Assembly (NCBI RefSeq): GCF_040438645.1
Contig: NZ_CP159256.1
Span: 682,001-746,000, forward strand
Direction: 5' to 3'
Origin: Mesorhizobium sp. WSM2240
GTDB taxonomy: Bacteria > Pseudomonadota > Alphaproteobacteria > Rhizobiales > Rhizobiaceae
DNA length: 64,000 nucleotides
Made by a program: the position numbers and the translations under genes. Shown in pieces: positions 1 to 64,000 of the stretch. Positions within the stretch are counted from its first letter, which is position 1. Every line of letters starts with the position of its first letter. The notes beneath the pieces are model-generated. The model was not told where the DNA came from and did no database searches. It saw nothing but the letters and a program-made list of their open reading frames with translations.

Positions 1-8
1 TCGCCGTT

Positions 9-389
9 ATGGGAGCGACTGGTGCAGGCTGGCTCGCTTTGGCTGATCACAAGCAGGCCCTGCTCGCTTACTTTAAGCGCGCGCTCCCCGGTGTGGCGAT
101 CGACGAAGAGACGGCGCTGGTGTGCATCGATGAATTCCTTGGCCGGTGGTCGTGGAAGGAAAGGCGTGCCGTCTCGGTTGCGTGGCGAACGTTCGGCGTC
201 GAGACCATGGGGGACATGAGTGAACGGTTTGAGCTCGCCGCCCGCAGGGCCCTCACGATGTATCTGACGGACTCGAATTTCTTCCATGCCTCAGATCCCC
301 ACGCCGTAAAAATCGTTTATTCGAGCCGGCCGCCAGGCACGGCGTGCGCCAATCCATTCGCAAATCTTGAGCCGCCGGCCGAAGCGTGA
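9..389 (+). CDS. hypothetical protein, possibly 5'-incomplete
   Basis: This 126-residue reading frame has rhizobial codon use and runs convergently toward the flippase gene, with a 17-bp gap between stops. The frame stays open to the window edge, so the true start may lie outside. The product looks soluble: there is no signal peptide and no long hydrophobic segment. It has a helical centre containing the stretch WSWKERRAVSVAWRTFG, and a C-terminal tail rich in Pro and Ala. I do not recognise a family. Nothing next to it assigns a role beyond its closeness to polysaccharide genes. Confidence 0.5.
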   Translation: MGATGAGWLALADHKQALLAYFKRALPGVAIDEETALVCIDEFLGRWSWKERRAVSVAWRTFGVETMGDMSERFELAARRALTMYLTDSNFFHASDPHAVKIVYSSRPPGTACANPFANLEPPAEA

Positions 390-406
390 TCTCTCGCCCT
401 GACGGC

Positions 407-1909
407 TCACGCCGTCCTAGATCGCATGAAGGTGAACAGTCGTGATGCGTTGTGCATGACGACAGCCTCGATGCCAGCTGGACGGTTACTTGCGATCCAC
501 AAGACGAGGAGCGCCACCCCGTATACGCCGACGGCGGCCAATCCCGCGGCAGCGGTAGCAAGCATCAAGAACCACGTCGATTGCTGACTGATGACGAATG
601 GCGCGACGAAATGTAGGAATACGGCCATGGCTGCGCAGGAGACCGCTGGTCGCCATAGCGCCAGGCCTTGCTGCTTAAGCGAGACTCCGATCAGAGATCT
701 GGCGATGAACCCAACCGAGATCAGCACGGCGGCAGTTGCGATACAGCGCGCCGCGAGAGCACCGGTGAGGCCGAACAAAGCCAGCCCAATGATCAGGGCG
801 GGGAGCTTGACAACGAGCTCTGCGATCATTCGAACAGCAACAAAACGTGTCCTGTTTATTGCCATAGCGAGCGGGGGCAGAGCCTCGGTCGGTACGGAAA
901 GAAGATAGGACGACGCAAGCCATTGCAGCATGACGGCGGCTCCGATCCATCTTTCGCCCAGGACCAGCCGAACGAGTGGATCGGAAAGCATAGCCACGCA
1001 AACGAGGATCGGCGCTGTCGTCGCAACGAGGGCATTCATTGCCTTGCAATATGCCGGTGCATACTCTGCAGGAGAGTTGATGGTCGCAAAACCGGCCATC
1101 AAAGGGCGAGTAAGCGGCTGCACAAGCGCCTGTTGGGGGATACCAGCGAGGTTATCGGCGACAGAGTAGCGCCCGAAGGACGGCAGATCGATGAGCCGGC
1201 CCAATAGCAACTTGTCCATCTGCCAATTGACAGCCGAGACCAGCTGGGAAGCGGTGTTCCAGCTGACCATGTCGGAAAATACGGGCCATTGCGATAGCGT
1301 CAGCCGAGGCCGCATCGGTGCAAACACGTAGGACATCACCACGGCGACAAACGGAGTGGTGATAATGCCGCCGGCGATCGCCCAGTAGCTCCCCGTCTTA
1401 AGAGCGATTGCGGTCGCCACAATGAGCGCGGAACTCTTTCCGATTACGTCCAGCGCGAACTCTCGGCGAAAGTCAAATCTTCTTACGAACACGACCATCC
1501 ACGGGCTGACCAGGCCGCGCAGGATAGGAGCAGACGTAAGCGCCCATACCAGGACCAAAAGGCGTGGCTCTTGGTAGAAGAGCGATAAGGGTAAGGCAAG
1601 CAGACCCAACAGCAGTGCCAGGAGAATTCCCCGCAGCAGCCCGAGCGTGAAGGCGGTAGCAAGGATAGGCTCAGTGAGATCAGGAATTCGCACCATCGCC
1701 TGCGCGAGGGGGAGTTCAACCACGACTTCAACGATCAAAATAGTCGCCATCGCCAAGGCAATGAGCCCGAATTCCGACGGGGAAAGCAGATGCGCAAGGA
1801 TCAAAAGCGAGCAAAGGTCGATTGCGCGGGCGGTCAGCTTGCCCGCGACAACCCAGATGCTTGCCTTAGCGACCAAGCCGGATCGGCTGGCGCTTTCCCC
1901 CTTGTGCAC
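407..1909 (-). CDS. Wzx-type polysaccharide flippase (MATE/MVF superfamily)
   Basis: The 500-residue product is an integral membrane protein with about 12 to 14 hydrophobic segments. It has the layout of lipid-linked oligosaccharide flippases (Wzx/WzxC/ExoT-like). The N-terminus carries the typical helix with LLILAHLLSPSEFGLIALA, where an ALTPxxFG-like turn follows the first membrane span. Such proteins move undecaprenyl-linked repeat units across the inner membrane for polymerisation. The chosen start is GTG at 1909, only about 100 bp from the edge of an IS3-family element, so the native promoter may have been displaced. The export-type gene at 6.5-7.8 kb and the exosortase remnant suggest they once shared a polysaccharide locus. 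Family assignment is confident; the substrate is unknown. Confidence 0.85.
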   Translation of the reverse strand: MHKGESASRSGLVAKASIWVVAGKLTARAIDLCSLLILAHLLSPSEFGLIALAMATILIVEVVVELPLAQAMVRIPDLTEPILATAFTLGLLRGILLALLLGLLALPLSLFYQEPRLLVLVWALTSAPILRGLVSPWMVVFVRRFDFRREFALDVIGKSSALIVATAIALKTGSYWAIAGGIITTPFVAVVMSYVFAPMRPRLTLSQWPVFSDMVSWNTASQLVSAVNWQMDKLLLGRLIDLPSFGRYSVADNLAGIPQQALVQPLTRPLMAGFATINSPAEYAPAYCKAMNALVATTAPILVCVAMLSDPLVRLVLGERWIGAAVMLQWLASSYLLSVPTEALPPLAMAINRTRFVAVRMIAELVVKLPALIIGLALFGLTGALAARCIATAAVLISVGFIARSLIGVSLKQQGLALWRPAVSCAAMAVFLHFVAPFVISQQSTWFLMLATAAAGLAAVGVYGVALLVLWIASNRPAGIEAVVMHNASRLFTFMRSRTA

Positions 1910-2069
1910 GTGGATGTCCTCACCAAACTGAAACCCGCGGGCGGATTAGGCCCCGACTGCCTATAATGTCGGGTGACACTAAGATTCATATTCCTACCTT
2001 TGCGGTATAGAGGTGGACCCGCCTGGTGAGACCGTTTGGCGGCTTGGCTAAGGTGGATCTGGTTCGTTT

Positions 2070-2613
2070 CTATGCCGCCAATCGCTCCGTCATTTGCGCC
2101 GTAGCATAGACCTCGTCGGGTGTCCTGCCGCCGAAGGTCGAGTGTGGGCGTCGCCGGTTGTAATAGTCGATCCAGGAACCTATGCCATTGCGGGCTTCGC
2201 TTCCCGTCTCGAAGGCATTGAGGAAGACGCACTCGTATTTGAGGCTGCGCCACAGTCGCTCGATGAAGACATTGTCCATCCAGCGGCCGCGCCCGTCCAT
2301 GGAGATGCCGATACCGGCGTCCTTCAGTGTCGTCGTGAAGGCGAAGCTGGTGAACTGCGAGCCCTGATCGGTATTGAAGATGTCGGGCTTGCCATAGCGG
2401 GCGATCGCGTCTTCGAGAGCTGCGACGCAGATGCCGCGCCATCTGGCGCGAGCCATACCACGGCGTCTCCATGAACGCTTCGTCGATGACACGCATCAGT
2501 TCGAGGTTCTCGGGCGTCTCACCCGCCGGCTGTCGATAGAACGACGCCCGCGAGATCGAGACCAGTTCGCACTGGCGGCGGATCGAGAGCCGGTTGTGAT
2601 CGGGATCAATCAT
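2070..2613 (-). pseudogene. IS3-family transposase OrfB, internally deleted and frameshifted
   Basis: The N-terminal part (from ATG 2613, starting MIDPDHNRLSIRRQCELV) has the HTH_21 region through YGSRQMARHLRR. The frame then changes near 2430 and resumes at AALEDAIARYGKPDIFNTDQ, followed by the C-terminal rve part with NRRRPHSTFGGRTPDEVY. The roughly 100 residues that normally join these parts, including the first catalytic Asp, are gone. The second Asp (FNTDQGSQFTS) and the region near the final Glu (VFIERLWRSLKYE) remain. The junction is a deletion of a few hundred bases inside the gene, not a simple indel, so the product cannot be an active DDE transposase. Confidence 0.85.
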
Positions 2614-2633
2614 CGTTCTCCTCCGATCCAGGC

Positions 2634-2915
2634 TCAGCGATCGAAGGCTTTGGCCAAAAAATCCCGCTCGACGACGAGTTGGCCGATCTTGGCATGCAGC
2701 TTCGTCACCTCGGCTTCCCGGCCGACCTGCGCATCCGCCGCCTTGTCGTCGAAAGCCTTGGCCAGGTTCTCGATGGCCTGCCGTTTCCACTGCGTGATCT
2801 GGTTGGGGTGAAGCTGGTGCTTCGTGGCCAGCTCCGAAATCGTCCGCTCGCCGCGGATCGCCTCAAGCGCGACCTTGGCCTTGAACTCGGCCGTGAACCG
2901 TCTGCGTGTCTTCAT
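2634..2915 (-). CDS. IS3-family transposase OrfA (HTH_Tnp_1)
   Basis: The 93-residue protein begins MKTRRRFTAEFKAKVALEAI, the hallmark of IS3-family OrfA proteins. It has a helix-turn-helix (residues about 15-45) and a C-terminal leucine-zipper-like helix (KLHAKIGQLVVERDFLAKAF). It is intact and full length. It normally recognises the IS ends and is fused to OrfB by programmed frameshifting. Here OrfB is deleted, so OrfA could at most act as a regulator or dominant-negative partner for related copies elsewhere. Confidence 0.85.
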   Translation of the reverse strand: MKTRRRFTAEFKAKVALEAIRGERTISELATKHQLHPNQITQWKRQAIENLAKAFDDKAADAQVGREAEVTKLHAKIGQLVVERDFLAKAFDR

Positions 2916-2980
2916 GCTGGATCGTCCTTTTCATCGGGCGATCCACCTTATGCTCCTGTCTCAAGAACCGGCACCACCTC

Positions 2981-3479
2981 TGTGAGAGGTGGAATGGCAT
3001 AGGGGCGGCAGGCTGGTCGCCCGGGAGCCGCTGCCTTCGTCTACGCGGCAGGTTTTACGACTGTCTCTCGCAATGTGGCCGTGAGGCTCGCCCAAACGGT
3101 GCTTGCGGAGTTGAGGCAGGAGTGAGCTCCTAGCCACCAATTCCAGTGGAACATCGGGGTTGATTGCTACATGGAGACTACCGCTGCCGGGGCGGAAGGA
3201 AGTTCAGGCAGCGCCTCGCGTCGACGAGGACAGCATGATGCGCTGCCGCGCCAGCAAGCTGGCCCGCAACGCCTATGCGCGCTGAAGCCTTCGTTGCTGT
3301 GCGAACTCGCCGGCGCGCAAGGTGACACGCTCGATCTATGAGCGGCCCGCCCGAAATTGCGGGGATTTCGACGCCGACCCGGCCTAATCCTTTTGGAGGG
3401 CGGACAACGATCTATCAGAGAGCTGGTTGCACACTCCGGCTCCTGAATTGCCCAGGTTGTGGAATCGAGAGCAGAGGCA
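2981..3479 (+). other. gene-poor stretch with unrecognised coding debris
   Basis: No convincing intact gene is present between the IS3 element and the small exosortase-substrate remnant. Short open stretches (for example RKEVQAAPRVDEDSMM, ending near 3295) look like pieces of a decayed gene, but I cannot name a family. Minus-strand frames here are rich in Arg, Pro and Ser and look like shadows. Confidence 0.35.
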
Positions 3480-3685
3480 ATGTCGAATAGGAATAATGTT
3501 TGCACTCTAATCGGAGCAGTCGCGATTTCGGTCTTGGCTTCAAAAGCTTTGGGCGTTATTCCGAAGAACCCCGACCGGGATGGCAGCGTATAGACGCCCG
3601 CGCCGATCGCGGGTGCTGGTCTCTCGTGGCTGGGGATCTTTGGCGCCGGCGGCTCTCATCTATAGATCGCCGCCGGTGCGATTGA
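3480..3685 (+). pseudogene. remnant of a small exosortase-sorted secreted protein
   Basis: From ATG 3480 the frame reads a signal-peptide-like N-terminus (MSNRNNVCTLIGAVAISVLA) and a short spacer. An amber codon (TAG at 3591-3593) follows, and then in the same frame comes TPAPIAGAGLSWLGIFGAGG. One frameshift later the sequence ends in an arginine cluster (SSIDRRRCD, stop 3683-3685). A Pro-rich motif, a glycine-rich hydrophobic helix and a basic tail form the three-part C-terminal signal recognised by exosortases. The piece lies directly upstream of an exosortase remnant. A weak ribosome-binding site (GCAGAGG) precedes the ATG. The sorting-signal reading is inference from motif layout and context. 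Confidence 0.5.
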
Positions 3686-3717
3686 TGTGAGCTTTCCCGG
3701 CGCGAAATCTCCGGGTT

Positions 3718-4567
3718 GTGCGGACGGTTCGAGTGTCGTTATACCGTCACTGGGGGCTCGATCCGAAGATCGCCTTGAACCGGACCTGGAATGTGGCCTT
3801 TGCCGGATTAGCCGTAATTGGATTCCTCAACGGATCGGCCCATCGCGTTCTAGCCGCGATGCTTGAAGGTGCGAGTGGCGCGGTACTCGGGACATTTGGC
3901 ATCAGCGTCATCGTCTGGGCAGCAATCGCATGCGCGACCGCCTTCTTGTGGGCGCCTCCGGGCCCGAGACCTCTCCCTGCGCGACACAAGCGTGGCCTTG
4001 GCCGTGTGTCTGCTACTCCTGATACCGGCCGCTCCGCTCAGCTGGATCGGGCTAACCATCTTGGCAATTCACGTTGTGGCCAGTTCCGCACCTGGGTCGC
4101 TGCACAGGCGGGGGAGTCATCCTGCTTGCACTGACGGTGCCAAAGTTTTGGAATAGACTCGCACTGTCTCTTTTTGGTGATGTCTTTTTGCGTCTCAACG
4201 CCGGCTTGGTCGCCCAGGTTACCGGCGCACCACGCTTCGGCAATTCCATCGCATTCGGCGACGGCTGGGGCTACTACTGGATCGCGCCGGCGTGCTCGTC
4301 AATCGCCAACATCTCGCTTGAGTTCCTGACTTAGTGTTGGCTGCAGAAATCCCGAATCGATCCGAAAAGATCAGACTGCGGTACTGTTTTTTGGCTGTAT
4401 CCGCGGTTGTGGCGATCAACATCGCCCGCATGAGCGTCACGGGCATGTTCCGCGCCCATTTCGACCTTGTCCATAGACCCGCAGGCACCGTCCTGGCCGG
4501 TGGCCTAAGCTCGGCTGCCATGATCGGGATGGTGGGGAACTCGGGCAGCACGCGATGCGTAAAGTGA
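3718..4567 (+). pseudogene. exosortase-family transpeptidase/protease, multiply frameshifted
   Basis: Exosortases are multi-spanning inner-membrane cysteine enzymes that process C-terminal sorting signals in polysaccharide-producing bacteria. The coding signal passes through at least three frames (changes near 3965, 4105 and 4330). The active-site Cys occurs in APACSSIANISL, with WGYYWI just before it. A conserved Arg occurs in VAINIARMSVTG and a His in FDLVHRPAG, in the right order for the Cys-Arg-His catalytic set. Hydrophobic helices are visible throughout. The gene must have been complete before decay; it can no longer be translated whole. Its end overlaps the next remnant (ATG 4555, stop 4565-4567), the mark of a former operon. 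Confidence 0.75.
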
Positions 4568-5038
4568 CTCTAGTCGAAATCTGTCTAGCCACCGCCCTTG
4601 TGCTTACGCTTGCCGTCAAGGTCGCGACCGGATTTACCCGTAAAAATGACATCACCGAGGCCCAGTTGGGAAAGCCAGGCAGGGATTGCGCTTGCCGAGA
4701 TTGGCTTTGAGGTGGCCGGGTTTCTTCAGGATCGAGACCCTCCATTGCTTTCCGTCCACAAAGCCGGGTGCGTCATACTGATCGCGAATGTCTCTCCAAT
4801 GGGCTAGAATCGCGATGTCTTATCGAAAATCGTGCGGAGCAACGAGCTACTCTTCTTCGTGTACCAGGGGACAATATTTCAAGTCCAGCCCGTCTGGCGG
4901 ACCAGCGCCACCTATCATTGGGATCGTCTCAGGAGCTATGTAGGCTTAACAGATCGGGATGAATTGGTGCTGGGGATCATCGCAGCCCGAAGTTGCGGGG
5001 CAATGGAGTTGAACTGGTTCATGGTGGACAAGTTGTGA
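4555..5038 (+). pseudogene. decayed exosortase-linked companion gene
   Basis: The frame opens with a membrane anchor or signal (MRKVTLVEICLATALVLTLA) and overlaps the end of the exosortase remnant. It shifts frame near 4650 and then meets an in-frame amber codon at about 4805-4807, where a Trp codon would fit. It ends with FFVYQGTIFQVQPVWRTSA and a short soluble C-terminus ending VDKL. Small periplasmic or membrane-anchored proteins commonly accompany exosortases (EpsI-type among them). I cannot name the exact family. Frameshift plus nonsense change show it is dead, like its neighbour. Confidence 0.5.
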
Positions 5039-5217
5039 AAGCGCCTGCGCCATGCGGCTGACGGCCGTGATCTGCGCCCCATTGGCAGAGATATGTGCAC
5101 GATTGACGGCCGCTGCACTGGAGACCTCTCGCCCTTAACAAAAATGCAACCCACTGGGGAAACTTAACATTCAGATTTGTACGATAGCTGCCGGGTCAGC
5201 GGGAGCTGGAGAGGCGA

Positions 5218-6009
5218 GTGCAGATCAGGCTGAATGAACTGGCGGAGCGTAAATGGGTTCGAGCTCTGCTGTTGACGGCAGCCGGCACTATCGGTTGCCT
5301 GGCTGTCTCCCTTTTCCTGCAATTCCTGCTGTTCGGCGGTGAAGATGCCGCCACATTTCAGCAGACCTTGCTGATCGCGTTCGTTCTTCCACTCGCAATC
5401 AGCACACCGCTGCTTTTTCTGCTTGTGTTGAAGACAATCGAGCTTTCGGCGCTCAAGCAGCAATACGCGCAAGAACGCGCCCAAGATAGCCTCACCTCAT
5501 GCCTTAACGGACCGCTTTTCTCGGCTATGGTCGACGCCTACCCCACCCTGACGGGTTCGAGATCGGGACGGCAATCCGGATCACTTCTTGTAGTGGACGT
5601 CGACCATTTGAGCCGGCTGAACGAGCGCATTGGGCATCGCGCGGGGGATCAGGCGCTGCGAGTCCTTGCCGGGTTAATTCGCGCTTCGGTGAGAAAGGGC
5701 GATTTGGTCGGCCGCATCGGAGGCGACGAATTTGCAGTCTTTCTGCCTGGCGCCAGCCGAGAGGATGCCGAGAAAGTCGCGGAACGAATACGACATTCCG
5801 CAGCCGAAGTGCGTTTCGAGGCGGGCGGCTCGGATTGGCCGCTCAGCGTCAGTGTGGGGGTTGTTTTATTCGAGGCAGAGATTGAACTGGACGATCTGCT
5901 TCGGGCGGCCGGCGAACAAATGCAGGTTGCCAAAAAAGGAGGACGCAACCGTATCGAATACACGCAATTGCGGCGCGGCCCTTCGCCGTCCCGGCCTGCG
6001 CTCCACTGA
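5218..6009 (+). CDS. membrane-anchored diguanylate cyclase (GGDEF)
   Basis: The 263-residue product has two membrane spans (about residues 17-40 and 51-72), then a cytoplasmic GGDEF domain (about 90-255) that makes cyclic di-GMP from GTP. The signature GGDEF is intact at 168-172. The inhibitory RxxD site (RKGD, 159-162) stands exactly five residues upstream, so product feedback is likely. GTG 5218 is preceded by GGAGAGG. The gene follows the exosortase remnants and precedes the export gene, so it probably controlled polysaccharide output. Unlike its upstream neighbours it shows no lesion and is probably functional. Confidence 0.88.
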   Translation: MQIRLNELAERKWVRALLLTAAGTIGCLAVSLFLQFLLFGGEDAATFQQTLLIAFVLPLAISTPLLFLLVLKTIELSALKQQYAQERAQDSLTSCLNGPLFSAMVDAYPTLTGSRSGRQSGSLLVVDVDHLSRLNERIGHRAGDQALRVLAGLIRASVRKGDLVGRIGGDEFAVFLPGASREDAEKVAERIRHSAAEVRFEAGGSDWPLSVSVGVVLFEAEIELDDLLRAAGEQMQVAKKGGRNRIEYTQLRRGPSPSRPALH

Positions 6010-6260
6010 ATTGTCCGTCAGCGCAGCGAGCGTGCAAGCAGGCCCATGAATTCATCCTTCTGTGGCGGCGGCAACGGAATATCCGAACCAGAAGAGGTAG
6101 ACGCCATCCGTTTGCACAAGCTGCCAGTCGTGAGCGAGCCGATTACAATCATATGGTCTCTCGGGCGTTGACCACGGATGTACTGGCAGCGCTTTGGGAG
6201 GCTGCGCCCACTCGCTCCTACGGAGGCGACGTGCAACCTACCTAGCCGGCTGAGAATTCG

Positions 6261-6500
6261 ATGGCGGAAGCAGAGATCATTGTACCAGAAACCGGCCGGG
6301 ACAGACATTCAGTCCGGGTCGCCGCCATGCGGGAACTCTATACAGTCCTCGAAATTCTCAACGCGCCTGACGACCTCTTGGGAATCGTCGGCAGTTGGGT
6401 TGATACCATGGATGACGCGGCAGCCCTGCAGAGCCTCCGCGCCGCCTTCGACCAGGGCGGCGGCAGCATAATCGCAAAAGTGATCGGGCAGTTCGAATGA
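6261..6500 (+). CDS. small protein coupled to the polysaccharide export gene
   Basis: The 79-residue product (starting MAEAEIIVPETGRDRHSV) has no membrane span or known motif and looks like a small helical acidic protein. Its stop codon overlaps an ATG of the downstream export frame (ATGA at 6497-6500), suggesting translational coupling. No strong ribosome-binding site precedes it. The codon pattern favours this frame over the opposite-strand frame covering the same bases. The gap 6010-6260 before it holds no convincing gene. The function is unknown; position suggests a polysaccharide-export role. Confidence 0.5.
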   Translation: MAEAEIIVPETGRDRHSVRVAAMRELYTVLEILNAPDDLLGIVGSWVDTMDDAAALQSLRAAFDQGGGSIIAKVIGQFE

Positions 6501-6532
6501 TCATACATCGCGAACGTCCTATTGGGAGGAAA

Positions 6533-7828
6533 ATGTCGCGAACCAGATGGAGCCGCTTTTGTGCTGTATCGTACCGGCGTCTAGTCGCAACGGTTGTAGT
6601 CGCCAGCCTCGCCACATCACAGATTGACCTCGCTTCTGCGGTGGAGGCCCGGGCATATCCGGTCGAAGCAGGCGATGAGCTTCAGGTCGTTATCTATGGG
6701 GACGAGAATACTTCGACGGTGCTGTCCGGTCGTTTCCGCGTCGAACCGGACGGGTCAATTTATTATCCATTGCTCGGAAAGCTGACCGTGGCCGGGTTGA
6801 GCCCTGTCAAGATTGCGGAGCTGTTGCAAAACTCGCTGTCGACACAGGTGCGAATAAGCTCTCCTACAGTATCGGTCGCCGAATTCGCGCCGGTGTTCCT
6901 GGTGGGGGACGTGGTGAGAACAGGGCCGTTCCAATTCCAGCCGGACATGACGGTTTTTCAACTGGTCCTTCAAGCGGGGGGCATTTTGCAAACGGAAGCA
7001 TCTGAAAGCGCCAGACTCTCGCTGATGCAGGAGCTGTCTTCGCTCGAGTTGAACAACTATTCGCTCAGGGTGCAGAAGGCACGCCTTCTGGCTGAAATCG
7101 AAGGCTCCGATTTCGGCGCCGGCGCGCCCGTGGAGGCGTCGCCTGTAGACGCGTCGCCTGTAGACGCAGCAAGTATCATGTCAGCCGAATCTGCTATTTT
7201 TGCCGTGCGTCAGCGCGCGAGAGAATCACGGCGGCGCACCTATGACGCTCAGAGAGAAGGCTACGATCAAGAGATATCCTCGATTGAAAAGAGCATCGTG
7301 CTGCACGACGAGGAGGTGCGTCTTCTGGAAGAACAGCTCAGCGTTCAGGAAGGTCTCGCGGAAAGAGGACTAGCGGCGCATTCTGCACGACGAGATGCCC
7401 AGCGCCAGCTCGCGGTGACGCGACGCGAAGCGCTCGAGTTCCGAACCGCACTGTTCCGCGCCAGGCAAAACCGGATTGCGGTCGATCAGGCTCTCGCCGA
7501 AACGGAGACCCGCATTGACGAAGCGAATGTTGAGAAGTTGCGCGATGTCGAACTGGCATATTATCAAAACGAAATAGCACTTGCCTCGGCGAAGGCCAAA
7601 TTTGCTCAATTTGATACCGCTCGCAATGCCGTTCAGAATGCCTTGGGCCGTGCTCCTCAATACCGTCTCATACGACTGGTGAATGGCGAATACACCTCCC
7701 GCCTTGTCGACGAAGTTACGAAGCTGGAACGGGGAGATATTGTCCGAGTCACCTTTGCCGAAGCGGATATGAAAACCCCAATCGTAGACCAACCTCAGCA
7801 AAAGCAGATGACGCAGCCGGAGGGCTGA
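6533..7828 (+). CDS. ExoF/Wza-type polysaccharide export protein
   Basis: The protein has a signal peptide (about residues 1-38), then a poly_export domain starting YPVEAGDELQVVIYGDEN and an SLBB-like segment (around FQFQPDMTVFQLVLQAGG). A long coiled-coil central part and a short C-terminal domain with a second VNGEYTSRLVDE strand region complete it. This is the layout of rhizobial ExoF-like periplasmic or outer-membrane export proteins, which link a Wzx/Wzy machine to the outer membrane. A near-perfect repeat EASPVDASPVDA sits near residue 210. I prefer ATG 6533, preceded by GGGAGG; an alternative ATG at 6497 overlaps the preceding stop but has no binding site. Likely functional; its partner polymerase and kinase genes are not in the window. 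Confidence 0.85.
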   Translation: MSRTRWSRFCAVSYRRLVATVVVASLATSQIDLASAVEARAYPVEAGDELQVVIYGDENTSTVLSGRFRVEPDGSIYYPLLGKLTVAGLSPVKIAELLQNSLSTQVRISSPTVSVAEFAPVFLVGDVVRTGPFQFQPDMTVFQLVLQAGGILQTEASESARLSLMQELSSLELNNYSLRVQKARLLAEIEGSDFGAGAPVEASPVDASPVDAASIMSAESAIFAVRQRARESRRRTYDAQREGYDQEISSIEKSIVLHDEEVRLLEEQLSVQEGLAERGLAAHSARRDAQRQLAVTRREALEFRTALFRARQNRIAVDQALAETETRIDEANVEKLRDVELAYYQNEIALASAKAKFAQFDTARNAVQNALGRAPQYRLIRLVNGEYTSRLVDEVTKLERGDIVRVTFAEADMKTPIVDQPQQKQMTQPEG

Positions 7829-8290
7829 GAAACAGGATGCACAACGGTTCGCCATGTACTCGTAGCGTTGGCGCGTCCGTTCCGTCCAGAACCGGGTGAG
7901 CCGCCATGCTGACCGCCAGTTTCATGCCGGGGCCGGATGCCTCAAACATTCGTCCGATCGTCGCGCAGGCGCTCGGCATCGCGCGGCATCGTGCGTGATC
8001 GCAAAGTGTTGCGTGAACCGGCGGCGACGCTGCGGCCGATCGCCGCCCGGCCCTGAAGCGCGCCCGATCCCGCGCTTGTCGCACCGATGATTGCGATCGC
8101 GGCCGTTCGCCGCGAGACCGACTAAGGCGCTAGGCCGGACATGTTCCCCTGACCGCGATCCCGCGACCTGAAGGAGCGCTTCCCGCCCAACTCCACTTAA
8201 ATCCAATATCCTACTGGAACGAGCTGGCTGGCTGGACCGTCTGGGCAGCGTGGTAGCGGACGGTCATTCAAGCCATGAAGTCCTTCCGGT
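7829..8290 (+). other. intergenic stretch, no supported gene
   Basis: The 460-bp gap between the export gene and the redoxin gene has only short Arg-rich frames on both strands. A weak coding-like stretch around 7905-7995 (LTASFMPGPDASNIRPIVAQ) may be debris of a lost gene. I see no terminator or promoter I can defend. Confidence 0.35.
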
Positions 8291-8947
8291 TCAGTTAGAC
8301 AGCGTCCGCGCTGCGGCCAGGATATCAGTGGCGGAAGGAAATTTGCCTACTCCGGCTAGCCCCTCCGCCGCGCACTCGATATTGGCCCAGCGGACGACGC
8401 CGTCCCGATCGATCAAAAATTGGCCCTTGAGCTGCGGCCACTGTCGCTCCATATCGGCTTGGTCCGTCTCGTTCTCCTTGTAACCGTCTAGCCTCCCGAC
8501 GGCCTCGGCCGCCTGCGAGATCGGCAGCGGTTCTGCCAAAACCCCGTCTGGGTTGATCAGGGTGGTTTCCAACGCCCTCAGGAACTCCGGCGTCAGTGTG
8601 GGTTTTGGAACGCCATATGCTTGATGCGTCGAGAGTTCGGGATCCGCCGCCAGACGCAGGCGTGTGGGCCGATATTTGAAATAAAGCTGGGCGTTATCGG
8701 GCGGTGTAGCCACAACTCCGAGCGTTTCAACTCCTGCAGACTTAAGCGCAGGCTCCGATGCGGCGATTTGGGCGATTGCGCGGCGGCAGAACGGACACCA
8801 CAGGCCAATGAACAGTGCAAGAAAGAATGGGGTCCTTCCCCGATAGTCGGCCAAAGATACCGTCCCGCTTCCGTCCACTGCGGGTAGAACAAAATCCGGA
8901 GCGGGCTTGCCTGGCGAAACAGGGTGGGAAATCTGGGTGATGTTCAC
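8291..8947 (-). CDS. thioredoxin-fold redoxin/peroxiredoxin-like protein
   Basis: The 218-residue product has the AhpC/TSA-redoxin fold. It opens with GKPAPDFVLPAVDGSGTVSL, has a strand-rich ALFIGLWCPFCRRAIAQI with a CPFC pair, and a late segment QFLIDRDGVVRWANIE typical of peroxiredoxins. It probably reduces peroxides or disulfides in the cytosol. GTG 8947 is chosen because AGGAGGAG stands about 10 bp upstream. An upstream in-frame start would add a low-quality Arg/Cys-rich extension. It is a single-gene unit with no obvious partner. The exact peroxiredoxin subfamily is uncertain. Confidence 0.8.
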   Translation of the reverse strand: MNITQISHPVSPGKPAPDFVLPAVDGSGTVSLADYRGRTPFFLALFIGLWCPFCRRAIAQIAASEPALKSAGVETLGVVATPPDNAQLYFKYRPTRLRLAADPELSTHQAYGVPKPTLTPEFLRALETTLINPDGVLAEPLPISQAAEAVGRLDGYKENETDQADMERQWPQLKGQFLIDRDGVVRWANIECAAEGLAGVGKFPSATDILAAARTLSN

Positions 8948-9338
8948 GGGAATGACTCCTCCTAAGCAGCAAAGCACCAACATCCAGCAGCGCCGATCGG
9001 CGAATACCCAAATCGGGCGGCTGGCGCTTTTCAGTGGCCCCAAAAGCGCCAGCCCCGCACGATCCACCCCACGGAAGGTATAAAGGGACCATGCGAGCGA
9101 ATTTTACCTGATTACCGGTCACAAAAACACGATCTCAAGGTTGCTTCTCACGCCGCCACCCTCCGGCCAGGCTGAACAGCCCCTCAGCATCGGCAATTGC
9201 CGTTTTGCTCTTCATTAAAATAGCACGCGATCTTCCAAAACGCCTGCAATTCGCCGCGATCTCAGCGTTCCATGACATCGCCCCAATTTTTCGACCGTCT
9301 AAAGTAACGACAGGGCGGCTGCTCCGAAGGAGAACCTG

Positions 9339-9545
9339 ATGTCAAAGCTTCCATTGGCCATGGAAATAGCAGACACCGTTTCAGACGCTCAACGGCGAAA
9401 TTCGTCGCTGGATCTTAAGGCGAAGACTGACCAACTGCTGAGAGATCACCCGGAGGCGGACGCCACTCGATCCGACATCGAAGAGACGTTGCGCAACGAG
9501 ATGCGGATGCTGGCACACAGATGGGAACCGCCAAGGGCCAGTTGA
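9339..9545 (+). CDS. small hypothetical protein
   Basis: The 68-residue product (MSKLPLAMEIADTVSDAQRR) is charged and helical, with no membrane span. ATG 9339 is preceded by GAAGGAGAA at good spacing, and codon use is typical, so it is probably a real gene. I recognise no domain. It stands alone between the redoxin gene and a long gene-poor stretch. Confidence 0.6.
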   Translation: MSKLPLAMEIADTVSDAQRRNSSLDLKAKTDQLLRDHPEADATRSDIEETLRNEMRMLAHRWEPPRAS

Positions 9546-10518
9546 TTCCGGCTAGCGGTTCCATTCAGTCTGCTTCAGGCGGCCCTCGCCATGGCGCCGC
9601 AACCATAAAAATGCACCATCTGGTAGCAACCGCCACCAGAACCTAGCGCGTAATCTGGTAGCACCCCTCGGTCTTGGTTGCAGGGACCAATCGAGCTATG
9701 CGATGACCACGTCGGTGCAGCGGAACTGTGGCCAGTCGAGGCCTGCGTCCTGCTGTTGGAGATGATCATCAAGTTGGTGCGGCAGGAAGCGGAGGCCTGC
9801 TCAAAGGTGGAACACAGGCCATAAGCTGGAACGCGCGCGCGCATATGGTATGGACCCTGTTTGCCGGGTTCCTGGGGTGGATCATATCCGGCCTCGTCTG
9901 GCCAGGTTTGCTGCTGCTTACCGTCATCAGACTTGGCGCGCGAGTTGTCGTTCCTCGTAGGCCCGCCCGCGACAGATTTGCTGCACCCCAGCCAGACGCT
10001 CACCACACCTGAATAGCAGAGCATTCCGCCGTCTGGGCCACGCTCTAATAGGCACGCTTGTTCCGCCCTCCTAACGACGACGAAGACAAGCTGGCCGCAT
10101 GGGCTTCGCGCAATCTCAATGCGAAACCCTGACCATCATAGTCGGCGATGCCTCCAGTCTCCCTGACACCCTGATCTCCTAGGAAGCGAGCATTCGCTTT
10201 GGCAACTGCGAGGCGGCTTGCAGTTTTTAACTTCGACCCTTTCGGAAAGCGGAGTTTGCCGCCGGAAACATCTTGGATGCCTGGCAGTCGGTGGGGAGGT
10301 GCCGCGTCGAGTGCGCCATCCGGACACAAGGTCAGCAATTGGGTTCGACGAAGGACAGGAGAAAAAGGCGGGGACGCTGGGGCTATTGAACGTCCCCGCC
10401 GAGCCTCGGCTATAGTTAGGAAAGCCGAACCCGTTGACGCACAGCGTCATCGTACGCCTTGTCGCACAAGTTCAAAAAGCGATCTTCACCCGCGAGGGTG
10501 AAACCAAGCGGGCTGCGT
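9546..10518 (+). other. gene-poor stretch
   Basis: About 970 bp without a convincing gene. One short frame near 9843-10013 would encode a 55-residue peptide with two hydrophobic segments (MVWTLFAGFLGWIISGLVWP), but it has no ribosome-binding site and could be chance. Minus-strand frames here lack recognisable domains. Confidence 0.35.
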
Positions 10519-11652
10519 TCAGTGGATGATTTTGCCGACCATACGGAGGAGGTCGATCTGTCCGCCGGTCCCGGTTTTCGCGTAGAGGCCCTTCAGCTGC
10601 GACCTGATTGTCTCCCTGGAAAGATCGGCCTCGCGTGCGATCTCGTCGACGTTCTTGCCAGCCATGATCCCGGCGAAGGCCCTGGTTTCGGCAGCTGTCA
10701 GTTTGTGAACATTCGAGAAATGCACAATGTCGAAGCCGCCGTTCTGACGCCCTGCGCCCCGTTCCATCAGGACGACGATCGTCGGACCCTCGAAGTAGAA
10801 AGACAAGCGGTCTTTCATGACTTGGATGAAGGTCAGCTTTACCGTGTCGACGACGCAGCTTACCGACCTTGGTCCCTCATAGGACCTGTCAAGCATCTGG
10901 GTAAGGATGTCGTCTGCTTCTTCGGTGCAGAATTTGAGTTTGCCAAGCATGTTGATCCTGGCGCACTTCCCGGCATCGACGACCCTCATCGCCTCTGTAG
11001 ACACCGATTTGACCAAGCCTCGGTCACCGATGACAGCCATCCCGATATTGACGGCGTCAAACAAGGTGGCGCCGATGTCGGAAATGGACTTTGCGCCCGT
11101 GGTCCCCCTGAAATGCCGGAAAGCCCGTCGCAGGTGGGGAGCCAGCTTTGTCAGGACCTCTGCTGCGGGCCGGTTGGCTTCGGGATCGGTCGAAGAGGTC
11201 AGCGTGGACAGGAGGAACGAGCGTCCTTCCTCCCTTACAATGGTCACACCGACGGCAGACTCGCCGCCAACCTTCTTAAGGAAGTCGTTGTAAAACTCCG
11301 TCTTTACCAGCTTGTCGCGCCTATACATCTGCTCGGCTACGACCCCCACCCCAACTTTCCTGACCGCCGCAGCCGGCATCCAGGGGTTCAGACTGCAATA
11401 ATAATTTCCGTATTGGGCAACGAGGGAGTGGTCCATACCTCTGGTAAGGTCCCAAGCACCCTTGCCCTTCGTAATGTCGTGATAGAACAATGCGGACTTG
11501 CCGTCAGGCAGGTTGAGGCTCAGACGATCGAGAAAATCCTGCCAGGATCCCTCGCCAAATATGGTGGCGTAGATCGCGTCGATCAGCTTGTCTTCGACTG
11601 CGACGTGCCTCAAATCCGGTCTCCGGGTGTGAAAGCTGCGACCATCTCCCAC
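10519..11652 (-). CDS. LuxR-type helix-turn-helix transcriptional regulator
   Basis: The 377-residue protein ends in a LuxR/GerE DNA-binding domain (about residues 310-375). The helices LTAAETRAFAGIMAGKNVDE and ADLSRETIRSQLKGLYAKTG match the recognition-helix pattern. The N-terminal 300 residues form a sensor-like region without an obvious autoinducer or receiver domain, of the type seen in large rhizobial LuxR regulators. GTG 11652 is the longest start and has no strong ribosome-binding site, so the true start may be internal. The gene is not next to a LuxI synthase; signal and targets are unknown. Confidence 0.75.
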   Translation of the reverse strand: MGDGRSFHTRRPDLRHVAVEDKLIDAIYATIFGEGSWQDFLDRLSLNLPDGKSALFYHDITKGKGAWDLTRGMDHSLVAQYGNYYCSLNPWMPAAAVRKVGVGVVAEQMYRRDKLVKTEFYNDFLKKVGGESAVGVTIVREEGRSFLLSTLTSSTDPEANRPAAEVLTKLAPHLRRAFRHFRGTTGAKSISDIGATLFDAVNIGMAVIGDRGLVKSVSTEAMRVVDAGKCARINMLGKLKFCTEEADDILTQMLDRSYEGPRSVSCVVDTVKLTFIQVMKDRLSFYFEGPTIVVLMERGAGRQNGGFDIVHFSNVHKLTAAETRAFAGIMAGKNVDEIAREADLSRETIRSQLKGLYAKTGTGGQIDLLRMVGKIIH

Positions 11653-11800
11653 CCAGCGCCCATCCGCGCCTCGTCCTCATGTCCAAAGAAACCCGGCAGT
11701 GGGGAAAGAATACCGATCTCAGCTCGGATTACAACCGGGGGTATTCAATCTTGGTGCGATTCTCTTTGGTCTGTCGCACCGCAATGTCGGCGAAGGCGGG

Positions 11801-12628
11801 TCATTCGGCAGAAGCGACAGCAATTCGCGCGGCGGCGCTGCACGCGGCGATAAGCCGCCATCCATCCAGGCAGCAGTACACGTCCGCCAGATATTCGACC
11901 GGGCAGCTTTTCAAGAATCGGTCAAGCTCGGCTGTAATTGGAATGTGAAGCGGCGCGCCTGTTTCTGTGCCGTGATGACAAAGGCACCGCCGACGGCATG
12001 CCGCCAGCCGAGTTGCGCCGCATCGGACCGGCGGAGGCCGGTGTGCAACAAGATTTCCATTGCGAGCCGCTGCGGCGTCCCGACTTTCCAATGCTTGCGG
12101 AAAGCGGCGATGTCTTCCTCGGTCCATGTCCGGTGTCCGTCCGATGAATGGTTGACGCGCTTCGATGTGGCGACCGAGTTGTCAGCGCGCATTCCAGCCG
12201 AAACGGCATAGTCCCTGACCGCACAGAGCCGCTTGTGGAAGTTCGAAGCGGCGGTGGGGGTGGACGCCATCTCATCAATAATGGTGTTGACATGCTTCGC
12301 CTGCATTCCCGCAATCGGCCCAGATCCATACTTGGTCGCTATAAAGCGGTCGAGCACGCCGCGGTAAACGGCCTGTGTCGTTCCTGCCAACGACTTGAAC
12401 TCGATGCTGCCCTAGTAGCCATGCACCGCCGCAGCGACCGAACCGGGGGCATGCGGCTGGCCTTGACAGGGGTGTCCTGCATGGCGGCGTGTAAGCCGTC
12501 CAGAACTCGGGCGAATAGAGCGGCGTCGGCAATGCAACCTGCGGCGAGCCGGGGCGCCTCAGATAGATGCGCGCTCTGCCATGCCGGTCCAGGTATTCAT
12601 TTATGTACTTCGGTTTTCTGTGGCGCAT
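11801..12628 (-). pseudogene. tyrosine recombinase/integrase, frameshifted and truncated
   Basis: From ATG 12628 the frame reads an N-terminal arm (MRHRKPKYINEYLDRHGRAR). It shifts near 12390 to TTQAVYRGVLDRFIATKYG and a core-binding region, then the catalytic entry LAMEILLHTGLRRSDAAQL, which carries the first catalytic Arg. A further shift near 11960 leads to APLHIPITAELDRFLKSC, and the sequence then degenerates. The HxxR and Tyr boxes are not visible. The start overlaps the end of an excisionase-like remnant, the usual xis-int layout. No tRNA attachment site was recognised near it. Confidence 0.75.
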
Positions 12629-12863
12629 TCGCGGTCCCACCAGTCTGAAGCGTTGTCGTTGTCGGCTCGTATTCCGACCACTGCGACTTTGCCGTCGAAC
12701 AAAGAATCTAAATCGCGGCGGTCATACGGTGCCACGCCGAACATGATCTTGGGAGCTGGAATGTTTCCCGCCGCCCGCTCGCGGTCAAAAGCGACGGAGA
12801 GATACCAAGATGCGCGGCCGCGGTCGGGCGCCTAAGCCCGCGCGGCTGGATTATTTGCGGCAT
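12601..12863 (-). pseudogene. excisionase/AlpA-like small DNA-binding protein, frameshifted
   Basis: From ATG 12863 (preceded by GGGAAGGGG) the frame reads MPQIIQPRGLRRPTAAAHLG. After a one-base shift near 12795 it continues FDRERAAGNIPAPKIMFGVA, then YDRRDLDSLFDGK, and stops at 12601. This is the winged-helix pattern of small excisionase-like proteins that sit before phage-type integrases. Its tail overlaps the integrase start by 28 bp. Both genes are frameshifted, so the mobile unit they served can no longer excise by its own means. Confidence 0.65.
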
Positions 12864-13030
12864 GCCCCTTCCCTGTTTTTGATGAACGCCATCCGCAATT
12901 TCGGGCAGCATCGATGTATTGTCCGGACCGGCATCACGCCAGTCCAGCGCGGATCGGGCAAGCAGTTGCCCGACTCGTGAAGCCGTGCCACTTTCCGCCT
13001 CGCGGCGGAACTTGTGTGCCCGCATCGACT

Positions 13031-13079
13031 CGTCCGGCGTCCCCAGCTCCCCAGCCCCAACGCCGGACGGGTCTTTTTT
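13031..13079 (+). terminator. intrinsic terminator
   Basis: A 9-bp stem (CGTCCGGCG at 13031-13039 with CGCCGGACG at 13061-13069) is followed by a run of six T at 13074-13079. It would end plus-strand transcription just before the first mucR gene. Confidence 0.7.
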
Positions 13080-13090
13080 GCGCGTGAAAT

Positions 13091-13112
13091 GCCCGGCCGA
13101 AGCCGGGCTTTC
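13091..13112 (+). terminator. second intrinsic terminator-like hairpin
   Basis: A 7-bp stem with tetraloop (GCCCGGC, loop CGAA, GCCGGGC at 13091-13108) is followed by TTTCCTT. It lies right behind the previous terminator, so mucR is well insulated from upstream transcription. Confidence 0.6.
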
Positions 13113-13222
13113 CTTGAATGCTGGCGGGCGGCGCTTCGGAGCTTGATTACTCCACGCCGGCCCAATTGCGCTCCCTTCACAACGCGGCTAAGTACACCCC
13201 GCGAATTGAGAGGGGAAATCCA

Positions 13223-13663
13223 ATGACCGATAAGAACGAACTGCAAATCGAGCTAACTGCCGACGTCGTGGCCGCGTACGTGAGCAACAATCCAATTCCA
13301 GTTGGCGAATTGCCTAAACTGATCGCCGACGTCTATGCAGCACTTGGCCAGGTCAATGGCGCTGCTCATGCAGCAGAGACTGTTGAACCGCAGAAGCCCG
13401 CTGTGCCGATCAAAAAGTCGGTGAGACCTGATTACATCATCTCGCTAGAAGACGGGCGGAAGTTCAAGTCGCTGAAGCGCCACCTTCAGGCCAGCTATGG
13501 CATGACGCCTGACGAATACCGGGCCAAATGGAACCTGCCGAGCGACTATCCCATGGTCGCGCCGAACTATGCCGCCATCCGCTCGGCCATGGCGAAGGAA
13601 CTGGGCCTTGGCCGGAAGCCGGCCGAGAAGCCCAAGAAGCGCGGGCGGACGAAGGCTTCATAG
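13223..13663 (+). CDS. Ros/MucR-family regulator lacking zinc ligands (copy 1)
   Basis: The 146-residue protein has the MucR/Ros layout: N-terminal helices (LTADVVAAYVSNNPIPVGEL) and the DNA-binding domain [18 protein letters not shown] with [20 protein letters not shown]. In Ros the domain is a CxxC...HxxxxH zinc finger. Here the two Cys positions are Ser74 and Asp77, His87 is kept and the second His region reads SYG. Zinc-independent Ros homologues are known from Mesorhizobium loti. MucR proteins regulate exopolysaccharide, motility and symbiosis genes. ATG 13223 is preceded by GAGAGGGG. A near-identical domain is encoded at 34401-34838. Confidence 0.9.
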   Translation: MTDKNELQIELTADVVAAYVSNNPIPVGELPKLIADVYAALGQVNGAAHAAETVEPQKPAVPIKKSVRPDYIISLEDGRKFKSLKRHLQASYGMTPDEYRAKWNLPSDYPMVAPNYAAIRSAMAKELGLGRKPAEKPKKRGRTKAS

Positions 13664-13727
13664 CGGGCCTACGCCTCAACTACGCCGCTTTCTTAGCCAA
13701 TGAAGAATTATTGGCCTGTAGAGGCCC

Positions 13728-13776
13728 GCCCGACCGGCCTATTTCGTCCCCCGCCCTGCCGGTCGGGCCCTTCCTT
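13728..13776 (+). terminator. intrinsic terminator after mucR copy 1
   Basis: A perfect 11-bp stem (GCCCGACCGGC at 13728-13738 with GCCGGTCGGGC at 13758-13768) is followed by a pyrimidine-rich tail (CCTTCCTT). It lies 65 bp after the mucR stop. Confidence 0.65.
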
Positions 13777-14400
13777 CATTGGCATCGTAAAGAAGCGACT
13801 GCTGGGCCTCATTCGTAAATGACCACCTGATATTGCTCTATCCAGACCTTGCCGGCCCGTTGCCGGCAGACGCACCAGATGCCTTCGGCATTGTACCATG
13901 CTGCGATTGGTGCCTTGGGCTCGCTGCGCGACACCCCCTTGTTGGCCGCTGACCGCGTATCCGTAAGTACCTCAATCTTGTTATTGCCCCCTCCGGCGTT
14001 TATAAATCAAAACGCGAGACACTTTTGCATGAGTCTGCGGATTGTAAAGAGGTATCCGAAGAATTTATAACCAACCTTACCCATACCGGTGGTGCATATT
14101 TACTTTAGTAATACATGCAAATCGGCATACGAGAATTAATTCAGTATCTAAGAGAAGAAGCGGCCCGGAAAGCTTATTCCTTTTTGGCGGACAATGCGCT
14201 GAGGGCGGGCCGAGGTGTCCGGTTGCGCTAGACGATCGCCTCAGGCCTCGGCAAAGTCGCTAACGGAAATCGATAAGGCAGAGGCGGTGCACGCAAAACG
14301 CCGCCCCTCGTGACAAAGCAGCCTAAACAGCGAATATCCCGTGTAGCGCTTATTAGCTTGTGGTAATATACGGTTTGTCCCTCCCTCCGTGGAGGGCTGC
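13777..14400 (+). other. gene-poor stretch
   Basis: About 620 bp, locally AT-richer around 13970-14160, with no frame I can support. It lies between two strong terminators and may be a decayed phage or island segment. Confidence 0.35.
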
Positions 14401-14445
14401 CCCGGCGTCGCGCGCCACACCCCTCTATGCGACGCCGGGATTTTT
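14401..14445 (+). terminator. intrinsic terminator
   Basis: A perfect 11-bp stem (CCCGGCGTCGC at 14401-14411 with GCGACGCCGGG at 14429-14439) is followed by ATTTTT. No gene precedes it closely on the plus strand, so it is probably the orphan terminator of a lost gene. Confidence 0.7.
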
Positions 14446-14559
14446 GCGAAGCTGGACAGGTGGGTTTGTGCGGGCGTTCGCAGTACCGAACACTAATCGC
14501 GTTGACCGCAGGAACAAGCGGTTGCCCTTCACCGTTTCATTGCCAGCGGTAACGCTTAA

Positions 14560-16479
14560 CCCAACTTAAACACCGCGAATTGGAAAGCGCTGGTGTTTCA
14601 ATGTGTTGAGGGCGTGCGCAGGGTTGTTAGCACTACGAAGCGCTCGAGGGAGGGTTCCGAAGCCGGCTCAGGCAGCCTGTGCTTCGGCCACGTTCGGCGG
14701 CAAGGCGACGCCGGCCGCGCGGAAGACGTTGCCGATAGATCCAGTTGCCGGCGTGCGAACGGTGATCACCTTGCCGTCCTTCTCGATGACGCCGGTCTGT
14801 AGGCGGTCGAGTTCCCGCAGGACGTCGGCCCATTCGGGCTTGATGGCGGCCGCTTCGCAGCGCTTGTGCAATTCCTTGCGCAATACGAGGGCGATAAACG
14901 AACAGAACACATGGCCGCGGATGGCCTCGTCGGAGGAATGATAGATCGGCCGGGTGCGCATCAGCGCCTTTGCTGTGCGGAACAGCTCCTCCACCTGGAG
15001 GAGGTCGCGATATCGCAGGACGGCCTGCAGCGGCGTGATCCTGGCATTGGTGCGCAGCACGAAGATGCCGTCATACCTTGCCTCGTCAGCGATCTTGCCG
15101 GCATCGATCTCGAAAGCGCCGGGGCTCGTGCTGCGCAGATAGCGGCGGTAGGCCGAGTTGCCGACAAGCGCCTTGTCGCCCTTCTTCAGCTGGCGGTCGA
15201 GGCCCTCGACGATCGCGGCACGATCGGCACGGTCCTTGTCCGCCTCGGCTTCATTGCGGGCGACAATGTAGCGCCGTCCTTCGACGGTCACCTCCTTGAC
15301 GAAGAGCTGCGTCTCGCCGGTGGCGCGTTCGATCAGCAAAGGCGTGAAGCGCTTGTCGTCCTCGAGCACGACACGGCGCACCAGGACGTCCGTCCTCTCG
15401 CGCACGCCGAGCACGTATTCCAGCCCGCGCTCCTCGAGCGCGGCCATCGTGGCAGCGGAAATCATGCCGCGGTCGGCGACGACGCAGACCCGGCCGATGC
15501 CGAAACGATGACGCAGCCGGTCGATGACCGGGATCAGCACGCTGACATCGGCGGTGTTGCCCGGCCACATCTCCGAGCAGACGGGTCGGCCCTCGCCGTC
15601 GATCACCACGCCGACGATCATCTGGTTGAGATCGGGCCGATGGTCCTTGGAATGGCCATGGGCGCCGAGCGTGGCGCCGCCGGCGCCTTCGAAGGAGAGC
15701 GAGGTGGTATCCATAAACACGACACTGAGGTCGGTGAAGAGATCCTTGCGCCTGGCGAACAGCGCTTCCTCGATCTCGTCCTTCACAGTGCGCGGCGAGA
15801 ATGGCGTCGCATTGGCTTGGCGCGCCTCGGGCAGTTCCTCGCCGAGCCAGGCCATGGCCCGGTAGAAGTGATGCAAGGCAAGATCGTCGGCGCCGGGGAT
15901 GTCGTAGTCGACGAGCCACTTCTCGCAGGCCCTGTCGGAGCCGGAGGCCATGATGCGGTGAAGCACGGCAGCAAACACGGCCCGTTCGACGGCAAACTCG
16001 AACTTCCGCTCCGTCAGCAGCCCTTCGATGACCGCCCGGCAACCGGTGTCCTCCCACAACCGGCCGAACAGCAGCGGTGCGCCAATGCGGCGGGTGTGCA
16101 GGCTTGTCGAACTTTGCTCGATGGCCTGCAAGACCATGGCCCGCTCAGCGTAGCGGCCAACTGAAGAGGCGAGCCGATCGAGATCACCCGAGGCCAGGAC
16201 CGCCTCCTTGCGCCCGAGATTGCGGATGATCCGCTGCTTCATCCGCCCTTCCTCGCGCACGCTCTCGACGAGGTAGAGGTAGGTGTAGCCGCGGATGTTC
16301 TTCTCGCGCACGAACATGCAATCAGCATTACCAAAAACGGTGATTCGTCAAGCTCCGCGCTTCAAAGCAGGACATTATTTAGCATTACGCCTAAAAACCG
16401 CGCCTAGCTCCACCTCAACAAAAACAACGAGATAACGCAGAAAATGCGCCGGAATCTGCCGGCAACTGTTCAAGTCGGG
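14560..16479 (-). mobile_element. complete IS1634-family insertion sequence with target duplication
   Basis: The element carries one intact transposase gene. Its ends match as imperfect inverted repeats: the left end begins CCCAACTTAAACA, and the complement of the right end begins CCCGACTTGAACA. Directly outside lie identical 5-bp direct repeats CTTAA (14555-14559 and 16480-16484), the footprint of insertion. Intact gene, recognisable ends and preserved target duplication suggest a fairly recent insertion that may still be active. Confidence 0.85.
14668..16317 (-). CDS. IS1634-family DDE transposase
   Basis: The 549-residue protein has the IS1634/IS1549-type layout. The N-terminus starts MFVREKNIRGYTYLYLVESV. 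Catalytic-core motifs are LSVVFMDTTSLSFEG (first Asp), GRVCVVADRGMISAATMAAL (second Asp) and LLQVEELFRTAKALM (Glu, with the YREK-like region), followed by a C-terminal HVFCSFIALVLRKEL. The frame is uninterrupted and full length for the family. The opposite strand shows long open frames that are only shadows of this GC-rich gene. Confidence 0.92.
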   Translation of the reverse strand: MFVREKNIRGYTYLYLVESVREEGRMKQRIIRNLGRKEAVLASGDLDRLASSVGRYAERAMVLQAIEQSSTSLHTRRIGAPLLFGRLWEDTGCRAVIEGLLTERKFEFAVERAVFAAVLHRIMASGSDRACEKWLVDYDIPGADDLALHHFYRAMAWLGEELPEARQANATPFSPRTVKDEIEEALFARRKDLFTDLSVVFMDTTSLSFEGAGGATLGAHGHSKDHRPDLNQMIVGVVIDGEGRPVCSEMWPGNTADVSVLIPVIDRLRHRFGIGRVCVVADRGMISAATMAALEERGLEYVLGVRERTDVLVRRVVLEDDKRFTPLLIERATGETQLFVKEVTVEGRRYIVARNEAEADKDRADRAAIVEGLDRQLKKGDKALVGNSAYRRYLRSTSPGAFEIDAGKIADEARYDGIFVLRTNARITPLQAVLRYRDLLQVEELFRTAKALMRTRPIYHSSDEAIRGHVFCSFIALVLRKELHKRCEAAAIKPEWADVLRELDRLQTGVIEKDGKVITVRTPATGSIGNVFRAAGVALPPNVAEAQAA

Positions 16480-16586
16480 CTTAAGGGTCCCCTCTTATAG
16501 GGCGTTGCCAGCTTGGATCGGCGGGCTTCCTTGGCGATATCCGGCCCGCCGGTTCACCCCGAGTGATTTAGTCCTGAACACAAGAA

Positions 16587-16618
16587 GGCCCGACCGGAAG
16601 GGACGTAACGGTCGGGCC
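16587..16618 (+). terminator. strong hairpin, terminator-like
   Basis: A perfect 10-bp stem (GGCCCGACCG at 16587-16596 with CGGTCGGGCC at 16609-16618) has a 12-base loop. There is no T run directly after it, so termination is uncertain. Confidence 0.5.
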
Positions 16619-16863
16619 TCAGTCGAACTGAGGGAGGTCTGTGCCCTCAGCCCTTGAGAGAAAAGCTAATTACCGGGCCGAAAATTGTCTTTAGCTTCAC
16701 GTCCAGCAACTTTTCCTTGGATACATATCTCACCGTCAGTGCAGGCCGGCCAGCGAGGCCAGCGCCCCTCCGAAGGAGTGACCCTCTCCGATTGGACAAG
16801 GTGCAATGAGCGACTGGCGGGCCGTATACTCCGATCTCACCATATCCCCCGTTATGGTTTAAA

Positions 16864-16914
16864 GCCGGCGCCCGCCTAACTCCTCCAGTCCCTTACACGG
16901 ACGCCGGCCTTTTT
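16864..16914 (+). terminator. intrinsic terminator
   Basis: A 7-bp stem (GCCGGCG at 16864-16870 with CGCCGGC at 16902-16908) is followed by CTTTTTC. It has the same style as the terminators at 13.0, 13.7 and 14.4 kb. Confidence 0.6.
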
Positions 16915-17096
16915 CTCATCAAGACCTATGCAATAGGTTCGCCGGGCGCGAAAGCCGGTTCAGGGAACCACGTCACAGGAAGAACTGTTCGCTCGACGGT
17001 CTTGTAGACCCCGAGCCGCCCATGCCCCCGCCATCTACCCCTTGGGCAGCATATCCCAAACACCCCGCGACACGCTCGCAAGCTGTCCGCTGTCCA

Positions 17097-17288
17097 TCAC
17101 CAGAAAATCTCTGGCTTCAAGTTCTGGTCGCCTGCGAGGCCGCGCAGAGTGACACTATCGTTATGGACCTTGATGCGGTCGCTTTCCTCCGCCTGCCGCA
17201 CCCGATCGGGCAACTCATCCGGGCCGAGCTTCAACAGCCGGATGACTTCACCAACGGCAATAGCTTGAGCAGTCGTTGAATTCGTCAT
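17097..17288 (-). CDS. small protein, probably phage-derived
   Basis: The 63-residue product (MTNSTTAQAIAVGEVIRLLK) is soluble, with a helical first half and no known domain. Its ATG overlaps the stop of the preceding frame (ATGA at 17285-17288), indicating translational coupling to phage-like structural debris. A purine-rich stretch (AAGAAGAGTGAGAA) upstream could act as ribosome-binding site. The function is unknown. Confidence 0.5.
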   Translation of the reverse strand: MTNSTTAQAIAVGEVIRLLKLGPDELPDRVRQAEESDRIKVHNDSVTLRGLAGDQNLKPEIFW

Positions 17289-17760
17289 GTCGTTCTCACT
17301 CTTCTTATGCGACGGAATAGCCAGCCGGCGCGGGTGAAAGTCGTAACATCCACATTGCCGGCCGCCACGGTGGAGCCGGTGTTATTCTGAATTTCGATGG
17401 CGGCGTTGTTGTCGCTCGAGACGTAGCAATCAGCGACGAACAGCGCCGTGCTCGTGACTATGGATGCCACTACGTCATCGGTAATGTGAACTCCCGACAT
17501 CGGAACGACAACAGTTCGCGAGCGCCCGCCAGAAGCTCGGCATGAGCCACGAACGCGCGCTTCTGGATGCGACCGCCGACAGTGATGCGGCTGTTCGCCG
17601 GAACGGAAATTGTGGGAGCCGTGGTGGACGGATCAAATTCGATCGAAGTGAGCGTATGCTTCCGTCAATCCGACGCACGACGCGCACGTGCATCAGGTCG
17701 GCCAGGATTTCGCCAATCGAGGGCGACACCTCGTGCAGCATTTCCGGCCACACCTCGTCC
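17285..17760 (-). pseudogene. phage structural-protein debris
   Basis: Several minus-strand frames together look like one decayed structural gene. They run through DEVWPEMLHEVSPSIGEILA, then SIEFDPSTTAPTISVPANSR, then ITDDVVASIVTSTALFVADC and EIQNNTGSTVAAGNVDV. The beta-strand-rich, Asn/Thr/Ser-rich pattern resembles head-decoration or tail proteins. Frame changes occur near 17650 and 17520. Only the last part (17285-17500, 71 residues) is open as one frame. The family is not certain. Confidence 0.45.
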
Positions 17761-17789
17761 GGCCCATCCTGAGTTGCTTCGGCCACGGT

Positions 17790-18023
17790 CCGCCACCAGC
17801 AACATGTCGTGGATCGTCTGGAACAAGAAGCGGGGCGCCAACCCCCGCAACCAGCCGTAGACCGTCTATCAGGGCCGAAGTGGATAGGCAGCATCCGCCA
17901 GCCGACGCCCGACCGGACGAGGTAGCGCACCGCATCGATCGCCTCGCGGAAATCCACCTTCCGCGACGACCGCAGTTCGGGTCGTGGCGCCAGATCGTTG
18001 CCGTCGTACCCTCTCTCAGCCAA
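17790..18023 (-). pseudogene. IS5-family transposase N-terminal fragment
   Basis: The stretch reads VDFREAIDAVRYLVRSGVGW RMLP, then after a frameshift VYGWLRGLAPRFLFQTIHDM. This is the DUF4096-like N-terminal region of IS4/IS5-type transposases. No catalytic domain follows; the piece ends in phage debris. It is a truncated, frameshifted remnant. Confidence 0.65.
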
Positions 18024-18063
18024 TCATCTATCGAAATGCTAGCGCCAGCTCATGCGAGCGAAC

Positions 18064-18528
18064 TTATCCGAGTGGGAACTTCTCGGATCGCTTGATCTGG
18101 CCAAGTGCGAAACTTGTCTCGATCGAGGCCACGCCTTCCAGACGGGTAAGCTTATCCTTCAGGAAATCTTCATATGCCTCGAGATCTCGCACGACGATCC
18201 GCAGCAGGTAGTCGCGCTGGCCAGTCATGAGATAGCAATCCGCAACCTCTGGCCATCTCGCCACGGCCTGGGTAAATCGCTCGAGATTGTCCTCTGTTTG
18301 ACGCTCGAGCTTTATCGATGCGAAGGCGCTGATCGGCAGACCGACCTTTTTTTGATCGACGATCGCCGCGTAGCCTTTGATGATTCCTGCTTCTTCCAGG
18401 ATACGGATGCGCCTCGCGCAGGGAGATTGAGAAAGCCCTACCCGCTCGGAAACCTCCTGAACCGTCATCTTGCCGTCCTCCTGCAGCGCACCGATGATTT
18501 TTCGATCGATCGCGTCGATGTTGCGCAT
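18064..18528 (-). CDS. Lrp/AsnC-family transcriptional regulator
   Basis: The 154-residue protein has an N-terminal helix-turn-helix (IDRKIIGALQEDGKMTVQEV; RVGLSQSPCARRIRILEEAG) and a C-terminal RAM ligand-binding domain (about residues 65-145). This is the usual length and layout for Lrp/AsnC regulators, which bind amino acids. It diverges from a 2-oxoacid dehydrogenase E1 gene across 123 bp. In Pseudomonas putida an Lrp-type regulator (MdeR) controls mdeA and an E1-like gene, mdeB, in methionine breakdown. A similar local control of the E1 gene is inferred here. Confidence 0.88.
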   Translation of the reverse strand: MRNIDAIDRKIIGALQEDGKMTVQEVSERVGLSQSPCARRIRILEEAGIIKGYAAIVDQKKVGLPISAFASIKLERQTEDNLERFTQAVARWPEVADCYLMTGQRDYLLRIVVRDLEAYEDFLKDKLTRLEGVASIETSFALGQIKRSEKFPLG

Positions 18529-18651
18529 TGGCAGAAATCCCTATTGCGTGCTGGGTTGAAGGCAATCTTCACCAAGATTGCAGCGGGTTCAAGCTTGGAT
18601 TGGTCACACGCCGTTTGTCTCTACCTCTATGTTGCGGGCGGAGGTGACGAA
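18529..18651. promoter_or_regulatory. divergent promoter region, lrp-type gene and E1 gene
   Basis: This 123-bp intergenic stretch must hold the promoters of both divergent genes and presumably the Lrp operator. I could not define a specific palindrome. GGAGGTGACG just before ATG 18652 is the ribosome-binding site of the E1 gene. Confidence 0.5.
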
Positions 18652-21033
18652 ATGGACCATGGAAGGCTGGAGGCGCTTGCAGCGCTCGAAAAGAAGGTGC
18701 TTTGGCTGGCAACGTGGATGATTCACAACGCCAATCATCTGCGCGAGACATCTGATTTGAAGGTGGGCGGCCATCAAGCGTCATCCGCTTCGCTCGCCAC
18801 CATCATGACGGCGCTCTATTTCTCGGTGCTGCGGCCAGAAGACCGAGTAGCCGTCAAGCCGCACGCAAGTCCGGTATTCCATGCCATCCAGTATCTCTTC
18901 GGCAACCAGGACCTCGAAAAGCTGCGCAATTTCCGGGGATTCGGCGGCGCCCAGTCCTATCCATCGCGGACCAAGGACGGCGACGATGTAGACTTCTCGA
19001 CAGGTTCCGTGGGGCTTGGCGTCGCTCAGACGCTGTTCGCGTCCCTGGTTCAGGACTACGTCGGCGCCAAAGCATGGGGAACCGCCCGCGGCCAGGGCCG
19101 GATGATCGCTCTTGCAGGCGATGCCGAGATGGACGAAGGAAACATCTTCGAAGCCCTTCTGGAGGGCTGGAAGCACGGCCTCAGAAACACCTGGTGGATC
19201 GTCGACTACAATCGCCAAAGCCTCGACGCCGTCGTTCGCGAAGGACTTTGGGCGCGCTTTGACGCAATTTTCCGCAATTTTGGATGGGACGTCGTCATCC
19301 TCAAACACGGATCGCTCCAGCAGAAGGTTTTCGGACAGCCCGGCGGAGAACAACTGCGGGAATGGATAGACGGATGCCCCAACCAGCTCTTTTCAGCGCT
19401 GACATTCCAAGGCGCGGCCGCATGGCGAAAACGACTAGTCGATGATTTCGGCGATCAGGCACCGATTTCACAACTGCTCGATCAGCACGATGATGCAAGC
19501 CTCGCCAGGTTGATGACGAACTTGGGTGGCCATGACCTGCCGACCCTCATTTCGGCATTCAATGCGGCACGAAAACATGACCGGCCGACGTGTTTCATCG
19601 CCTACACCATCAAGGGCTACGGACTGCCGCTCGCCGGACACAAGGACAACCATGCCGGACTGATGACGGGCGGCCAGATCGAACTCTTGCGCAAGAAGAT
19701 GAATATCGGCGAAGGTCGTGAATGGGAGCGCTTTGAAGGACTGGGCGTTCCGCAAGCAAAATTGCAAACCGTTCTTGCGGCCGCCCCGTTCATTCAAGGA
19801 GGCCCACGGCGCCTTGAAGCAAAAAGGGTGGCGGTTCCCGAAAGCCTATCGATTACAACACAGCCGACAATGTCCACCCAGCAGGGCTTCGGACTGATCC
19901 TACACGAGATTGCCAAATCGGAGTCGGACTTCGCCAGTCGCATTGTCACCGCTTCACCGGATGTGACGGTTTCCACAAATCTTGGCGCCTGGGTGAATCG
20001 GCGGGGACTGTTCTCGCGGGAAGCCTCGGCGGACCTGTTCAAAACCGAACGTATCGCCTCCACCTACAACTGGAGTTGGTCTAGCCGCGGACAGCATTTC
20101 GAGCTCGGCATTGCCGAAATGAATCTTTTCACGCTGCTTTCCGCGCTCGGACTCTCGCATGAAATATTCGGCGAGCGCCTTTTGCCGGTTGGGACCCTTT
20201 ATGACCCGTTCATCGAACGTGGCCTCGACGCCCTCAACTACGCTTGCTACCAGGACGCCCGCTTCATTCTCGCTGCCACGCCGTCAGGCGTATCGCTCGC
20301 GCCCGAGGGAGGCGCTCACCAGTCCATTGCGACCCCGCTGATCGGTATGGCCAAAGACGGGCTTGCAAGCTACGAGCCGGCGTTCGTCGATGAACTCGCC
20401 GCAATCACCCGCTTCGCCTTCGAATATATTCAGCGCTCAAGCAGGGACCCAGCAGGCAACGAGGCTTGGCCCGGCAAGGAAACCGGAGGCGCTGTCTACT
20501 TGCGTCTTTCGACTAGGGCGATAGCACAGCCGCGGCGCTCGCTCGACGAGGAGATGCTGAGCGCGGTTATCGACGGCGGCTACTGGATGCGACCTCCTGC
20601 TCATAACACGCAGGTTGTTATCGCTTATACTGGCGTAGTCGCCCCAGAAGCGATCGAAGCAGTCGGCCTTCTTGCTGAGGACCGTCCGGATACGGCGTTG
20701 CTTGCAGTCACATCGGCCGACCGTCTCTATGCGGGGTGGACGGCCGCTGGGCAGGCTCGACAGGCGGGTTTTCATCACGCGGTGAGCCACGTCGAGCGGC
20801 TTCTTGCGGCCGCTCCCGCCGCCGCGGGCCTGGTCACCGTCATCGACGGCCACCCCGCAGCGCTCGGCTGGCTCGGTTCAGTGTCGGGTCACAAGACAAG
20901 ATCGCTCGGCGTCGACCGCTTCGGGCAAACGGGCACGATCGCAGATCTCTACCGGCATTTTGAAATCGACACTCGGGGAATCGTCGCCGCGGCCGCCGCG
21001 ATAGCGCCTGGCCGCCCCGTCAGATACTCGTGA
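18652..21033 (+). CDS. homodimeric 2-oxoacid dehydrogenase E1 (AceE/MdeB-like), thiamine diphosphate-dependent
   Basis: The 793-residue protein belongs to the single-chain (alpha2) E1 family that includes AceE and the 2-oxobutyrate dehydrogenase-like MdeB. The thiamine-binding motif GDAEMDEGNIFEALLEGWKH occurs around residues 160-180. A transketolase-like pyrimidine domain holds the FELGIAEMNLF segment, and APEGGAHQSIATP is typical of this family. It decarboxylates a 2-oxoacid and passes the acyl group to an E2, which is not encoded here. ATG 18652 has GGAGGTG at good spacing; the upstream open frame is excluded because it covers the divergent regulator. The precise substrate (pyruvate or 2-oxobutyrate) cannot be read from sequence. 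Confidence 0.88.
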   Translation: MDHGRLEALAALEKKVLWLATWMIHNANHLRETSDLKVGGHQASSASLATIMTALYFSVLRPEDRVAVKPHASPVFHAIQYLFGNQDLEKLRNFRGFGGAQSYPSRTKDGDDVDFSTGSVGLGVAQTLFASLVQDYVGAKAWGTARGQGRMIALAGDAEMDEGNIFEALLEGWKHGLRNTWWIVDYNRQSLDAVVREGLWARFDAIFRNFGWDVVILKHGSLQQKVFGQPGGEQLREWIDGCPNQLFSALTFQGAAAWRKRLVDDFGDQAPISQLLDQHDDASLARLMTNLGGHDLPTLISAFNAARKHDRPTCFIAYTIKGYGLPLAGHKDNHAGLMTGGQIELLRKKMNIGEGREWERFEGLGVPQAKLQTVLAAAPFIQGGPRRLEAKRVAVPESLSITTQPTMSTQQGFGLILHEIAKSESDFASRIVTASPDVTVSTNLGAWVNRRGLFSREASADLFKTERIASTYNWSWSSRGQHFELGIAEMNLFTLLSALGLSHEIFGERLLPVGTLYDPFIERGLDALNYACYQDARFILAATPSGVSLAPEGGAHQSIATPLIGMAKDGLASYEPAFVDELAAITRFAFEYIQRSSRDPAGNEAWPGKETGGAVYLRLSTRAIAQPRRSLDEEMLSAVIDGGYWMRPPAHNTQVVIAYTGVVAPEAIEAVGLLAEDRPDTALLAVTSADRLYAGWTAAGQARQAGFHHAVSHVERLLAAAPAAAGLVTVIDGHPAALGWLGSVSGHKTRSLGVDRFGQTGTIADLYRHFEIDTRGIVAAAAAIAPGRPVRYS

Positions 21034-21272
21034 ACTCTGGCAACAGATTCCTGCTGGGACTTAACCCGCTGCCGAGAGTTGGCGACCGATGGACAGAGAG
21101 AAACGGCCGTTGTGAAGCGGACTGAGGTTCCAGCGCCGATCGGCACCAAAGACGTTGATTTCTTTGCAGTCGGAGGATCATCTCATGAAGCCGAACTACA
21201 TGGAGTCGGTATGACGTAGGATCGTAACTCTCACCCTCGTCCTCACGCGAGTTGCGAGCTACATTGATCGGA

Positions 21273-21866
21273 ATGTGCAACGCGTACGAACAGCATGTGA
21301 AGTGGGCGGAATACTGCATGATGATGCAGGCGCTCGAACTTGGCATACCCACGCAGCAGTCCGAACTCGACCTTCCGCAAAGCGATAACGTCCGGATCAA
21401 CGACATGGCGCCGGTCATGTGCGCTGTTGGCAATAGCATCGAGCTGGCCTCGATGAATTTCAGTTTCCCACCGTCAGGCCACAGGGGTGGACCGGTGTTC
21501 AACTTCCGATCGGAGGGACGAAGCTTCGGAAGCAGCAATCGCTGCCTCATACCGGCTAGCGCGTTTTTCGAATTCACCGGCAATAAATATCCGAAGGCGA
21601 AGCACCGGTTCACGCTTGTCAACGCGCCATTTATGGCCATAGCCGGCCTCTGGCGCGGCGGCCAGGGTAATCAACCGCCGGCTTTTACGATGCTCACCAC
21701 CGAACCGGGATCTGATGTCGAGCCCTACCATAACCGGCAGGTCGTAGTGCTTTGGCCGAAGGATTGGGCGTCCTGGATTTATTTGACAAAACCCGAGTCC
21801 GAATTGCTCAAACCGCTTCCGCCAGGTTCGCTTGAAGTTGAAACCATACGCAAGGGGAGCGACTGA
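21273..21866 (+). CDS. SRAP-family abasic-site crosslinking protein (YedK/HMCES)
   Basis: The 197-residue product starts MCNAYEQ, so Cys2 becomes the N-terminal nucleophile that bonds to abasic sites in single-stranded DNA. Other family marks are CLIPASAFFEF with its conserved Glu, and MLTTEPGSDVEPYHNRQVVV, which carries the conserved His region. ATG 21273 is chosen over upstream starts because the Cys must be second. SRAP genes are often SOS- or replication-linked in bacteria; no LexA box is visible here. A broken second copy lies at 34.2 kb. Likely functional. Confidence 0.85.
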   Translation: MCNAYEQHVKWAEYCMMMQALELGIPTQQSELDLPQSDNVRINDMAPVMCAVGNSIELASMNFSFPPSGHRGGPVFNFRSEGRSFGSSNRCLIPASAFFEFTGNKYPKAKHRFTLVNAPFMAIAGLWRGGQGNQPPAFTMLTTEPGSDVEPYHNRQVVVLWPKDWASWIYLTKPESELLKPLPPGSLEVETIRKGSD

Positions 21867-22491
21867 CGGCATGGCTGAAAACGCCGAGATTGTTGGCAGT
21901 GGGGGCGCCGCAGAATTGGACGAGTCGGCCGCTGCCCGTCCTTCAATGATGACACCACGGATCATCAGCCGCCAGCCGTCTTGACCGCCTCCACCCGGTA
22001 GCCCTCCAGACGTTTAATTACCGCTCACTCGTCTCTGGACGGCACTTATCGCAAAACAACGCCGGTAGCGGTTTCCCCAGCCGCCAAGCGCGCCGCGATG
22101 CTGTCTGCCTCGTCCTCCGCCACCTTCCAAATGTAACAAGTGGAATTACAACAACAATTTTTTTGTTCCCCACTTTTCCACCTCGAGAAATGTTGACAGG
22201 CCGAAACACCGATTTCACTGAGGCAGTCAAGAATTCGTTGGGCCCCAAGCAACCAATCCTGCTTGATCTCGCACGCAGCCACATTTCCGAGGATTCGTCT
22301 GCCAGTTTGGAGCCCCGCCGATGATGCGCAATGTTTGCGAGAATCCTAAGGCAGGCGCTTCCACTTCCAATTGCGCGAAAACGGGCGCGCGCCCTCTCAT
22401 GGATTTCCACGGGCTTCCTGCGACCATCGGCAAAATCCGTGCGACATGGACGCGGCAAGCGTCGAGCGCGGGAGGGGCAAAAAGGGTCGCC
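21867..22491 (+). other. gene-poor stretch
   Basis: About 620 bp without a firmly supported gene. A minus-strand frame at 22046-22282 (MAACEIKQDWLLGAQRILDC, 78 residues, Cys-rich middle) is possible but has no recognisable domain or ribosome-binding site. Confidence 0.3.
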
Positions 22492-22827
22492 TCAAAAACC
22501 TTTGGGCGGAATGAACAAACAAATCGTTCGTTTGGTGTGGGCACCTGCGCACCAATGCGTCACGCCGTCCGGACTAACCTTGATGCGCGTATCGGCATAG
22601 CCAATCACTTCGCCAGTGGCGCGGATGATGTAACCGCGCGGCCCTTCGCCGATTGCCTTATCCGGAACAGCCTGACAATCATCGCCGCCGCAGCACGAGG
22701 GCGGATAGGCCCATCCAGACGGTTGCGCATCTGTCGGCATGGCTTGGTGACCGCGCGCCGTGTCAATGAACAAGCCGCCTGCGGCGACGAGAATTGATGC
22801 AATCACGGACCCGCGAATAGCGGTCAT
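22492..22827 (-). CDS. small secreted Cys-rich hypothetical protein
   Basis: The 111-residue product has a signal peptide (residues 1 to about 26, ending near TARGHQ). A mature domain follows with CCGGDDCQAVP and, later, HWCAGAHTKRTICLF, so four or more Cys could form disulfides in the periplasm. I recall similar small proteins in Rhizobiales phage and plasmid regions, but no function is established. A 24-residue membrane ORF lies just upstream on the same strand and may be cotranscribed. Confidence 0.7.
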   Translation of the reverse strand: MTAIRGSVIASILVAAGGLFIDTARGHQAMPTDAQPSGWAYPPSCCGGDDCQAVPDKAIGEGPRGYIIRATGEVIGYADTRIKVSPDGVTHWCAGAHTKRTICLFIPPKGF

Positions 22828-22869
22828 TTGTCATTGCCTTCAAATCGGTGCGGCCCGATCTGCGGCGGC

Positions 22870-22944
22870 TCACAATATTGAGTAAGCGACCGCGAAGCCC
22901 AGGATTGAGGCGGCGAGAATGATTTCGGTGAGATGGATCGACAT
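22870..22944 (-). CDS. 24-residue single-span membrane peptide
   Basis: The frame reads MSIHLTEIILAASILGFAVA then YSIL and stop. It is one predicted membrane helix with almost no loops. ATG 22944 is preceded by GGGAGGAATCC, a strong ribosome-binding site at good spacing, which is the main reason to believe it. It stands 42 bp upstream of the secreted Cys-rich gene on the same strand. The function is unknown; size and shape fit small membrane regulators or phage lysis-type peptides. Confidence 0.5.
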   Translation of the reverse strand: MSIHLTEIILAASILGFAVAYSIL

Positions 22945-23146
22945 TGGATTCCTCCCTCACCGGGCAGATTGCCACAAGGCACGGCGTTGATGAAATCACG
23001 CTTGGAAGGCTCGCAAACATCAAACGTGAGTCCGACTAGGAAAACCCCGCCAGGGCGAACCGTGGCGGGCGCAATCTGTGATCAAACTCATGGAATATTG
23101 ACTGCGGCTAAGACGTTTATCGAGGGCAATGTGAAAGGTTATCGGT

Positions 23147-23433
23147 ATGCGCCTGCTCATCCTGCTTTCGGTATTGCTTTGAATGCCTGCATGACAGCAC
23201 CACGCGGCGAGTCTCCACCCGCACCGCCAGCCGCTTCCACATCGAACGGGAACAGTGGCGGCATGAGTGGCGACAAGGGGGCGGTGGCTATTAAGGCGAC
23301 GCGGCGGGAAGCTGATGCCCTCGGCAGCGCGGGCGGTGTGCATCACCGCCTGATCTGCGGGGCCCGCCAGGCGCTCCCGATTGATTTCCAAGGGTTTTCT
23401 GCGACACTCGGCGACGAGGCGGTAAATAACTAA
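23147..23433 (+). pseudogene. lipoprotein-like ORF with frameshift (possible Rz1-type)
   Basis: From ATG 23147 the frame reads MRLLILLSVLL and then stops. One base earlier in phase the sequence continues LNACMTAPRGESPPAPPAAS. Joined, these make a lipoprotein signal with lipobox (LLNAC) followed by a Pro-rich stretch, as in small phage spanin lipoproteins. The downstream half (to 23433) stays open. The joining is inference; a sequencing or real frameshift would explain it. Confidence 0.3.
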
Positions 23434-23460
23434 GCCCGCAAGGCGAACGTAGGCGGGCTT
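23432..23460 (+). terminator. terminator-like hairpin
   Basis: An 8-bp stem (AAGCCCGC at 23432-23439 with GCGGGCTT at 23453-23460) lies directly after the lipoprotein-like frame. The T run is short, so strength is uncertain. Confidence 0.5.
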
Positions 23461-23702
23461 GGGTTGCGGCTAGACCCGAGGGGTTAGGTCGCTTTTGTTG
23501 CGCCTCGCAAGCTCCAGTACGAGTAAATCGGCAAGAAACTATTCATGACTCCAGCGGCGATTCGTGAGATGCGAGAGAAGTGCGTATTCCTCGCTAGGTA
23601 GATCCAATTACAACCTGTTGGCCGTCGCCTAAGGTGTTTCAATCTGATACATTTCGTTATCCGTTATCTAACCCAATACCCCACCCCGGAGATAGCGGTT
23701 GA

Positions 23703-23735
23703 GCCGCCTAGCGCCCCGCTAGGCGGCCTCTTTGT
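23703..23735 (+). terminator. intrinsic terminator
   Basis: A perfect 10-bp stem (GCCGCCTAGC with GCTAGGCGGC, 23703-23727) is followed by CTCTTTGTTT. No gene is seen directly upstream; it may be left from a lost gene. Confidence 0.65.
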
Positions 23736-23867
23736 TTGCCGAACTGATCGAGCGAAGCCCACTCCGTAACCGTCCGATTCGATTCTGTCTGGATTCATAC
23801 GGTGATCCCCGATTTGTCATTTTGAATGGCGGCTCTCTGGGAGCGCCACTACATTCGTTCTGCCTAA

Positions 23868-24010
23868 AGGCCCGGCAGCTCGGGAAGTAGGAGCCCCTCC
23901 TGAGCTTGGGGATGCGCAGCTCGACGGTGCCGGCCCGCGTCTCCCAGTCTCTGTCGCGGTAGCCGCTGCGCTGAGCCGTGCGCAGCGGGTTCTTCTCGCC
24001 ATAGCCGAGG
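23868..24010 (-). pseudogene. IS256/Mutator-family transposase fragment
   Basis: The minus strand reads YGEKNPLRTAQRSGYRDRDW followed by ETRAGTVELRIPKLRRGSYF. This is the strongly conserved N-terminal region of IS256-family transposases just before the catalytic domain. Both sides break off, so it is a short internal remnant. Confidence 0.7.
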
Positions 24011-24321
24011 GCGGCTGGCCGCCTTGGAAGATATAAGGCCCTAGCCGAGGATGCCAGCCTGGTGTTCCGCCTGGTCGTTGAGGAAGCGGGGCAACCTCAT
24101 CGGCGACGGTGACCGCGTCCACAAGGCGGGCAAGCGGCTGATTCATTAATCTTGCACAAGCGTTAGTTGATCGTTCCGGCCCCCTACCGCCTACCAGTAG
24201 GTTAAAAACGTTGCTCCTTCGCAACAACGGTTACTACAATCGTAAGCGGCGCGCATTTCTAACATAGACGCGGTGGACAATATCCTCTTCAAAAGAACCC
24301 TTCGATCAAGAGGGGGTTCAA

Positions 24322-24573
24322 ATGAAAACTGTCATCTTCAAGGCAGAGCTACAGAAACGACTGAAGGTCGCCGAGGCGCAGGGCGCGGCATCAATCGACA
24401 TCAACTCTGGTGAAATGCACCGAACTGTCGGCGGCTATCCAAGCACTCGTCATCACATGCCAGTCTGCTGCAGTGTGATGTATGCCGAGATGCGAGCCAG
24501 CGACAGGACAATAAGTCAGCCACCGAAGGGCAAGGGCGCCTCTCTCACCATCCGATATACCCTGCCGAGGTAG
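24322..24573 (+). CDS. small conserved-looking hypothetical protein
   Basis: The 83-residue product (MKTVIFKAELQKRLKVAEAQ) has a helical N-terminus, then SIDINSGEMHRTVGGYPSTR, MPVCCSVMYAEM with adjacent Cys, and a basic C-terminal strand. ATG 24322 is preceded by AGAGGGGG, a strong ribosome-binding site. I have an impression of similar small ORFs in rhizobial genomes but cannot name a family. It is a stand-alone gene amid mobile debris. Confidence 0.6.
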   Translation: MKTVIFKAELQKRLKVAEAQGAASIDINSGEMHRTVGGYPSTRHHMPVCCSVMYAEMRASDRTISQPPKGKGASLTIRYTLPR

Positions 24574-24692
24574 TCGCCTTAACCGGCTTCGTGGTGGTAT
24601 GTGCAATTCGCTAATGTTTTACGGATTCACAGCGGAAAGCATTAAACGCAGCATGTGATCCTACGGCAGTTGCTTGTAGGTCCGGTGCCCCC

Positions 24693-24836
24693 ATGACAAA
24701 GCTATCGAGACAGAACTTTGAGTTTGACCGTCCTGCTGAAAAGCAAGGCGCGTTACGCTATGGTATATCGATGGACCTGCTCCTTCCTCTGTTGTTGTTA
24801 ATTTCAGGACTTGCTATCGGCCACTTCTGGTTCTGA
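24693..24836 (+). CDS. small ORF with C-terminal membrane helix
   Basis: The 47-residue frame has a charged N-terminal half (MTKLSRQNFEFDRPAEKQGA) and a single C-terminal membrane helix (MDLLLPLLLLISGLAIGHFW). There is no ribosome-binding site. It could be a chance ORF or a tail-anchored peptide. Confidence 0.3.
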   Translation: MTKLSRQNFEFDRPAEKQGALRYGISMDLLLPLLLLISGLAIGHFWF

Positions 24837-25558
24837 AAGCTGGCGGCGGCGGTTAGCCGCAGCTGCTCATCATCGTTCGCCGGCCTTAAATCCCGACCGC
24901 TCGCAATAAAACGCCGTCCACGGCTTAGGGGCACATCGTGAAGGGTTGCCCTTTTAGAAGTTTGGTTCTGCAATCGAGATACTGGACCGCGGTCCTACTT
25001 GGTGCCGACGCAACTTCCGCCACTGCCTGAACTCACTTCCCATAGAAGTCCGTCGGGAAGGTGATCGGGCCCGATGCTACCCCGCACAGGGCCCGCGTTC
25101 GCGGCGGCGGGAGGATTTTACATGGACAAAGAGCGTTTGCACGCCTTCTGCCGGCGTTTGCACGCCCGTGGAACTGTCATTCCTTGGTGCGGTCGTGCGG
25201 GAGGCCTTACACTTCTCAACCGAGAGACTTGACCCAAAGGACGGCGAGATGATCGCTCGCGATGTGATGGCAGGCTATACGAACGGCGTGACGGATCGCC
25301 AAGAGTGCTTCGGCATGCAGGACCGCCAAACGTTGCGCGCTAGATCATTTTTACGATTCCGCGGCAGGAGTGTTCGCGTAGAGGTTCAACGTGCAAAAGG
25401 TAGTCGCGTGAGGCAGCGTAGGCGCTTGCTCCGAAAGACTGCGCCAGCTTTAGAAACGCACTTCCTGGCGCGGTCGTCCTCTCCCTCGCCAGCGGGAAAC
25501 CTTCTATTCCGGTAGGTGACGATGTGAAATGTGGTCGCCGGTCGGAGACGGATCACGG
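24837..25558 (+). other. gene-poor stretch before the SOS cassette
   Basis: One short frame (25122-25232, MDKERLHAFCRRLHARGTVI) has a good ribosome-binding site (GGGAGG). In a shifted frame the sequence continues as VELSFLGAVVREALHFSTER, so the two may be halves of a frameshifted small gene. Nothing else is supported. Confidence 0.3.
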
Positions 25559-26806
25559 TCATAAATCCTTCTCAACAAGCTCCCTGAACACGTCGGGAAC
25601 CGACCGGGTGATCTCCAAAGCAGCGGAGCCGTAGCCCACGGCCGCCCATCCGAAACGCTCGCGAATGGCGTCGACAGCGCGATCGGCGGTCCAGCGGGCG
25701 ATGCCTCCGCCGGCGCCAGGTCTGCGCCGTTCATCCGGAAGGCCGAGCGGGAGATCGAGCTGGATTTCGGGCTCCGACCTGAGATGTGAGACCGAGATCG
25801 CTAGCAGCGTGATCGTTCGCTCCTCCGGGTGATCGGTAAGCGCGGCGCGAACCAGCTCCTCGCCGATCTCAGCCAGCATCACCGTGGCCGAAATCGGCAC
25901 ATCGAGCGTCACGGATCGCGTGACGGCGCGCAGGTCGGCGAACCGCACGCGCACTGTGATCGTGCTGCCGGCAAGCGACTTTGCGCGCAGGCGTGTGCCG
26001 ACTCTATCGGCAAGGTGCAGCAGCGTTGGTTTGATGACACGTTCGACAGCCGGTTTTCTTCCCAGTGCCAACTGTGCGCCGGCGGAGCGCGCACGATTGT
26101 GGGTTCGGAGTTGGCGGGGGTCTCGATTCCAGGCAAGGGCCGTGAGCTTCTCGCCGGCGGCCGGGCCAATAAGCCGCTCGAGCGAGCGTCCCGATGTGTT
26201 TGCCAACTGGCCGATGGTGAGAATGCCCTCTTCGGTCAGTTTCGCTTTGGTCACCGGGCCGACGCCCCACATCAGTTGGACAGGCAGATCGTGGAGGAAT
26301 TCGAGCTCGCGTTCGGGATCGACCACGACCAAGCCGTCCGGTTTGGCGACCTGGGATGCGATTTTCGCCAGATGCTTGGTGCGGGCGACGCCGACGGAGA
26401 TTGGAAGACCGAGTTCCTCCTGCACCCGCCAGCGGACGGCAGTCGCGATCTCGGCTGGCGAGCCGAACAGATGCGTGCAGCCTGCGACATCGGCGAAGGC
26501 CTCGTCGATCGAAATACGTTCAACCAAGGGGGTAAAATCGCCAAGCACCCGGATAGCGGCGTCGCCGAGCCGCTGATAATCCTTGAAGTTGCCGCCGACG
26601 AAAATCAGGTGGGGACAGAGCTCGCGCGCCCGCCGTCCCGGCATGCCGCCGCGAACGCCGAAGGCCTTTGCCTCGTAGGACGCCGCAAGCACGACACCGC
26701 CGCCGACGGCGATCGGCTTGCCGCGCAGCGACGGGTTAAGCAGTTGCTCTACCGACGCGTAGAATGCGTCGAGATCCGCGTGGAGAATTGTGGCAGTGGT
26801 ATCCAT
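25559..26806 (-). CDS. dinB: DNA polymerase IV (Y-family, DinB)
   Basis: The 415-residue protein is a complete Y-family polymerase. The palm motif ILHADLDAFYASVEQLLN gives the first metal-binding Asp, and ERISIDEAFADVAG gives the catalytic SxDE pair. The thumb has the HhH segments (MWGVGPVTKAKLTEEGILTI), and a little-finger domain and a C-terminal tail follow. It copies damaged DNA with low fidelity. It starts 5 bp after the dnaE2 stop on the same strand, so it is the last gene of the SOS cassette, an extension of the usual imuA-imuB-dnaE2 trio. All catalytic residues are present. Confidence 0.92.
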   Translation of the reverse strand: MDTTATILHADLDAFYASVEQLLNPSLRGKPIAVGGGVVLAASYEAKAFGVRGGMPGRRARELCPHLIFVGGNFKDYQRLGDAAIRVLGDFTPLVERISIDEAFADVAGCTHLFGSPAEIATAVRWRVQEELGLPISVGVARTKHLAKIASQVAKPDGLVVVDPERELEFLHDLPVQLMWGVGPVTKAKLTEEGILTIGQLANTSGRSLERLIGPAAGEKLTALAWNRDPRQLRTHNRARSAGAQLALGRKPAVERVIKPTLLHLADRVGTRLRAKSLAGSTITVRVRFADLRAVTRSVTLDVPISATVMLAEIGEELVRAALTDHPEERTITLLAISVSHLRSEPEIQLDLPLGLPDERRRPGAGGGIARWTADRAVDAIRERFGWAAVGYGSAALEITRSVPDVFRELVEKDL

Positions 26807-26811
26807 CCCTG

Positions 26812-29800
26812 CTACCGGAAATCCCGCGTCTTGACCTTGATGCGGTCGATGTGCTCGTAGGGATCGACGATATCGCGCGCTTTCGGCATGCCGCGGGGGT
26901 CGATCCCCGATCCGCCATGACGCGTCTCATCGCCGCGCCCATGTGGCAAAGGAAACGGCGTCTCGCGATTCCCGACGCTCGCCAGCTCGGCCGAAAGGTC
27001 GGTCAGCTGATGCGCGACGAGATGCACCACCTCCCCTTCCCGCTGGACGCGGCCGCGCACGCCGAGCATGGCGGACGAAAGAAGCACCCGCCGGAATTTC
27101 TCGAATACCTTGACCCAGATGACAACGTTTGCGGCGCCCGTCTCATCCTCCATGGTCAGGAACATGACGCCTTTGGCCGAGCCCGGCCGTTGCCGGACCA
27201 GCACCAGGCCGGCGGCCTCAAGCCATCGTTTGTCTCGCGCCTGCATGGCCTCCTGGCAGGTCACGATGCGGCGCCGGTGAAGATCGGCCCGCAGAAACGA
27301 CACCGGATGGCTGCGCAAGGTCAGCCCGACATGGCCATAATCCTCGACGACCTCGCGGCCGGCCGTCATCGGCCTGAGAGTGATGACAGGCTCTGTGATC
27401 TCCGCGACGGTCTTCTCTTCACGGGAAGCAGCGGCCGCAAACAGGGGCAGTGGTTCGTCGCGCAGCGCCTTGATCGCCCAGAGCGCATCGCGGCGGGCAA
27501 GGTTCAGATCCGGCAAAAAGGAATCGGCCTCGGCAAGCTGGACAAGCGAAGCCGCCGGCACACCGGCGCGGCGCCAGAGATCGTCGACCGAGGTGAAGGG
27601 CTCGTCGGCCCGCGCTGCGACGATCGCGGCCGCGTCATCATTGGCGAGACCTTTCACCATACGCAGGCCGATCCGGACAGCGAAACGATCTTCAGCATCG
27701 GTGGGCTCCAACGTGCAATCCCAGCGACTGGCATTGATGCAGGCCGGGCGCACCTCGACGCCATGATCGCGTGCATCACGCACGATCTGGGCCGGCAGAT
27801 AAAAGCCCATCGGCTGCGAATTCAACAGCGCCGCGCAGAAGACGTCCGGGTGCCAGCATTTTATCCAGGACGAGGCGTAAGCGATCAGGGCGAAGGAGGC
27901 GGCATGGCTTTCGGGGAAGCCGTAGCTGCCGAACCCTTCGAGTTGGGAGAAGGTCTTTTCGGCAAACTCCGGGGTGTAGCCGTTGGCGATCATGCCGTTG
28001 ATCAGCTTGTCGCGGAACTTTGAGACACCGCCGGTATGCTTGAAGGTGGCCATGGCGCGCCGCAGCTGATCGGCTTCGCCCGCGGAAAAACCGGCGCAAA
28101 CCATGGAAACCTGCATCGCCTGCTCTTGAAACAGCGGCACGCCGAGCGTCTTGCCGAGCACGCGCTCGAGCTCGGGTGTCGGAAACGTCACCTCCTCCTT
28201 TCCGTCGCGCCGGCGAAGATAGGGATGGACCATGTCGCCCTGAATAGGGCCCGGCCGGACGATCGCGACCTCGATGACCAGGTCGTAGAAAGTTCGCGGC
28301 TTGATACGCGGCAGCATCGACATCTGCGCACGGGATTCGATCTGGAAGACGCCGAGCGTGTCGGCCTTCCTGATCATCGCGTAGGTGCGCGGATCCTCGG
28401 CCGGGATCGTCGCCAGGTCGAGAGCGATGCCCTTGTGCTCGGACAGGAGATCGAATGACCGTTTCATGCAGGTGAGCATGCCCAGGGCCAGGACATCCAC
28501 CTTCATGAATTTGAGAGCGTCGATATCGTCCTTATCCCATTCCACGACCTGGCGATCCTTCATCGCCGCCGGCTCGATCGGCACGAGATCGTCGAGGCGA
28601 TCGTGAGTCAGCACAAAGCCGCCCGGATGCTGAGAGAGATGCCGCGGTGTGCCGGCAAGTTGCGCCGCCAGCTCAAGGGTCAGGCGCAGCCGCCGGTCGC
28701 CGAGATTGAGGTTGAGCTCGCGGGCGCGCTGCTCATCGACCGCCTCGCCATGGCCCCAGACTTGCGAGGACAGAAGTCTTGTCATGTCCTCGGGTAGGCC
28801 GAGCGCCTTGCCGACATCACGAACCGCGCCTTTGGTGCGATACCGAATGACTGTGGAACACAGCGCAGCATGGTCGCGGCCGTAGGTTTCATAGACCCAC
28901 TGCATGACGATCTCGCGCCGTTCGTGTTCGAAATCGACGTCGATGTCCGGCGGCTCGCGCCGCTCTTGAGAAATGAACCTCTCAAACAGAAGGTTGTTGC
29001 GTTCGGGATCAATCGAGGTAATGCCCAGCACATAACAGACAGCTGAATTGGCGGCCGAGCCGCGGCCCTGGCAAAGAATGTCCTGGCTGCGGGCAAAACG
29101 AACGATCGAATTGACCGTCAAGAAGTATGGCGCGTATTCGAGCGTCTCGATCAGCCGCAGCTCGTGTTTCAGGATTTTGACCACCTTGTCGGGCACGCCC
29201 TCGGGATAGCGGCGGGCAGCGCCTTCCCAGGTGAGCTTTTCCAGCGCCTGCTGCGCTGTGAGACCCGGCATCGTCTTTTCCTCGGGATATTGATAGGCCA
29301 GTTCGTCGAGCGAAAACCGGCAGCGGTCGGCGATTTCGATGGTTCGCGCAAGGGCATAGGGATAGCGGCTGAACAGCCGCTCCATTTCCGCGGCTGGCTT
29401 GAGATAGCGATCCGCATGCCGTTCGCGCCGGAAGCCGGCGTCGTCGATGGTGACGTTATGACGAATGCAGGTGACGACATCCTGCATCATGCGGTGCGCC
29501 GGCTCGTGGAACAGCACATCATTGGTGACGACGCTGGGCACACGCATCTTGGCCCCCAGGTTTGCCAGCTCGTAAGGCCGGAGCTGGTCATTGGGGCGTC
29601 GGCGCAAGGTGAGCGCCATATAGGCTCGATCGGCGAAGGCGTCGCGCAGCCGCCGCAGACGAACGGCGCAAAGATCGTCGGCTTGGTCCGGCACGAGGAC
29701 CGCGATCAGTCCCTCGCCATAGGCGACGACATCATCCCATTCGAGATGGCATTTCGCCTTGCCGGCCCTGCCCTTGCCGAGCGACAGCAGCCGGCAGAGA

Positions 29801-30072
29801 CGCGAATAGGCCGGACGGTCGCTCGGATAGACCAGGATCGACATGCCGTCGGCGAGATCAAGACGGCAGCCGACGATCAGCCGGACGCCGGTCGTCTTGG
29901 CCGCCTCATGGGCGCGCACGATGCCGGCAAGTGTATTGCGATCGACGACAGCCAGCGCTTCAATGCCGAGCAGCGCCGCTTGCGCAAACAGTTCCTCGCA
30001 TGACGATGCTCCACGCAGGAACGAGAAATGCGAGGTTACCTGCAACTCGGCATATCGGGTTTCGGCCATCAT
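26812..30072 (-). CDS. dnaE2: error-prone DNA polymerase DnaE2 (ImuC)
   Basis: The 1086-residue C-family polymerase has an N-terminal PHP domain ([20 protein letters not shown]). The palm holds catalytic aspartates in [20 protein letters not shown] and a later [16 protein letters not shown]. The HhH and OB-fold regions come toward the C-terminus. The length fits DnaE2, and the gene follows imuB with an ATGA overlap (start 30072, imuB stop 30069-30071). With ImuB it forms the damage-induced mutasome. Long plus-strand frames across this gene are antisense shadows of GC-rich codons. Confidence 0.94.
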
Positions 30073-31595
30073 CCGAAGATTCCGTGCATGAACCATTGAT
30101 GCGAACCGGTCGCCGCATCTTCACCATCGCCGGCGCGGTAGACCCAGTAACGCTCGCCGTTCTCGTCCTCGACCTGGAAGTAATCCCTCACCGCCGCGAG
30201 TTCGGCGTCGCGCTTCCACCATTCCCCGAAAACGCGTTCCGGTCCGTCAGCCCGTTTCACGCGGCGCCGAACGCCACGCCAGGTGAAAGTCACGGGCGGA
30301 TGGTCGGGGAGAAGCGCGACCGTCTCGATCGGCTCGGGCCGCGGCAGCAGCCGCGACGGTCGAGGCCAATGGCCGGGCCAGCCCTCGCCGGTATCCGGCG
30401 CCATCGGCGCAATGCGTTGAACCGAGCGTTCGGGAACGTCGCTCTGCACCGGGGCGAAGCGATAGAGCCGGTCCTCGCCGACACGGTTGGCGAGGATGTC
30501 GATCACATCCGAGACGTCAGGTTCCGGCGCCTCGGCAAGCGAGGAAATTGTCTGTTTCGCCCGTAGCGGCTCGGCGACGGTCGCGGCAAGCCGCATCAGC
30601 TCGATGCCAAAACCGGGATCGATGGTCTCGATTCTATCGGTGAGTAGACGGGTCAGGCGCTTTACATCGCGCACCGGCATTGCTGTGCCGACACGGACCG
30701 CCTCGAGGCGGTTGTCGACACGGAAGCAAAGAAGATCCAGCCGTCGCGCGCCCTGCCCTCGCGTCTCAAGTTCGGTGCAAAGTTCGGCCACCAGCTTGCC
30801 CGCGTAGCGGGCGATCGTCTCCGGCGCGCCGATCGGTTCTGCAAAACTGCGACGCACATCGATGATCTCGTCCGGCTGGATCGGCTCGATGGGCTCTCTC
30901 ACGCGCCCAAATGCCTGGTCGAGGCGGCGGCCGGGCTCCGGCCCGAAACGCAAGGCGAGCGCTGCGCGCGGCGTGCCGGCGAGGTCGGCGATTGCCTCGA
31001 ATCCGAGCCGCCTCAGGCCCTCTAGCGTTGCTGCGGGCAGGCGAAGCGCCGCGATCGGCAAAGGCAGGATTGCCTGCGCAGTCTCGCCGGATGAAACGAC
31101 CATGGTCGTCCCCCCGCCGAAGCGCGCCAGCGCATGGGCAGCTCCCCAGCTGTCGGCGACCGCCGCCCGAGCCATAATGCGGGATGCTGCAAGCCGCTGC
31201 ACTATTTCCGTTAGCATTGCCCTCTCGCCGCCATGCAGATGATCGGCGCCGGTCGTGTCGATCACGATGCCATTCGGTGGATCCGTGGCTACGACCGGCG
31301 CATAGCGGCGACGTGCCCACAGCGCCAACCGTCCGAGCGAGTCGACATCCGCCTCAGGCTCCGCATCATGCACGATCAGGCCCGGAACAATCGCCTGCGC
31401 CTTGCTCGCCGGCATACCAATACGCAAGCCGGCCGCGTTCGCTGCCGCGTCGGCGGCGAGTACGACGCGGCGACGACCGTTACGGCCGATTAGGACGAGC
31501 GGCGTCTCAGGCCGAGGCGCGGCGTCGCCCGATTTCCTTCTGAAGCGGTCTGTCGGCCACATCGGAAGGAAGAGCGATACGACCCTTGGCATCAC
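30069..31595 (-). CDS. imuB: ImuB, Y-family-like mutasome subunit
   Basis: The 508-residue protein has Y-family polymerase architecture. It begins [20 protein letters not shown] instead of the metal-binding DxD palm start, the usual loss of catalytic acids in ImuB. Known ImuB proteins bridge DnaE2 and the beta clamp. It overlaps imuA by 89 bp upstream and couples to dnaE2 downstream. The C-terminal region ends [20 protein letters not shown] clamp-binding motif was not pinned down. Confidence 0.9.
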
Positions 31596-32262
31596 ATGCC
31601 TCCACTGTGAAATCAGCGCTCTCTCCGGCTCGGCATCGGATCAGCTCGACATGCCAGCGGGCCCGTCCGACGCCCTGCACCGGCAAGGGCGTCGACGGCA
31701 GGACCGAGACGCGCCAGCGTGTCTCGGAGGCGGTTGGCTGGCCGAAATCGGTTGCCTCCGTCTGACGTCGCCAGCGGCGAATGGCGATGCCGATGGCGCC
31801 CGAGCTTTCGGCCGCAAGCTGAAGCCGCCGTGAGGCCGTCATTGAAAGCCGGGCAATCTCGGCAACGACAGCGCCAAAACCCCCACGAAGCCCCTCTTCG
31901 AAACAGGCGAGAACAGCTTTTTCGTCGCCGGCTTCAACATAGATTACCCTTCCCGGGGCAAGGCCGGCCTGTTCGATCGCCGGCGCGAACAGGTCGGGTC
32001 GGGTAACACACCACAGCACCTTGCCCGTCGCGCGCGCGGCAATTCCCGCTGCGAAGAGTGCCGCGGCCGCGCCATCAACAGCGTCATTTCCACCACCTGC
32101 GACCTCATGCAGAGCCCCGAGCGCCAGTCCGCCTTGCGGAAGGCGGCTGTCGAGTTCCGGCACTCCGAAGGCAAGCACCGCGCGGCTTCGGCCCTTCCCG
32201 CCCCCCAGGACGCTAATCCGCTCCTGGAGCTGCTCGACAGACATGTTCGCGGCAGATCGCAT
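31507..32262 (-). CDS. imuA: ImuA, RecA-like SOS mutagenesis protein
   Basis: The 251-residue protein is a divergent RecA/SulA-like ATPase-fold protein (FGVPELDSRLPQGGLALGAL, a common ImuA opening). It is the first gene of the cassette. ATG 32262 lies 31 bp from a perfect alphaproteobacterial LexA box; an alternative start is the in-frame Met at 32244. In Caulobacter and related species imuA-imuB-dnaE2 are SOS-induced and cause damage-induced mutation. The 3' end overlaps imuB, showing tight cotranscription. Confidence 0.9.
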   Translation of the reverse strand: MRSAANMSVEQLQERISVLGGGKGRSRAVLAFGVPELDSRLPQGGLALGALHEVAGGGNDAVDGAAAALFAAGIAARATGKVLWCVTRPDLFAPAIEQAGLAPGRVIYVEAGDEKAVLACFEEGLRGGFGAVVAEIARLSMTASRRLQLAAESSGAIGIAIRRWRRQTEATDFGQPTASETRWRVSVLPSTPLPVQGVGRARWHVELIRCRAGESADFTVEACDAKGRIALPSDVADRPLQKEIGRRRASA

Positions 32263-32292
32263 CGCAATGGAAACTCATCAGCTTGCCCTAAT

Positions 32293-32307
32293 GTTCCCTT
32301 TTTGTTC
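32293..32307 (-). promoter_or_regulatory. LexA (SOS) box of the imuA operon
   Basis: The sequence GTTCCCTTTTTGTTC is a perfect match to the alphaproteobacterial LexA operator GTTC-N7-GTTC. It lies 31-45 bp upstream of imuA, so it would cover the promoter. LexA repression and DNA-damage induction of the four-gene cassette are therefore expected. Confidence 0.85.
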
Positions 32308-32528
32308 ATGACGGAAGCAGGAGTCAATACGGTGCAACATTGCAACCTTACCCAGCGCCCAACGGGAGGGGACGGCTGTATTCAAGCGGGGTAGGGTCGG
32401 AACCCTCCTGGCGACATCGGGTGCTGATGCTGAACCGGCCTTTCGCCGCGTCCGGCGAACCTAAGAAAGGGGTGAAGCGGAAAGCCTTTCCCCACGGCGA
32501 CGAGCCGATCCGCTCGGGCGATCCTTCA

Positions 32529-33053
32529 GCGTTGCAACGGACCATGGCGAAGATTGAGGACCTGGCCTTGTCGATCGACAAGATGAAGGCCGCGAACTCC
32601 ATTATCCGGCCCATGGAGAAGGACGGCGCCGACGACGCAGACATGGTTGCGGCGATCGTCCCCCGGACTGGCCTTTCGGTAGATGTGGCGGCGCGCAGCG
32701 TCGTGCTGGCCGCCTGGCAATGGAAACGCGGATTCGACACGGCGGGCAACCGTGCAGAATCCGCCGCCTACAAGGACGGCTGAAATCCCTGACTCGGATG
32801 CATCAGCACGGAACGCAAAGCCAAGAGGTCGAGACACAGGCCGGAGCCGTCGAGATCAAGGAGAAATGCGGACATGGCGCGCATTCAGATGATTTTTCCC
32901 GGCAAGCTCGACGAGGCGACGCGGCGGGCGCTCAAGGCCAATGGCTTCCGCTGGTCGCCCTCGCAAGGCGCGTGGCAGCGACACTTGAACGAGGCCGGGA
33001 GATGGGCCGCCAAACGGGTGATGAAGGCGATCAGCGCCGAAGGTGCCGCATGA
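32529..33053 (+). pseudogene. DUF3560-type plasmid protein, decayed
   Basis: The first frame carries ALQRTMAKIEDLALSIDKMK, KAANSIIRP and MVAAIVPRTGLSVDVAARSV, the helical region of DUF3560 proteins. After a frame change the C-terminal motif appears from 32874: MARIQMIFPGKLDEATRRAL and NGFRWSPSQGAWQRHLNEAG. Both parts belong to one plasmid/phage protein family and lie in order. The middle is lost or out of frame, so the gene is broken. The C-terminal 59-residue piece could still be translated by itself. Confidence 0.55.
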
Positions 33054-33367
33054 GTGCGACGCCTTTCGGGCGCCCTGTCCGCCGCCATGTCACCGTATAC
33101 GACACGCCGTCGCAGCTTGGCGGAGCTTCACCGTCTCGATTATCGGGGAACTGCCCGCCAACACGGTCAAGGTGCGCGTCTGCTACGGACGCGCAAGGCT
33201 GGGAGGCGTGGGAGGATTGGGACGGCTGCACGTTCCAGACCGAGCGGGCCGTACTCAGCAACGAACGGACAATGCCGCTTTTCAAATATCGTACCGACCG
33301 AGGCGACGGCCTCGCTCTCGAACCGGAGGTGATTGCATATGGTTCCTACCACTTAGCATCACCCTAG
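33050..33367 (+). CDS. small ORF coupled to the DUF3560 remnant, possibly frameshifted
   Basis: The 105-residue frame (MSATPFGRPVRRHVTVYDTP) starts inside the stop of the preceding piece (ATGA at 33050-33053). The middle looks poor (SPSRLSGNCPPTRSRC), while another frame reads FTVSIIGELPANTVKVRVCY at the same place. Compensating frameshifts are therefore possible. The C-terminal half reads EAWEDWDGCTFQTERAV. The family is unknown. Confidence 0.35.
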   Translation: MSATPFGRPVRRHVTVYDTPSQLGGASPSRLSGNCPPTRSRCASATDAQGWEAWEDWDGCTFQTERAVLSNERTMPLFKYRTDRGDGLALEPEVIAYGSYHLASP

Positions 33368-33757
33368 ACGTGACAGGACTCGGACCACCTGGCTAGCGAG
33401 TATCCGAGTCCAATTCTGGCTCTCGGAAAAGGGGGCGAGCCGAAAGGCTCGTCCCTACTCCGGAACCGAATATAGCGCCTTTTCCCCGCTTTTCACAGCC
33501 GGGCCGCTCCAGGCCCGCATCGAACGGGCCAGGAACTGAAAGGCGGCCGGGCTACGAAGGCCGCGTTTTCCGGCAAATCCAAAGTGGCAGTACGCAATCC
33601 ATGCTGCGCACGATACGGCAGCCCCTGCCCGGGCGCGCAACCCTAAAGGGTTCTCCTCTCCGCATCGCTGCGTTGCGACCGCTGTGCGGTGCACTTGGCA
33701 TTTCCAGCCATATTCGAGCTTCGCGACTGCACACAACCACTTTGGAGGATCTACCTC
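33368..33757 (+). other. gene-poor stretch
   Basis: About 390 bp without a supported gene. A GC-rich hairpin (GGGCGAGCC, GAAA loop, GGCTCGTCC) near 33432-33453 could act as a terminator but lacks a T run. Confidence 0.35.
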
Positions 33758-33945
33758 ATGAAAACGCTCGTAACCTTCTGCCAGAAGACCGGCCGCCGCC
33801 TTTGTACATCAACCGGCAAATCGCCAAACTGTCCCACAAGGGCCAGCTGAAGATCTCCGTCGCCTTCTCGCTTCCATTCCTCGCCAAGCTTGAGCTCAGC
33901 TATCAGGCCGAGTTCGACGGAAAGGCCGACAACGACCAAGCCTAA
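33758..33945 (+). pseudogene. small plasmid-type ORF with frameshift
   Basis: ATG 33758 has a strong upstream GGAGG and reads MKTLVTFCQKTGRRL. At about 33802 the better frame shifts by one and continues YINRQIAKLSHKGQLKISVA with FSLPFLAKLELSYQAEFDG to the stop at 33945. The joined product would be about 62 residues, amphipathic at the C-terminus. The joining is inference. Confidence 0.35.
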
Positions 33946-34204
33946 GTGACCGGAGGAAGCCGGGCCCTGCCAAGCAGGGCGCGCTTGCAGCCGTGGTCCC
34001 AGGTGCCTTACCAGCGCGCGGGCCATTTTCTGCTATAGACGACAGCAACGGCCCGGATCGAGGGCCCTTTTGGAAGGGGCCGCCGATAGAGCTACCTCTA
34101 CCGCAAGAAGGTTGTCGGCTTGTCCACCTGATAGGGGTCATTTGCGGGAAAGGGCGAAATCACGCCGAGACACAAAATCATACTGCAAGTGATTTGAACG
34201 CGTA

Positions 34205-34378
34205 TTACGTCGTTCCGAATGAGGGGTCAGTATGATAGCGGATCCTCAGGTGCCTATTCGTGCAAGCGCTCCTCTCGACCCTTTCCGATCGTCGCGAAAA
34301 CTGCACAGTGCGGTGCCCGTATCCGTGACGAAGCACGACTTCGGACCAGGGCAGGTAACGAGTGAAGCGTCCACACAT
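34205..34378 (-). pseudogene. SRAP (YedK) N-terminal fragment
   Basis: From ATG 34378 the frame reads MCGRFTRYLPWSEV, the invariant start of SRAP proteins with the catalytic Cys2 and the CGRFT motif. It then degenerates into unrelated sequence (VLRHGYGHRTVQFSRR). Only about the first 14 residues are convincing. This is a second, broken SRAP gene next to mucR copy 2, 13 kb from the intact one. Confidence 0.6.
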
Positions 34379-34400
34379 CGTTGGGTGGCGGCTCATTGTC

Positions 34401-34838
34401 CTATTCAGATTCTTTGCGGCCGCGGCTCTTCGGCCTTTTGCCCGTCCTTCGCCCCAAGCCCAATTTCTTGGCCAGGGTGGATCGGGCAGTTGCGTAATTC
34501 GGCGCCACCATCGGATAGTCGCTCGGCAAATTCCATTTCGCGCGGTATTCGTCGGGCGTCATGCCATAGTTGGCCATTAGGTGGCGCTTGAGTGATTTGA
34601 ACTTCCGGCCGTCCTCTAACGAGATGATGTAATCAGGCGTCACCGACTTCTTGATCGGCACAGCGGGCTTCTGCTTTTCAACCTCGTCGGGAGTTTCCGC
34701 ACTGATGAGATCGGCAAGTGACGTCGCTACAATAGCAATGAGATCGGGGAGCGCCGCGGCCGGAACAGGATTGTTCGATACATAAGCCGAAACGATGTCA
34801 GTTGTAAGTTCTACGGGCGCCCGGCGGGTAACGGCCAT
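34401..34838 (-). CDS. Ros/MucR-family regulator lacking zinc ligands (copy 2)
   Basis: The 145-residue protein shares with copy 1 (13.2 kb) the N-terminal AYVSNNPVP motif and an almost identical DNA-binding domain ([40 protein letters not shown]). The Ros zinc-binding Cys positions are again Ser and Asp, and the distal His region reads NYG. ATG 34838 is used; a TTG directly before it is possible. Two zinc-less MucR copies within 21 kb of mobile DNA suggest duplication or repeated import. The targets are not visible. Confidence 0.9.
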
Positions 34839-35362
34839 CAATCATCATCTGAGGCTGCTTTTTGGGCTGCACCCCAGCCTAAATGTGGGTCCGACTTTAT
34901 CCGAAGAAATTTTCCCTCGCCAGCTTTGACCACCACCGTAGGCATGCGTTGCCAAATTCGTACTTAAGGAGATCAAGGGCGACGGGACGAGCTGCATTAC
35001 ACCAATCCGAAGGACTGGCTGAGCGACGGCACGACCGCAACGGTCTGGTGTCACGACCCGAAATGCGCTCATCGACGGCCCGCTGAAACCTTGAGCCTCT
35101 TAAGCGGCTAGGCTCATAATCAACTGACGTTGGGTTCAAGGAGACTGCCTGCCAATGGCAGTCGGTAAGCTGAATCCACATGAACTGGTCCCCGCCCGAT
35201 TAGCCCCCTCATCTCAATCTTGGGACGGAGCTGGAACGGCAAGCAGTTCAAATTGCTAATACGCGCCCGTAGCAGTGGGCCTTTTTGCGGATGGAGCCTA
35301 CGCGGCCGACTGGCTATTGTGGCCACTTCCAATGTCCCCTCCTTCGCCGCGTCCTTGGGAAG

Positions 35363-35406
35363 AAGCCCGCCGCTGATGCCCCCGATATCGCGGCGGGCTT
35401 TCTTCA
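35363..35406 (+). terminator. intrinsic terminator
   Basis: A perfect 11-bp stem (AAGCCCGCCGC at 35363-35373 with GCGGCGGGCTT at 35390-35400) is followed by TCTTC. It matches the style of the terminators in the 13-17 kb region. Confidence 0.65.
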
Positions 35407-35634
35407 TACCCGTTATGCGGCATGTCGACTTCGGCGTTCGTCGCCTATTTGATGGCGGTGGGACAGTAGTGAGCTGCCGGAATGGGCTTTGCTGCCAATT
35501 CTGACATCACTATCATCTTGCGATCCTTGTCGTGGTGCCACAAAGCGCTTCGCCAATGGACACGCTGTCGGTGTGCTGGCGGGGCTAGCCTTGTGGTATT
35601 TCCTTTCGTGAGTCGAGCCAACCAGTTACGAGAA

Positions 35635-35667
35635 AGCCCGGCAAGAGGGCGGGGTTCCTGCCGGGCT
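35635..35667 (+). terminator. terminator-like hairpin
   Basis: A 9-bp stem (AGCCCGGCA at 35635-35643 with TGCCGGGCT at 35659-35667) has a GC-rich loop and is followed by CTCCT. The weak T tail makes termination uncertain. Confidence 0.5.
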
Positions 35668-36114
35668 CTCCTAGCTAGGCCAATACTAAGCCCGGTACTC
35701 CAGTTACATTTCCGGGCGGCGGATCAAACTTGCCGCTCGGAATAAGATGCTGTGACATGCTTAACGTTTCCCTAAAGGCAGAGCCAGCGAAGGCATACGG
35801 GGGGAGGAGCACTGGGCACAGTGTGTTCGAAGTGGATTTCGCTTCAACTCACTCGATCGACCCGATCCCTTTCTGATTTCTGGAGCGGTTTTATCGCGAT
35901 TTCCATGAAGGAGAGATCTTCGCCGTGCCGCCCCGCAGCGGCATTGCTGGTGAGGGCGCTCGCGAGGGCCACGAAGTTTGGTGAGGGGAGCATTACGGGC
36001 TCAAAGAGCGGAGACGACCGTATCGAGCGTTTGTTGCTAGGCGCGCCCTGAACAAGGAACCATGTGCCCATACAGGCAACTGACCGAAGCCTCTCAAGCC
36101 CCGAGCAAACGACA

Positions 36115-36540
36115 CTAGGCCGTAGACTCATTACCGCGTAGCCAGATGCGGATTGCGACGAGTTTGAGGGCGGCAAGGTAGTTCTCAGCCAGCTTGTCGT
36201 ATCGAGTTGCTATGCGACGGAACTGCTTGGCCTTGTTGAAGAAGCGCTCGACGAGGTTGCGCGCCTTGTAGAGGAAGGGGCTGAAGCAGATCGGATCCTT
36301 GCGGTTGGCCTTAGGCGGGATGTTGGCCCATGCCTTTCGCTCGGTGACGGCATTGCGCAAGGCGTTTGCATCATAGCCCTTGTCGGCGAGCAGCATGGCG
36401 CCCTGCGGCATCGGCGTCGCCTCGAGGAACTTGTTTCCGCGCTCACGAAACAGCTTGAGGACAGCGGGAGGTTTGAATTCGGTGCTCTCGCTTGCGACGA
36501 TGCATCCTGCAACGGGGACGAAGCCCTGGGGACCGCCCGC
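36115..36540 (-). pseudogene. IS5-family transposase C-terminal fragment
   Basis: The frame reads MPQGAMLLADKGYDANALRN (second catalytic Asp in LADKGYD), then RKDPICFSPFLYKARNLVER FFNK with the Glu-containing region, and ends TRYDKLAENYLAALKLVAIR. This is the C-terminal half of an IS5/IS427-type transposase. Sequence upstream to about 36540 is out of frame, and the N-terminal half is missing. It sits directly against a truncated DUF3280-like gene, which it probably disrupted. Confidence 0.75.
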
Positions 36541-36741
36541 GGGGGTTACGGCTATGTGATTTTCGGCGCTGTTCAGAAGACGAGTTCGCTGGTCCTGTGG
36601 GCGAAGGTTAAGGTTGTGGATGCCGATACGGCAAAGCTTTTGTTCACGCGCTGGATCACCTTTCGCGGCGACACGGACGAGTCTTGGAGCCGCACAGGTC
36701 GCTATATCGGGCGTGAGATGGTGAAGACGGGTGCGAAATAG
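36541..36741 (+). pseudogene. DUF3280/DUF2380-type protein, 5'-truncated
   Basis: The open piece carries VIFGAVQKTSSLVLWAKVKV, VVDADTAKLLFTRWITFRGD and TDESWSRTGRYIGREM. This matches the C-terminal pattern of small periplasmic proteins with VQKxSxL and GxTDESW motifs (DUF3280/DUF2380). The N-terminal half, with its signal peptide, is absent. The break coincides with the edge of the IS5-family fragment. Confidence 0.55.
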
Positions 36742-36791
36742 TCCGGGCCACTGCGTGAGGAGGCAAACCTGACAGCAGCCGCAGCCAGGCG

Positions 36792-37110
36792 GTGCTGACG
36801 CTCTCCGTAGTGCCCAACGACACCATGTTCCAAAAGACGCTAGCGCTGAACGACTTCTATCTCGGGAGCGAAGAGTTTCCGTTCATGATCGACAAGACGC
36901 TTCCCGGCATGTATCGCGCCGAGAAGCCGCTGCTCATCGCACTGGCACCCGAGCTTGCGCTCGAAGAAGTGTCGCGCCACGCGGTACATCTATGTCGCTC
37001 TGCCGATCGTCCTGGCGGTGGCGTTGCAGCTCGTCGCCTGGTCGGATGGCGCAGCCGCGGGCTTCGCAGCGTTCGCTGCGGTCGGGTTGCGCATCGACCG
37101 ATTGCGCGAC
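36792..37110 (+). pseudogene. unrecognised membrane-protein remnant with frameshift
   Basis: The first frame reads VPNDTMFQKTLALNDFYLGS, then EEFPFMIDKTLPGMYRAEKP. Near 36965 the coding signal shifts to RATRYIYVALPIVLAVALQL, a membrane helix, and then fades. The composition is protein-like and not random, but I cannot name the family. It converges on mprF, whose stop is at 37151. Confidence 0.4.
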
Positions 37111-37150
37111 AGAGGCGAGCTCGGAAACCGCAAAGCAATCAAATCGGGCC

Positions 37151-39757
37151 TCATCGTTTCAGCATCCTTATCGGACCGCCGGAAATCAGGTTGGCCACGT
37201 CCACCAGGATGTGGGGCATTGCCAGCCCGCCCGGGCAGGCAAGGTATTGCGGCGTCCAGACGGGACCGAATTTCTCCTTGAAAGCCCGCAAGCCCTCGAA
37301 ATTGTAGATCTCGTCGCCGCGCCGGTAGATGAAGGTTCCAAGATGGTTCCAGGTCGAGGCGAGAGGGTGCTCGGCAAGGCCGGCCAGCGGCGCCGCACCG
37401 AGGTTGAACCAGCGGTACCCTGCCTCCTTGCCATAGATCAGCAAGCGGGCGAACAGGGCGTCCATCATGACTTTCGAAACACCGGGGCGATAGCGCATCA
37501 GGTCGACCGAGAGTTCGTGAAGGCCGGCGCCACGCCACACATTGGCGAAAGCGACGATCTCGCCCTCCTTGCGCATCACGGCGCAGTCGAATTCGCAGAG
37601 ATAATCCTCGTCGAAACGGCCGAGAGAGAACCCCTTTTCCTTGCCCACCTTGGTCGTAAGCCAAGCGTCGGAGACACTTTTCATCTGTGGGAGTGCGGGG
37701 CGCACGTCTTGTTTGGGGATGATCGCGAACTCCAGGCCTTCGCGACTTGCCCTGCGGTCGGCATAGCGAAAGTTCTGCCGGGACGGTCCGTCCAGCGTGA
37801 AATCGGCAAGATCGACGCGGGCGACCTCACCGATCTTCAAGATCGCGAGGCCGAGATCGAGGTAGGTTGTCAGCATATCGGGTCCAACGCCGTAGAAGGC
37901 CGCCCTCGCCCCTGCCTTGTCCACCTGTTCGGCAAAACGCCAAACAAGCTCCCGTCCAGCTTCGGTATCGCCGACGGGATCGCCCATCGTGATCCAGCTT
38001 CGACCCGAAACGCCATACATCAGGAATGCCTGCTCGTCGTCAGAGATGAGAAACCTCTTGTCGCGGAGGAGCGCGACATTGGCCTGGGTCGACGGGCATT
38101 GCTCGAGAAGTTTCCGCACCACGTCGGGAATGCGCACTTGGCCGATGCGGCGCTGCACCGGACGGTTTATCAAAGCGTCGGCGGCGCCTACGCCTGCAAA
38201 AATGGCAAGGGCAAGCGTGGCGCGCAGGAAACGGGGGGCATCGCCATGCCAGGCGAAATCCCACCAAAGCGTCCTGCTGAATTCGACATGCCGGTACGCC
38301 AGAAGCCCAACAAAGTTGAGTGAGATCAGCGTGATCGCAACAAGCGCCAGCCACGTCGGCGTCGGCCTGAAGGAGCGCCAATCGCCCTTTCGATAAAAGA
38401 CGTTCCGATAGAAGGCGAGCACCGTTGCGATGATGACCAGGACGCCGGCTTCTTCCCAGTCGAGGCCCTTCGCCAGCGAGAACACCGCCCCTGATAGCAG
38501 GAGCAGGATTGCCGCGGTTCTGGCGAGGGCAATGCGCCGGTAAAGACCGCGTGCGAGCACGATGAGCAGCAGGCCTGTCACGCTGGCCAGCATGTGAGAG
38601 GCTTCCGCGAACGGGAGCGGAAGAACGTCGCGCAGGACGCTCATGCGGTCGCCTTCGGCCGGTAGGTCGCCGGAGAGCAGCAGGACCGTGCCGCCCAGGA
38701 AGACCAGGAAAGCGGTAAGCGGAGCAATGATCTTGCGGGTCATTGCGAGCGTCCGGCCCGATGCGGCGGCGACTGCGTCGCGCGAACGGTAGGTCTCGAA
38801 AACCAGAAGCGCGGTTCCAGCCAGCCCAAGCGGCAACAGATAGTAAATCACCCTGAAAACGATGAGAGCGGCGATGACGTCGGCCCGGGTACCCGCACCG
38901 AGCCCTATAAGCATGGTGGCCTCGAGAACGCCGAGCCCTCCCGGCGAATGACTGGCCGTGCCCGCGACAATAGCGATCACGAACAGCAGGGCAAAGACGG
39001 CAAACCCCGGCGTGACATCGGCGGGCAGCAAGACATAAAGCGCAGCAGCGGCGGCGGCAATGTCCACCGCCCCGACCAGTATCTGCACTGAAGCGCTCCA
39101 GCCGCCGGGGAACGGAAATCGCCAGCCCAGGATAGAAAACTCGCGCACGCCTGTTGAGAGCCAAAAGATGACGGTCGAAAGGCCGAGGAGCAATGCCGCG
39201 CCGACGGCGCGGTCGGCCGTGGGCGAGACCCTGTCGAGGAAAGGCAAGCCTACAGGATCGGCCACGAGGGCAGCGCCCACTACCGCGGCAAGACCCAGCG
39301 AGAAGGTGAGAGCGGAACTCCCGATGATCCGTCCGACATCGGCCGCATCAAGTCCCGAGGCCGCGTAGATGCGGTAGCGCACCGGGCCGCCAACCAGAAC
39401 ATGAAAGCCGATGGCGTTCGATATCGCATAGCCGACCAAGCCTGCGAAGGCGGCGAGACGGACGGGAACACGGTCCGGCGCAATCTTGCGGACCGCAAGC
39501 ACATCGTAGAGCCCCATCGCCACGAAGCTAACGACGGTGAAGCCGAGCGCCCGAATTGTGGACGGCCATGTGGTCGCCGACACCGCTCTTCGGATGTCGT
39601 TCAGGTGTATCTCGCCCGAAATGCGATGGACAACCAGGGCGGCCGTGAACACCACTGCAGCCCCGATGATCGGCCCAAGCACGCGGGGCTCCATGAACCG
39701 TACGAGCAACCGAACGTCAGGGCCTGACGGGCTTTCCAGTTTGATGCGTTCGCTCAT
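37151..39757 (-). CDS. mprF: MprF/LpiA: phosphatidylglycerol lysyltransferase-flippase
   Basis: The 868-residue protein has an N-terminal flippase half with about 14 membrane spans and a C-terminal soluble synthase domain (about residues 540-868, DUF2156/GNAT-like; SGRSWITMGDPVGD, YRPGVSKVMMDALFA, RWFNLGAAPLAGL). It attaches lysine from tRNA to phosphatidylglycerol and flips the lipid, making the surface less negative. The rhizobial homologue LpiA is induced by low pH and aids acid and peptide tolerance. ATG 39757 (MSERIKLE) is chosen; an upstream Met would add 14 residues. It is probably the last gene of the general-stress/carbonic-anhydrase/mprF series. The usual partner AtvA/AcvB is not seen here. 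Confidence 0.92.
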   Translation of the reverse strand: MSERIKLESPSGPDVRLLVRFMEPRVLGPIIGAAVVFTAALVVHRISGEIHLNDIRRAVSATTWPSTIRALGFTVVSFVAMGLYDVLAVRKIAPDRVPVRLAAFAGLVGYAISNAIGFHVLVGGPVRYRIYAASGLDAADVGRIIGSSALTFSLGLAAVVGAALVADPVGLPFLDRVSPTADRAVGAALLLGLSTVIFWLSTGVREFSILGWRFPFPGGWSASVQILVGAVDIAAAAAALYVLLPADVTPGFAVFALLFVIAIVAGTASHSPGGLGVLEATMLIGLGAGTRADVIAALIVFRVIYYLLPLGLAGTALLVFETYRSRDAVAAASGRTLAMTRKIIAPLTAFLVFLGGTVLLLSGDLPAEGDRMSVLRDVLPLPFAEASHMLASVTGLLLIVLARGLYRRIALARTAAILLLLSGAVFSLAKGLDWEEAGVLVIIATVLAFYRNVFYRKGDWRSFRPTPTWLALVAITLISLNFVGLLAYRHVEFSRTLWWDFAWHGDAPRFLRATLALAIFAGVGAADALINRPVQRRIGQVRIPDVVRKLLEQCPSTQANVALLRDKRFLISDDEQAFLMYGVSGRSWITMGDPVGDTEAGRELVWRFAEQVDKAGARAAFYGVGPDMLTTYLDLGLAILKIGEVARVDLADFTLDGPSRQNFRYADRRASREGLEFAIIPKQDVRPALPQMKSVSDAWLTTKVGKEKGFSLGRFDEDYLCEFDCAVMRKEGEIVAFANVWRGAGLHELSVDLMRYRPGVSKVMMDALFARLLIYGKEAGYRWFNLGAAPLAGLAEHPLASTWNHLGTFIYRRGDEIYNFEGLRAFKEKFGPVWTPQYLACPGGLAMPHILVDVANLISGGPIRMLKR

Positions 39758-39835
39758 GGAACAGTTCCCGAAGATGCGAAGCGATGAAAGCTGTGGCAAC
39801 GCGCAGGCGCGGCGTGACCGCGCCTGCGCGACGCT

Positions 39836-40588
39836 TTAGTTCAAGCCCAGGATGAAGCGTCGGTTGGGCGAACGGACCGGGCGGGCATTCATCGGATAAA
39901 GTGCTGTGAAGCGCTCGATATCTGCCTGATCCACCTCGACCGGCTCCATTGCCACCATCCAGTCGACGCCCTCTGAGCAGGGCGGTGTCGTTAGGGATCC
40001 CTTATAAGTCCAGTAGCCGGGCGACGCCGGCAGGAGTCCGTTGGGATCGACATCGTCGACCGACACCTCCTCCCCTGTTTGCGCGGGGAAAGCGGCGGCA
40101 AGGCCGGCGAAGTTTGCATTGGCCCTACCGGGTGTCAGGAACACGCCGAGCACGCCGAGCTCATCGGTTCGAGCGTCCGCGTGCACAAAATGCGCTTCCA
40201 TTGGAAATGTCCTGCCATCCACATGGTGCTCGCTCGGCGCATGGAAGTGGAACTGCAGCAGTTCGTAGACGCGGTCGCCAAGCCGCAGTGTGCTGCCTTC
40301 CGGCATGTTGATCTGGATCGTATGGCCGTTGTTCATGATCGTACCACGGCTCTTGTGCCAGCCGATTGCTAAGCGCGGAATATCTGCCCTAACGGCGCCG
40401 GCGATGTCGATCGGCGACTGCCGGGTGCCGCTCGAACAAACGAAATTATTCGGGTCCAGATCGGCCCAATGCTCTGGCCCTTCGCGGCCTTCATAGCCCC
40501 AATGGACGCTTGCCGCCCGCGCGGCCTCAGCGCAGATCGGGCATGCGCCCAATGCAATGAACCCTTTGATCAGGTTACGTCGATGCAT
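39836..40588 (-). CDS. alpha-class carbonic anhydrase, exported
   Basis: The 250-residue protein has an export signal (residues 1 to about 26, RRNLIKGF opening). The alpha-carbonic-anhydrase core follows: HWGYEGREGPEHWADLDPNN, SSGTRQSPIDI, and the zinc ligands His114 and His116 in FHFHAPSEH with His133 in EAHFVHAD. It also has SLTTPPCSEGVDWMV with the substrate-pocket Thr. It converts CO2 and bicarbonate in the periplasm and helps pH homeostasis. It lies between a general-stress gene and mprF on the same strand, supporting an acid or CO2 stress role. All zinc ligands are present. Confidence 0.93.
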   Translation of the reverse strand: MHRRNLIKGFIALGACPICAEAARAASVHWGYEGREGPEHWADLDPNNFVCSSGTRQSPIDIAGAVRADIPRLAIGWHKSRGTIMNNGHTIQINMPEGSTLRLGDRVYELLQFHFHAPSEHHVDGRTFPMEAHFVHADARTDELGVLGVFLTPGRANANFAGLAAAFPAQTGEEVSVDDVDPNGLLPASPGYWTYKGSLTTPPCSEGVDWMVAMEPVEVDQADIERFTALYPMNARPVRSPNRRFILGLN

Positions 40589-40676
40589 ATTGCTTTCGCT
40601 CCTTGATGCGAACCCATGTTTTTTCCATTTTCGGTCGGAACGATGCCGGCGGCCGGCAATGCCGCGACCGGCAATC

Positions 40677-40714
40677 GGCCAGGCCCCACAGGGGAGGATT
40701 GTGGGGGCCTGGCC
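40677..40714. other. perfect 11-bp hairpin between stress genes
   Basis: GGCCAGGCCCC (40677-40687) pairs with GGGGCCTGGCC (40704-40714). It lies just after the general-stress gene stop and before the carbonic anhydrase gene on the minus strand. There is no T run on that strand, so it looks more like an mRNA processing or stability element than a full terminator. Confidence 0.5.
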
Positions 40715-40728
40715 GCGGAGGGCCTTTT

Positions 40729-41247
40729 TTACGCGGCCTTCAAGACTTCCGCCGACGTAGCGTTGAGCCGCTCCATGATGCTACGGGCACGCTCGACTTC
40801 CGCGGCGTCTCCGTGCGCGATGACGAGGAATTTGTCGGCCTTAACGGCCATCTCGTATTGGATGATGCTTTCCTTCGGCACACCGAGGCTGTAGAGCGCG
40901 GCGCCCAGGGCCGAGAGGCCTCCGACCACCACCGCGCCCTCGAGAGCGCCGACCAGAGCAGCCACAAGCGGGCCGCCGACCGCCAGCGGGCCGATCCCGG
41001 GCACCCAAAAGAAAGCCGCACTTATGAGCAGGCCCCACAGACCGCCCCAAAGAGCGCCCGTGCCACCCCAGAACTTCACGCGCTCGCCAGTCGTGTAAAA
41101 GCCGACGGGTTGCTCCTCGCTGTGATATCCCTTGCCGACGATCGAAAGCTTCTTCATGTCGAAGCCCGATCGCTGAAGGTCCTTGACGATCTCTTCCGCC
41201 CTCTCATGGCTGTTGAAGACGGCGATGACGGCATTGTCGTTTGACAT
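40729..41247 (-). CDS. general-stress protein with glycine-zipper core
   Basis: The 172-residue protein starts with an HMA-like alpha/beta region (NAVIAVFNSHERAEEIVKDL). A glycine-rich hydrophobic centre follows (about residues 60-120; WGGTGALWGGLWGLLISAAF and VGALEGAVVVGGLSALGAAL), then a second alpha/beta region (KADKFLVIAHGDAAEVERAR). This is the 17M-like/YflT general-stress layout, probably membrane-associated. A strong sigma-54 promoter match lies 74-89 bp upstream. It is the first gene of a series with carbonic anhydrase and mprF. The molecular function is unknown. Confidence 0.8.
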   Translation of the reverse strand: MSNDNAVIAVFNSHERAEEIVKDLQRSGFDMKKLSIVGKGYHSEEQPVGFYTTGERVKFWGGTGALWGGLWGLLISAAFFWVPGIGPLAVGGPLVAALVGALEGAVVVGGLSALGAALYSLGVPKESIIQYEMAVKADKFLVIAHGDAAEVERARSIMERLNATSAEVLKAA

Positions 41248-41320
41248 GGCTTGTTCTCCTTCTCTGCTCTGCTTCGTCAGTTCGCACGGCCACCCGCCAC
41301 GAACTGCTCACCCGAACCCG

Positions 41321-41336
41321 AGCAAGACACGGGCCA
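41321..41336 (-). promoter_or_regulatory. sigma-54 (-24/-12) promoter upstream of the general-stress gene
   Basis: On the minus strand the sequence is TGGCCCGTGTCTTGCT. It matches the consensus TGGCACG-N4-TTGCW at all positions but one, with exact GG-N10-GC spacing. It lies 74-89 bp upstream of ATG 41247. A sigma-54 activator gene ends about 120 bp further upstream, a strong functional link. Confidence 0.7.
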
Positions 41337-41459
41337 GACAGCTACCGCGCTGAAAAACAACAGGACTTTCATCCCATGCCGGCGCATTTGCGAATCCGAA
41401 ATGGGGGATATGCACCGGTGGTGGTGGCGAACTCAGCCGTATCCGTTAGCCCCGGATCA

Positions 41460-42854
41460 CTATTGCTGCGGGGCGTTCCTCCTCTGCAGCCCATGCCGCG
41501 CCATGCGGTAGCGCAGCGTTTCGCGCGTCATTCCGAGCCGCCGTGCAGTCGCCATCACATTATAGTGGTCTTGCTGCAGGGCCGCCTCGATGATCAGCTT
41601 TTCCATGGCGTCGAAGTTAATGGAGCCGTCCAGCGGCAGTCGAACGAAGTCCCCGGACTCCACCGGGGCAACGGTATCGCCTGGCCTGATCTGCAGCCAT
41701 TCGGTCGGCAAATCCTCGCCTGTAGACAGGAGCACGGAACGCTCCATGACGTTGCGCAGTTCACGCACATTGCCGGGCCAGTCATAGGCGGCGAGCAGCT
41801 TGCGCGCCGATTCGGGGATGCGCCGCACCCGTTTGCCGGAGACGGCGTTGAACTCACGGATCAATTCCTCGATCAACTCGTCCAGATCTTCCTTGCGGGC
41901 ACGCAATGGGGGCAGTTCGAGTTGGAAGACGCCGAGACGATGATAGAGATCCTCTCTGAACGCCTTTTCGGCCACGAGTTCACGGAGATTGCGGTTGGTG
42001 GCCGCGATGATCTGCACGTCGACGGGAATCATCCGCTCGCCGCCGAGCCGGCGGATGGCCTTGTCTTCGAGCGCCTTGAGAAGCTTCGCCTGCAGATCGA
42101 GATGCAGCTCGCCGATCTCGTCAAGCAACAGCGTGCCGTCGCTTGCCTGCTCCATCAGGCCGCGATGGCTGCCTTTGGCTCCCGTGAAAGCGCCGGCCTC
42201 GTGTCCGAAAAGCTCCGATTCAAGGAGCTCGCGCGGCAGCGCCGCGCAGTTCACCTCAATGAGCGGTCCGCCGGCGCGCCTGCCGCTGTGATGCAGGATG
42301 CGCGCCGCGAGGCCCTTGCCGGTGCCGGTCTCCCCCACGATCACAATGCCGCTCAGTGGCGCTTGACACAGACGAGCGAGCGTATCGCGCATCCGAGCGG
42401 CCGCCTCGCTGCGGCCGATGAAGGCGGCCGGGCTATAGCGGCCTCGCTGCTGGAATGTTTCGTCCGCAATCCTCCGCTGGGCGCGGGCGCCGCGAAATGC
42501 AGCGCCGACGATACGGTCGAGCCGATCGCGATCCATCGGCTTGGCCAGAAAGTCGAACGCCCCGAGCTGCTTGGCCCGTTCGGCGTCGGGTGCCTCGCCA
42601 AGACCGGTAAGAAAAATCCATTCGCGCTTGTCGCCCTCCTCGCGTGCGCGCTCCAGAAGATCAAGCGCATTGCCATCCGGCAGGTGCAGATCGGAAAGCA
42701 CGACGAGCCCCTCATAGCCCGTGCCATAGACGAAGGGCTCGGCCTCGCGCAGGCTGCGAACAAGCCTTATCGTGCGTCCTCCCCGCTCGAAATGCCGCTT
42801 GAGGTCGATCCCGAACATGGTGTCGTCCTCGATGATCAGCAGTTCCTCACCCAT
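41460..42854 (-). CDS. sigma-54-dependent response regulator (NtrC family)
   Basis: The 464-residue protein has three domains. The receiver (1-120) has acidic residues in IIEDD and a phospho-acceptor Asp55 in LSDLHLPDG. The AAA+ domain (about 143-375) has Walker A GETGTGKG at 174-181, GAFTGA at 221-226 for sigma-54 contact, and a Walker B-like TLLLDEIGE. A Fis-type helix-turn-helix lies at the C-terminus (ATARRLGMTRETLRYRMARH). It should activate sigma-54 promoters after phosphorylation. Candidate targets with -24/-12 matches surround it. No intact histidine kinase lies nearby. ATG 42854 (MGEELL) is preferred over an upstream Met. Confidence 0.92.
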   Translation of the reverse strand: MGEELLIIEDDTMFGIDLKRHFERGGRTIRLVRSLREAEPFVYGTGYEGLVVLSDLHLPDGNALDLLERAREEGDKREWIFLTGLGEAPDAERAKQLGAFDFLAKPMDRDRLDRIVGAAFRGARAQRRIADETFQQRGRYSPAAFIGRSEAAARMRDTLARLCQAPLSGIVIVGETGTGKGLAARILHHSGRRAGGPLIEVNCAALPRELLESELFGHEAGAFTGAKGSHRGLMEQASDGTLLLDEIGELHLDLQAKLLKALEDKAIRRLGGERMIPVDVQIIAATNRNLRELVAEKAFREDLYHRLGVFQLELPPLRARKEDLDELIEELIREFNAVSGKRVRRIPESARKLLAAYDWPGNVRELRNVMERSVLLSTGEDLPTEWLQIRPGDTVAPVESGDFVRLPLDGSINFDAMEKLIIEAALQQDHYNVMATARRLGMTRETLRYRMARHGLQRRNAPQQ

Positions 42855-43194
42855 TCGATCGGTTGCTCCATTCAAGAGCGGCGGCCGCACCGCCGGTTAG
42901 CTTAGTCAAGAGTTATATCGATGGAGCAGTGGTTGAAGTCCACCACAATGGTTGATCTGCCGACACAGCGCGGCGATAGCCCGCACGCGCCGCCTGTACC
43001 CTCTTGTTGGCGGTAGCGCAGTTAAGAGGTTGTTTGCAACGCTCAATTTTGGATGAGCAGGCCCCGGACGAAGGCCGCCCTTCTGGCCTGTTTCTTGAAT
43101 GGGAGCCTCCGTAACTGCGTGGAGGACCGGCGAGCAGGAAGGAATTCGGGCTCGCTCTCCTCATCAAACCGTCAGGAAACGAGGAGAGCCAACA
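42855..43194 (+). promoter_or_regulatory. divergent control region, response regulator and MFS genes
   Basis: This 340-bp intergenic stretch holds a degenerate -24/-12-like site at 43084-43099 (TGGCCTGTTTCTTGAA): correct spacing, but GA instead of GC at -12. An inverted repeat (GTGG-N6-TCCACC, 42929-42944) shares the TCCACC/CACCGG core seen upstream of the other candidate targets. The strong ribosome-binding site GAGGAGAG precedes ATG 43195. The regulator's binding site has not been shown. Confidence 0.35.
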
Positions 43195-44490
43195 ATGTCA
43201 GCCCTGTCAGACCTGCGCTCGCTGACATCCCAGCAGCGCAACGCCGTCGTCGCCAGCTTCCTCGGCTGGACGCTCGACGCCTTGGACTTCTTCATTCTCG
43301 TCTTCGTACTGAAATATGTCGCCGACGAGTTCGGGACGGATATCGCGAGTGTCACTCTCGCGATCACGCTGACGCTCGCGATGCGGCCCGTAGGCGCGCT
43401 CTTCTTCGGCTACTTCGCGGACCGGTTTGGGCGGCGACCGACCCTAATGGTCAACATCCTGCTTTACTCGGCCCTCGAATTCGCGTCGGGCTTTGCGCCG
43501 TCGCTGACGGCTCTGATCGTTCTTCGCGCGATCTACGGCATCGCCATGGGCGGCGAGTGGGGCGTCGGCGCCTCGCTCACCATGGAAACCATTCCGCCGA
43601 AGATGCGCGGCCTGGTCTCCGGATTGCTGCAGGCCGGATACCCGGCGGGGTATCTCATCGCCTCGCTCGTCTTCTTCCTGCTCTTCCCGCTGGTCGGCTG
43701 GCGCGGTATGTTCATGCTGGGCGCCCTGCCCGCGCTTGTCGTCTTCTACATCCGCTCGAAGGTGGAGGAGTCCCCTGTCTTCGTCGAGCGCCAGCACAGG
43801 ATGCAGCGCGTCAAGATTTGGTCAACGCTGAAGCGGCATGCCGGCCTGTTCGTCTATGCAGTCCTGCTGATGACGGCCTTCAACTTCTTCAGTCATGGCA
43901 CACAGGATCTTTATCCGACCTTCCTGGAAGTGCAGCAGAAGCTTTCGACGACCACCGTCGGAGCCATCGCCGTCATCTACAATATCGGCGCGATCCTGGG
44001 CGGCATAACCTTCGGCATGCTGTCCGAACGGATCGGGCGGCGGCGCGGCATCGTGATCGCGGCCCTGCTGGCCCTGCCCATCATCCCTCTATGGGTCTAT
44101 TCATCCGGCCCCGTGCCGCTGGCATGCGGCGCATTTCTGATGCAGTTCGCTGTCCAGGGCGCCTGGGGAATCATTCCCGCTCATCTCAACGAGCTTTCGC
44201 CGGACGAACTGCGCGGCACCTTTCCCGGCCTGGCCTACCAGCTTGGCAACCTGATCGCGGCCGCCAATGCCACCATGCAGGCCGGACTCGCGGAGCATTT
44301 CGGCAACGACTATGCTTTCGCGCTCGCCCTCGTCGTCGGGGTTGTCGCCGTCTGCGTCGCGCTTTTGTCCGGCTTTGGCGTCGAGGCGAAGGGGATCGCA
44401 TTCGGGAAGCAGGGCGAAATCACGCCCTCGAACCCCCTGCGGTCAGTGATGTCGCCGCCTGACGACGCCACCCATCTGAAGATCCGGTAG
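43195..44490 (+). CDS. MFS transporter, sugar/carboxylate:H+ symporter type
   Basis: The 431-residue protein has about 12 membrane spans and the MFS loop motif FGYFADRFGRRPTLM after span 2. GIAMGGEWGVGASLTMETIP and DALDFFILVFVL are typical of the metabolite:H+/sialate-lactate (SHS) group. It probably imports an organic acid with protons across the inner membrane, which could consume external acidity. ATG 43195 is preceded by GAGGAG. The kup gene follows 58 bp later on the same strand, so the two are likely cotranscribed. The substrate is unknown. Confidence 0.85.
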   Translation: MSALSDLRSLTSQQRNAVVASFLGWTLDALDFFILVFVLKYVADEFGTDIASVTLAITLTLAMRPVGALFFGYFADRFGRRPTLMVNILLYSALEFASGFAPSLTALIVLRAIYGIAMGGEWGVGASLTMETIPPKMRGLVSGLLQAGYPAGYLIASLVFFLLFPLVGWRGMFMLGALPALVVFYIRSKVEESPVFVERQHRMQRVKIWSTLKRHAGLFVYAVLLMTAFNFFSHGTQDLYPTFLEVQQKLSTTTVGAIAVIYNIGAILGGITFGMLSERIGRRRGIVIAALLALPIIPLWVYSSGPVPLACGAFLMQFAVQGAWGIIPAHLNELSPDELRGTFPGLAYQLGNLIAAANATMQAGLAEHFGNDYAFALALVVGVVAVCVALLSGFGVEAKGIAFGKQGEITPSNPLRSVMSPPDDATHLKIR

Positions 44491-44548
44491 CTGGAGCCAT
44501 CGGCGTGATCGCGGTGCTTCCGCGGTCGCAGGATGGACAAGTAGAGCT

Positions 44549-46435
44549 ATGGTCGAAGTCCCGCTCACATCACCCCGCGTCCGAGGCGGCGCCGAGCTAG
44601 CAGCGCTCGGGGTCGTCTTCGGCGACATCGGCACAAGCCCGCTTTACGCATTGCGCCAGGGTGTCGCGGCAGCGCAAGCTGGTGGTGGAGCCGGCCAAGC
44701 GGAGGTACTCGGCGCTCTATCGTTGCTTTTCTGGTGTCTGACCATCGTGGTGACGCTTAAATATGTCCTGATCCTCCTTCGTGCGGATCACGATGGAGAG
44801 GGCGGCATCCTGGCCCTTGTCACCTTGCTGAAACCACGCCGGGACACCCACACGGGACGGCTCATGCTTTTTCTTGGTCTGCTTGGAGCAGCAACTCTGC
44901 TCGGCGACGGCGTTCTGACCCCGGCAATCTCGGTGCTGTCCGCCGTCGAGGGTCTGCAGGTTTTCATACCGTCTCTGAGCAAGCTGGCGATGCCGATCGC
45001 AGCTTTCATCCTCGTCGCGCTTTTTCTCGTGCAACGCATCGGCACCGAGTCGATCGCCCGCTTCCTTGGACCCGTGATGCTGGTATGGTTCCTGGCCATC
45101 GGCCTGCTGGGACTCCTCGGCATTGCGCACGAGCCGCGCATCCTTGCGGCGGTCGACCCGCGCCCCGGTCTCCAACTGCTCGTTGCGGAGCCGCGGTCGG
45201 CACTTGTAATCCTCGGCGCCGTTTTCCTGGCCGTCACCGGCGCCGAGGCGCTTTATGCTGATCTCGGCCAGTTAGGCAGACCGGTGATCCAGCGCGCCTG
45301 GTTCTGTGTTGTGCTGCCCGCCTTGCTGCTCAACTATTTCGGACAAGGGGCGTTGCTGCTGACGATGCCGCAAGCCCTCGAAAACCCGTTCTTCGCGCTT
45401 GTGCCCACAGCCTTCGGCATCCCGATGCTCATCTTGGCCACGCTGGCCACTATCATCGCCTCGCAGGCCATCATCACGGGCGCCTTCAGCCTGACGAAAC
45501 AGGCGATCCAGCTTGGCTACCTTCCGCCCATGCGCGTGCGGCACACTTCGCGCCGGAACGAGCGGGACGTTTATATCGGTGAGACCAACGCGCTTCTCAT
45601 GGTCCTCACCGTCTCGGTGGCCGTCGTCTTCGGTTCCTCCGCAAGCCTGGCATCGGCCTACGGCATTGCCGTATCGATCACTATGGTGGCGACTGCGGTG
45701 CTCTTTGTTTCCGGGCTCGATCGCTTCAGCGACTGGGCACCTAGGTGGCTCGGCGGCCTGGCGATATTGCTTCTGGCCATTGATCTCGGGCTGCTCGCGG
45801 CGAACCTCTCAAAGGTTGCCGATCGCGGCTGGCTCCCGCTCGGTATCGCTGCTTTCGTCCTATTGGTCATGTTGAGTTGGCGCCGCGGTCTCGACCAGCT
45901 TGCCGCACGGCAGGGGCGGTATGCGATGCCGCTGTCTGCTTTCGTGGCCGGGCCAGCCGCGACACGTGTCGTGGGCAAGACGGCGATTTTCCTGGCCCGT
46001 TCGGAGGGCATGGCGCCCTTGGCGCTCATCCTCCTCCGCGACCTGGTAGGGGTGAGATTCGCGTCGGTGGTGATCGTGACGGTGGAGGTCTCGCAACGGC
46101 CCCGCGTACCGTCCGCCGAGCGGACCACTTGCTCCCGTATCGGCAGGAAACTGACCCAGGTCTCCTTCCGCGTAGGATATATGCAGGACGTCCGGCTGCC
46201 GGCCATGCTGGGGCCTGTCCTGCACGATGCGGGGATCGACGCTGAGGATGCAATTTACCTTGTCGGAATGGAGCGAATGATTCCTACCGAGCGCGTGCGC
46301 AGCTTTCGCGACGTGCTTACCCACATCTCAGCGTTTCTGGCCCGAAATTGCGAACGCGACGCTGATCGCTTCGCTTTGCCGCAGAGCCGCACCATCATCA
46401 TTGGGCGCAGTCTTGTCCTGAAGGAAGCGACATGA
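44549..46435 (+). CDS. kup: Kup-family potassium uptake protein
   Basis: The 628-residue protein has the KUP signature near the N-terminus (GVVFGDIGTSPLYALRQ), about 12 membrane spans (to residue about 450) and a cytoplasmic C-terminal domain (about 455-628, starting near VVGKTAIFLARSEGMAP). It takes up K+ with protons. Kup systems matter at low pH and in osmotic stress. It follows the MFS transporter by 58 bp. The frame is intact and of normal length. Confidence 0.94.
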   Translation: MVEVPLTSPRVRGGAELAALGVVFGDIGTSPLYALRQGVAAAQAGGGAGQAEVLGALSLLFWCLTIVVTLKYVLILLRADHDGEGGILALVTLLKPRRDTHTGRLMLFLGLLGAATLLGDGVLTPAISVLSAVEGLQVFIPSLSKLAMPIAAFILVALFLVQRIGTESIARFLGPVMLVWFLAIGLLGLLGIAHEPRILAAVDPRPGLQLLVAEPRSALVILGAVFLAVTGAEALYADLGQLGRPVIQRAWFCVVLPALLLNYFGQGALLLTMPQALENPFFALVPTAFGIPMLILATLATIIASQAIITGAFSLTKQAIQLGYLPPMRVRHTSRRNERDVYIGETNALLMVLTVSVAVVFGSSASLASAYGIAVSITMVATAVLFVSGLDRFSDWAPRWLGGLAILLLAIDLGLLAANLSKVADRGWLPLGIAAFVLLVMLSWRRGLDQLAARQGRYAMPLSAFVAGPAATRVVGKTAIFLARSEGMAPLALILLRDLVGVRFASVVIVTVEVSQRPRVPSAERTTCSRIGRKLTQVSFRVGYMQDVRLPAMLGPVLHDAGIDAEDAIYLVGMERMIPTERVRSFRDVLTHISAFLARNCERDADRFALPQSRTIIIGRSLVLKEAT

Positions 46436-46784
46436 CGAACCAGCGTCGCACCGCGCGGCATGTCTTTCTCTGCACTTCTCGGGCCGACGCTTCTTGTGCA
46501 AGGGATCGAGTGGAGCTGAGCGCCTACGGTTGATAGTCTTGGTTTTTATAGCGACTTGTTCCTCGCAATCAGCAGCGCTCAGGCAGTGCCGTGGTGTCGA
46601 CGCAAACGAGCCGCGTCTCGTGGAACAGGCAATGGAGCTATCCGATGAAACATTTTGCTCTCGGGCATCGCATGTTGGAGCCACCTCTTTCTCATGTGCC
46701 CCTGCCTCGGCAGGTCTGCGATCGCGCGGGCGAAAGAAACGTTGAGTACATGGCTGGAGCAAACAAGCAGGCGTTTCGGTCGTG
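46436..46784 (+). other. gene-poor stretch after kup
   Basis: About 350 bp between the kup stop and the kinase-like stub. Short frames here have no domains. I see no clear terminator. Confidence 0.35.
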
Positions 46785-46880
46785 ATGCAGAGACCGCCAT
46801 TCCCGGCCCGGTTGCATCCGGCGTTGCTCCTGGCGCTGGGTTTCGCACTGCTCGTCTTGATCGCGGGGGCCTCGGTGTGG
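46785..46880 (+). pseudogene. histidine-kinase-like N-terminal stub
   Basis: From ATG 46785 the frame reads MQRPPFPARLHPALLLALGF, ALLVLIAGASVWLALAE, a short cytoplasmic start plus one membrane helix as at the N-terminus of sensor histidine kinases. The frame then runs into the antisense of the yfdX-like gene and has no sensor or kinase domain. It may be the 5' stub of the kinase once paired with the NtrC-type regulator at 41.5-42.9 kb. Assignment rests on a short match and context. Confidence 0.35.
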
Positions 46881-48695
46881 CTAGCCTTGGCCGAGCACAT
46901 CGGGAGCGATCTGCGCCGTCAGCTTCTGCGCCTCGGTGATATCTCCGTTGCCCATGGTCTTGATCAATTCGTCGCGCAAACGTTGCGCCTCGTAATTGCC
47001 TTCCCTGGCGGCGATTTCGTACCAAACATAGGCCCAGATCGGATCCTTCTCGACGCCCCAGCCATGGGCGTAGAGCTGTCCAAGATCCTGCTGCGCCTTG
47101 GAATTGCCGCCATGAGCAGCCTGCTCAAGCCATTTGTGCGCTTTCGCGAAATCCTGCAGCGTCTCAGTTCCGTTGAAGTAGATTTCGCCCAGCTGGAATT
47201 CCGCGGCAGTCCAGCCTGCTTCAGCAGACTTGCGGTACCACTTCAGAGCCGTGTCTATCTTCTTCGGCACGCCCAGGCCGTACTCATACATGTCGCCCAG
47301 CCAGAAGGCGGCCTGCGGATTGTTATCTTCGGCCAGCGGCGTGAGGATCTTCAGCGCTGCGTCATAGTCACCCGCCGTCAAGGCGGCGACGCCGCCACTG
47401 ACGGTGTCGTCCTTCGTGTCTGCCCGTGCCTCTATCATGCGGCTGATCTCGCCCTCGAGTTCGACAAACCGGGATTGTTGCTGGTCGGAAGCGGGTTCTG
47501 TGGCCAGATCTTCGACACTGTTGTGTATCGCCAGGATTGCGGCGGCCTCAGTTTTCGACACGCGATCAACCGCTTGATCCATGTAGTTTAACGATAATCC
47601 CAGTTCCTCCGCGGCCTGATCGACATCGTGCGTCGTGAACCGGGCGATCTCGGCATAGGAGAGATGCAATTTGGCCTCGATCAGATCCGCTTTCAGATCG
47701 GATTTCGTGCCGGCGCGCTGCAATCCCGCTGCGATATATTCCGCGCTCCGCTCCGAAACGGCCTTAGCCCTCTTCCAAAGCTCGTCCAGCCGCGAGGGCA
47801 CGTCCTCCACGTTCGCCTCGATATCTGTTCTCAGGGACCGGGCCTTCGTCAGCATTGCTTGTGCGGCCCTACGTGTCTCTTCGTCTGCGTCCTGGGTCAG
47901 TTGATCGAGATCGCCGATCGCCGTATCAAGCTCGGCCTTCGCTGCATCGAAGGCGCCGGCCGCATATTTCTGCGCGGCCTGCCACAGCGATTGATGCGCT
48001 TGAGCCAGCGGCTCATGCGCCACGGCGGAAAGGTAGACAACATCGTCCTCCGCTGCCTTCAGCGCGGCATCGACTGCGAGGATATCCTTGCGCTGAAGCT
48101 CCTGCCGCGCTTCGGTAACGAGGCGTCGGGTGGCGCCCAGCGGAAGATCCACCTCCTTGTAGACAAGGGTCTCGCCGGCCGCCAAGAATTCGGCCATAGC
48201 GCCGTTCTTATCGTTCTTTTCGAGATTTGCCTTGGCCCGATCGATGTGCTGTCGCGCCTCCTCGACCGCCACGTCGCTGACCAGCCGCTCTAGACTGCTG
48301 TAGATCGGCACAAGATCGGGCATGACCTCCTCGGTGCTCTCATATTCCAGGTGCCTCCTCGCAACCCGGATTTGATCCTTCACAGCTACTGAGGGAAGCG
48401 AAGATTGGACCAGGTCCAGCAGGCCAAGAGCCTTGCCGAGCTCCTGGTCGGCCGCGGCGAAGTTCCTGTCTTCGACGTGTCGCCTTGCCGAGGTGATATG
48501 GCGCAAGGCTTGCGCGGCCGCTAACGAAACGGCGGCTTGACCCCCCGGTTGGTTGGGCGAATCCGCAACCGCGGCCGTATTTTCTCGAAAGGGCGCTGCC
48601 GCTGCCGGACCGACCAATGCCGTCGTGCCCATTAGGACAGCCAGAGCGAAAACGGATGAAGAGGCTGCGGCTGACTTCAGCGTATTACGTTGCAT
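46881..48695 (-). CDS. YfdX-family periplasmic protein with C-terminal Sel1 repeats
   Basis: The 604-residue protein has a signal peptide (residues 1 to about 35, ending PAAAAP) and a long helical YfdX-like region (about 60-400; HITSARRHVEDRNFAAADQE, AAEDDVVYLSAVAHEPLAQA). At least three Sel1/TPR-like repeats follow (PQAAFWLGDMYEYGLGVPKK; AAEFQLGEIYFNG; GNSKAQQDLGQLYAHGWGVE). YfdX proteins are periplasmic stress chaperone-like factors and travel with FtsH in heat/stress-resistance islands. Fusion to Sel1 repeats is unusual. ATG 48695 has GAGGAG upstream, and a -24/-12 match lies about 60 bp ahead. It diverges from ftsH. Confidence 0.82.
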   Translation of the reverse strand: MQRNTLKSAAASSSVFALAVLMGTTALVGPAAAAPFRENTAAVADSPNQPGGQAAVSLAAAQALRHITSARRHVEDRNFAAADQELGKALGLLDLVQSSLPSVAVKDQIRVARRHLEYESTEEVMPDLVPIYSSLERLVSDVAVEEARQHIDRAKANLEKNDKNGAMAEFLAAGETLVYKEVDLPLGATRRLVTEARQELQRKDILAVDAALKAAEDDVVYLSAVAHEPLAQAHQSLWQAAQKYAAGAFDAAKAELDTAIGDLDQLTQDADEETRRAAQAMLTKARSLRTDIEANVEDVPSRLDELWKRAKAVSERSAEYIAAGLQRAGTKSDLKADLIEAKLHLSYAEIARFTTHDVDQAAEELGLSLNYMDQAVDRVSKTEAAAILAIHNSVEDLATEPASDQQQSRFVELEGEISRMIEARADTKDDTVSGGVAALTAGDYDAALKILTPLAEDNNPQAAFWLGDMYEYGLGVPKKIDTALKWYRKSAEAGWTAAEFQLGEIYFNGTETLQDFAKAHKWLEQAAHGGNSKAQQDLGQLYAHGWGVEKDPIWAYVWYEIAAREGNYEAQRLRDELIKTMGNGDITEAQKLTAQIAPDVLGQG

Positions 48696-48753
48696 TGTAC
48701 TTCTCCTCGATTGCGGCTGATGACGGATCCCATGCGGACCCGAATGCAGAAGG

Positions 48754-48769
48754 AGCAAGCCACACGCCA
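48754..48769 (-). promoter_or_regulatory. sigma-54 (-24/-12) promoter upstream of yfdX-sel1
   Basis: Minus-strand TGGCGTGTGGCTTGCT matches TGGCACG-N4-TTGCW with two changes at the least conserved positions and exact GG-N10-GC spacing. It lies 59-74 bp upstream of ATG 48695, a normal distance. Confidence 0.6.
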
Positions 48770-48835
48770 AAGGAAAAACCGTGATCTCTCAAAGGCATAG
48801 TCGAACCGCGATCGAAGATCGGCGTACCGTTGGTT

Positions 48836-48868
48836 CAAATCCACCGTGCTCCAAGTGCAAATCCACCG
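48836..48868 (+). repeat. direct repeat, possible activator-binding sites
   Basis: CAAATCCACCG occurs at 48836-48846 and again at 48858-48868, 22 bp apart (two helical turns). It lies between the divergent sigma-54 sites of yfdX-sel1 and ftsH, where upstream activator sites would be expected. A related CACCGGTG palindrome lies at 41413-41420 upstream of the general-stress gene. Confidence 0.45.
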
Positions 48869-48919
48869 GACGCAAGTCGAGGCGTACCCGAAACGCTTTC
48901 GTCTCAACCCTTTGCATCA

Positions 48920-48935
48920 TGGCATCGGACTTGCT
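48920..48935 (+). promoter_or_regulatory. sigma-54 (-24/-12) promoter upstream of ftsH
   Basis: TGGCATCGGACTTGCT matches TGGCACG-N4-TTGCW with two changes and exact GG-N10-GC spacing. It lies 102-117 bp upstream of ATG 49037. It diverges from the yfdX site 150 bp away, so one set of activator sites could serve both genes. Confidence 0.6.
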
Positions 48936-49036
48936 CCAGGACATCCGACACGCAGGTTGCCGGACGGTGAACTCGACTGGCTGGCCAACTGAAACGCAGG
49001 ACGCCTTCAAGCAGACGCCGAGCCAAGAGAAGCAAC

Positions 49037-50890
49037 ATGGACAAGAAGCATCAGATCAATTTCTGGTACCTCGCAATCGCCCTCAGCCTGCTGTTCCTGT
49101 TTCAGGGCTGGTATGCGAGCTGGAAGACTGTCGAACCGATGCCCTATTCGGAATTCCAGCAGTATCTGAGCGACGGTAAGATCGCCGATGTCGAGGTGAG
49201 TGACCAGCAACTCGCCGGCCAACTCAAGCAGCCGCTGCAGGACGGTCGCCAGTACTTCACCACCAATCGGGTCGATCCGGCGATCGCCAACGAACTCACG
49301 AAACATGGTGTGAAGTTCGCTGGCACGGTGCAAAACTCGTTCTTGGGCGACCTTCTCTCATGGGGCCTTCCCGTAGTCTTCTTCTTTGCACTTTGGGCTT
49401 TCTACGTCCGCCGCTTTGCCGAGAAGCAGGGGATCGGTGGATTGATGACGGTCGGCAAATCCAAAGCCAAGGTCTATGTGGAGCGCGACACGAAGGTCAG
49501 CTTCGCCGATGTCGCCGGCGTCGAGGAGGCGAAGGACGAACTCAAGGAGATCGTCGCCTTCCTGCGTGATCCCGCCACTTATGGCCGGCTCGGCGCGCAT
49601 GTCCCGAAAGGCATTCTCCTGGTAGGTCCACCCGGCACCGGCAAGACGCTGCTCGCACGCGCGGTGGCCGGCGAGGCGGGCGTGCCGTTCTTCTCGATTT
49701 CGGGTTCGGAGTTTGTCGAGATGTTCGTCGGCGTCGGGGCGGCGCGCGTGCGCGATCTGTTCGAACAAGCACGCAAGGCCAAGCCGTGCATTATTTTCAT
49801 CGACGAGCTTGACGCCCTCGGTCGCGCCCGCGCACCGGGGGGCATGTCCGGAGGCTTTGACGAGAAAGAGCAGACCCTCAACCAGCTCCTGACCGAACTC
49901 GACGGCTTCGACCCCTCGGAGGGTATCGTCCTCCTGGGCGCGACCAACCGCCCCGAGGTGCTCGATCCAGCGCTCCTGCGCGCCGGCCGCTTCGACCGCC
50001 ACGTGCTGGTGGACCGGCCCGACCGGCCCGGCCGGCGCGCGATCCTCGAGGTCCATATCCAGAAGATCCGCAGCCTGGCCAAAGACACGAAGCTTGACCA
50101 GATTGCCGCGCTTACCCCCGGCTTCACCGGCGCCGACCTTGCCAACCTCGTCAACGAGGCGGCCCTGCTCGCAACCCGGCGCGGGGCAGCCGAGGTATCG
50201 ATATCCGATTTCACCAGCGCCATCGAGCGCATCGTGGCCGGACTCGAGAAAAAGAGCCGTCTGCTCAACCAGCACGAACGCCGGATGGTCGCCTTCCACG
50301 AGATGGGTCATGCACTCGTCGCTGCCACCCTGCCCGGCATGGACCCTGTCCACAAGGTGTCGATCATCCCGCGCGGCGTCGGCGCGCTCGGCTACACGAT
50401 TCAGCGGCCGACCGAGGACCGCTTCCTGCAGACGACCCGGCATCTCCAGGACCGCATGGCGGTGCTGATGGGCGGGCGCGCAGCCGAGCACCTCGTGTTC
50501 GGCGAGATATCCACCGGGGCCGCGGACGACCTCGGCAAGGTGACGGATATCGCCCGACGCATGGTGACCCGGTTCGGCATGGCCGACCACATCGGCCAGG
50601 TGGTCTACGAGGAGGATCGGCCCGCCTTCCTCGGCCAAGGACTTGAGGTCGCGAAGCGGAAGGACTATTCGGAGGCGACCGCGCGCGAGATCGACCTTGC
50701 CGTGCGCCAGCTTGTCGATCGTGCGTTCGAGCAGGCCGAAGCGATCCTTGTCGAACGACGGTCCGATCTCGATCGCGGCGCAGCCTTGCTGCTCGAACAA
50801 GAAACCATAACCGCTGCGGATTTCCCGCCGATCGCCGGCAGGACGCCGCCGGCCGAAGTAGCCCAAGACCCGAAGGCGGCCGCCGCATGA
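49037..50890 (+). CDS. ftsH: accessory FtsH, ATP-dependent membrane zinc protease
   Basis: The 617-residue protein has two membrane spans (about 11-24 and 107-124) with a periplasmic domain between. The AAA+ domain has Walker A GPPGTGKT at 197-204, Walker [12 protein letters not shown], and the SRH region [19 protein letters not shown]. The zinc-protease site is HEMGH at 421-425. Most FtsH have HEAGH; Met instead of Ala keeps the catalytic HExxH. Accessory FtsH genes beside yfdX are known from stress-tolerance islands. A sigma-54 promoter match lies upstream. The stop overlaps the Nramp start (ATGA, 50887-50890). It is complete and likely active. Confidence 0.94.
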
Positions 50891-52166
50891 TTGGCGCAGG
50901 CGAACGGCAGCTTACCGTTGGCCCTTCCGGAGCGGCGGCGGCATCCGGCTCGCCGCGACGCGCACGCAGCGCCTCCCCAAGGCGGCTGTTTCTTGGCGCG
51001 GCCTTCGTTGCCGCCATCGGCTACATCGATCCCGGCAACTACGCCACGAACATCCAGGCCGGCGCCGAACATGGCGACATGCTGCTCTGGGTCATCGTCT
51101 GGGCCAATCTGATCGCCGTGCTCGTCCAGCTGTTATCGTCCAAGCTCGGTTTGGCCACGGGATCGAGTCTTGCGGAGGTATTGCATGCGCACCTGCCACC
51201 CTGGGCCAACTGGGCCTACTGGATCCAGGCAGAGATTCTCGCTGTCGCTACCGATCTCGCCGAATTCGTGGGAGCCGCGCTCGGCTTCGAGTTGCTGTTC
51301 GGCGTCACCCTCCTCCAGGGAGCCATTCTGACGGGAATCATCAGCTGGGCCATTCTCTCGATCGAGCTGCGGGGCTGAAGCCGCTCGAACTGGTGATCGG
51401 CTCCATGCTGGCGATGGTTGCCGCAGTCTACGTTCTCGAACTGATCCTGAGCCATCCCGCGCCTATGGCGATCATCAGGGGCGCGGTCGTCCCGGAACTG
51501 GCAGGGGAAAAAAGCATCTACCTGGCAGCTGGCATCTTGGGCGCCACGGTGATGCCACACGTGATCTACCTGCACTCCGCGTTGAGCCGCTCGGATGCGC
51601 GGAGCTTCACCGCCACCTCACGCCGCAGCCTCTGGTGGTGGAGTCGCTGGGACATCGGCATTGCCATGACAGTCGCAAGTTTCGTCAATCTCGCCATGCT
51701 CGCAATGGCCGCGACGGTCTTCCATCCCGCCCACTCCAACATCGTGGAGATCGAGACCGCCTACAAGACGCTGGAGCCGCTGCTCGGCCCATTCGCGGCG
51801 CACATTTTCGGTCTTTCGTTGATCGTCGCTGGGTTGGCCTCGACCGTTGTTGGCACGCTTGCCGGCCAGGAAGTGATGCAAGGTTTCGTCGGCTTCCGGA
51901 TTCCTCTCTTCGTCCGACGCGCGGTTACCATGGCTCCATCCTTCGTAGTCATCCTGCTTGGCTTCGACGTGACGCGGGTTCTCGTGCTGAGCCAGGTGAT
52001 CCTCAGCTTCGGCATCGCATTGGCGCTGATACCGCTTGTCCTTTTCACGAGCCGGCCGTCTATCATGGGCGATCTGGTGAACCGACGAGCAACCATCCTT
52101 CTCGGGTGGGTCGTCGTTGTTGTCATCGTCGCCATGAACATCGTTCTGCTGGCGACCATCTTATGA
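50887..52166 (+). pseudogene. Nramp-family Mn2+/Fe2+ transporter split by a frameshift
   Basis: The first part (to 51378) has the Nramp opening [20 protein letters not shown] with the metal-binding DPGN, then spans 2-4 to SWAILSIEL. At about 51370 a one-base shift (run of G, ...GCGGGGCTGAAG...) ends the frame. The second part (51393-52166, continuing [14 protein letters not shown]) has the MPH motif (LGATVMPHVIYLHSALSRSD) and the remaining spans. Together they make a full-length H+-coupled Mn/Fe importer. Both halves are well conserved, so the lesion is recent, or a sequencing error. It is coupled to ftsH. Confidence 0.85.
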
Positions 52167-52337
52167 CCAGAACTGATTGCACGGCTGATCCGCCGCAGCC
52201 CAGTCCGACAAGGTGTCGCAAAAATCGGTAATTGGTCAGTTTGAAATCTCAGCCCGATCACAATAGGCTTTTTTTCGCATGCCATGTTTAGACCGTGACC
52301 GACAAGCACTCCAGAAGCGAAGGAGGCGAAAACGCCA

Positions 52338-52376
52338 ATGAAGCGTGAGCCTTACACCAAGCGGTCGGCGGCGTGA
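52338..52376 (+). CDS. 12-codon leader ORF overlapping the YkvA-like start
   Basis: ATG 52338 has a strong AAGGAGG upstream and encodes MKREPYTKRSAA, ending in TGA that overlaps GTG 52373 of the next gene (GTGA). Translation of the leader could feed ribosomes onto the GTG start, which has no good site of its own. No attenuation structure was recognised. Confidence 0.35.
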   Translation: MKREPYTKRSAA

Positions 52377-52759
52377 CCGTTCTTGCGTCTATCAAGGCGT
52401 GGGCGCGAAGCGTTAAACGGGACGTGGTGGCGCTTTGGATAGCCGCGCGTGATCCGCGCGTGCCCTGGTATGCGAAACTGGCGGCTGGCGCGGTTGCCGC
52501 CTATGCGCTCAGTCCAATTGACCTGATACCCGACTTCATACCGGTGCTTGGCTACTTGGATGAAGTGATCATGCTTCCGCTCGGCATCCTGCTGGTGGTA
52601 AATCTCATTCCCGCACCGCTGATGGATGAATTTCGACAAGATGCTATCCGCCGCGAAGACCGCCCGAAAAGCGTCAGCGGCTTGGCCGTGATCCTCGCAA
52701 TCTGGTTGTCCGTCGCGGCATGGCTGGTTTTGCTATTCTGGCCTAATCGGGCGGGCTGA
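52373..52759 (+). CDS. YkvA-family (DUF1232) membrane protein
   Basis: The 128-residue protein has the DUF1232 core (RDPRVPWYAKLAAGAVAAYA; LSPIDLIPDFIPVLGYLDEV) and a further C-terminal membrane helix (AVILAIWLSVAAWLVLLFWP). The family is widespread in bacteria, but its biochemical role is not settled. The GTG start is coupled to a short leader ORF. It lies at the downstream end of the stress island. Confidence 0.82.
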   Translation: MTVLASIKAWARSVKRDVVALWIAARDPRVPWYAKLAAGAVAAYALSPIDLIPDFIPVLGYLDEVIMLPLGILLVVNLIPAPLMDEFRQDAIRREDRPKSVSGLAVILAIWLSVAAWLVLLFWPNRAG

Positions 52760-52841
52760 AATTTCAAATTGACCCACTACCCAAAATCACGTCGCTTTGC
52801 TCCAACCCCTGCAATTGAATGCATACATAGGAGGGAAAACG

Positions 52842-53990
52842 ATGAACGAACGCGGCGGCGGACATTCCCCTCCATCCAGACGTGCGGTAGTGACGCAATT
52901 GCTTGGCGGCCTTGGAGCGGCGGCCATGTTCCCGCAAGTCTCCTGGGGTCAGGGTGCATCACATGAATCACAACGGCCCCGAACCGACGCAACATTCGTC
53001 TTTGCCGCCGACGTGCACGCTTGCCGCATGGCCAGCGGCCTGAGCCCTAATTGCGCGAATGAGGGCAAGACGGACGCAAACCTCCTTCGCCACATTGCGG
53101 CGATCAATCGCATTTCAAAGGAGAGTTGGCCGGAGCAACTTGACGGGGCCGCGACGCGGCTTATGGGTGCGGGGCGCAAGATCGCCGAGCCGCTCGGCGT
53201 GATCATCGGGGGCGACATGACCGACGACGGCGGCGGTCAGGTCGCGATACCCGGCGAGGGCTCGCAGCTTCGCCAGTTCAGCCAGCGCTACCAGCAGGGT
53301 GTCGGTCCCGACCGTATCCATTTTCCGGTTTACACCGGTCTTGGCAACCACGACCTGGATCAAGACGGCCCAAAACCTCAGGTCGACTGGTATCGACGAG
53401 AACTGCGGGACTATGTCGAACTCAATCACCGCCCGACGGTATTTTTCAAGCCGCCGGTGCCGGTGTCAAATTACGACGTTGCGTCCGACAGTTACTCGTG
53501 GGACTGGGGCGGACTCCATCTGATCCAGGCGCACCGCTTCGCGGGTGACACCACGAAAGGCGCACTCAGCGGCCTGCCCTGGCTCAAGAACGACCTCGCC
53601 ACCTACGCTGCCGACCGCAGGCCAGTCGTGCTGTTCCAGCATTACGGCTGGGACCAATTCTCGACGGAACGATGGGATCCGGTCAGGCGGACTTTTGACG
53701 AGGATGGGTCCGGCCCGCCGCATTGGTGGAGCGATGCAGAGCGCCAAGCACTCTATTCGGTTATCGCGCAATACAATGTCATAGGCATTTTCCACGGCCA
53801 TCAGCATGAGACGGCCATGATCTATCGACGCGGCACATTGGATCTGTTTAAGCCCAAAGCCGCGTTCATGGGCGGCTTCGCCGTGGTGCATGTCGCGGAC
53901 GACTATTTGGACGTCGCATTCGCCGAAGCAGTTGGCGGCGATGGCGAGGTCAAGTTTACCAACGCCTTCAATAGCCGCTCAGGTAGCTGA
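52842..53990 (+). CDS. exported calcineurin-like metallophosphoesterase
   Basis: The 382-residue protein has a twin-arginine-like signal (SRRAVVTQLLGGLGAAAMFP). The metallophosphoesterase motifs follow: FVFAADVHACR (D-x-H), GVIIGGDMTDDGG (GD), TGLGNHDLD (GNHD), FQHYGWD and IFHGHQHETAM (GHxH). All metal ligands are present. It probably cleaves a phosphoester in the periplasm. ATG 52842 has AGGAGGG upstream. Similar large exported phosphoesterases act on lipids or nucleotides; the substrate is unknown. It may belong to the stress island. Confidence 0.88.
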   Translation: MNERGGGHSPPSRRAVVTQLLGGLGAAAMFPQVSWGQGASHESQRPRTDATFVFAADVHACRMASGLSPNCANEGKTDANLLRHIAAINRISKESWPEQLDGAATRLMGAGRKIAEPLGVIIGGDMTDDGGGQVAIPGEGSQLRQFSQRYQQGVGPDRIHFPVYTGLGNHDLDQDGPKPQVDWYRRELRDYVELNHRPTVFFKPPVPVSNYDVASDSYSWDWGGLHLIQAHRFAGDTTKGALSGLPWLKNDLATYAADRRPVVLFQHYGWDQFSTERWDPVRRTFDEDGSGPPHWWSDAERQALYSVIAQYNVIGIFHGHQHETAMIYRRGTLDLFKPKAAFMGGFAVVHVADDYLDVAFAEAVGGDGEVKFTNAFNSRSGS

Positions 53991-54065
53991 GGCGCCGCGG
54001 TGCGGTGACAGCCCCTTGAAAAACTCAACGCGGGCCGCGCAGCAAACAGGCTCTGCGAAAACGCC

Positions 54066-54227
54066 GCGCAATCAAATTGCGCAACAGGCCCCATACGCGA
54101 CAATTGACCGTTTTCCTTACACATTGTTAGGCCTCTCCCATCGAGGCCCCGGAGAGCGGCAAACATGTAAGGAAAATATGTTAGCAAATCTATTGCCAGG
54201 AAAACGGTACCCGAGAAATATCCTTAC
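54066..54227 (+). promoter_or_regulatory. repeat-rich region before the resolvase gene, candidate res site
   Basis: The stretch holds a palindrome GCGCAAT-CAA-ATTGCGC (54066-54082). CCGTTTTCCTTACA (54108-54121) has its complement TGTAAGGAAAA at 54166-54176, GGAAAACGGT at 54199-54208, and TCCTTACATG at 54221-54230. Repeated inverted pieces in front of a Tn3-type resolvase gene are what a res site looks like. The exact subsites I-III cannot be set without comparison. Confidence 0.5.
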
Positions 54228-54833
54228 ATGAAGATTGGATACGCCCGGGTCTCTACCGCCGATCAGAATCTCGACATGCAACGGGACGCGCTCAAGCGCG
54301 CCGGCTGTAAGAAGATTTTCGAAGAAAGGAAGTCCGGCAAGGCGGGAAGCAAGCGTCCAGAGCTGGAAGCGGCCCTCGCTTATCTCAGGCCAGAGGATAT
54401 CCTGGTCGTTTGGAAGCTCGACCGCCTAGGCCGTTCCTGGGTGGAAATGATGCGCACGATCGATAAGCTGCGCGCCGATGGCATCAAGTTCCAAAGCCTG
54501 ACCGAGGAGCTGGACAGCGAGAGCGCCCAAGGGCGCTTCTTTTTGCAGATCCACGGTGCCATGGCCGAGTATTTCCTGGACCTCAATCGAGAGCGCACCA
54601 TGGAAGGCCCCAAGGCCGCTCTGGCGCGCGGCCGGAAAGGTGGCCGCAAGCCCAAGCTCACCGAGGATGACAAAAAAGCCGCCAGGGCGATGCTGGCTGC
54701 CGGTGACATCTCGGTGGCAGAAATCGCGCGTCGGTTGGGCATCAGCCGTGTGACCTTCTACGACTACTTCCCACAGGCACGGATGAAAGCGAAAGCGGCC
54801 AACATGATGGGTTCACCGGTTCGCGAGGAATAA
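54228..54833 (+). CDS. serine recombinase, Tn3-type resolvase
   Basis: The 201-residue protein begins MKIGYARVSTADQNLDMQRD, with the catalytic Ser in RVSTADQN. It has the resolvase core (VVWKLDRLGRSWVEMMRTID with LDRLGRS) and a C-terminal helix-turn-helix (SVAEIARRLGISRVTFYDYF). Length and layout are those of Tn3-family TnpR. No Tn3 transposase gene accompanies it, so it may be left from a transposon that brought part of the stress island. The 5' start lies within the candidate res repeats. Confidence 0.88.
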   Translation: MKIGYARVSTADQNLDMQRDALKRAGCKKIFEERKSGKAGSKRPELEAALAYLRPEDILVVWKLDRLGRSWVEMMRTIDKLRADGIKFQSLTEELDSESAQGRFFLQIHGAMAEYFLDLNRERTMEGPKAALARGRKGGRKPKLTEDDKKAARAMLAAGDISVAEIARRLGISRVTFYDYFPQARMKAKAANMMGSPVREE

Positions 54834-55199
54834 GCACGGGAGGGTTGGCTCTTCCGCCATGGGCCGAAGATCTACCGATCACTCGGGAGAATATGGCCGC
54901 CAAGGGTGGGGAGCGACCCGATCGCGAAGGTCCTCGAACGAGCAAGGAACGCCATGAACCGTCGTTGCTGAATGGACCACCGGATGACGCGTTCGGGGCC
55001 GTTTGCTGCCCGTCCGGTTCTGGCCGAGGAATTGGGCAGGCCGCCGTTCAGCTGACGGCCCCGTTGCGGTCGTTGATCACTCGGAGCGACCGCTCTGAAA
55101 GCAGGCGTTGCGGGCGGCTGGTGGCAGCATGGATCACACTTATCGTAGAAAAGGCGCAGAATTGTCGCACGTTTTGGGAATTTCTTGCGACCACCCAAC
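54834..55199 (+). other. gene-poor stretch between resolvase and beta-propeller gene
   Basis: About 365 bp without a supported gene. Around 55152-55188 there is an imperfect inverted repeat (TTGTCGCACGTTTTGGG and TTCTTGCGACC). Similar TGTCGCA/TGCGACA words recur at 52.2 and 56.9 kb and may be transposon-end remnants. Confidence 0.35.
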
Positions 55200-56030
55200 C
55201 TAGTTTGAGATCGGAATCCGATAGATCGTTCCATCGCCCCAAGCGGCGGTGAGCAAAGAGGCCCCGTCAGGAGCGATTACCAAGCCGACCGGGCTTCGCA
55301 GCCCGTCCGCGACGGCACGGGATTGTCCATTCGGCAGAATTTCCCGCACGGTCGTTCCGCCATAATCTACCACGAACACGCGGCCGTCTTTCGTCATTGC
55401 TACGCCAGGGCCGGGCGTGCCGAACGCCTCGCCGGCGTCGATGCGCGTGTCATCCGGGCGCAGGATCGTAACCCCGCCGCCGATGTTGGACACGACATAG
55501 CCATTGTCTGGCGTCTGGACCACCCCGACCGGCGTTTGCAAGCCGTCGATGACGGGTTCCAGATCGCCATTCCCGGTCACGGTGAGGATCTGGTTGGTGC
55601 GGCGGTTGGCGATCAGCAGCCGGCCTGACCTGTCGAAACTAAGCCCGGCGGGCGTCGCAAGGCCGCTCACATGCACGCTGCGTTCTCCTGCCGGCGTGAA
55701 ACGATAGACCTCATCGCGCGAATAGGATGCAACGTAGATCGTGCCATCGGGGCCGATCGTCAGGCCGGAAGGACCGGAAAGCACGTCCGCGAAGGTGGTG
55801 CGATTCCCGGCAGGGTCGATGCGTGAGACGCGGCCGGCGCCCCATTCCGCCACGAATAGGTTCCCCGCAGCGTCGAAGGCCATGCCGACCGGCGAGCTGA
55901 AGCCGTCCCAGAGCTTTTCAGGCGTGGCCGGGTTTGCGTTTGCGGCAGTCGGAGCTGCAATCGGGGAGCCGGAAATCGCGACGATTGCGAGAGCGCCGGC
56001 AGCAGTCAAGGAGCGAAGAAGGTTCATCAT
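55200..56030 (-). CDS. exported NHL/SMP-30-type beta-propeller protein
   Basis: The 276-residue protein has a signal peptide (residues 1 to about 33). Repeated propeller blades each hold a G(M/L)xF/IxxxGxLxVA strand pair: SSPVGMAFDAAGNLFVAEWG, SGPSGLTIGPDGTIYVASYS, ATPAGLSFDRSGRLLIANRR, and so on. The layout fits SMP-30/gluconolactonase-like or NHL-repeat proteins. Its ATG overlaps the stop of the CMD gene (56027-56030), so they are cotranslated. The substrate is unknown; lactone hydrolysis is only a family-level possibility. Confidence 0.82.
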   Translation of the reverse strand: MMNLLRSLTAAGALAIVAISGSPIAAPTAANANPATPEKLWDGFSSPVGMAFDAAGNLFVAEWGAGRVSRIDPAGNRTTFADVLSGPSGLTIGPDGTIYVASYSRDEVYRFTPAGERSVHVSGLATPAGLSFDRSGRLLIANRRTNQILTVTGNGDLEPVIDGLQTPVGVVQTPDNGYVVSNIGGGVTILRPDDTRIDAGEAFGTPGPGVAMTKDGRVFVVDYGGTTVREILPNGQSRAVADGLRSPVGLVIAPDGASLLTAAWGDGTIYRIPISN

Positions 56031-56446
56031 GCCGCTTCCCCCTGCTGGACGGGAAACCGGGCGGCGAATACTTCCTTCGCCGCAAACAGCCCGTTGAGTG
56101 CCGCAGGAAAGCCCGCATAGATCGCCATTTGCATGACGATTTCAGTGATTTCGTCCTTCGTCAGTCCGACATTCAGGCCCGCCTCTATATGGACCTTTAG
56201 TTGCGGGGTTGCGGTTCCCATCGCGGTTAGAGCCGCGATGGTGGCGATTTCGCGGGCGCGCAGATCGAGGCCAGGACGGCTGTAAATGTCGCCAAATGGA
56301 AATTCGAACACGTAGCGCGCGAAGTCGGGGGCGATATCCGCCAGAGCGGCAATGACATTGTTGCCGGCTTCGCCGTCGATTTCAGCGAGCGCTCGCTTGC
56401 CGCGCTCCAGCCGGCTTTCGCCGACGTTGGGGGATTGGTGCGTCAT
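56027..56446 (-). CDS. carboxymuconolactone decarboxylase-family (AhpD-like) protein
   Basis: The 139-residue protein carries the CMD domain: SRPGLDLRAREIATIAALTA, QLKVHIEAGLNVGLTKDEIT and EIVMQMAIYAGFPAALNGLF. The typical AhpD CxxC pair is absent, so it is closer to the decarboxylase or gamma-lactone group than to AhpD peroxidase. It overlaps the merR-type gene by 65 bp and the propeller gene by 4 bp, forming a tight operon. Lactone/alkyl detoxification is an inference from domain and operon. Confidence 0.87.
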   Translation of the reverse strand: MTHQSPNVGESRLERGKRALAEIDGEAGNNVIAALADIAPDFARYVFEFPFGDIYSRPGLDLRAREIATIAALTAMGTATPQLKVHIEAGLNVGLTKDEITEIVMQMAIYAGFPAALNGLFAAKEVFAARFPVQQGEAA

Positions 56447-56810
56447 AGTCTTTCATCCTCTGATCCTTGCCGGCATATCCGGCAATCTTGGTGTCGAGGA
56501 CGAGAAGGCAGGCTTGCAGTTCGGCCACCTGCGCGCGGACACGCTCGCGATGCTGTTCGAGCAACGCGCTGCGCTCCGCTTCCGTGCCGACGCCGCGCTC
56601 CCGCAAGGCCGCGTATTGCAGCATTTCCCGGATAGGCATGGCGGTCGTTTTCAGACGGTCGAGAAATTCTATCCAGATCAGGATTGATGCGTCGTAGTCA
56701 CGTTGGCCCGATCGGTCCCTGTCGGCATGGGGAAGCAGCCCGATCCGCTCATAGTAACGGATAGTATGGGCCGACAGTCCCGAACGCTTCGCCAGTTCGC
56801 CAATCTTCAT
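56382..56810 (-). CDS. MerR-family transcriptional regulator
   Basis: The 142-residue protein begins MKIGELAKRSGLSAHTIRYY, the MerR winged helix. A dimerisation helix (about 80-115) follows, and a short C-terminus without the paired Cys of metal sensors. It is therefore probably a small-molecule or aldehyde/redox sensor. It heads the operon with the CMD and propeller genes. A perfect palindrome in a 19-bp promoter spacer lies 40-55 bp upstream of its start, where it should bind. Confidence 0.9.
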   Translation of the reverse strand: MKIGELAKRSGLSAHTIRYYERIGLLPHADRDRSGQRDYDASILIWIEFLDRLKTTAMPIREMLQYAALRERGVGTEAERSALLEQHRERVRAQVAELQACLLVLDTKIAGYAGKDQRMKDYDAPIPQRRRKPAGARQASAR

Positions 56811-56842
56811 GAACGCCTTCTTTCGTCACGACGCACGGAAAG

Positions 56843-56871
56843 CTACAAGTTAGAGTGCACTCTAAGTCAAG
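56843..56871 (-). promoter_or_regulatory. MerR-type promoter with palindromic operator
   Basis: On the minus strand a TTGACT -35 element is followed, after a 19-bp spacer, by a TAGCTT -10-like element. The 16-bp perfect palindrome TTAGAGTGCACTCTAA (56850-56865) fills the spacer. Long 19-bp spacers with a central palindrome are the hallmark of MerR-controlled promoters. Autoregulation of the three-gene operon is expected. Confidence 0.75.
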
Positions 56872-57389
56872 AGGTGGTGCCGCGGAAATCCTAAGATTCG
56901 CGACAAAACTCGGAAGCGCTGATTTCGGGGCACCCTGTCGCAGAAGTCAGCGCAAAAAATCGAAGTCGCGCGAGACTTTTGCGACATCTAAGAACAGCGC
57001 CTTGTGTCAGCTTTCCTTCACCCGGCATAAAACCGGCCAGACCGCTCTCCACACCCCTCCCGGTCATTTCGCGCCGAAGAAGCGATCATTCCAAGTAGCC
57101 CGGCAGGAATCGACCCCATCTTTGCCGTTCGGGCCGCTTCCGCCGCCGGAACCTGCCGTTCGTTCAGTGCTCGCCGGACGAAAGACCGGGCCGTAACCAG
57201 ACCGGCAGGTCAAAGTTGGCGAATTCCAGAAGCGGACCTTCAGCGGAGCTATAGGTGCGCTCCAGTGGGAAAGAGAACGGCTTGTCATAAAAGAACATTG
57301 AAAGTCAGGTAGGTAAGGGTGTGATTGGTGGAGCCAAGCTGCTTCCACTCTGGTCGTCGCTGATGCAGTTGGCAGTGCCTGCCCTCCCG
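56872..57389 (+). other. gene-poor stretch
   Basis: About 520 bp without a supported gene. It contains several TGTCGCA/TGCGACA words around 56899-56985. Frames in 57064-57389 are the out-of-frame continuation of the KTSC gene region and not separate genes. Confidence 0.35.
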
Positions 57390-57622
57390 CTAACCAGCGC
57401 TGCTTTCGCCAGGGAACTGTGCTTTCCTCGCCTCGCGGTACGGAAACCTGTTTCTGATCTCCTTGTTGAATACTTGCCCCTTGCGAAGGATTGCCGGAAG
57501 GCAGTGTAAATTTCTGGCGGCACATTCACGTAATAGTATCGCTTGCCGCTGGCGACGAACCAGACCGCCAGCGTCCGCGTAACCGGGTCATATTCAGCCT
57601 TGCGTATTGAAGTCGAGGGCAT
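57390..57622 (-). pseudogene. KTSC-domain protein with a frameshift
   Basis: From ATG 57622 the frame reads MPSTSIRKAEYDPVTRTLAV, then SGKRYYYVNVPPEIYTAFRQ and SFARGK. At about 57478 (run of G) the proper continuation shifts by one: VFNKEIRNRFPYREARKAQF, stop 57390. KTSC domains are found alone or fused to lysyl-tRNA synthetases and are thought to bind RNA or DNA. One missing base would restore a 78-residue protein; it may be a young lesion or a sequencing error. Confidence 0.65.
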
Positions 57623-57729
57623 GTCATAGTTCGCGAAGGGCTTCACACACCAACCCTCGCTGCCCACCGAAGTTCCCGGGCGACGGCCTCTTGAGCCATC
57701 GCGCTTCTGCAAATGGAGGTCGGGGCTGG

Positions 57730-58443
57730 TCAGGCCTCGACGGAAGATGCCGCATGTGCCTCGGGCGCCTCTCCTTGCTTCTCGACTTGCAACGACGGCG
57801 GCCATCTGAGCAGCGCCTGATGGCCTGCCGGAGTGAGCTGGTAAACGCCGCGCTCGATGCTGACGAACCAACCATAGACGTTCCGGCGCGGGATCTTGTA
57901 GGCATTCGGCAGATCAGGCCGCAGGTCTCGTGGCCGCCTCGGGCCATCGGCCAGAGCTGCCGCGCACGCCAAGGCCTCCTGCCGATAGGCCGTCATGATC
58001 GGGTTTCGCGAGCCGCCGCCGGCGACCGGATCCCCCTGGCGGCGCTTATGCTCGTCGACCAGCCGGGAACGCCGTTTAGGATCGCGACGCGGCAAAGGAG
58101 CAGCCGGGCTGAGCAATACCTCCACATCGTCAGACGCAGTGACGCCGAGCAGGCCTATTCCGAGGCGGCGGCACAGATTTCGAAACCGGACATCACTCTC
58201 TCGGCCTTTTCCGCGAGCCGACATCCTTGCCACCAACCAGACTTCATCGGCGGCGGCCATTCGGTCGACGCCCTGCAGCACGAGTTCCAGATTGAACTGA
58301 AGCTTGAGTTCGCACACGACCACAACGGGCGGGGAGTCTCCGCTCACCGCCAACAGATCGCATCCGCCGATTTCCCCCTTCACGGTAAAACCGAGGCGTT
58401 CGAGAAATTGTTTCACCGGTGCGTAGAGCGAAGTCTCAAACAT
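57730..58443 (-). CDS. DUF2161 putative PD-(D/E)XK nuclease-like protein
   Basis: The 237-residue protein starts MFETSLYAPVKQFLERLGFT. It has a restriction-endonuclease-like core with GEIGGCDLLAVSGD and VVVVCELKLQFN, giving the D...ExK catalytic pattern of PD-(D/E)XK enzymes. The C-terminal half has a winged-helix-like region (RRNVYGWFVSIERGVYQLTP). The DUF2161 family is common in Rhizobiales; the target is unknown. It lies 28 bp after a UvrD-type helicase on the same strand, so a joint DNA-processing role is possible. Confidence 0.8.
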   Translation of the reverse strand: MFETSLYAPVKQFLERLGFTVKGEIGGCDLLAVSGDSPPVVVVCELKLQFNLELVLQGVDRMAAADEVWLVARMSARGKGRESDVRFRNLCRRLGIGLLGVTASDDVEVLLSPAAPLPRRDPKRRSRLVDEHKRRQGDPVAGGGSRNPIMTAYRQEALACAAALADGPRRPRDLRPDLPNAYKIPRRNVYGWFVSIERGVYQLTPAGHQALLRWPPSLQVEKQGEAPEAHAASSVEA

Positions 58444-58471
58444 GGGTCAGTCGATGGCATCTTCGGTCCCT

Positions 58472-60550
58472 CTACTTCCAGCGACTGCGCATCCGGGCCC
58501 CGAGATCGACACGGATGTCAGGTCTTGCCGCTCCGGGCCTGCTTTCGCGGCGATCCGTCCACGCCACCTGCTGGAAACTCGGCAGGATCGAAGTGGGGAT
58601 GAAGCGGGTGCGCGACGCATAGACGTGGCGATCGCCACGCGATGCCTGGCCATGTGTATAGAAGCGCTGCGGCGTGATGAGATGCAGGCTGTCCTTTGCC
58701 CTAGTCATTGCCACGTAAAGAAGCCGGCGCTCCTCTTCTATATCAGCCTCCTCGCCAGTCGCGAGGTCGATGGGAATGCACCCATCCACCGCATTCAGGA
58801 CGAACACGCTTTTCCATTCCTGGCCCTTCGCCGAATGGATGGTCGAGAGGATCAGATAATCCTCGTCGAGATGCGGGGGACCGGCCTGGTCGCTCGTCGC
58901 GTCGGGTGGATCGAGCGTGAGATCGGTCAGGAAGCGTTCGCGCGAAGGATAGCCCGCAGCGATCTGCTCGAGCTGCAGGAGGTCCGCACGACGCGCTGTC
59001 GCGTCCTCATGAATGCGCTGGAGATGCGGCTCATACCACAGGCGAACGCGCTCAAGTTCGGCAGGCCAGGATGATCCTGTCCGCAAACCGGTGAAAAGCT
59101 CGACGAAATCCGGCCAGTCCGCTTCGGCTCGTTGCGGGATGCGGGCGGCCGAGAGACCGATCACGGCATCCAGCGACTGCCCCAAGGTTTCGATGATGTT
59201 GCCAGCCGTTGATGGTCCCACGCCCGGCAAAAGCTGGAGAACGCGAAAGCCGGCCACGCGATCACGCGGATTTTCCGCGAAACGGAGCACAGCCAGCATG
59301 TCCTTGACGTGCGCAGAATCCAGGAATTTGAGGCCGCCGAATTTCACGAACGGGATGTTTCGCCTGGCAAGCTCGACTTCAACCGGACCGCTGTGATGCG
59401 ACGCCCGGAACAGAACCGCCTGCGCCTTGAGTGCGGTTCCAGCTTCCCGCTCGGCCAGCACCGTCTCACAGACAAAATTTGCCTGATCGGCTTCGTCTCG
59501 CACCGTGACGACCCTTGGCTTTTCCGCCGACCTGCGCTCGGTCCACAGATTCTTGGTGAAGCGCTCGGCGGCCTCGCCGATGACAGCGTTCGCCGCCGCA
59601 AGGATCGCGTCGGTCGACCGATAATTCTGGTCAAGCGTCACAACTTCTGCCGGACGGGCAAACTGGCGCGGGAATTCCAGGATGTTGCGGACCTCCGCGG
59701 CCCTGAACGAATAGATCGATTGGGCATCATCGCCAACTACGGTCAGACCGGCGCCATCCGGCTTGAGGGCAAGTAGGATCGATGCCTGAAGCCGGTTCGT
59801 ATCCTGGTACTCATCGACCAGGATGTGATCGAAGTGCGCGCCGAGATGCTCCGCGATTGCCCCCTCCTTGGCCATCTCGGCCCAGTAGAGCAGGAGGTCA
59901 TCGAAATCCAGCACGCTTTCGGCCTGCTTGGCCTCGACATAGCCGGCAAACAGCTGCTTCAGCTCCGCGGTCCAGTTCCGGCACCAGGGAAAGCTCCTGC
60001 GCAGGACCTCGTCCAGCGGCTCCTGCGAATTCACCACGCGCGAATAGATGGCAAGGCACGTGCCCTTGGCCGGGAAGCGGCTTTCTGTCCTGGAGAGGCC
60101 AAGCTCGTGCCGAACGAGGTTCATCAGGTCGGCCGAATCCTCCCGGTCGTGGATCGTGAAGGCCGGATCCAGGCCGATATCCGGCGCATAGTCTCTCAGC
60201 AATCTCGCGCCGATCGCATGGAACGTGCCAGCCCAGTTCAGTCCGTCGGAGACAATCAACGCCTTGTCGCCCAGCACCTCGGCGGCGATCCTCTCCACCC
60301 TGCGCGTCATCTCCGCCGCAGCGCGCCGCGAAAAGGTCATCAGCAGAATGCGCCGCGGATCGGCGCCATTGACGATGAGATGCGCAACACGATGCGCAAG
60401 CGTGTTGGTCTTGCCTGATCCGGCGCCGGCAATGATCAGCAGAGGCCCGGCGATGGCGCCGCCGCCATGTTCGACCGCGGTCCGCTGTCCGGCGTTCAGC
60501 TTGGCCAGATAGGGTTGCCGGAAATTTGAATCACGCGCTGCGATGTTCAT
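58472..60550 (-). CDS. UvrD/Rep-type superfamily 1 DNA helicase
   Basis: The 692-residue protein has the SF1A motifs in order: Q motif LNAGQRTAVEHG, Walker A LIIAGAGSGKTNTLAHRV, motif Ia LLMTFSRRAAAEM, Walker B ILVDEYQDTNRLQ, motif III LTVVGDDAQSIYSFRAAE, motif IV LDQNYRSTDAIL, motif V STIHSAKGQEWKSVFVL, and motif VI RRLLYVAMTRAKDSLHLI. It unwinds DNA 3' to 5'. ATG 60550 is used; further upstream starts would add a low-complexity leader. A near-match to the LexA box lies just upstream. It precedes the DUF2161 nuclease-like gene. Confidence 0.93.
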   Translation of the reverse strand: MNIAARDSNFRQPYLAKLNAGQRTAVEHGGGAIAGPLLIIAGAGSGKTNTLAHRVAHLIVNGADPRRILLMTFSRRAAAEMTRRVERIAAEVLGDKALIVSDGLNWAGTFHAIGARLLRDYAPDIGLDPAFTIHDREDSADLMNLVRHELGLSRTESRFPAKGTCLAIYSRVVNSQEPLDEVLRRSFPWCRNWTAELKQLFAGYVEAKQAESVLDFDDLLLYWAEMAKEGAIAEHLGAHFDHILVDEYQDTNRLQASILLALKPDGAGLTVVGDDAQSIYSFRAAEVRNILEFPRQFARPAEVVTLDQNYRSTDAILAAANAVIGEAAERFTKNLWTERRSAEKPRVVTVRDEADQANFVCETVLAEREAGTALKAQAVLFRASHHSGPVEVELARRNIPFVKFGGLKFLDSAHVKDMLAVLRFAENPRDRVAGFRVLQLLPGVGPSTAGNIIETLGQSLDAVIGLSAARIPQRAEADWPDFVELFTGLRTGSSWPAELERVRLWYEPHLQRIHEDATARRADLLQLEQIAAGYPSRERFLTDLTLDPPDATSDQAGPPHLDEDYLILSTIHSAKGQEWKSVFVLNAVDGCIPIDLATGEEADIEEERRLLYVAMTRAKDSLHLITPQRFYTHGQASRGDRHVYASRTRFIPTSILPSFQQVAWTDRRESRPGAARPDIRVDLGARMRSRWK

Positions 60551-60566
60551 CCCAGCATGGAGCATT

Positions 60567-60581
60567 GTTTCTGTTTCGTTC
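60567..60581 (-). promoter_or_regulatory. LexA-box-like sequence upstream of the helicase gene
   Basis: GTTTCTGTTTCGTTC differs from GTTC-N7-GTTC at one base. It lies 17-31 bp upstream of ATG 60550. SOS control of the helicase is possible but unproven. Confidence 0.4.
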
Positions 60582-60889
60582 GCAATCCCTAGTCGATAGG
60601 ATTGACCACCTTGGACCCCCACCGACGCGCCGGACGCTCGTGGAACGCTTGCAAACAATCTGTTGCACCATGACGGATCAATCGTCTCAAGGCGAGGCAT
60701 AGGCCCTCAACATGACGACGGCTGTGGTCGCCTATTCGCCGCGCCCGCCGGGATTTGCGTCTTTCGATGCCGGTGACCGGAAGGCGTCATCAACCGCGTC
60801 AGATCCGATGCCTTCACGATGTGACTCCGGAGGCATGATAAACGCCAAAGCGGCTCGTGAGCGCTTCAATCCAGCGCGCTCGTTGCGCC

Positions 60890-62002
60890 CTATACGATTC
60901 CCCACGCGCGGAATCGTCCTCTGCCCGTCATCTCGCGCAGGCGGAGGTCGCCGACGAGATTGAGTGCGCCCTGTTTCGAGACCTTCAGCGTCTCCTGAAT
61001 CATGGCGGTGGAGACGAACGGACGGGAGAGCACAAGCTCGACGAGACCGGGAAGCCTGGAGCTGGCGCGGCGATTCCGCAACCGACGTTCCATCTGAGCG
61101 TGCGCCAGCATCAGCCGATCGTGCTCTTTTAGTCCGGCGAGCGCCGCCTCGCACATGACGTCCAGAAGGGCCAACAGGCGGTCGGTGCGGATTCGTGCGC
61201 AACGGCGATCACGGGGAACCTTTTGGGCGCCGAGGTGAAGGCAGGTGAGATAGTTGGTAGTCACGCCTTCACGACGCAGCAGCGCCGCAACAAGGAGCGG
61301 CCCGAGCCAGCCGGCGTGCTGCAGCACCTCGATCTGGGCCCATGACTCCAGCAGGAGTGCAGCACGAAGGACAGTCGGCAACTCGCGCGTCTGGGTAGCC
61401 ATCGCCTGCCACTCGGCAAGGCGCGCGTCCTCATCCCAGTCGAGATCGTAGATCAGCGATGGACGCTCCGCCGGCCCCATCTTTCTGACGTGGGCGCGCT
61501 CTGCACCGTCAAGCACCTTCGTTGAACGCTCAAGCACTGCATCGATGGCGGCTAATTCCTCTGCGAGCAGATCGTCCTCCTGCTCTGAAGTCTCTCCGGC
61601 CTCGACATTGGCTGCGAGAGCCCCTTCCCGGACGCCTCGCACCTCCTCCACCGGAGGACCCCGGCCCGTCAACCGGCGCAGGCCCTCCCCGCTCAGTGCC
61701 CAGTCGGGTGCACGGGTAAATATTTGACGGCGGGCGCGAAGGACCGCATGCGCCCGGGTGAGTTCGTGAGTCGGAGTTCGGATGTCCATGTGGGCATCGT
61801 GGAGGACGAGGTCCTCCACATGGACTAGCTCGCCCTCGATCCAGAGTGCGGCTGCTGCGTCCGCGAAATGTTGGCGCTCGACGAAGCCATCCCGTACCGG
61901 CGAACGGGCCAGCCGCTCATCCAGGCGGGACAAAACCTCGGTAGCGCGGACGACGCGCCCGATCAAAGTTTCAAGGGGCAGTTTGCCAATATCGTAAGTC
62001 AT
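60890..62002 (-). CDS. RHE_PE00001-family (DUF1612) putative DNA-binding protein
   Basis: The 370-residue protein begins MTYDIGKLPLETLIGRVVRA and has the DUF1612 helical core (FADAAAALWIEGELVHVEDL; THELTRAHAVLRARRQIFTR). A C-terminal helix-turn-helix follows (STAMIQETLKVSKQGALNLV). The family is found mainly on plasmids of Rhizobium, Sinorhizobium and Mesorhizobium, with unknown function. Its presence supports a rhizobial plasmid or island. The frame is intact. Confidence 0.85.
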   Translation of the reverse strand: MTYDIGKLPLETLIGRVVRATEVLSRLDERLARSPVRDGFVERQHFADAAAALWIEGELVHVEDLVLHDAHMDIRTPTHELTRAHAVLRARRQIFTRAPDWALSGEGLRRLTGRGPPVEEVRGVREGALAANVEAGETSEQEDDLLAEELAAIDAVLERSTKVLDGAERAHVRKMGPAERPSLIYDLDWDEDARLAEWQAMATQTRELPTVLRAALLLESWAQIEVLQHAGWLGPLLVAALLRREGVTTNYLTCLHLGAQKVPRDRRCARIRTDRLLALLDVMCEAALAGLKEHDRLMLAHAQMERRLRNRRASSRLPGLVELVLSRPFVSTAMIQETLKVSKQGALNLVGDLRLREMTGRGRFRAWGIV

Positions 62003-63483
62003 TGTTTTGACTGTAGCGGATTCGCTATCGTCAAGCTATATCGTTGTTAGGTTGACTTGCAGCGGGGTCGTTATTTCGAGGCGCTATCCGTCGGTTACGA
62101 TGAATTGCCGGCCGGGGTTCGCGTCCCTCTGTGATAGGCGGACTGCCGGCAAACGCGCGCTGCCACGCTTTTATGCGTTTAGTTTGGCACACCTTTTATC
62201 GTTACAAAAGCCCGGAAACAGCTCAAAACGACAAATGCCAGCCCTGCCCTCGGCACCCGGCTCATTGGTTATACCGTGTTCTCGACTCGAGACCATGCAC
62301 CTGATCCCCAGGGCAACGAACTCCATCCGGCCGGAGGCCGTGTGGCCTGGCAGGAGCACGGGCTCTGGCGGCCTGCTTTCCGGCCTGCCCTCAAGAGATG
62401 CTGGCCAGCCGCCTTCCCAATGAACAAGGGCATTGTCGCTGCCTAAGGAATTGGGGCGCGCAGTCGGACGTTAGGAGCGCTGGCCCGGCAAACATCGGCA
62501 TCCAGCTGTTGGGCTTTCTTTGGCATATGGAGGTTCAATGGGAGCGGTTTGCTGCGCCCGTTCATGCTTGTTGGTCTCTGCCTTTTGGCCCCGGTAGGAG
62601 CGGTCTCACGCGCTCACATCCTGCTTATGGACATGCCTGCTCAACGAGGGCCTGGACATCAAGGTGTTATAGATGCCTGCAGAGCAGCGCTCAGAGGCGA
62701 AATCGGTGCCGAAACAGGTCGCAGCCTCCGCTATGCCCGCGACATTGGGGTTCGGGCGCCTGATGCCGAGCTGTTGATAACAGCGCGAGCGGCCGGACCG
62801 TGCGGTGTTCCGCCTCCGCCCTAAGTGAGTCGCGCCTTTCGTTGGGCCAGGAACCGCATTTTTTGATCCGATCCCCTCCCCCCCTCCCCTGCACTACGGT
62901 CGTCCGCAACCGCGTTGTCCGAAGACATGCCTGAAAATGCTGGTTTTCATGAGACGCGCCAAACCGCACCTGGAGGCGGTCGCACTAGCACGTTCCCTCG
63001 CCGGCTCATGCGCCCGTGAACTCTCTTTGGCGTCCGGGGAAGACCGGATCGCGCCCCGGTGGCGGGCAAGGGAATTGGTCATGAGCAGAAGCCGCGCTGG
63101 CGATATCCATAGTCGTGGTTGGATCGGCATCGCAGGTCCCCTCTCCTTAACGGTCGGACTTATTGAAGTTCAGGTATGTGCGTCGGTGGCGAAGCAATTG
63201 GTCACTTTTCTTGCCCAATCCGGGCCGCTGAATGGCTCCCAGCTAGGCAACGACCTCTAGGCCCTCACCTTTGCCCAGCGAAACGGCAAAATGCGCTGCG
63301 GCGCGATGGATCCGTGAAGGATGACGCTCACGAAGGCATTGCTTGCGGTTTGGCGTCAAAGCGCTGGGTGATCGCCTATGATGACCACGTTTCCTGCGTG
63401 CTGCTGGGATCGTCCAATTCAGTCAATTCGCGCAGATGAAGCGGCAGCGATTAGGCGATACGCGCAAACCGACGGGACGCCGA
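62003..63483 (+). other. gene-poor stretch
   Basis: About 1.5 kb without a firmly supported gene. One frame at 62549-62824 (MLRPFMLVGLCLLAPVGAVS, 91 residues) begins with a hydrophobic segment like a signal peptide, but it starts with TTG, lacks a ribosome-binding site and has no known domain. Confidence 0.35.
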
Positions 63484-64000
63484 GTTGTACGTGTGCAACC
63501 GGTTCACACGCTCTTAGGGCAGCCAAGGCCGCAGGAAGGGCAGAGCATCAGAGGATTGCAGGAAATGCGTGATCTTCAACCAATTTTGCCCCCCCACGGG
63601 CTTCGTAAGCACTCAGCTGCTGGCGGACCAGCGATTGGTTCTGCGAACGGCGCGGCGAATGCATGTGCCGGTGGTGTGGTGGGAGTTCTTCGGCGATGGA
63701 ACGCAGGGCTCTCCGCCCGATGGTGCTGGTCGGTTGTACATGTGCAACCGGTTCACATGTTCTCACGAGCAGCCAAAGCGGCGGGGAGGACGGAGTATTG
63801 GAGGACTGCCAGGAAATCCGCGAACTTCAACCAAGTTGCCCGCCGGGGCTTCGCAAGCGTCCGGCAACCAGCGACTGGATTTGCACACGGCGCGGCGGAT
63901 GCATGTGTCAGCGACGCGGGGTTGGGAGTTCTTCGGCGATGGAGCGCAGACCTCTGTGCCGGATGGTGTATTGGTTGGTTGTACATGTGCAACTTGGAAG
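63484..64000 (+). repeat. tandem repeat with unit of about 247 bp, running off the window
   Basis: Each unit starts with the near-palindrome GTTGTACATGTGCAAC, at 63484 (one base differs), 63733 and 63978. The period is 249 bp, then 245 bp. The following CCGGTTCACA, GAGTTCTTCGGCGATGGA and GGCGCGGCG(A/G)ATGCATGTG words also recur. Two full units and the start of a third are seen. The array continues past the window end. There is no gene-like frame with a ribosome-binding site. Confidence 0.8.

Follow-up and report, generated by a model that had tools for sequence, protein, structure and literature searches.

A predicted EbpA/RpoN stress regulon with an orphan activator in Mesorhizobium sp. WSM2240

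Whether an NtrC-type activator lying among stress genes controls the -24/-12 promoters around it is the question that this locus of Mesorhizobium sp. WSM2240 raises. The window analysed here comprises 64,000 nt (GCF_040438645.1, NZ_CP159256.1 682,001-746,000, forward strand); coordinates are window positions (1 being the first letter), and the piece first annotated was 40,729-50,890. Sigma-54 activity and regulation are read from sequence throughout, with another contig of the same genome (C1) and three comparison genomes (G766, G618 and G499) set beside the window. Our conclusion is that an EbpA/RpoN stress regulon very probably lies in the window and that the orphan activator would control GSP17M-carbonic anhydrase-mprF, yfdX and ftsH-nramp. 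The genes concerned are the following.

37151..39799, minus strand: mprF-type lysyl-phosphatidylglycerol synthase, last gene of the cluster, start codon uncertain (PF09924, E=1.2e-87)
39836..40588, minus strand: alpha-type carbonic anhydrase, aCA (PF00194, E=7.6e-42)
40729..41247, minus strand: GSP17M/YflT-like glycine-zipper general stress protein, first gene of the cluster (PF11181, E=6.1e-7)
41460..42854, minus strand: EbpA-like NtrC-type sigma-54 activator, orphan copy, ATG start at 42854 (receiver, AAA+ with GAFTGA, Fis HTH)
46881..48695, minus strand: yfdX with C-terminal Sel1 repeats, predicted envelope stress protein (PF10938, E=1e-17; PF08238, E=2.4e-26)
49037..50890, plus strand: second, island-type FtsH protease (PF01434, E=7.7e-65)
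50887..52166, plus strand: Nramp-type transporter, two ORFs, both PF01566, with a 4-base overlap with ftsH

The activator has the receiver and GAFTGA first described for it, and a Fis-type HTH was also found. Its counterpart in Sinorhizobium medicae, a sigma-54 regulator encoded next to tcsA-tcrA-fsrR-lpiA and 78% identical to it (97% of the query aligned), is an orthologue that we take to be the protein named EbpA; 13 S. medicae plasmid records were the only ones at 60-80% identity among 194 records matched, and in CP140906 the gene has no label beyond "sigma-54 dependent transcriptional regulator". For this acid-tolerant root-nodule species, also named Ensifer medicae, Reeve 2006 and Tian 2017 are said to have described TcsA-TcrA-FsrR as an acid-response phosphorelay that acts on lpiA-acvB. 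In a tree, 22 orthologues form a group with support of 100/99, separate from 29 further NtrC-type proteins, which came from 20 of 65 control loci and nine rhizobial paralogues. The C1 copy of the activator, which is 90% identical to the window copy, is not among the 22, its matched stretch having probably run through a stop upstream of the start. Beside the C1 copy lies fsrR-tcrA-tcsA (8540-11645 of L031), and a tblastn search of the 64-kb window for tcsA-tcrA-fsrR gave no match at E <= 1e-8; we therefore regard the window as a split or derived branch of the acid pathway rather than a full member. Of 18 orthologue loci, 13 have a related histidine kinase close to the activator, in most cases immediately upstream.

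The three sigma-54 sites claimed by the first-pass annotation were all recovered, positions and strands included.

41321..41336, minus strand: predicted -24/-12 promoter of GSP17M-aCA-mprF (TGGCCCGTGTCTTGCT, one mismatch)
48754..48769, minus strand: predicted -24/-12 promoter of yfdX (TGGCGTGTGGCTTGCT, two mismatches)
48920..48935, plus strand: predicted -24/-12 promoter of ftsH (TGGCATCGGACTTGCT, one mismatch)

All three have the right orientation, at about 74 (GSP17M), 59 (yfdX) and 102 (ftsH) bases ahead of the start codons, and sigma-54 itself is encoded twice in the genome. By itself, the -24/-12 motif does not exceed chance in the window, with 38 matches against a shuffle mean of 30.8 (13 of 100 shuffles reached the observed count or more). 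The top-scoring window site, by a matrix following the published consensus, lies at 54183-54198 and has neither a palindrome nor a clear gene to serve. We also looked for a sigma-54 promoter of the activator, MFS or Kup genes and discarded the idea, as no -24/-12 site scored at least 6 in 42701-43300, the interval scanned for the activator, or in 44401-44600.

What makes the three sites credible is a 14-bp palindrome, GGTGGATATCCACC-like, that lies upstream of every one of them.

41403..41416, minus strand: palindrome (UAS) of the GSP17M promoter (GGTGCATATCCCCC, 12/14, at -80 from the promoter)
42931..42944, no strand: palindrome upstream of the activator gene (GGTTGAAGTCCACC, 11/14)
48832..48845, no strand: candidate enhancer palindrome 1 (GGTTCAAATCCACC, 11/14; -76 to yfdX, -88 to ftsH)
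48854..48867, no strand: candidate enhancer palindrome 2 (AGTGCAAATCCACC, 11/14; -98 to yfdX, -66 to ftsH)

Eight window sites score at least 12.5, and an upstream palindrome of at least 11/14 occurs at the three claimed sites and at 0/5 of the others; the strict pairing rule (site score >=12.5, palindrome >=11/14, placed -55 to -105) had its score and distance cut-offs fixed once the palindrome/promoter matches were known. In 300 first-order Markov simulations of the 17.5-kb region, palindrome/promoter pairs averaged 0.0033 and no simulation held three. Replacing the palindrome by 101 composition-shuffled versions gave a window mean of 0.03 qualifying pairs (maximum 1), and 1000 random palindromes gave a mean of 0.027 (maximum 2). 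Palindromes 1 and 2 are spaced 22 bp apart, and this one pair, lying between the divergent yfdX and ftsH promoters, could by its position serve both.

Near orthologous activators in other genomes, palindrome/promoter pairs recur with similar spacing, and palindromes similar to that at 42931..42944 lie upstream of ebpA on C1, in G499, in G766 and in S. medicae. The S. medicae lpiA gene has a sigma-54 site with upstream palindromes at -66/-88, the same as window ftsH. Because it was in the window, on C1 and in S. medicae that the palindrome first came to notice, their sites are no independent test of it. In loci fetched after it had been written down (G499, G766, G618 and their ftsH loci), it is found at 11/16 sites, versus 3/79 sites beside other NtrC-type genes in the 65 control loci, which span many phyla and are unmatched in base composition. 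Rhizobial yfdX loci from genomes with no ebpA match (26 loci) have it at 0/5 sites, and 10 of 28 distinct rhizobial sites lack it at the cut-off. The claim that the activator drives the three promoters is thus supported by a common palindrome that recurs near orthologous activators and is seldom seen at the sigma-54 sites of other NtrC-type regulator loci.

Across the 6.7-Mb genome, a combined palindrome and promoter pattern, built from the same sites, occurs at four places, namely at the promoters of yfdX and of GSP17M in each island, versus 0 in the backward control. Two looser patterns gave 3 matches versus 2 and 3 versus 1 in backward controls, which is no clear excess; every real match falls within one of the two islands, and neither pattern revealed a further target outside them. 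Farther afield, the gammaproteobacterial-type orthologue loci have the palindrome at 3/31 sites by the strict rule (controls, 3/79) and at 8/31 with at least 10/14 and -45 to -130 (controls, 7/79; Fisher p=0.03). A degenerate palindrome, written from those gammaproteobacterial-type matches themselves and thus post hoc, occurs singly at 9/31 and paired at 6/31 sites, versus 3/79 and 0/79 in controls.

The proposed targets differ in how well they are kept. The GSP17M product is 97% identical to the C1 copy and 88% to that of G766, and aCA follows GSP17M in both, whereas it lies directly after ebpA in G499. Downstream of aCA there is no mprF on C1; in G766 an mprF match follows GSP17M-aCA, with only residues 11-65 and 337-882 covered. 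The GSP17M unit extends past the first-annotated interval into aCA and mprF. The ebpA islands on C1 and in G766 also contain yfdX homologues, with the YfdX domain undetected in the former and weak in the latter. A plasmid search with the YfdX-Sel1 protein was uninformative, giving weak Sel1/TPR-type matches among the best 15 of 605 records. The island FtsH is 48% identical to the genome's other FtsH and 83/66/62% to the copies in G766/G618/G499. An Nramp match follows ftsH in G766 as in the window, where the nramp reading frame is interrupted near 51376-51393.

Conservation of the three sites, to which the first-pass annotation had appealed, held for GSP17M and yfdX, both of which have corresponding sites on C1 and in G766 (aligned for GSP17M), and for ftsH in G766; it failed for ftsH in G618 and G499. 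We regard ftsH as the weakest of the three proposed targets because its promoter is kept in only one of three island-ftsH orthologues. The same absence in G618 and G499 would fit a non-functional ftsH site, with the shared enhancers serving yfdX only. However, the 16-base promoter is identical upstream of G766 ftsH amid otherwise diverged DNA, where it and palindrome 1 are the only 16/16 blocks between the two yfdX-ftsH intergenic regions, and two palindromes precede the G766 promoter at -68 and -99; we thus consider a dead site improbable. For all three sites to be chance matches, with the genes using other promoters, is more improbable by far: the window-wide count is at chance level and the best window site lacks both palindrome and clear gene, but the co-occurrence with the palindrome, its spacing and its recurrence in other genomes argue the other way.

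In the regulon that we favour, the NtrC-family regulator orthologous to that of S. medicae would bind 14-bp palindromes, often paired about 22 bp apart and about 58-109 bp upstream of -24/-12 promoters, and would trigger open complexes of sigma-54 RNA polymerase. The window activator would thereby control GSP17M-carbonic anhydrase-mprF as a putative operon, and a single enhancer pair in the divergent intergenic region would let it act on both yfdX and ftsH-nramp. Its own phosphorelay genes are gone, and the TcsA-TcrA-FsrR encoded on C1 probably phosphorylates it; it probably also has targets in common with the C1 copy, since few positions distinguish the two receivers and both proteins have the same recognition helix (MTRETLRYRMARHGL). 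Both islands may instead be EbpA regulons run by the C1 activator and its phosphorelay, with the window activator redundant or decaying, as the missing tcsA-tcrA-fsrR and the 90% identical C1 copy beside its own fsrR-tcrA-tcsA could suggest. The window copy retains an open frame, the receiver aspartate, GAFTGA and the HTH, however, and we find this version doubtful, if a real possibility.

The signal is a further point, and acid or a related envelope stress is what the gene content suggests. A general envelope-stress switch of ZraSR- or Psp-like logic, with a signal other than acid, is somewhat unlikely in our judgement. It would suit the related kinase near most orthologues and the sigma-54-site genes of other orthologue loci, which are not strictly acid genes and include those for BON-domain, HdeA, patatin, cytochrome oxidase subunit II, DUF1269 and 6-phosphogluconate dehydrogenase proteins. 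Against it, YfdX, HdeA, LpiA and carbonic anhydrase are acid-linked, and published reports tie the S. medicae tcsA-tcrA-fsrR cluster to low-pH lpiA activation (PMC4674904, PMC9048898). Further reports place lpiA and cah among the most strongly acid-induced genes of S. meliloti (PMC2651895) and describe a Klebsiella yfdX mutant as acid-sensitive, with HdeA compensating (PMC6394985).

More widely, both alpha- and gammaproteobacteria have EbpA, as do individual metagenome-assembled genomes that carry the labels of other phyla. We can only tentatively suggest that it might be a widespread, horizontally moving sigma-54 envelope/acid switch with one enhancer code (GGKNNATATNNMCC-like palindromes in pairs, ~22 bp apart), usually with a histidine kinase, and independently coupled to various genes for periplasmic chaperones and membrane repair (YfdX, HdeA, BON proteins, lysyl-PG synthases and FtsH); the rhizobial TcsA-TcrA-FsrR would be a local elaboration. 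One report states that the fsrR-tcrA-tcsA regulators are absent outside E. medicae and that it is not known how acid controls lpiA-acvB in the remaining rhizobia (PMC9048898), and fsrR occurs in one E. meliloti strain, by transfer (PMC5613336). Orthologues of fsrR-tcrA-tcsA lie beside ebpA in three further genomes (this one, on C1, G499 and G766), together with candidate targets and a testable enhancer code. The result would bring together three bodies of work on stress, namely those on acid tolerance in rhizobia, on the periplasmic chaperones YfdX/HdeA and on accessory FtsH, and would provide concrete cases of a duplicated enhancer-binding protein without a phosphorelay and of one enhancer pair positioned for two divergent sigma-54 promoters.

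Among known systems, ZraSR and Psp also combine an NtrC-type activator, sigma-54 and envelope-stress genes, with different targets and enhancer. Solved-structure matches do not support either identity for the window activator, since other NtrC-family proteins score best (best NtrC-family chain E=2.5e-82; ZraR chain, compared without its receiver, E=1.6e-65; PspF at best E=6.2e-52). Accessory YfdX and a second FtsH recall the tLST/LHR stress island (gene list in PMC8290217), whereas the window has sigma-54 sites instead. We rejected such an origin: no small heat-shock protein, ClpG/K, HdeD, KefB, thioredoxin or DegP was found among 30 window ORFs scanned with Pfam, so that the sHsp20/ClpG, YfdX-HdeD and Trx-KefB-DegP modules are absent there and only YfdX and FtsH are present. 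Two-component control of yfdX, as proposed here, resembles that by EvgA/RcsB in enterobacteria. EvgA and RcsB are activators of other families and are not known to involve sigma-54. Published work links RcsB control of yfdX to acid stress in Klebsiella (PMC6394985, PMC8067161).

The closest relative is the S. medicae acid pathway, in which, according to published reports, lpiA under acid depends on sigma-54 (RpoN), TcsA-TcrA-FsrR and an enhancer-binding protein (PMC4674904, PMC9048898). Both have the orthologous activator, tcsA-tcrA-fsrR in the same genome (here on C1), sigma-54 sites with upstream palindromes (3/3 target promoters in the window) and a lysyl-PG synthase gene among the targets, for the window a putative one; judging by the S. 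medicae DNA, we take such palindromes to define the published pathway as well. Unlike that pathway, the window has a duplicated activator without phosphorelay, an mprF product only 37% identical to LpiA and encoded last in a GSP17M-carbonic anhydrase cluster, and the additional targets yfdX and ftsH-nramp. The first-pass annotation held sigma-54 control of such an island to be undescribed, which is not so for the MprF-type gene (S. medicae lpiA, acid) and seems to stand for yfdX and ftsH. The acid pathway is thus known already, and only most of its targets here are new; the yfdX and ftsH targets, the enhancer code and the wider family look new.

The activator at window 41460..42854 (minus strand), which we take to be EbpA, carries the receiver domain and the GAFTGA motif that the first-pass annotation had assigned to it, together with sigma-54 AAA+ and Fis-type helix-turn-helix domains, and its receiver retains the conserved aspartates and lysine. 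Its relatives include the copy in a second ebpA island on C1, another contig of the same genome (90%), and those of genomes G499 and G766 (87%), Sinorhizobium medicae (78%), G023 (56%) and G618 (55%). Activator matches at E <= 1e-120 were found in 5 of 394 genomes of the family sample, the own genome included, and at E <= 1e-100 in 2 of 385 genomes of the class sample (own genome and G327). Among the best 80 matches of a genome-contig scan, 15 lie at 51-57% (L035-L048, L050), 11 of them labelled gammaproteobacterial, and the next drop to 40%. In a protein tree (n = 51), a branch with support 100/99 separates 22 orthologues from the other proteins. The G023 orthologue (L033, 16272-17657) has GSFSGA instead of GAFTGA, the loop touching sigma-54. 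The S. medicae orthologue adjoins the annotated genes tcsA-tcrA-fsrR-lpiA, and two papers describe the tcsA-tcrA-fsrR cluster as needed for, or implicated in, lpiA activation at low pH (PMC4674904, PMC9048898).

The three -24/-12 sites claimed earlier were found in the window sequence at their positions and strands, facing GSP17M (a glycine-zipper general stress protein gene), yfdX and ftsH at about 74, 59 and 102 bases, respectively, from the start codons. Motif counts by themselves give these sites no significance: the window holds 38 motifs vs. 30.8 expected, with at least that many in 13 of 100 shuffles, and a whole-genome scan for TGGCN7TTGCW returned 136 matches vs. 91 with a backward control. 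The DNA upstream of yfdX and of GSP17M has blocks in common between the window and the C1 island. Sites in these two islands and in S. medicae yielded a 14-bp palindrome as a candidate enhancer, which is perfect at the S. medicae locus (GGTGGATATCCACC). When a palindrome of at least 11/14 is required to start 55-105 bases upstream of a site scoring at least 12.5, exactly three pairs arise among the 8 window sites, all of them the claimed ones, which supports the step from activator to promoters that had been proposed by inference. First-order Markov simulations of the region (n = 300) gave a mean of 0.0033 pairs and none with three, shuffled palindromes (n = 101) a mean of 0.03 in the window (maximum 1) and random palindromes (n = 1000) a mean of 0.027 (maximum 2); because the cut-offs were chosen once the pairs were known and the palindrome came from these same loci, the window figures are better read as a measure of fit than as a blind test.

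Palindrome spacing upstream of the candidate sigma-54 promoters
ftsH: -66/-88
yfdX: -76/-98
GSP17M: -80
S. medicae lpiA: -66/-88

The top-scoring -24/-12 site of the window, 54183-54198 (minus strand), has neither a palindrome nor a convincing gene behind it and adjoins a resolvase gene at 54228. An enhancer-like palindrome also lies upstream of ebpA at 42931-42944, and likewise in C1, G499, G766 and S. medicae (five loci); the window shows no -24/-12 site in its vicinity, and autoregulation is possible.

Across 14 rhizobial ebpA and ftsH loci, the palindrome accompanies 18 of 28 distinct sites, and the same rule with shuffled palindromes averages 0.2 (maximum 6). At the loci obtained after the palindrome had been noted (G499, G766, G618), the count is 11 of 16. 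Controls beside other NtrC-type genes (65 loci) gave 3 of 79 sites, and 26 yfdX loci from rhizobia, each about 3 kb long, drawn with ebpA-bearing genomes excluded and including three below the YfdX cut-off, gave 0 of 5. At a Halioglobus orthologue locus, a sigma-54 site and palindromes precede an HdeA gene.

Examples of genes behind palindrome-promoter pairs outside the window (aCA, alpha-type carbonic anhydrase; mprF, lysyl-phosphatidylglycerol synthase type)
G766: yfdX
G766: GSP17M-aCA-mprF, the mprF match covering residues 11-65 and 337-882 only
G766: cytochrome oxidase subunit II
C1 and G766: 6-phosphogluconate dehydrogenase (Pfam on C1, by eye in G766)
G499: aCA; probably a patatin
G618: patatin; DUF1269 protein
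S. medicae: lpiA

FtsH is encoded twice in the genome, and the island copy is 48% identical to the other. In seven genomes searched (the own, two genus mates and four ebpA-bearing), close copies occur in G766 (83%), G618 (66%) and G499 (62%); G023, G001 and G002 have no close copy, their best matches being at 48-50%. The G766 gene lies away from the ebpA of that genome and is followed by an Nramp match; opposite it is an apparent truncated yfdX remnant, seen by eye, where the window YfdX gave no tblastn match. Its promoter 16-mer is identical to that of the window, with two palindromes at -68 and -99, and the two intergenic regions agree at 16/16 positions in just two blocks, this promoter and enhancer 1 (48832..48845, between yfdX and ftsH). 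Such a promoter is absent before ftsH in G618 and G499, so that ftsH as a target is supported in only one lineage pair. The Nramp gene after the window ftsH (50887-52166) is split into two reading frames and as read is probably non-functional, or else reflects a sequencing error.

The C1 island comprises yfdX, a cluster with HlyD and MFS genes, fsrR-tcrA-tcsA, ebpA, GSP17M and aCA, with no mprF after aCA, and the G499 locus has fsrR-tcrA-tcsA-kup-MFS facing ebpA-aCA. The window retains MFS-kup but contains no tcsA-tcrA-fsrR genes, and its ebpA is thus best read as a derived, orphan branch. Identity between the two islands by tblastn is uneven (GSP17M 97%, ebpA 91%, aCA 75%, yfdX 69%), a pattern suggestive of exchange or of separate histories. 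The window gene at 46881-48695 fuses C-terminal Sel1 repeats to a YfdX domain. The YfdX Pfam model found no match at E <= 0.001 in the C1 homologue and matched that of G766 weakly; both may therefore be relatives of the Sel1 type whose YfdX domain has diverged. In S. medicae CP140906, an unannotated MFS gene (L128, 13370-14627) separates tcsA from ebpA; it matches in three offset pieces and looks frameshifted, and C1 keeps a short MFS remnant. Elsewhere in the window (25559-32262), a DNA polymerase III alpha-like gene lies between two IMS-family (Y-family polymerase-like) genes, an arrangement similar to that of an imuB-dnaE2 cassette for error-prone repair.

We propose that a stress signal would pass from TcsA through TcrA to FsrR, all encoded on C1, and from FsrR to either copy of EbpA, which, once phosphorylated, would act through the palindromes on the sigma-54 promoters of GSP17M-aCA-mprF, yfdX and ftsH-nramp. 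The most likely signal is acid, because loss of yfdX renders Klebsiella acid-sensitive and HdeA can take the place of YfdX (PMC6394985), and because in S. meliloti lpiA and cah rank with the foremost genes of the response to acid (PMC2651895). The open-licence literature consulted showed no account of yfdX under sigma-54/rpoN or of such an fsrR-rpoN regulon, and Tian 2017 may describe the binding site; in PMC5493296, yfdX stands in two table rows, where the text deals with heat-shock and extracytoplasmic sigma factors. The pathway itself is already known, and the apparent novelty lies in the genes it targets, in the enhancer code and in how far the family reaches.
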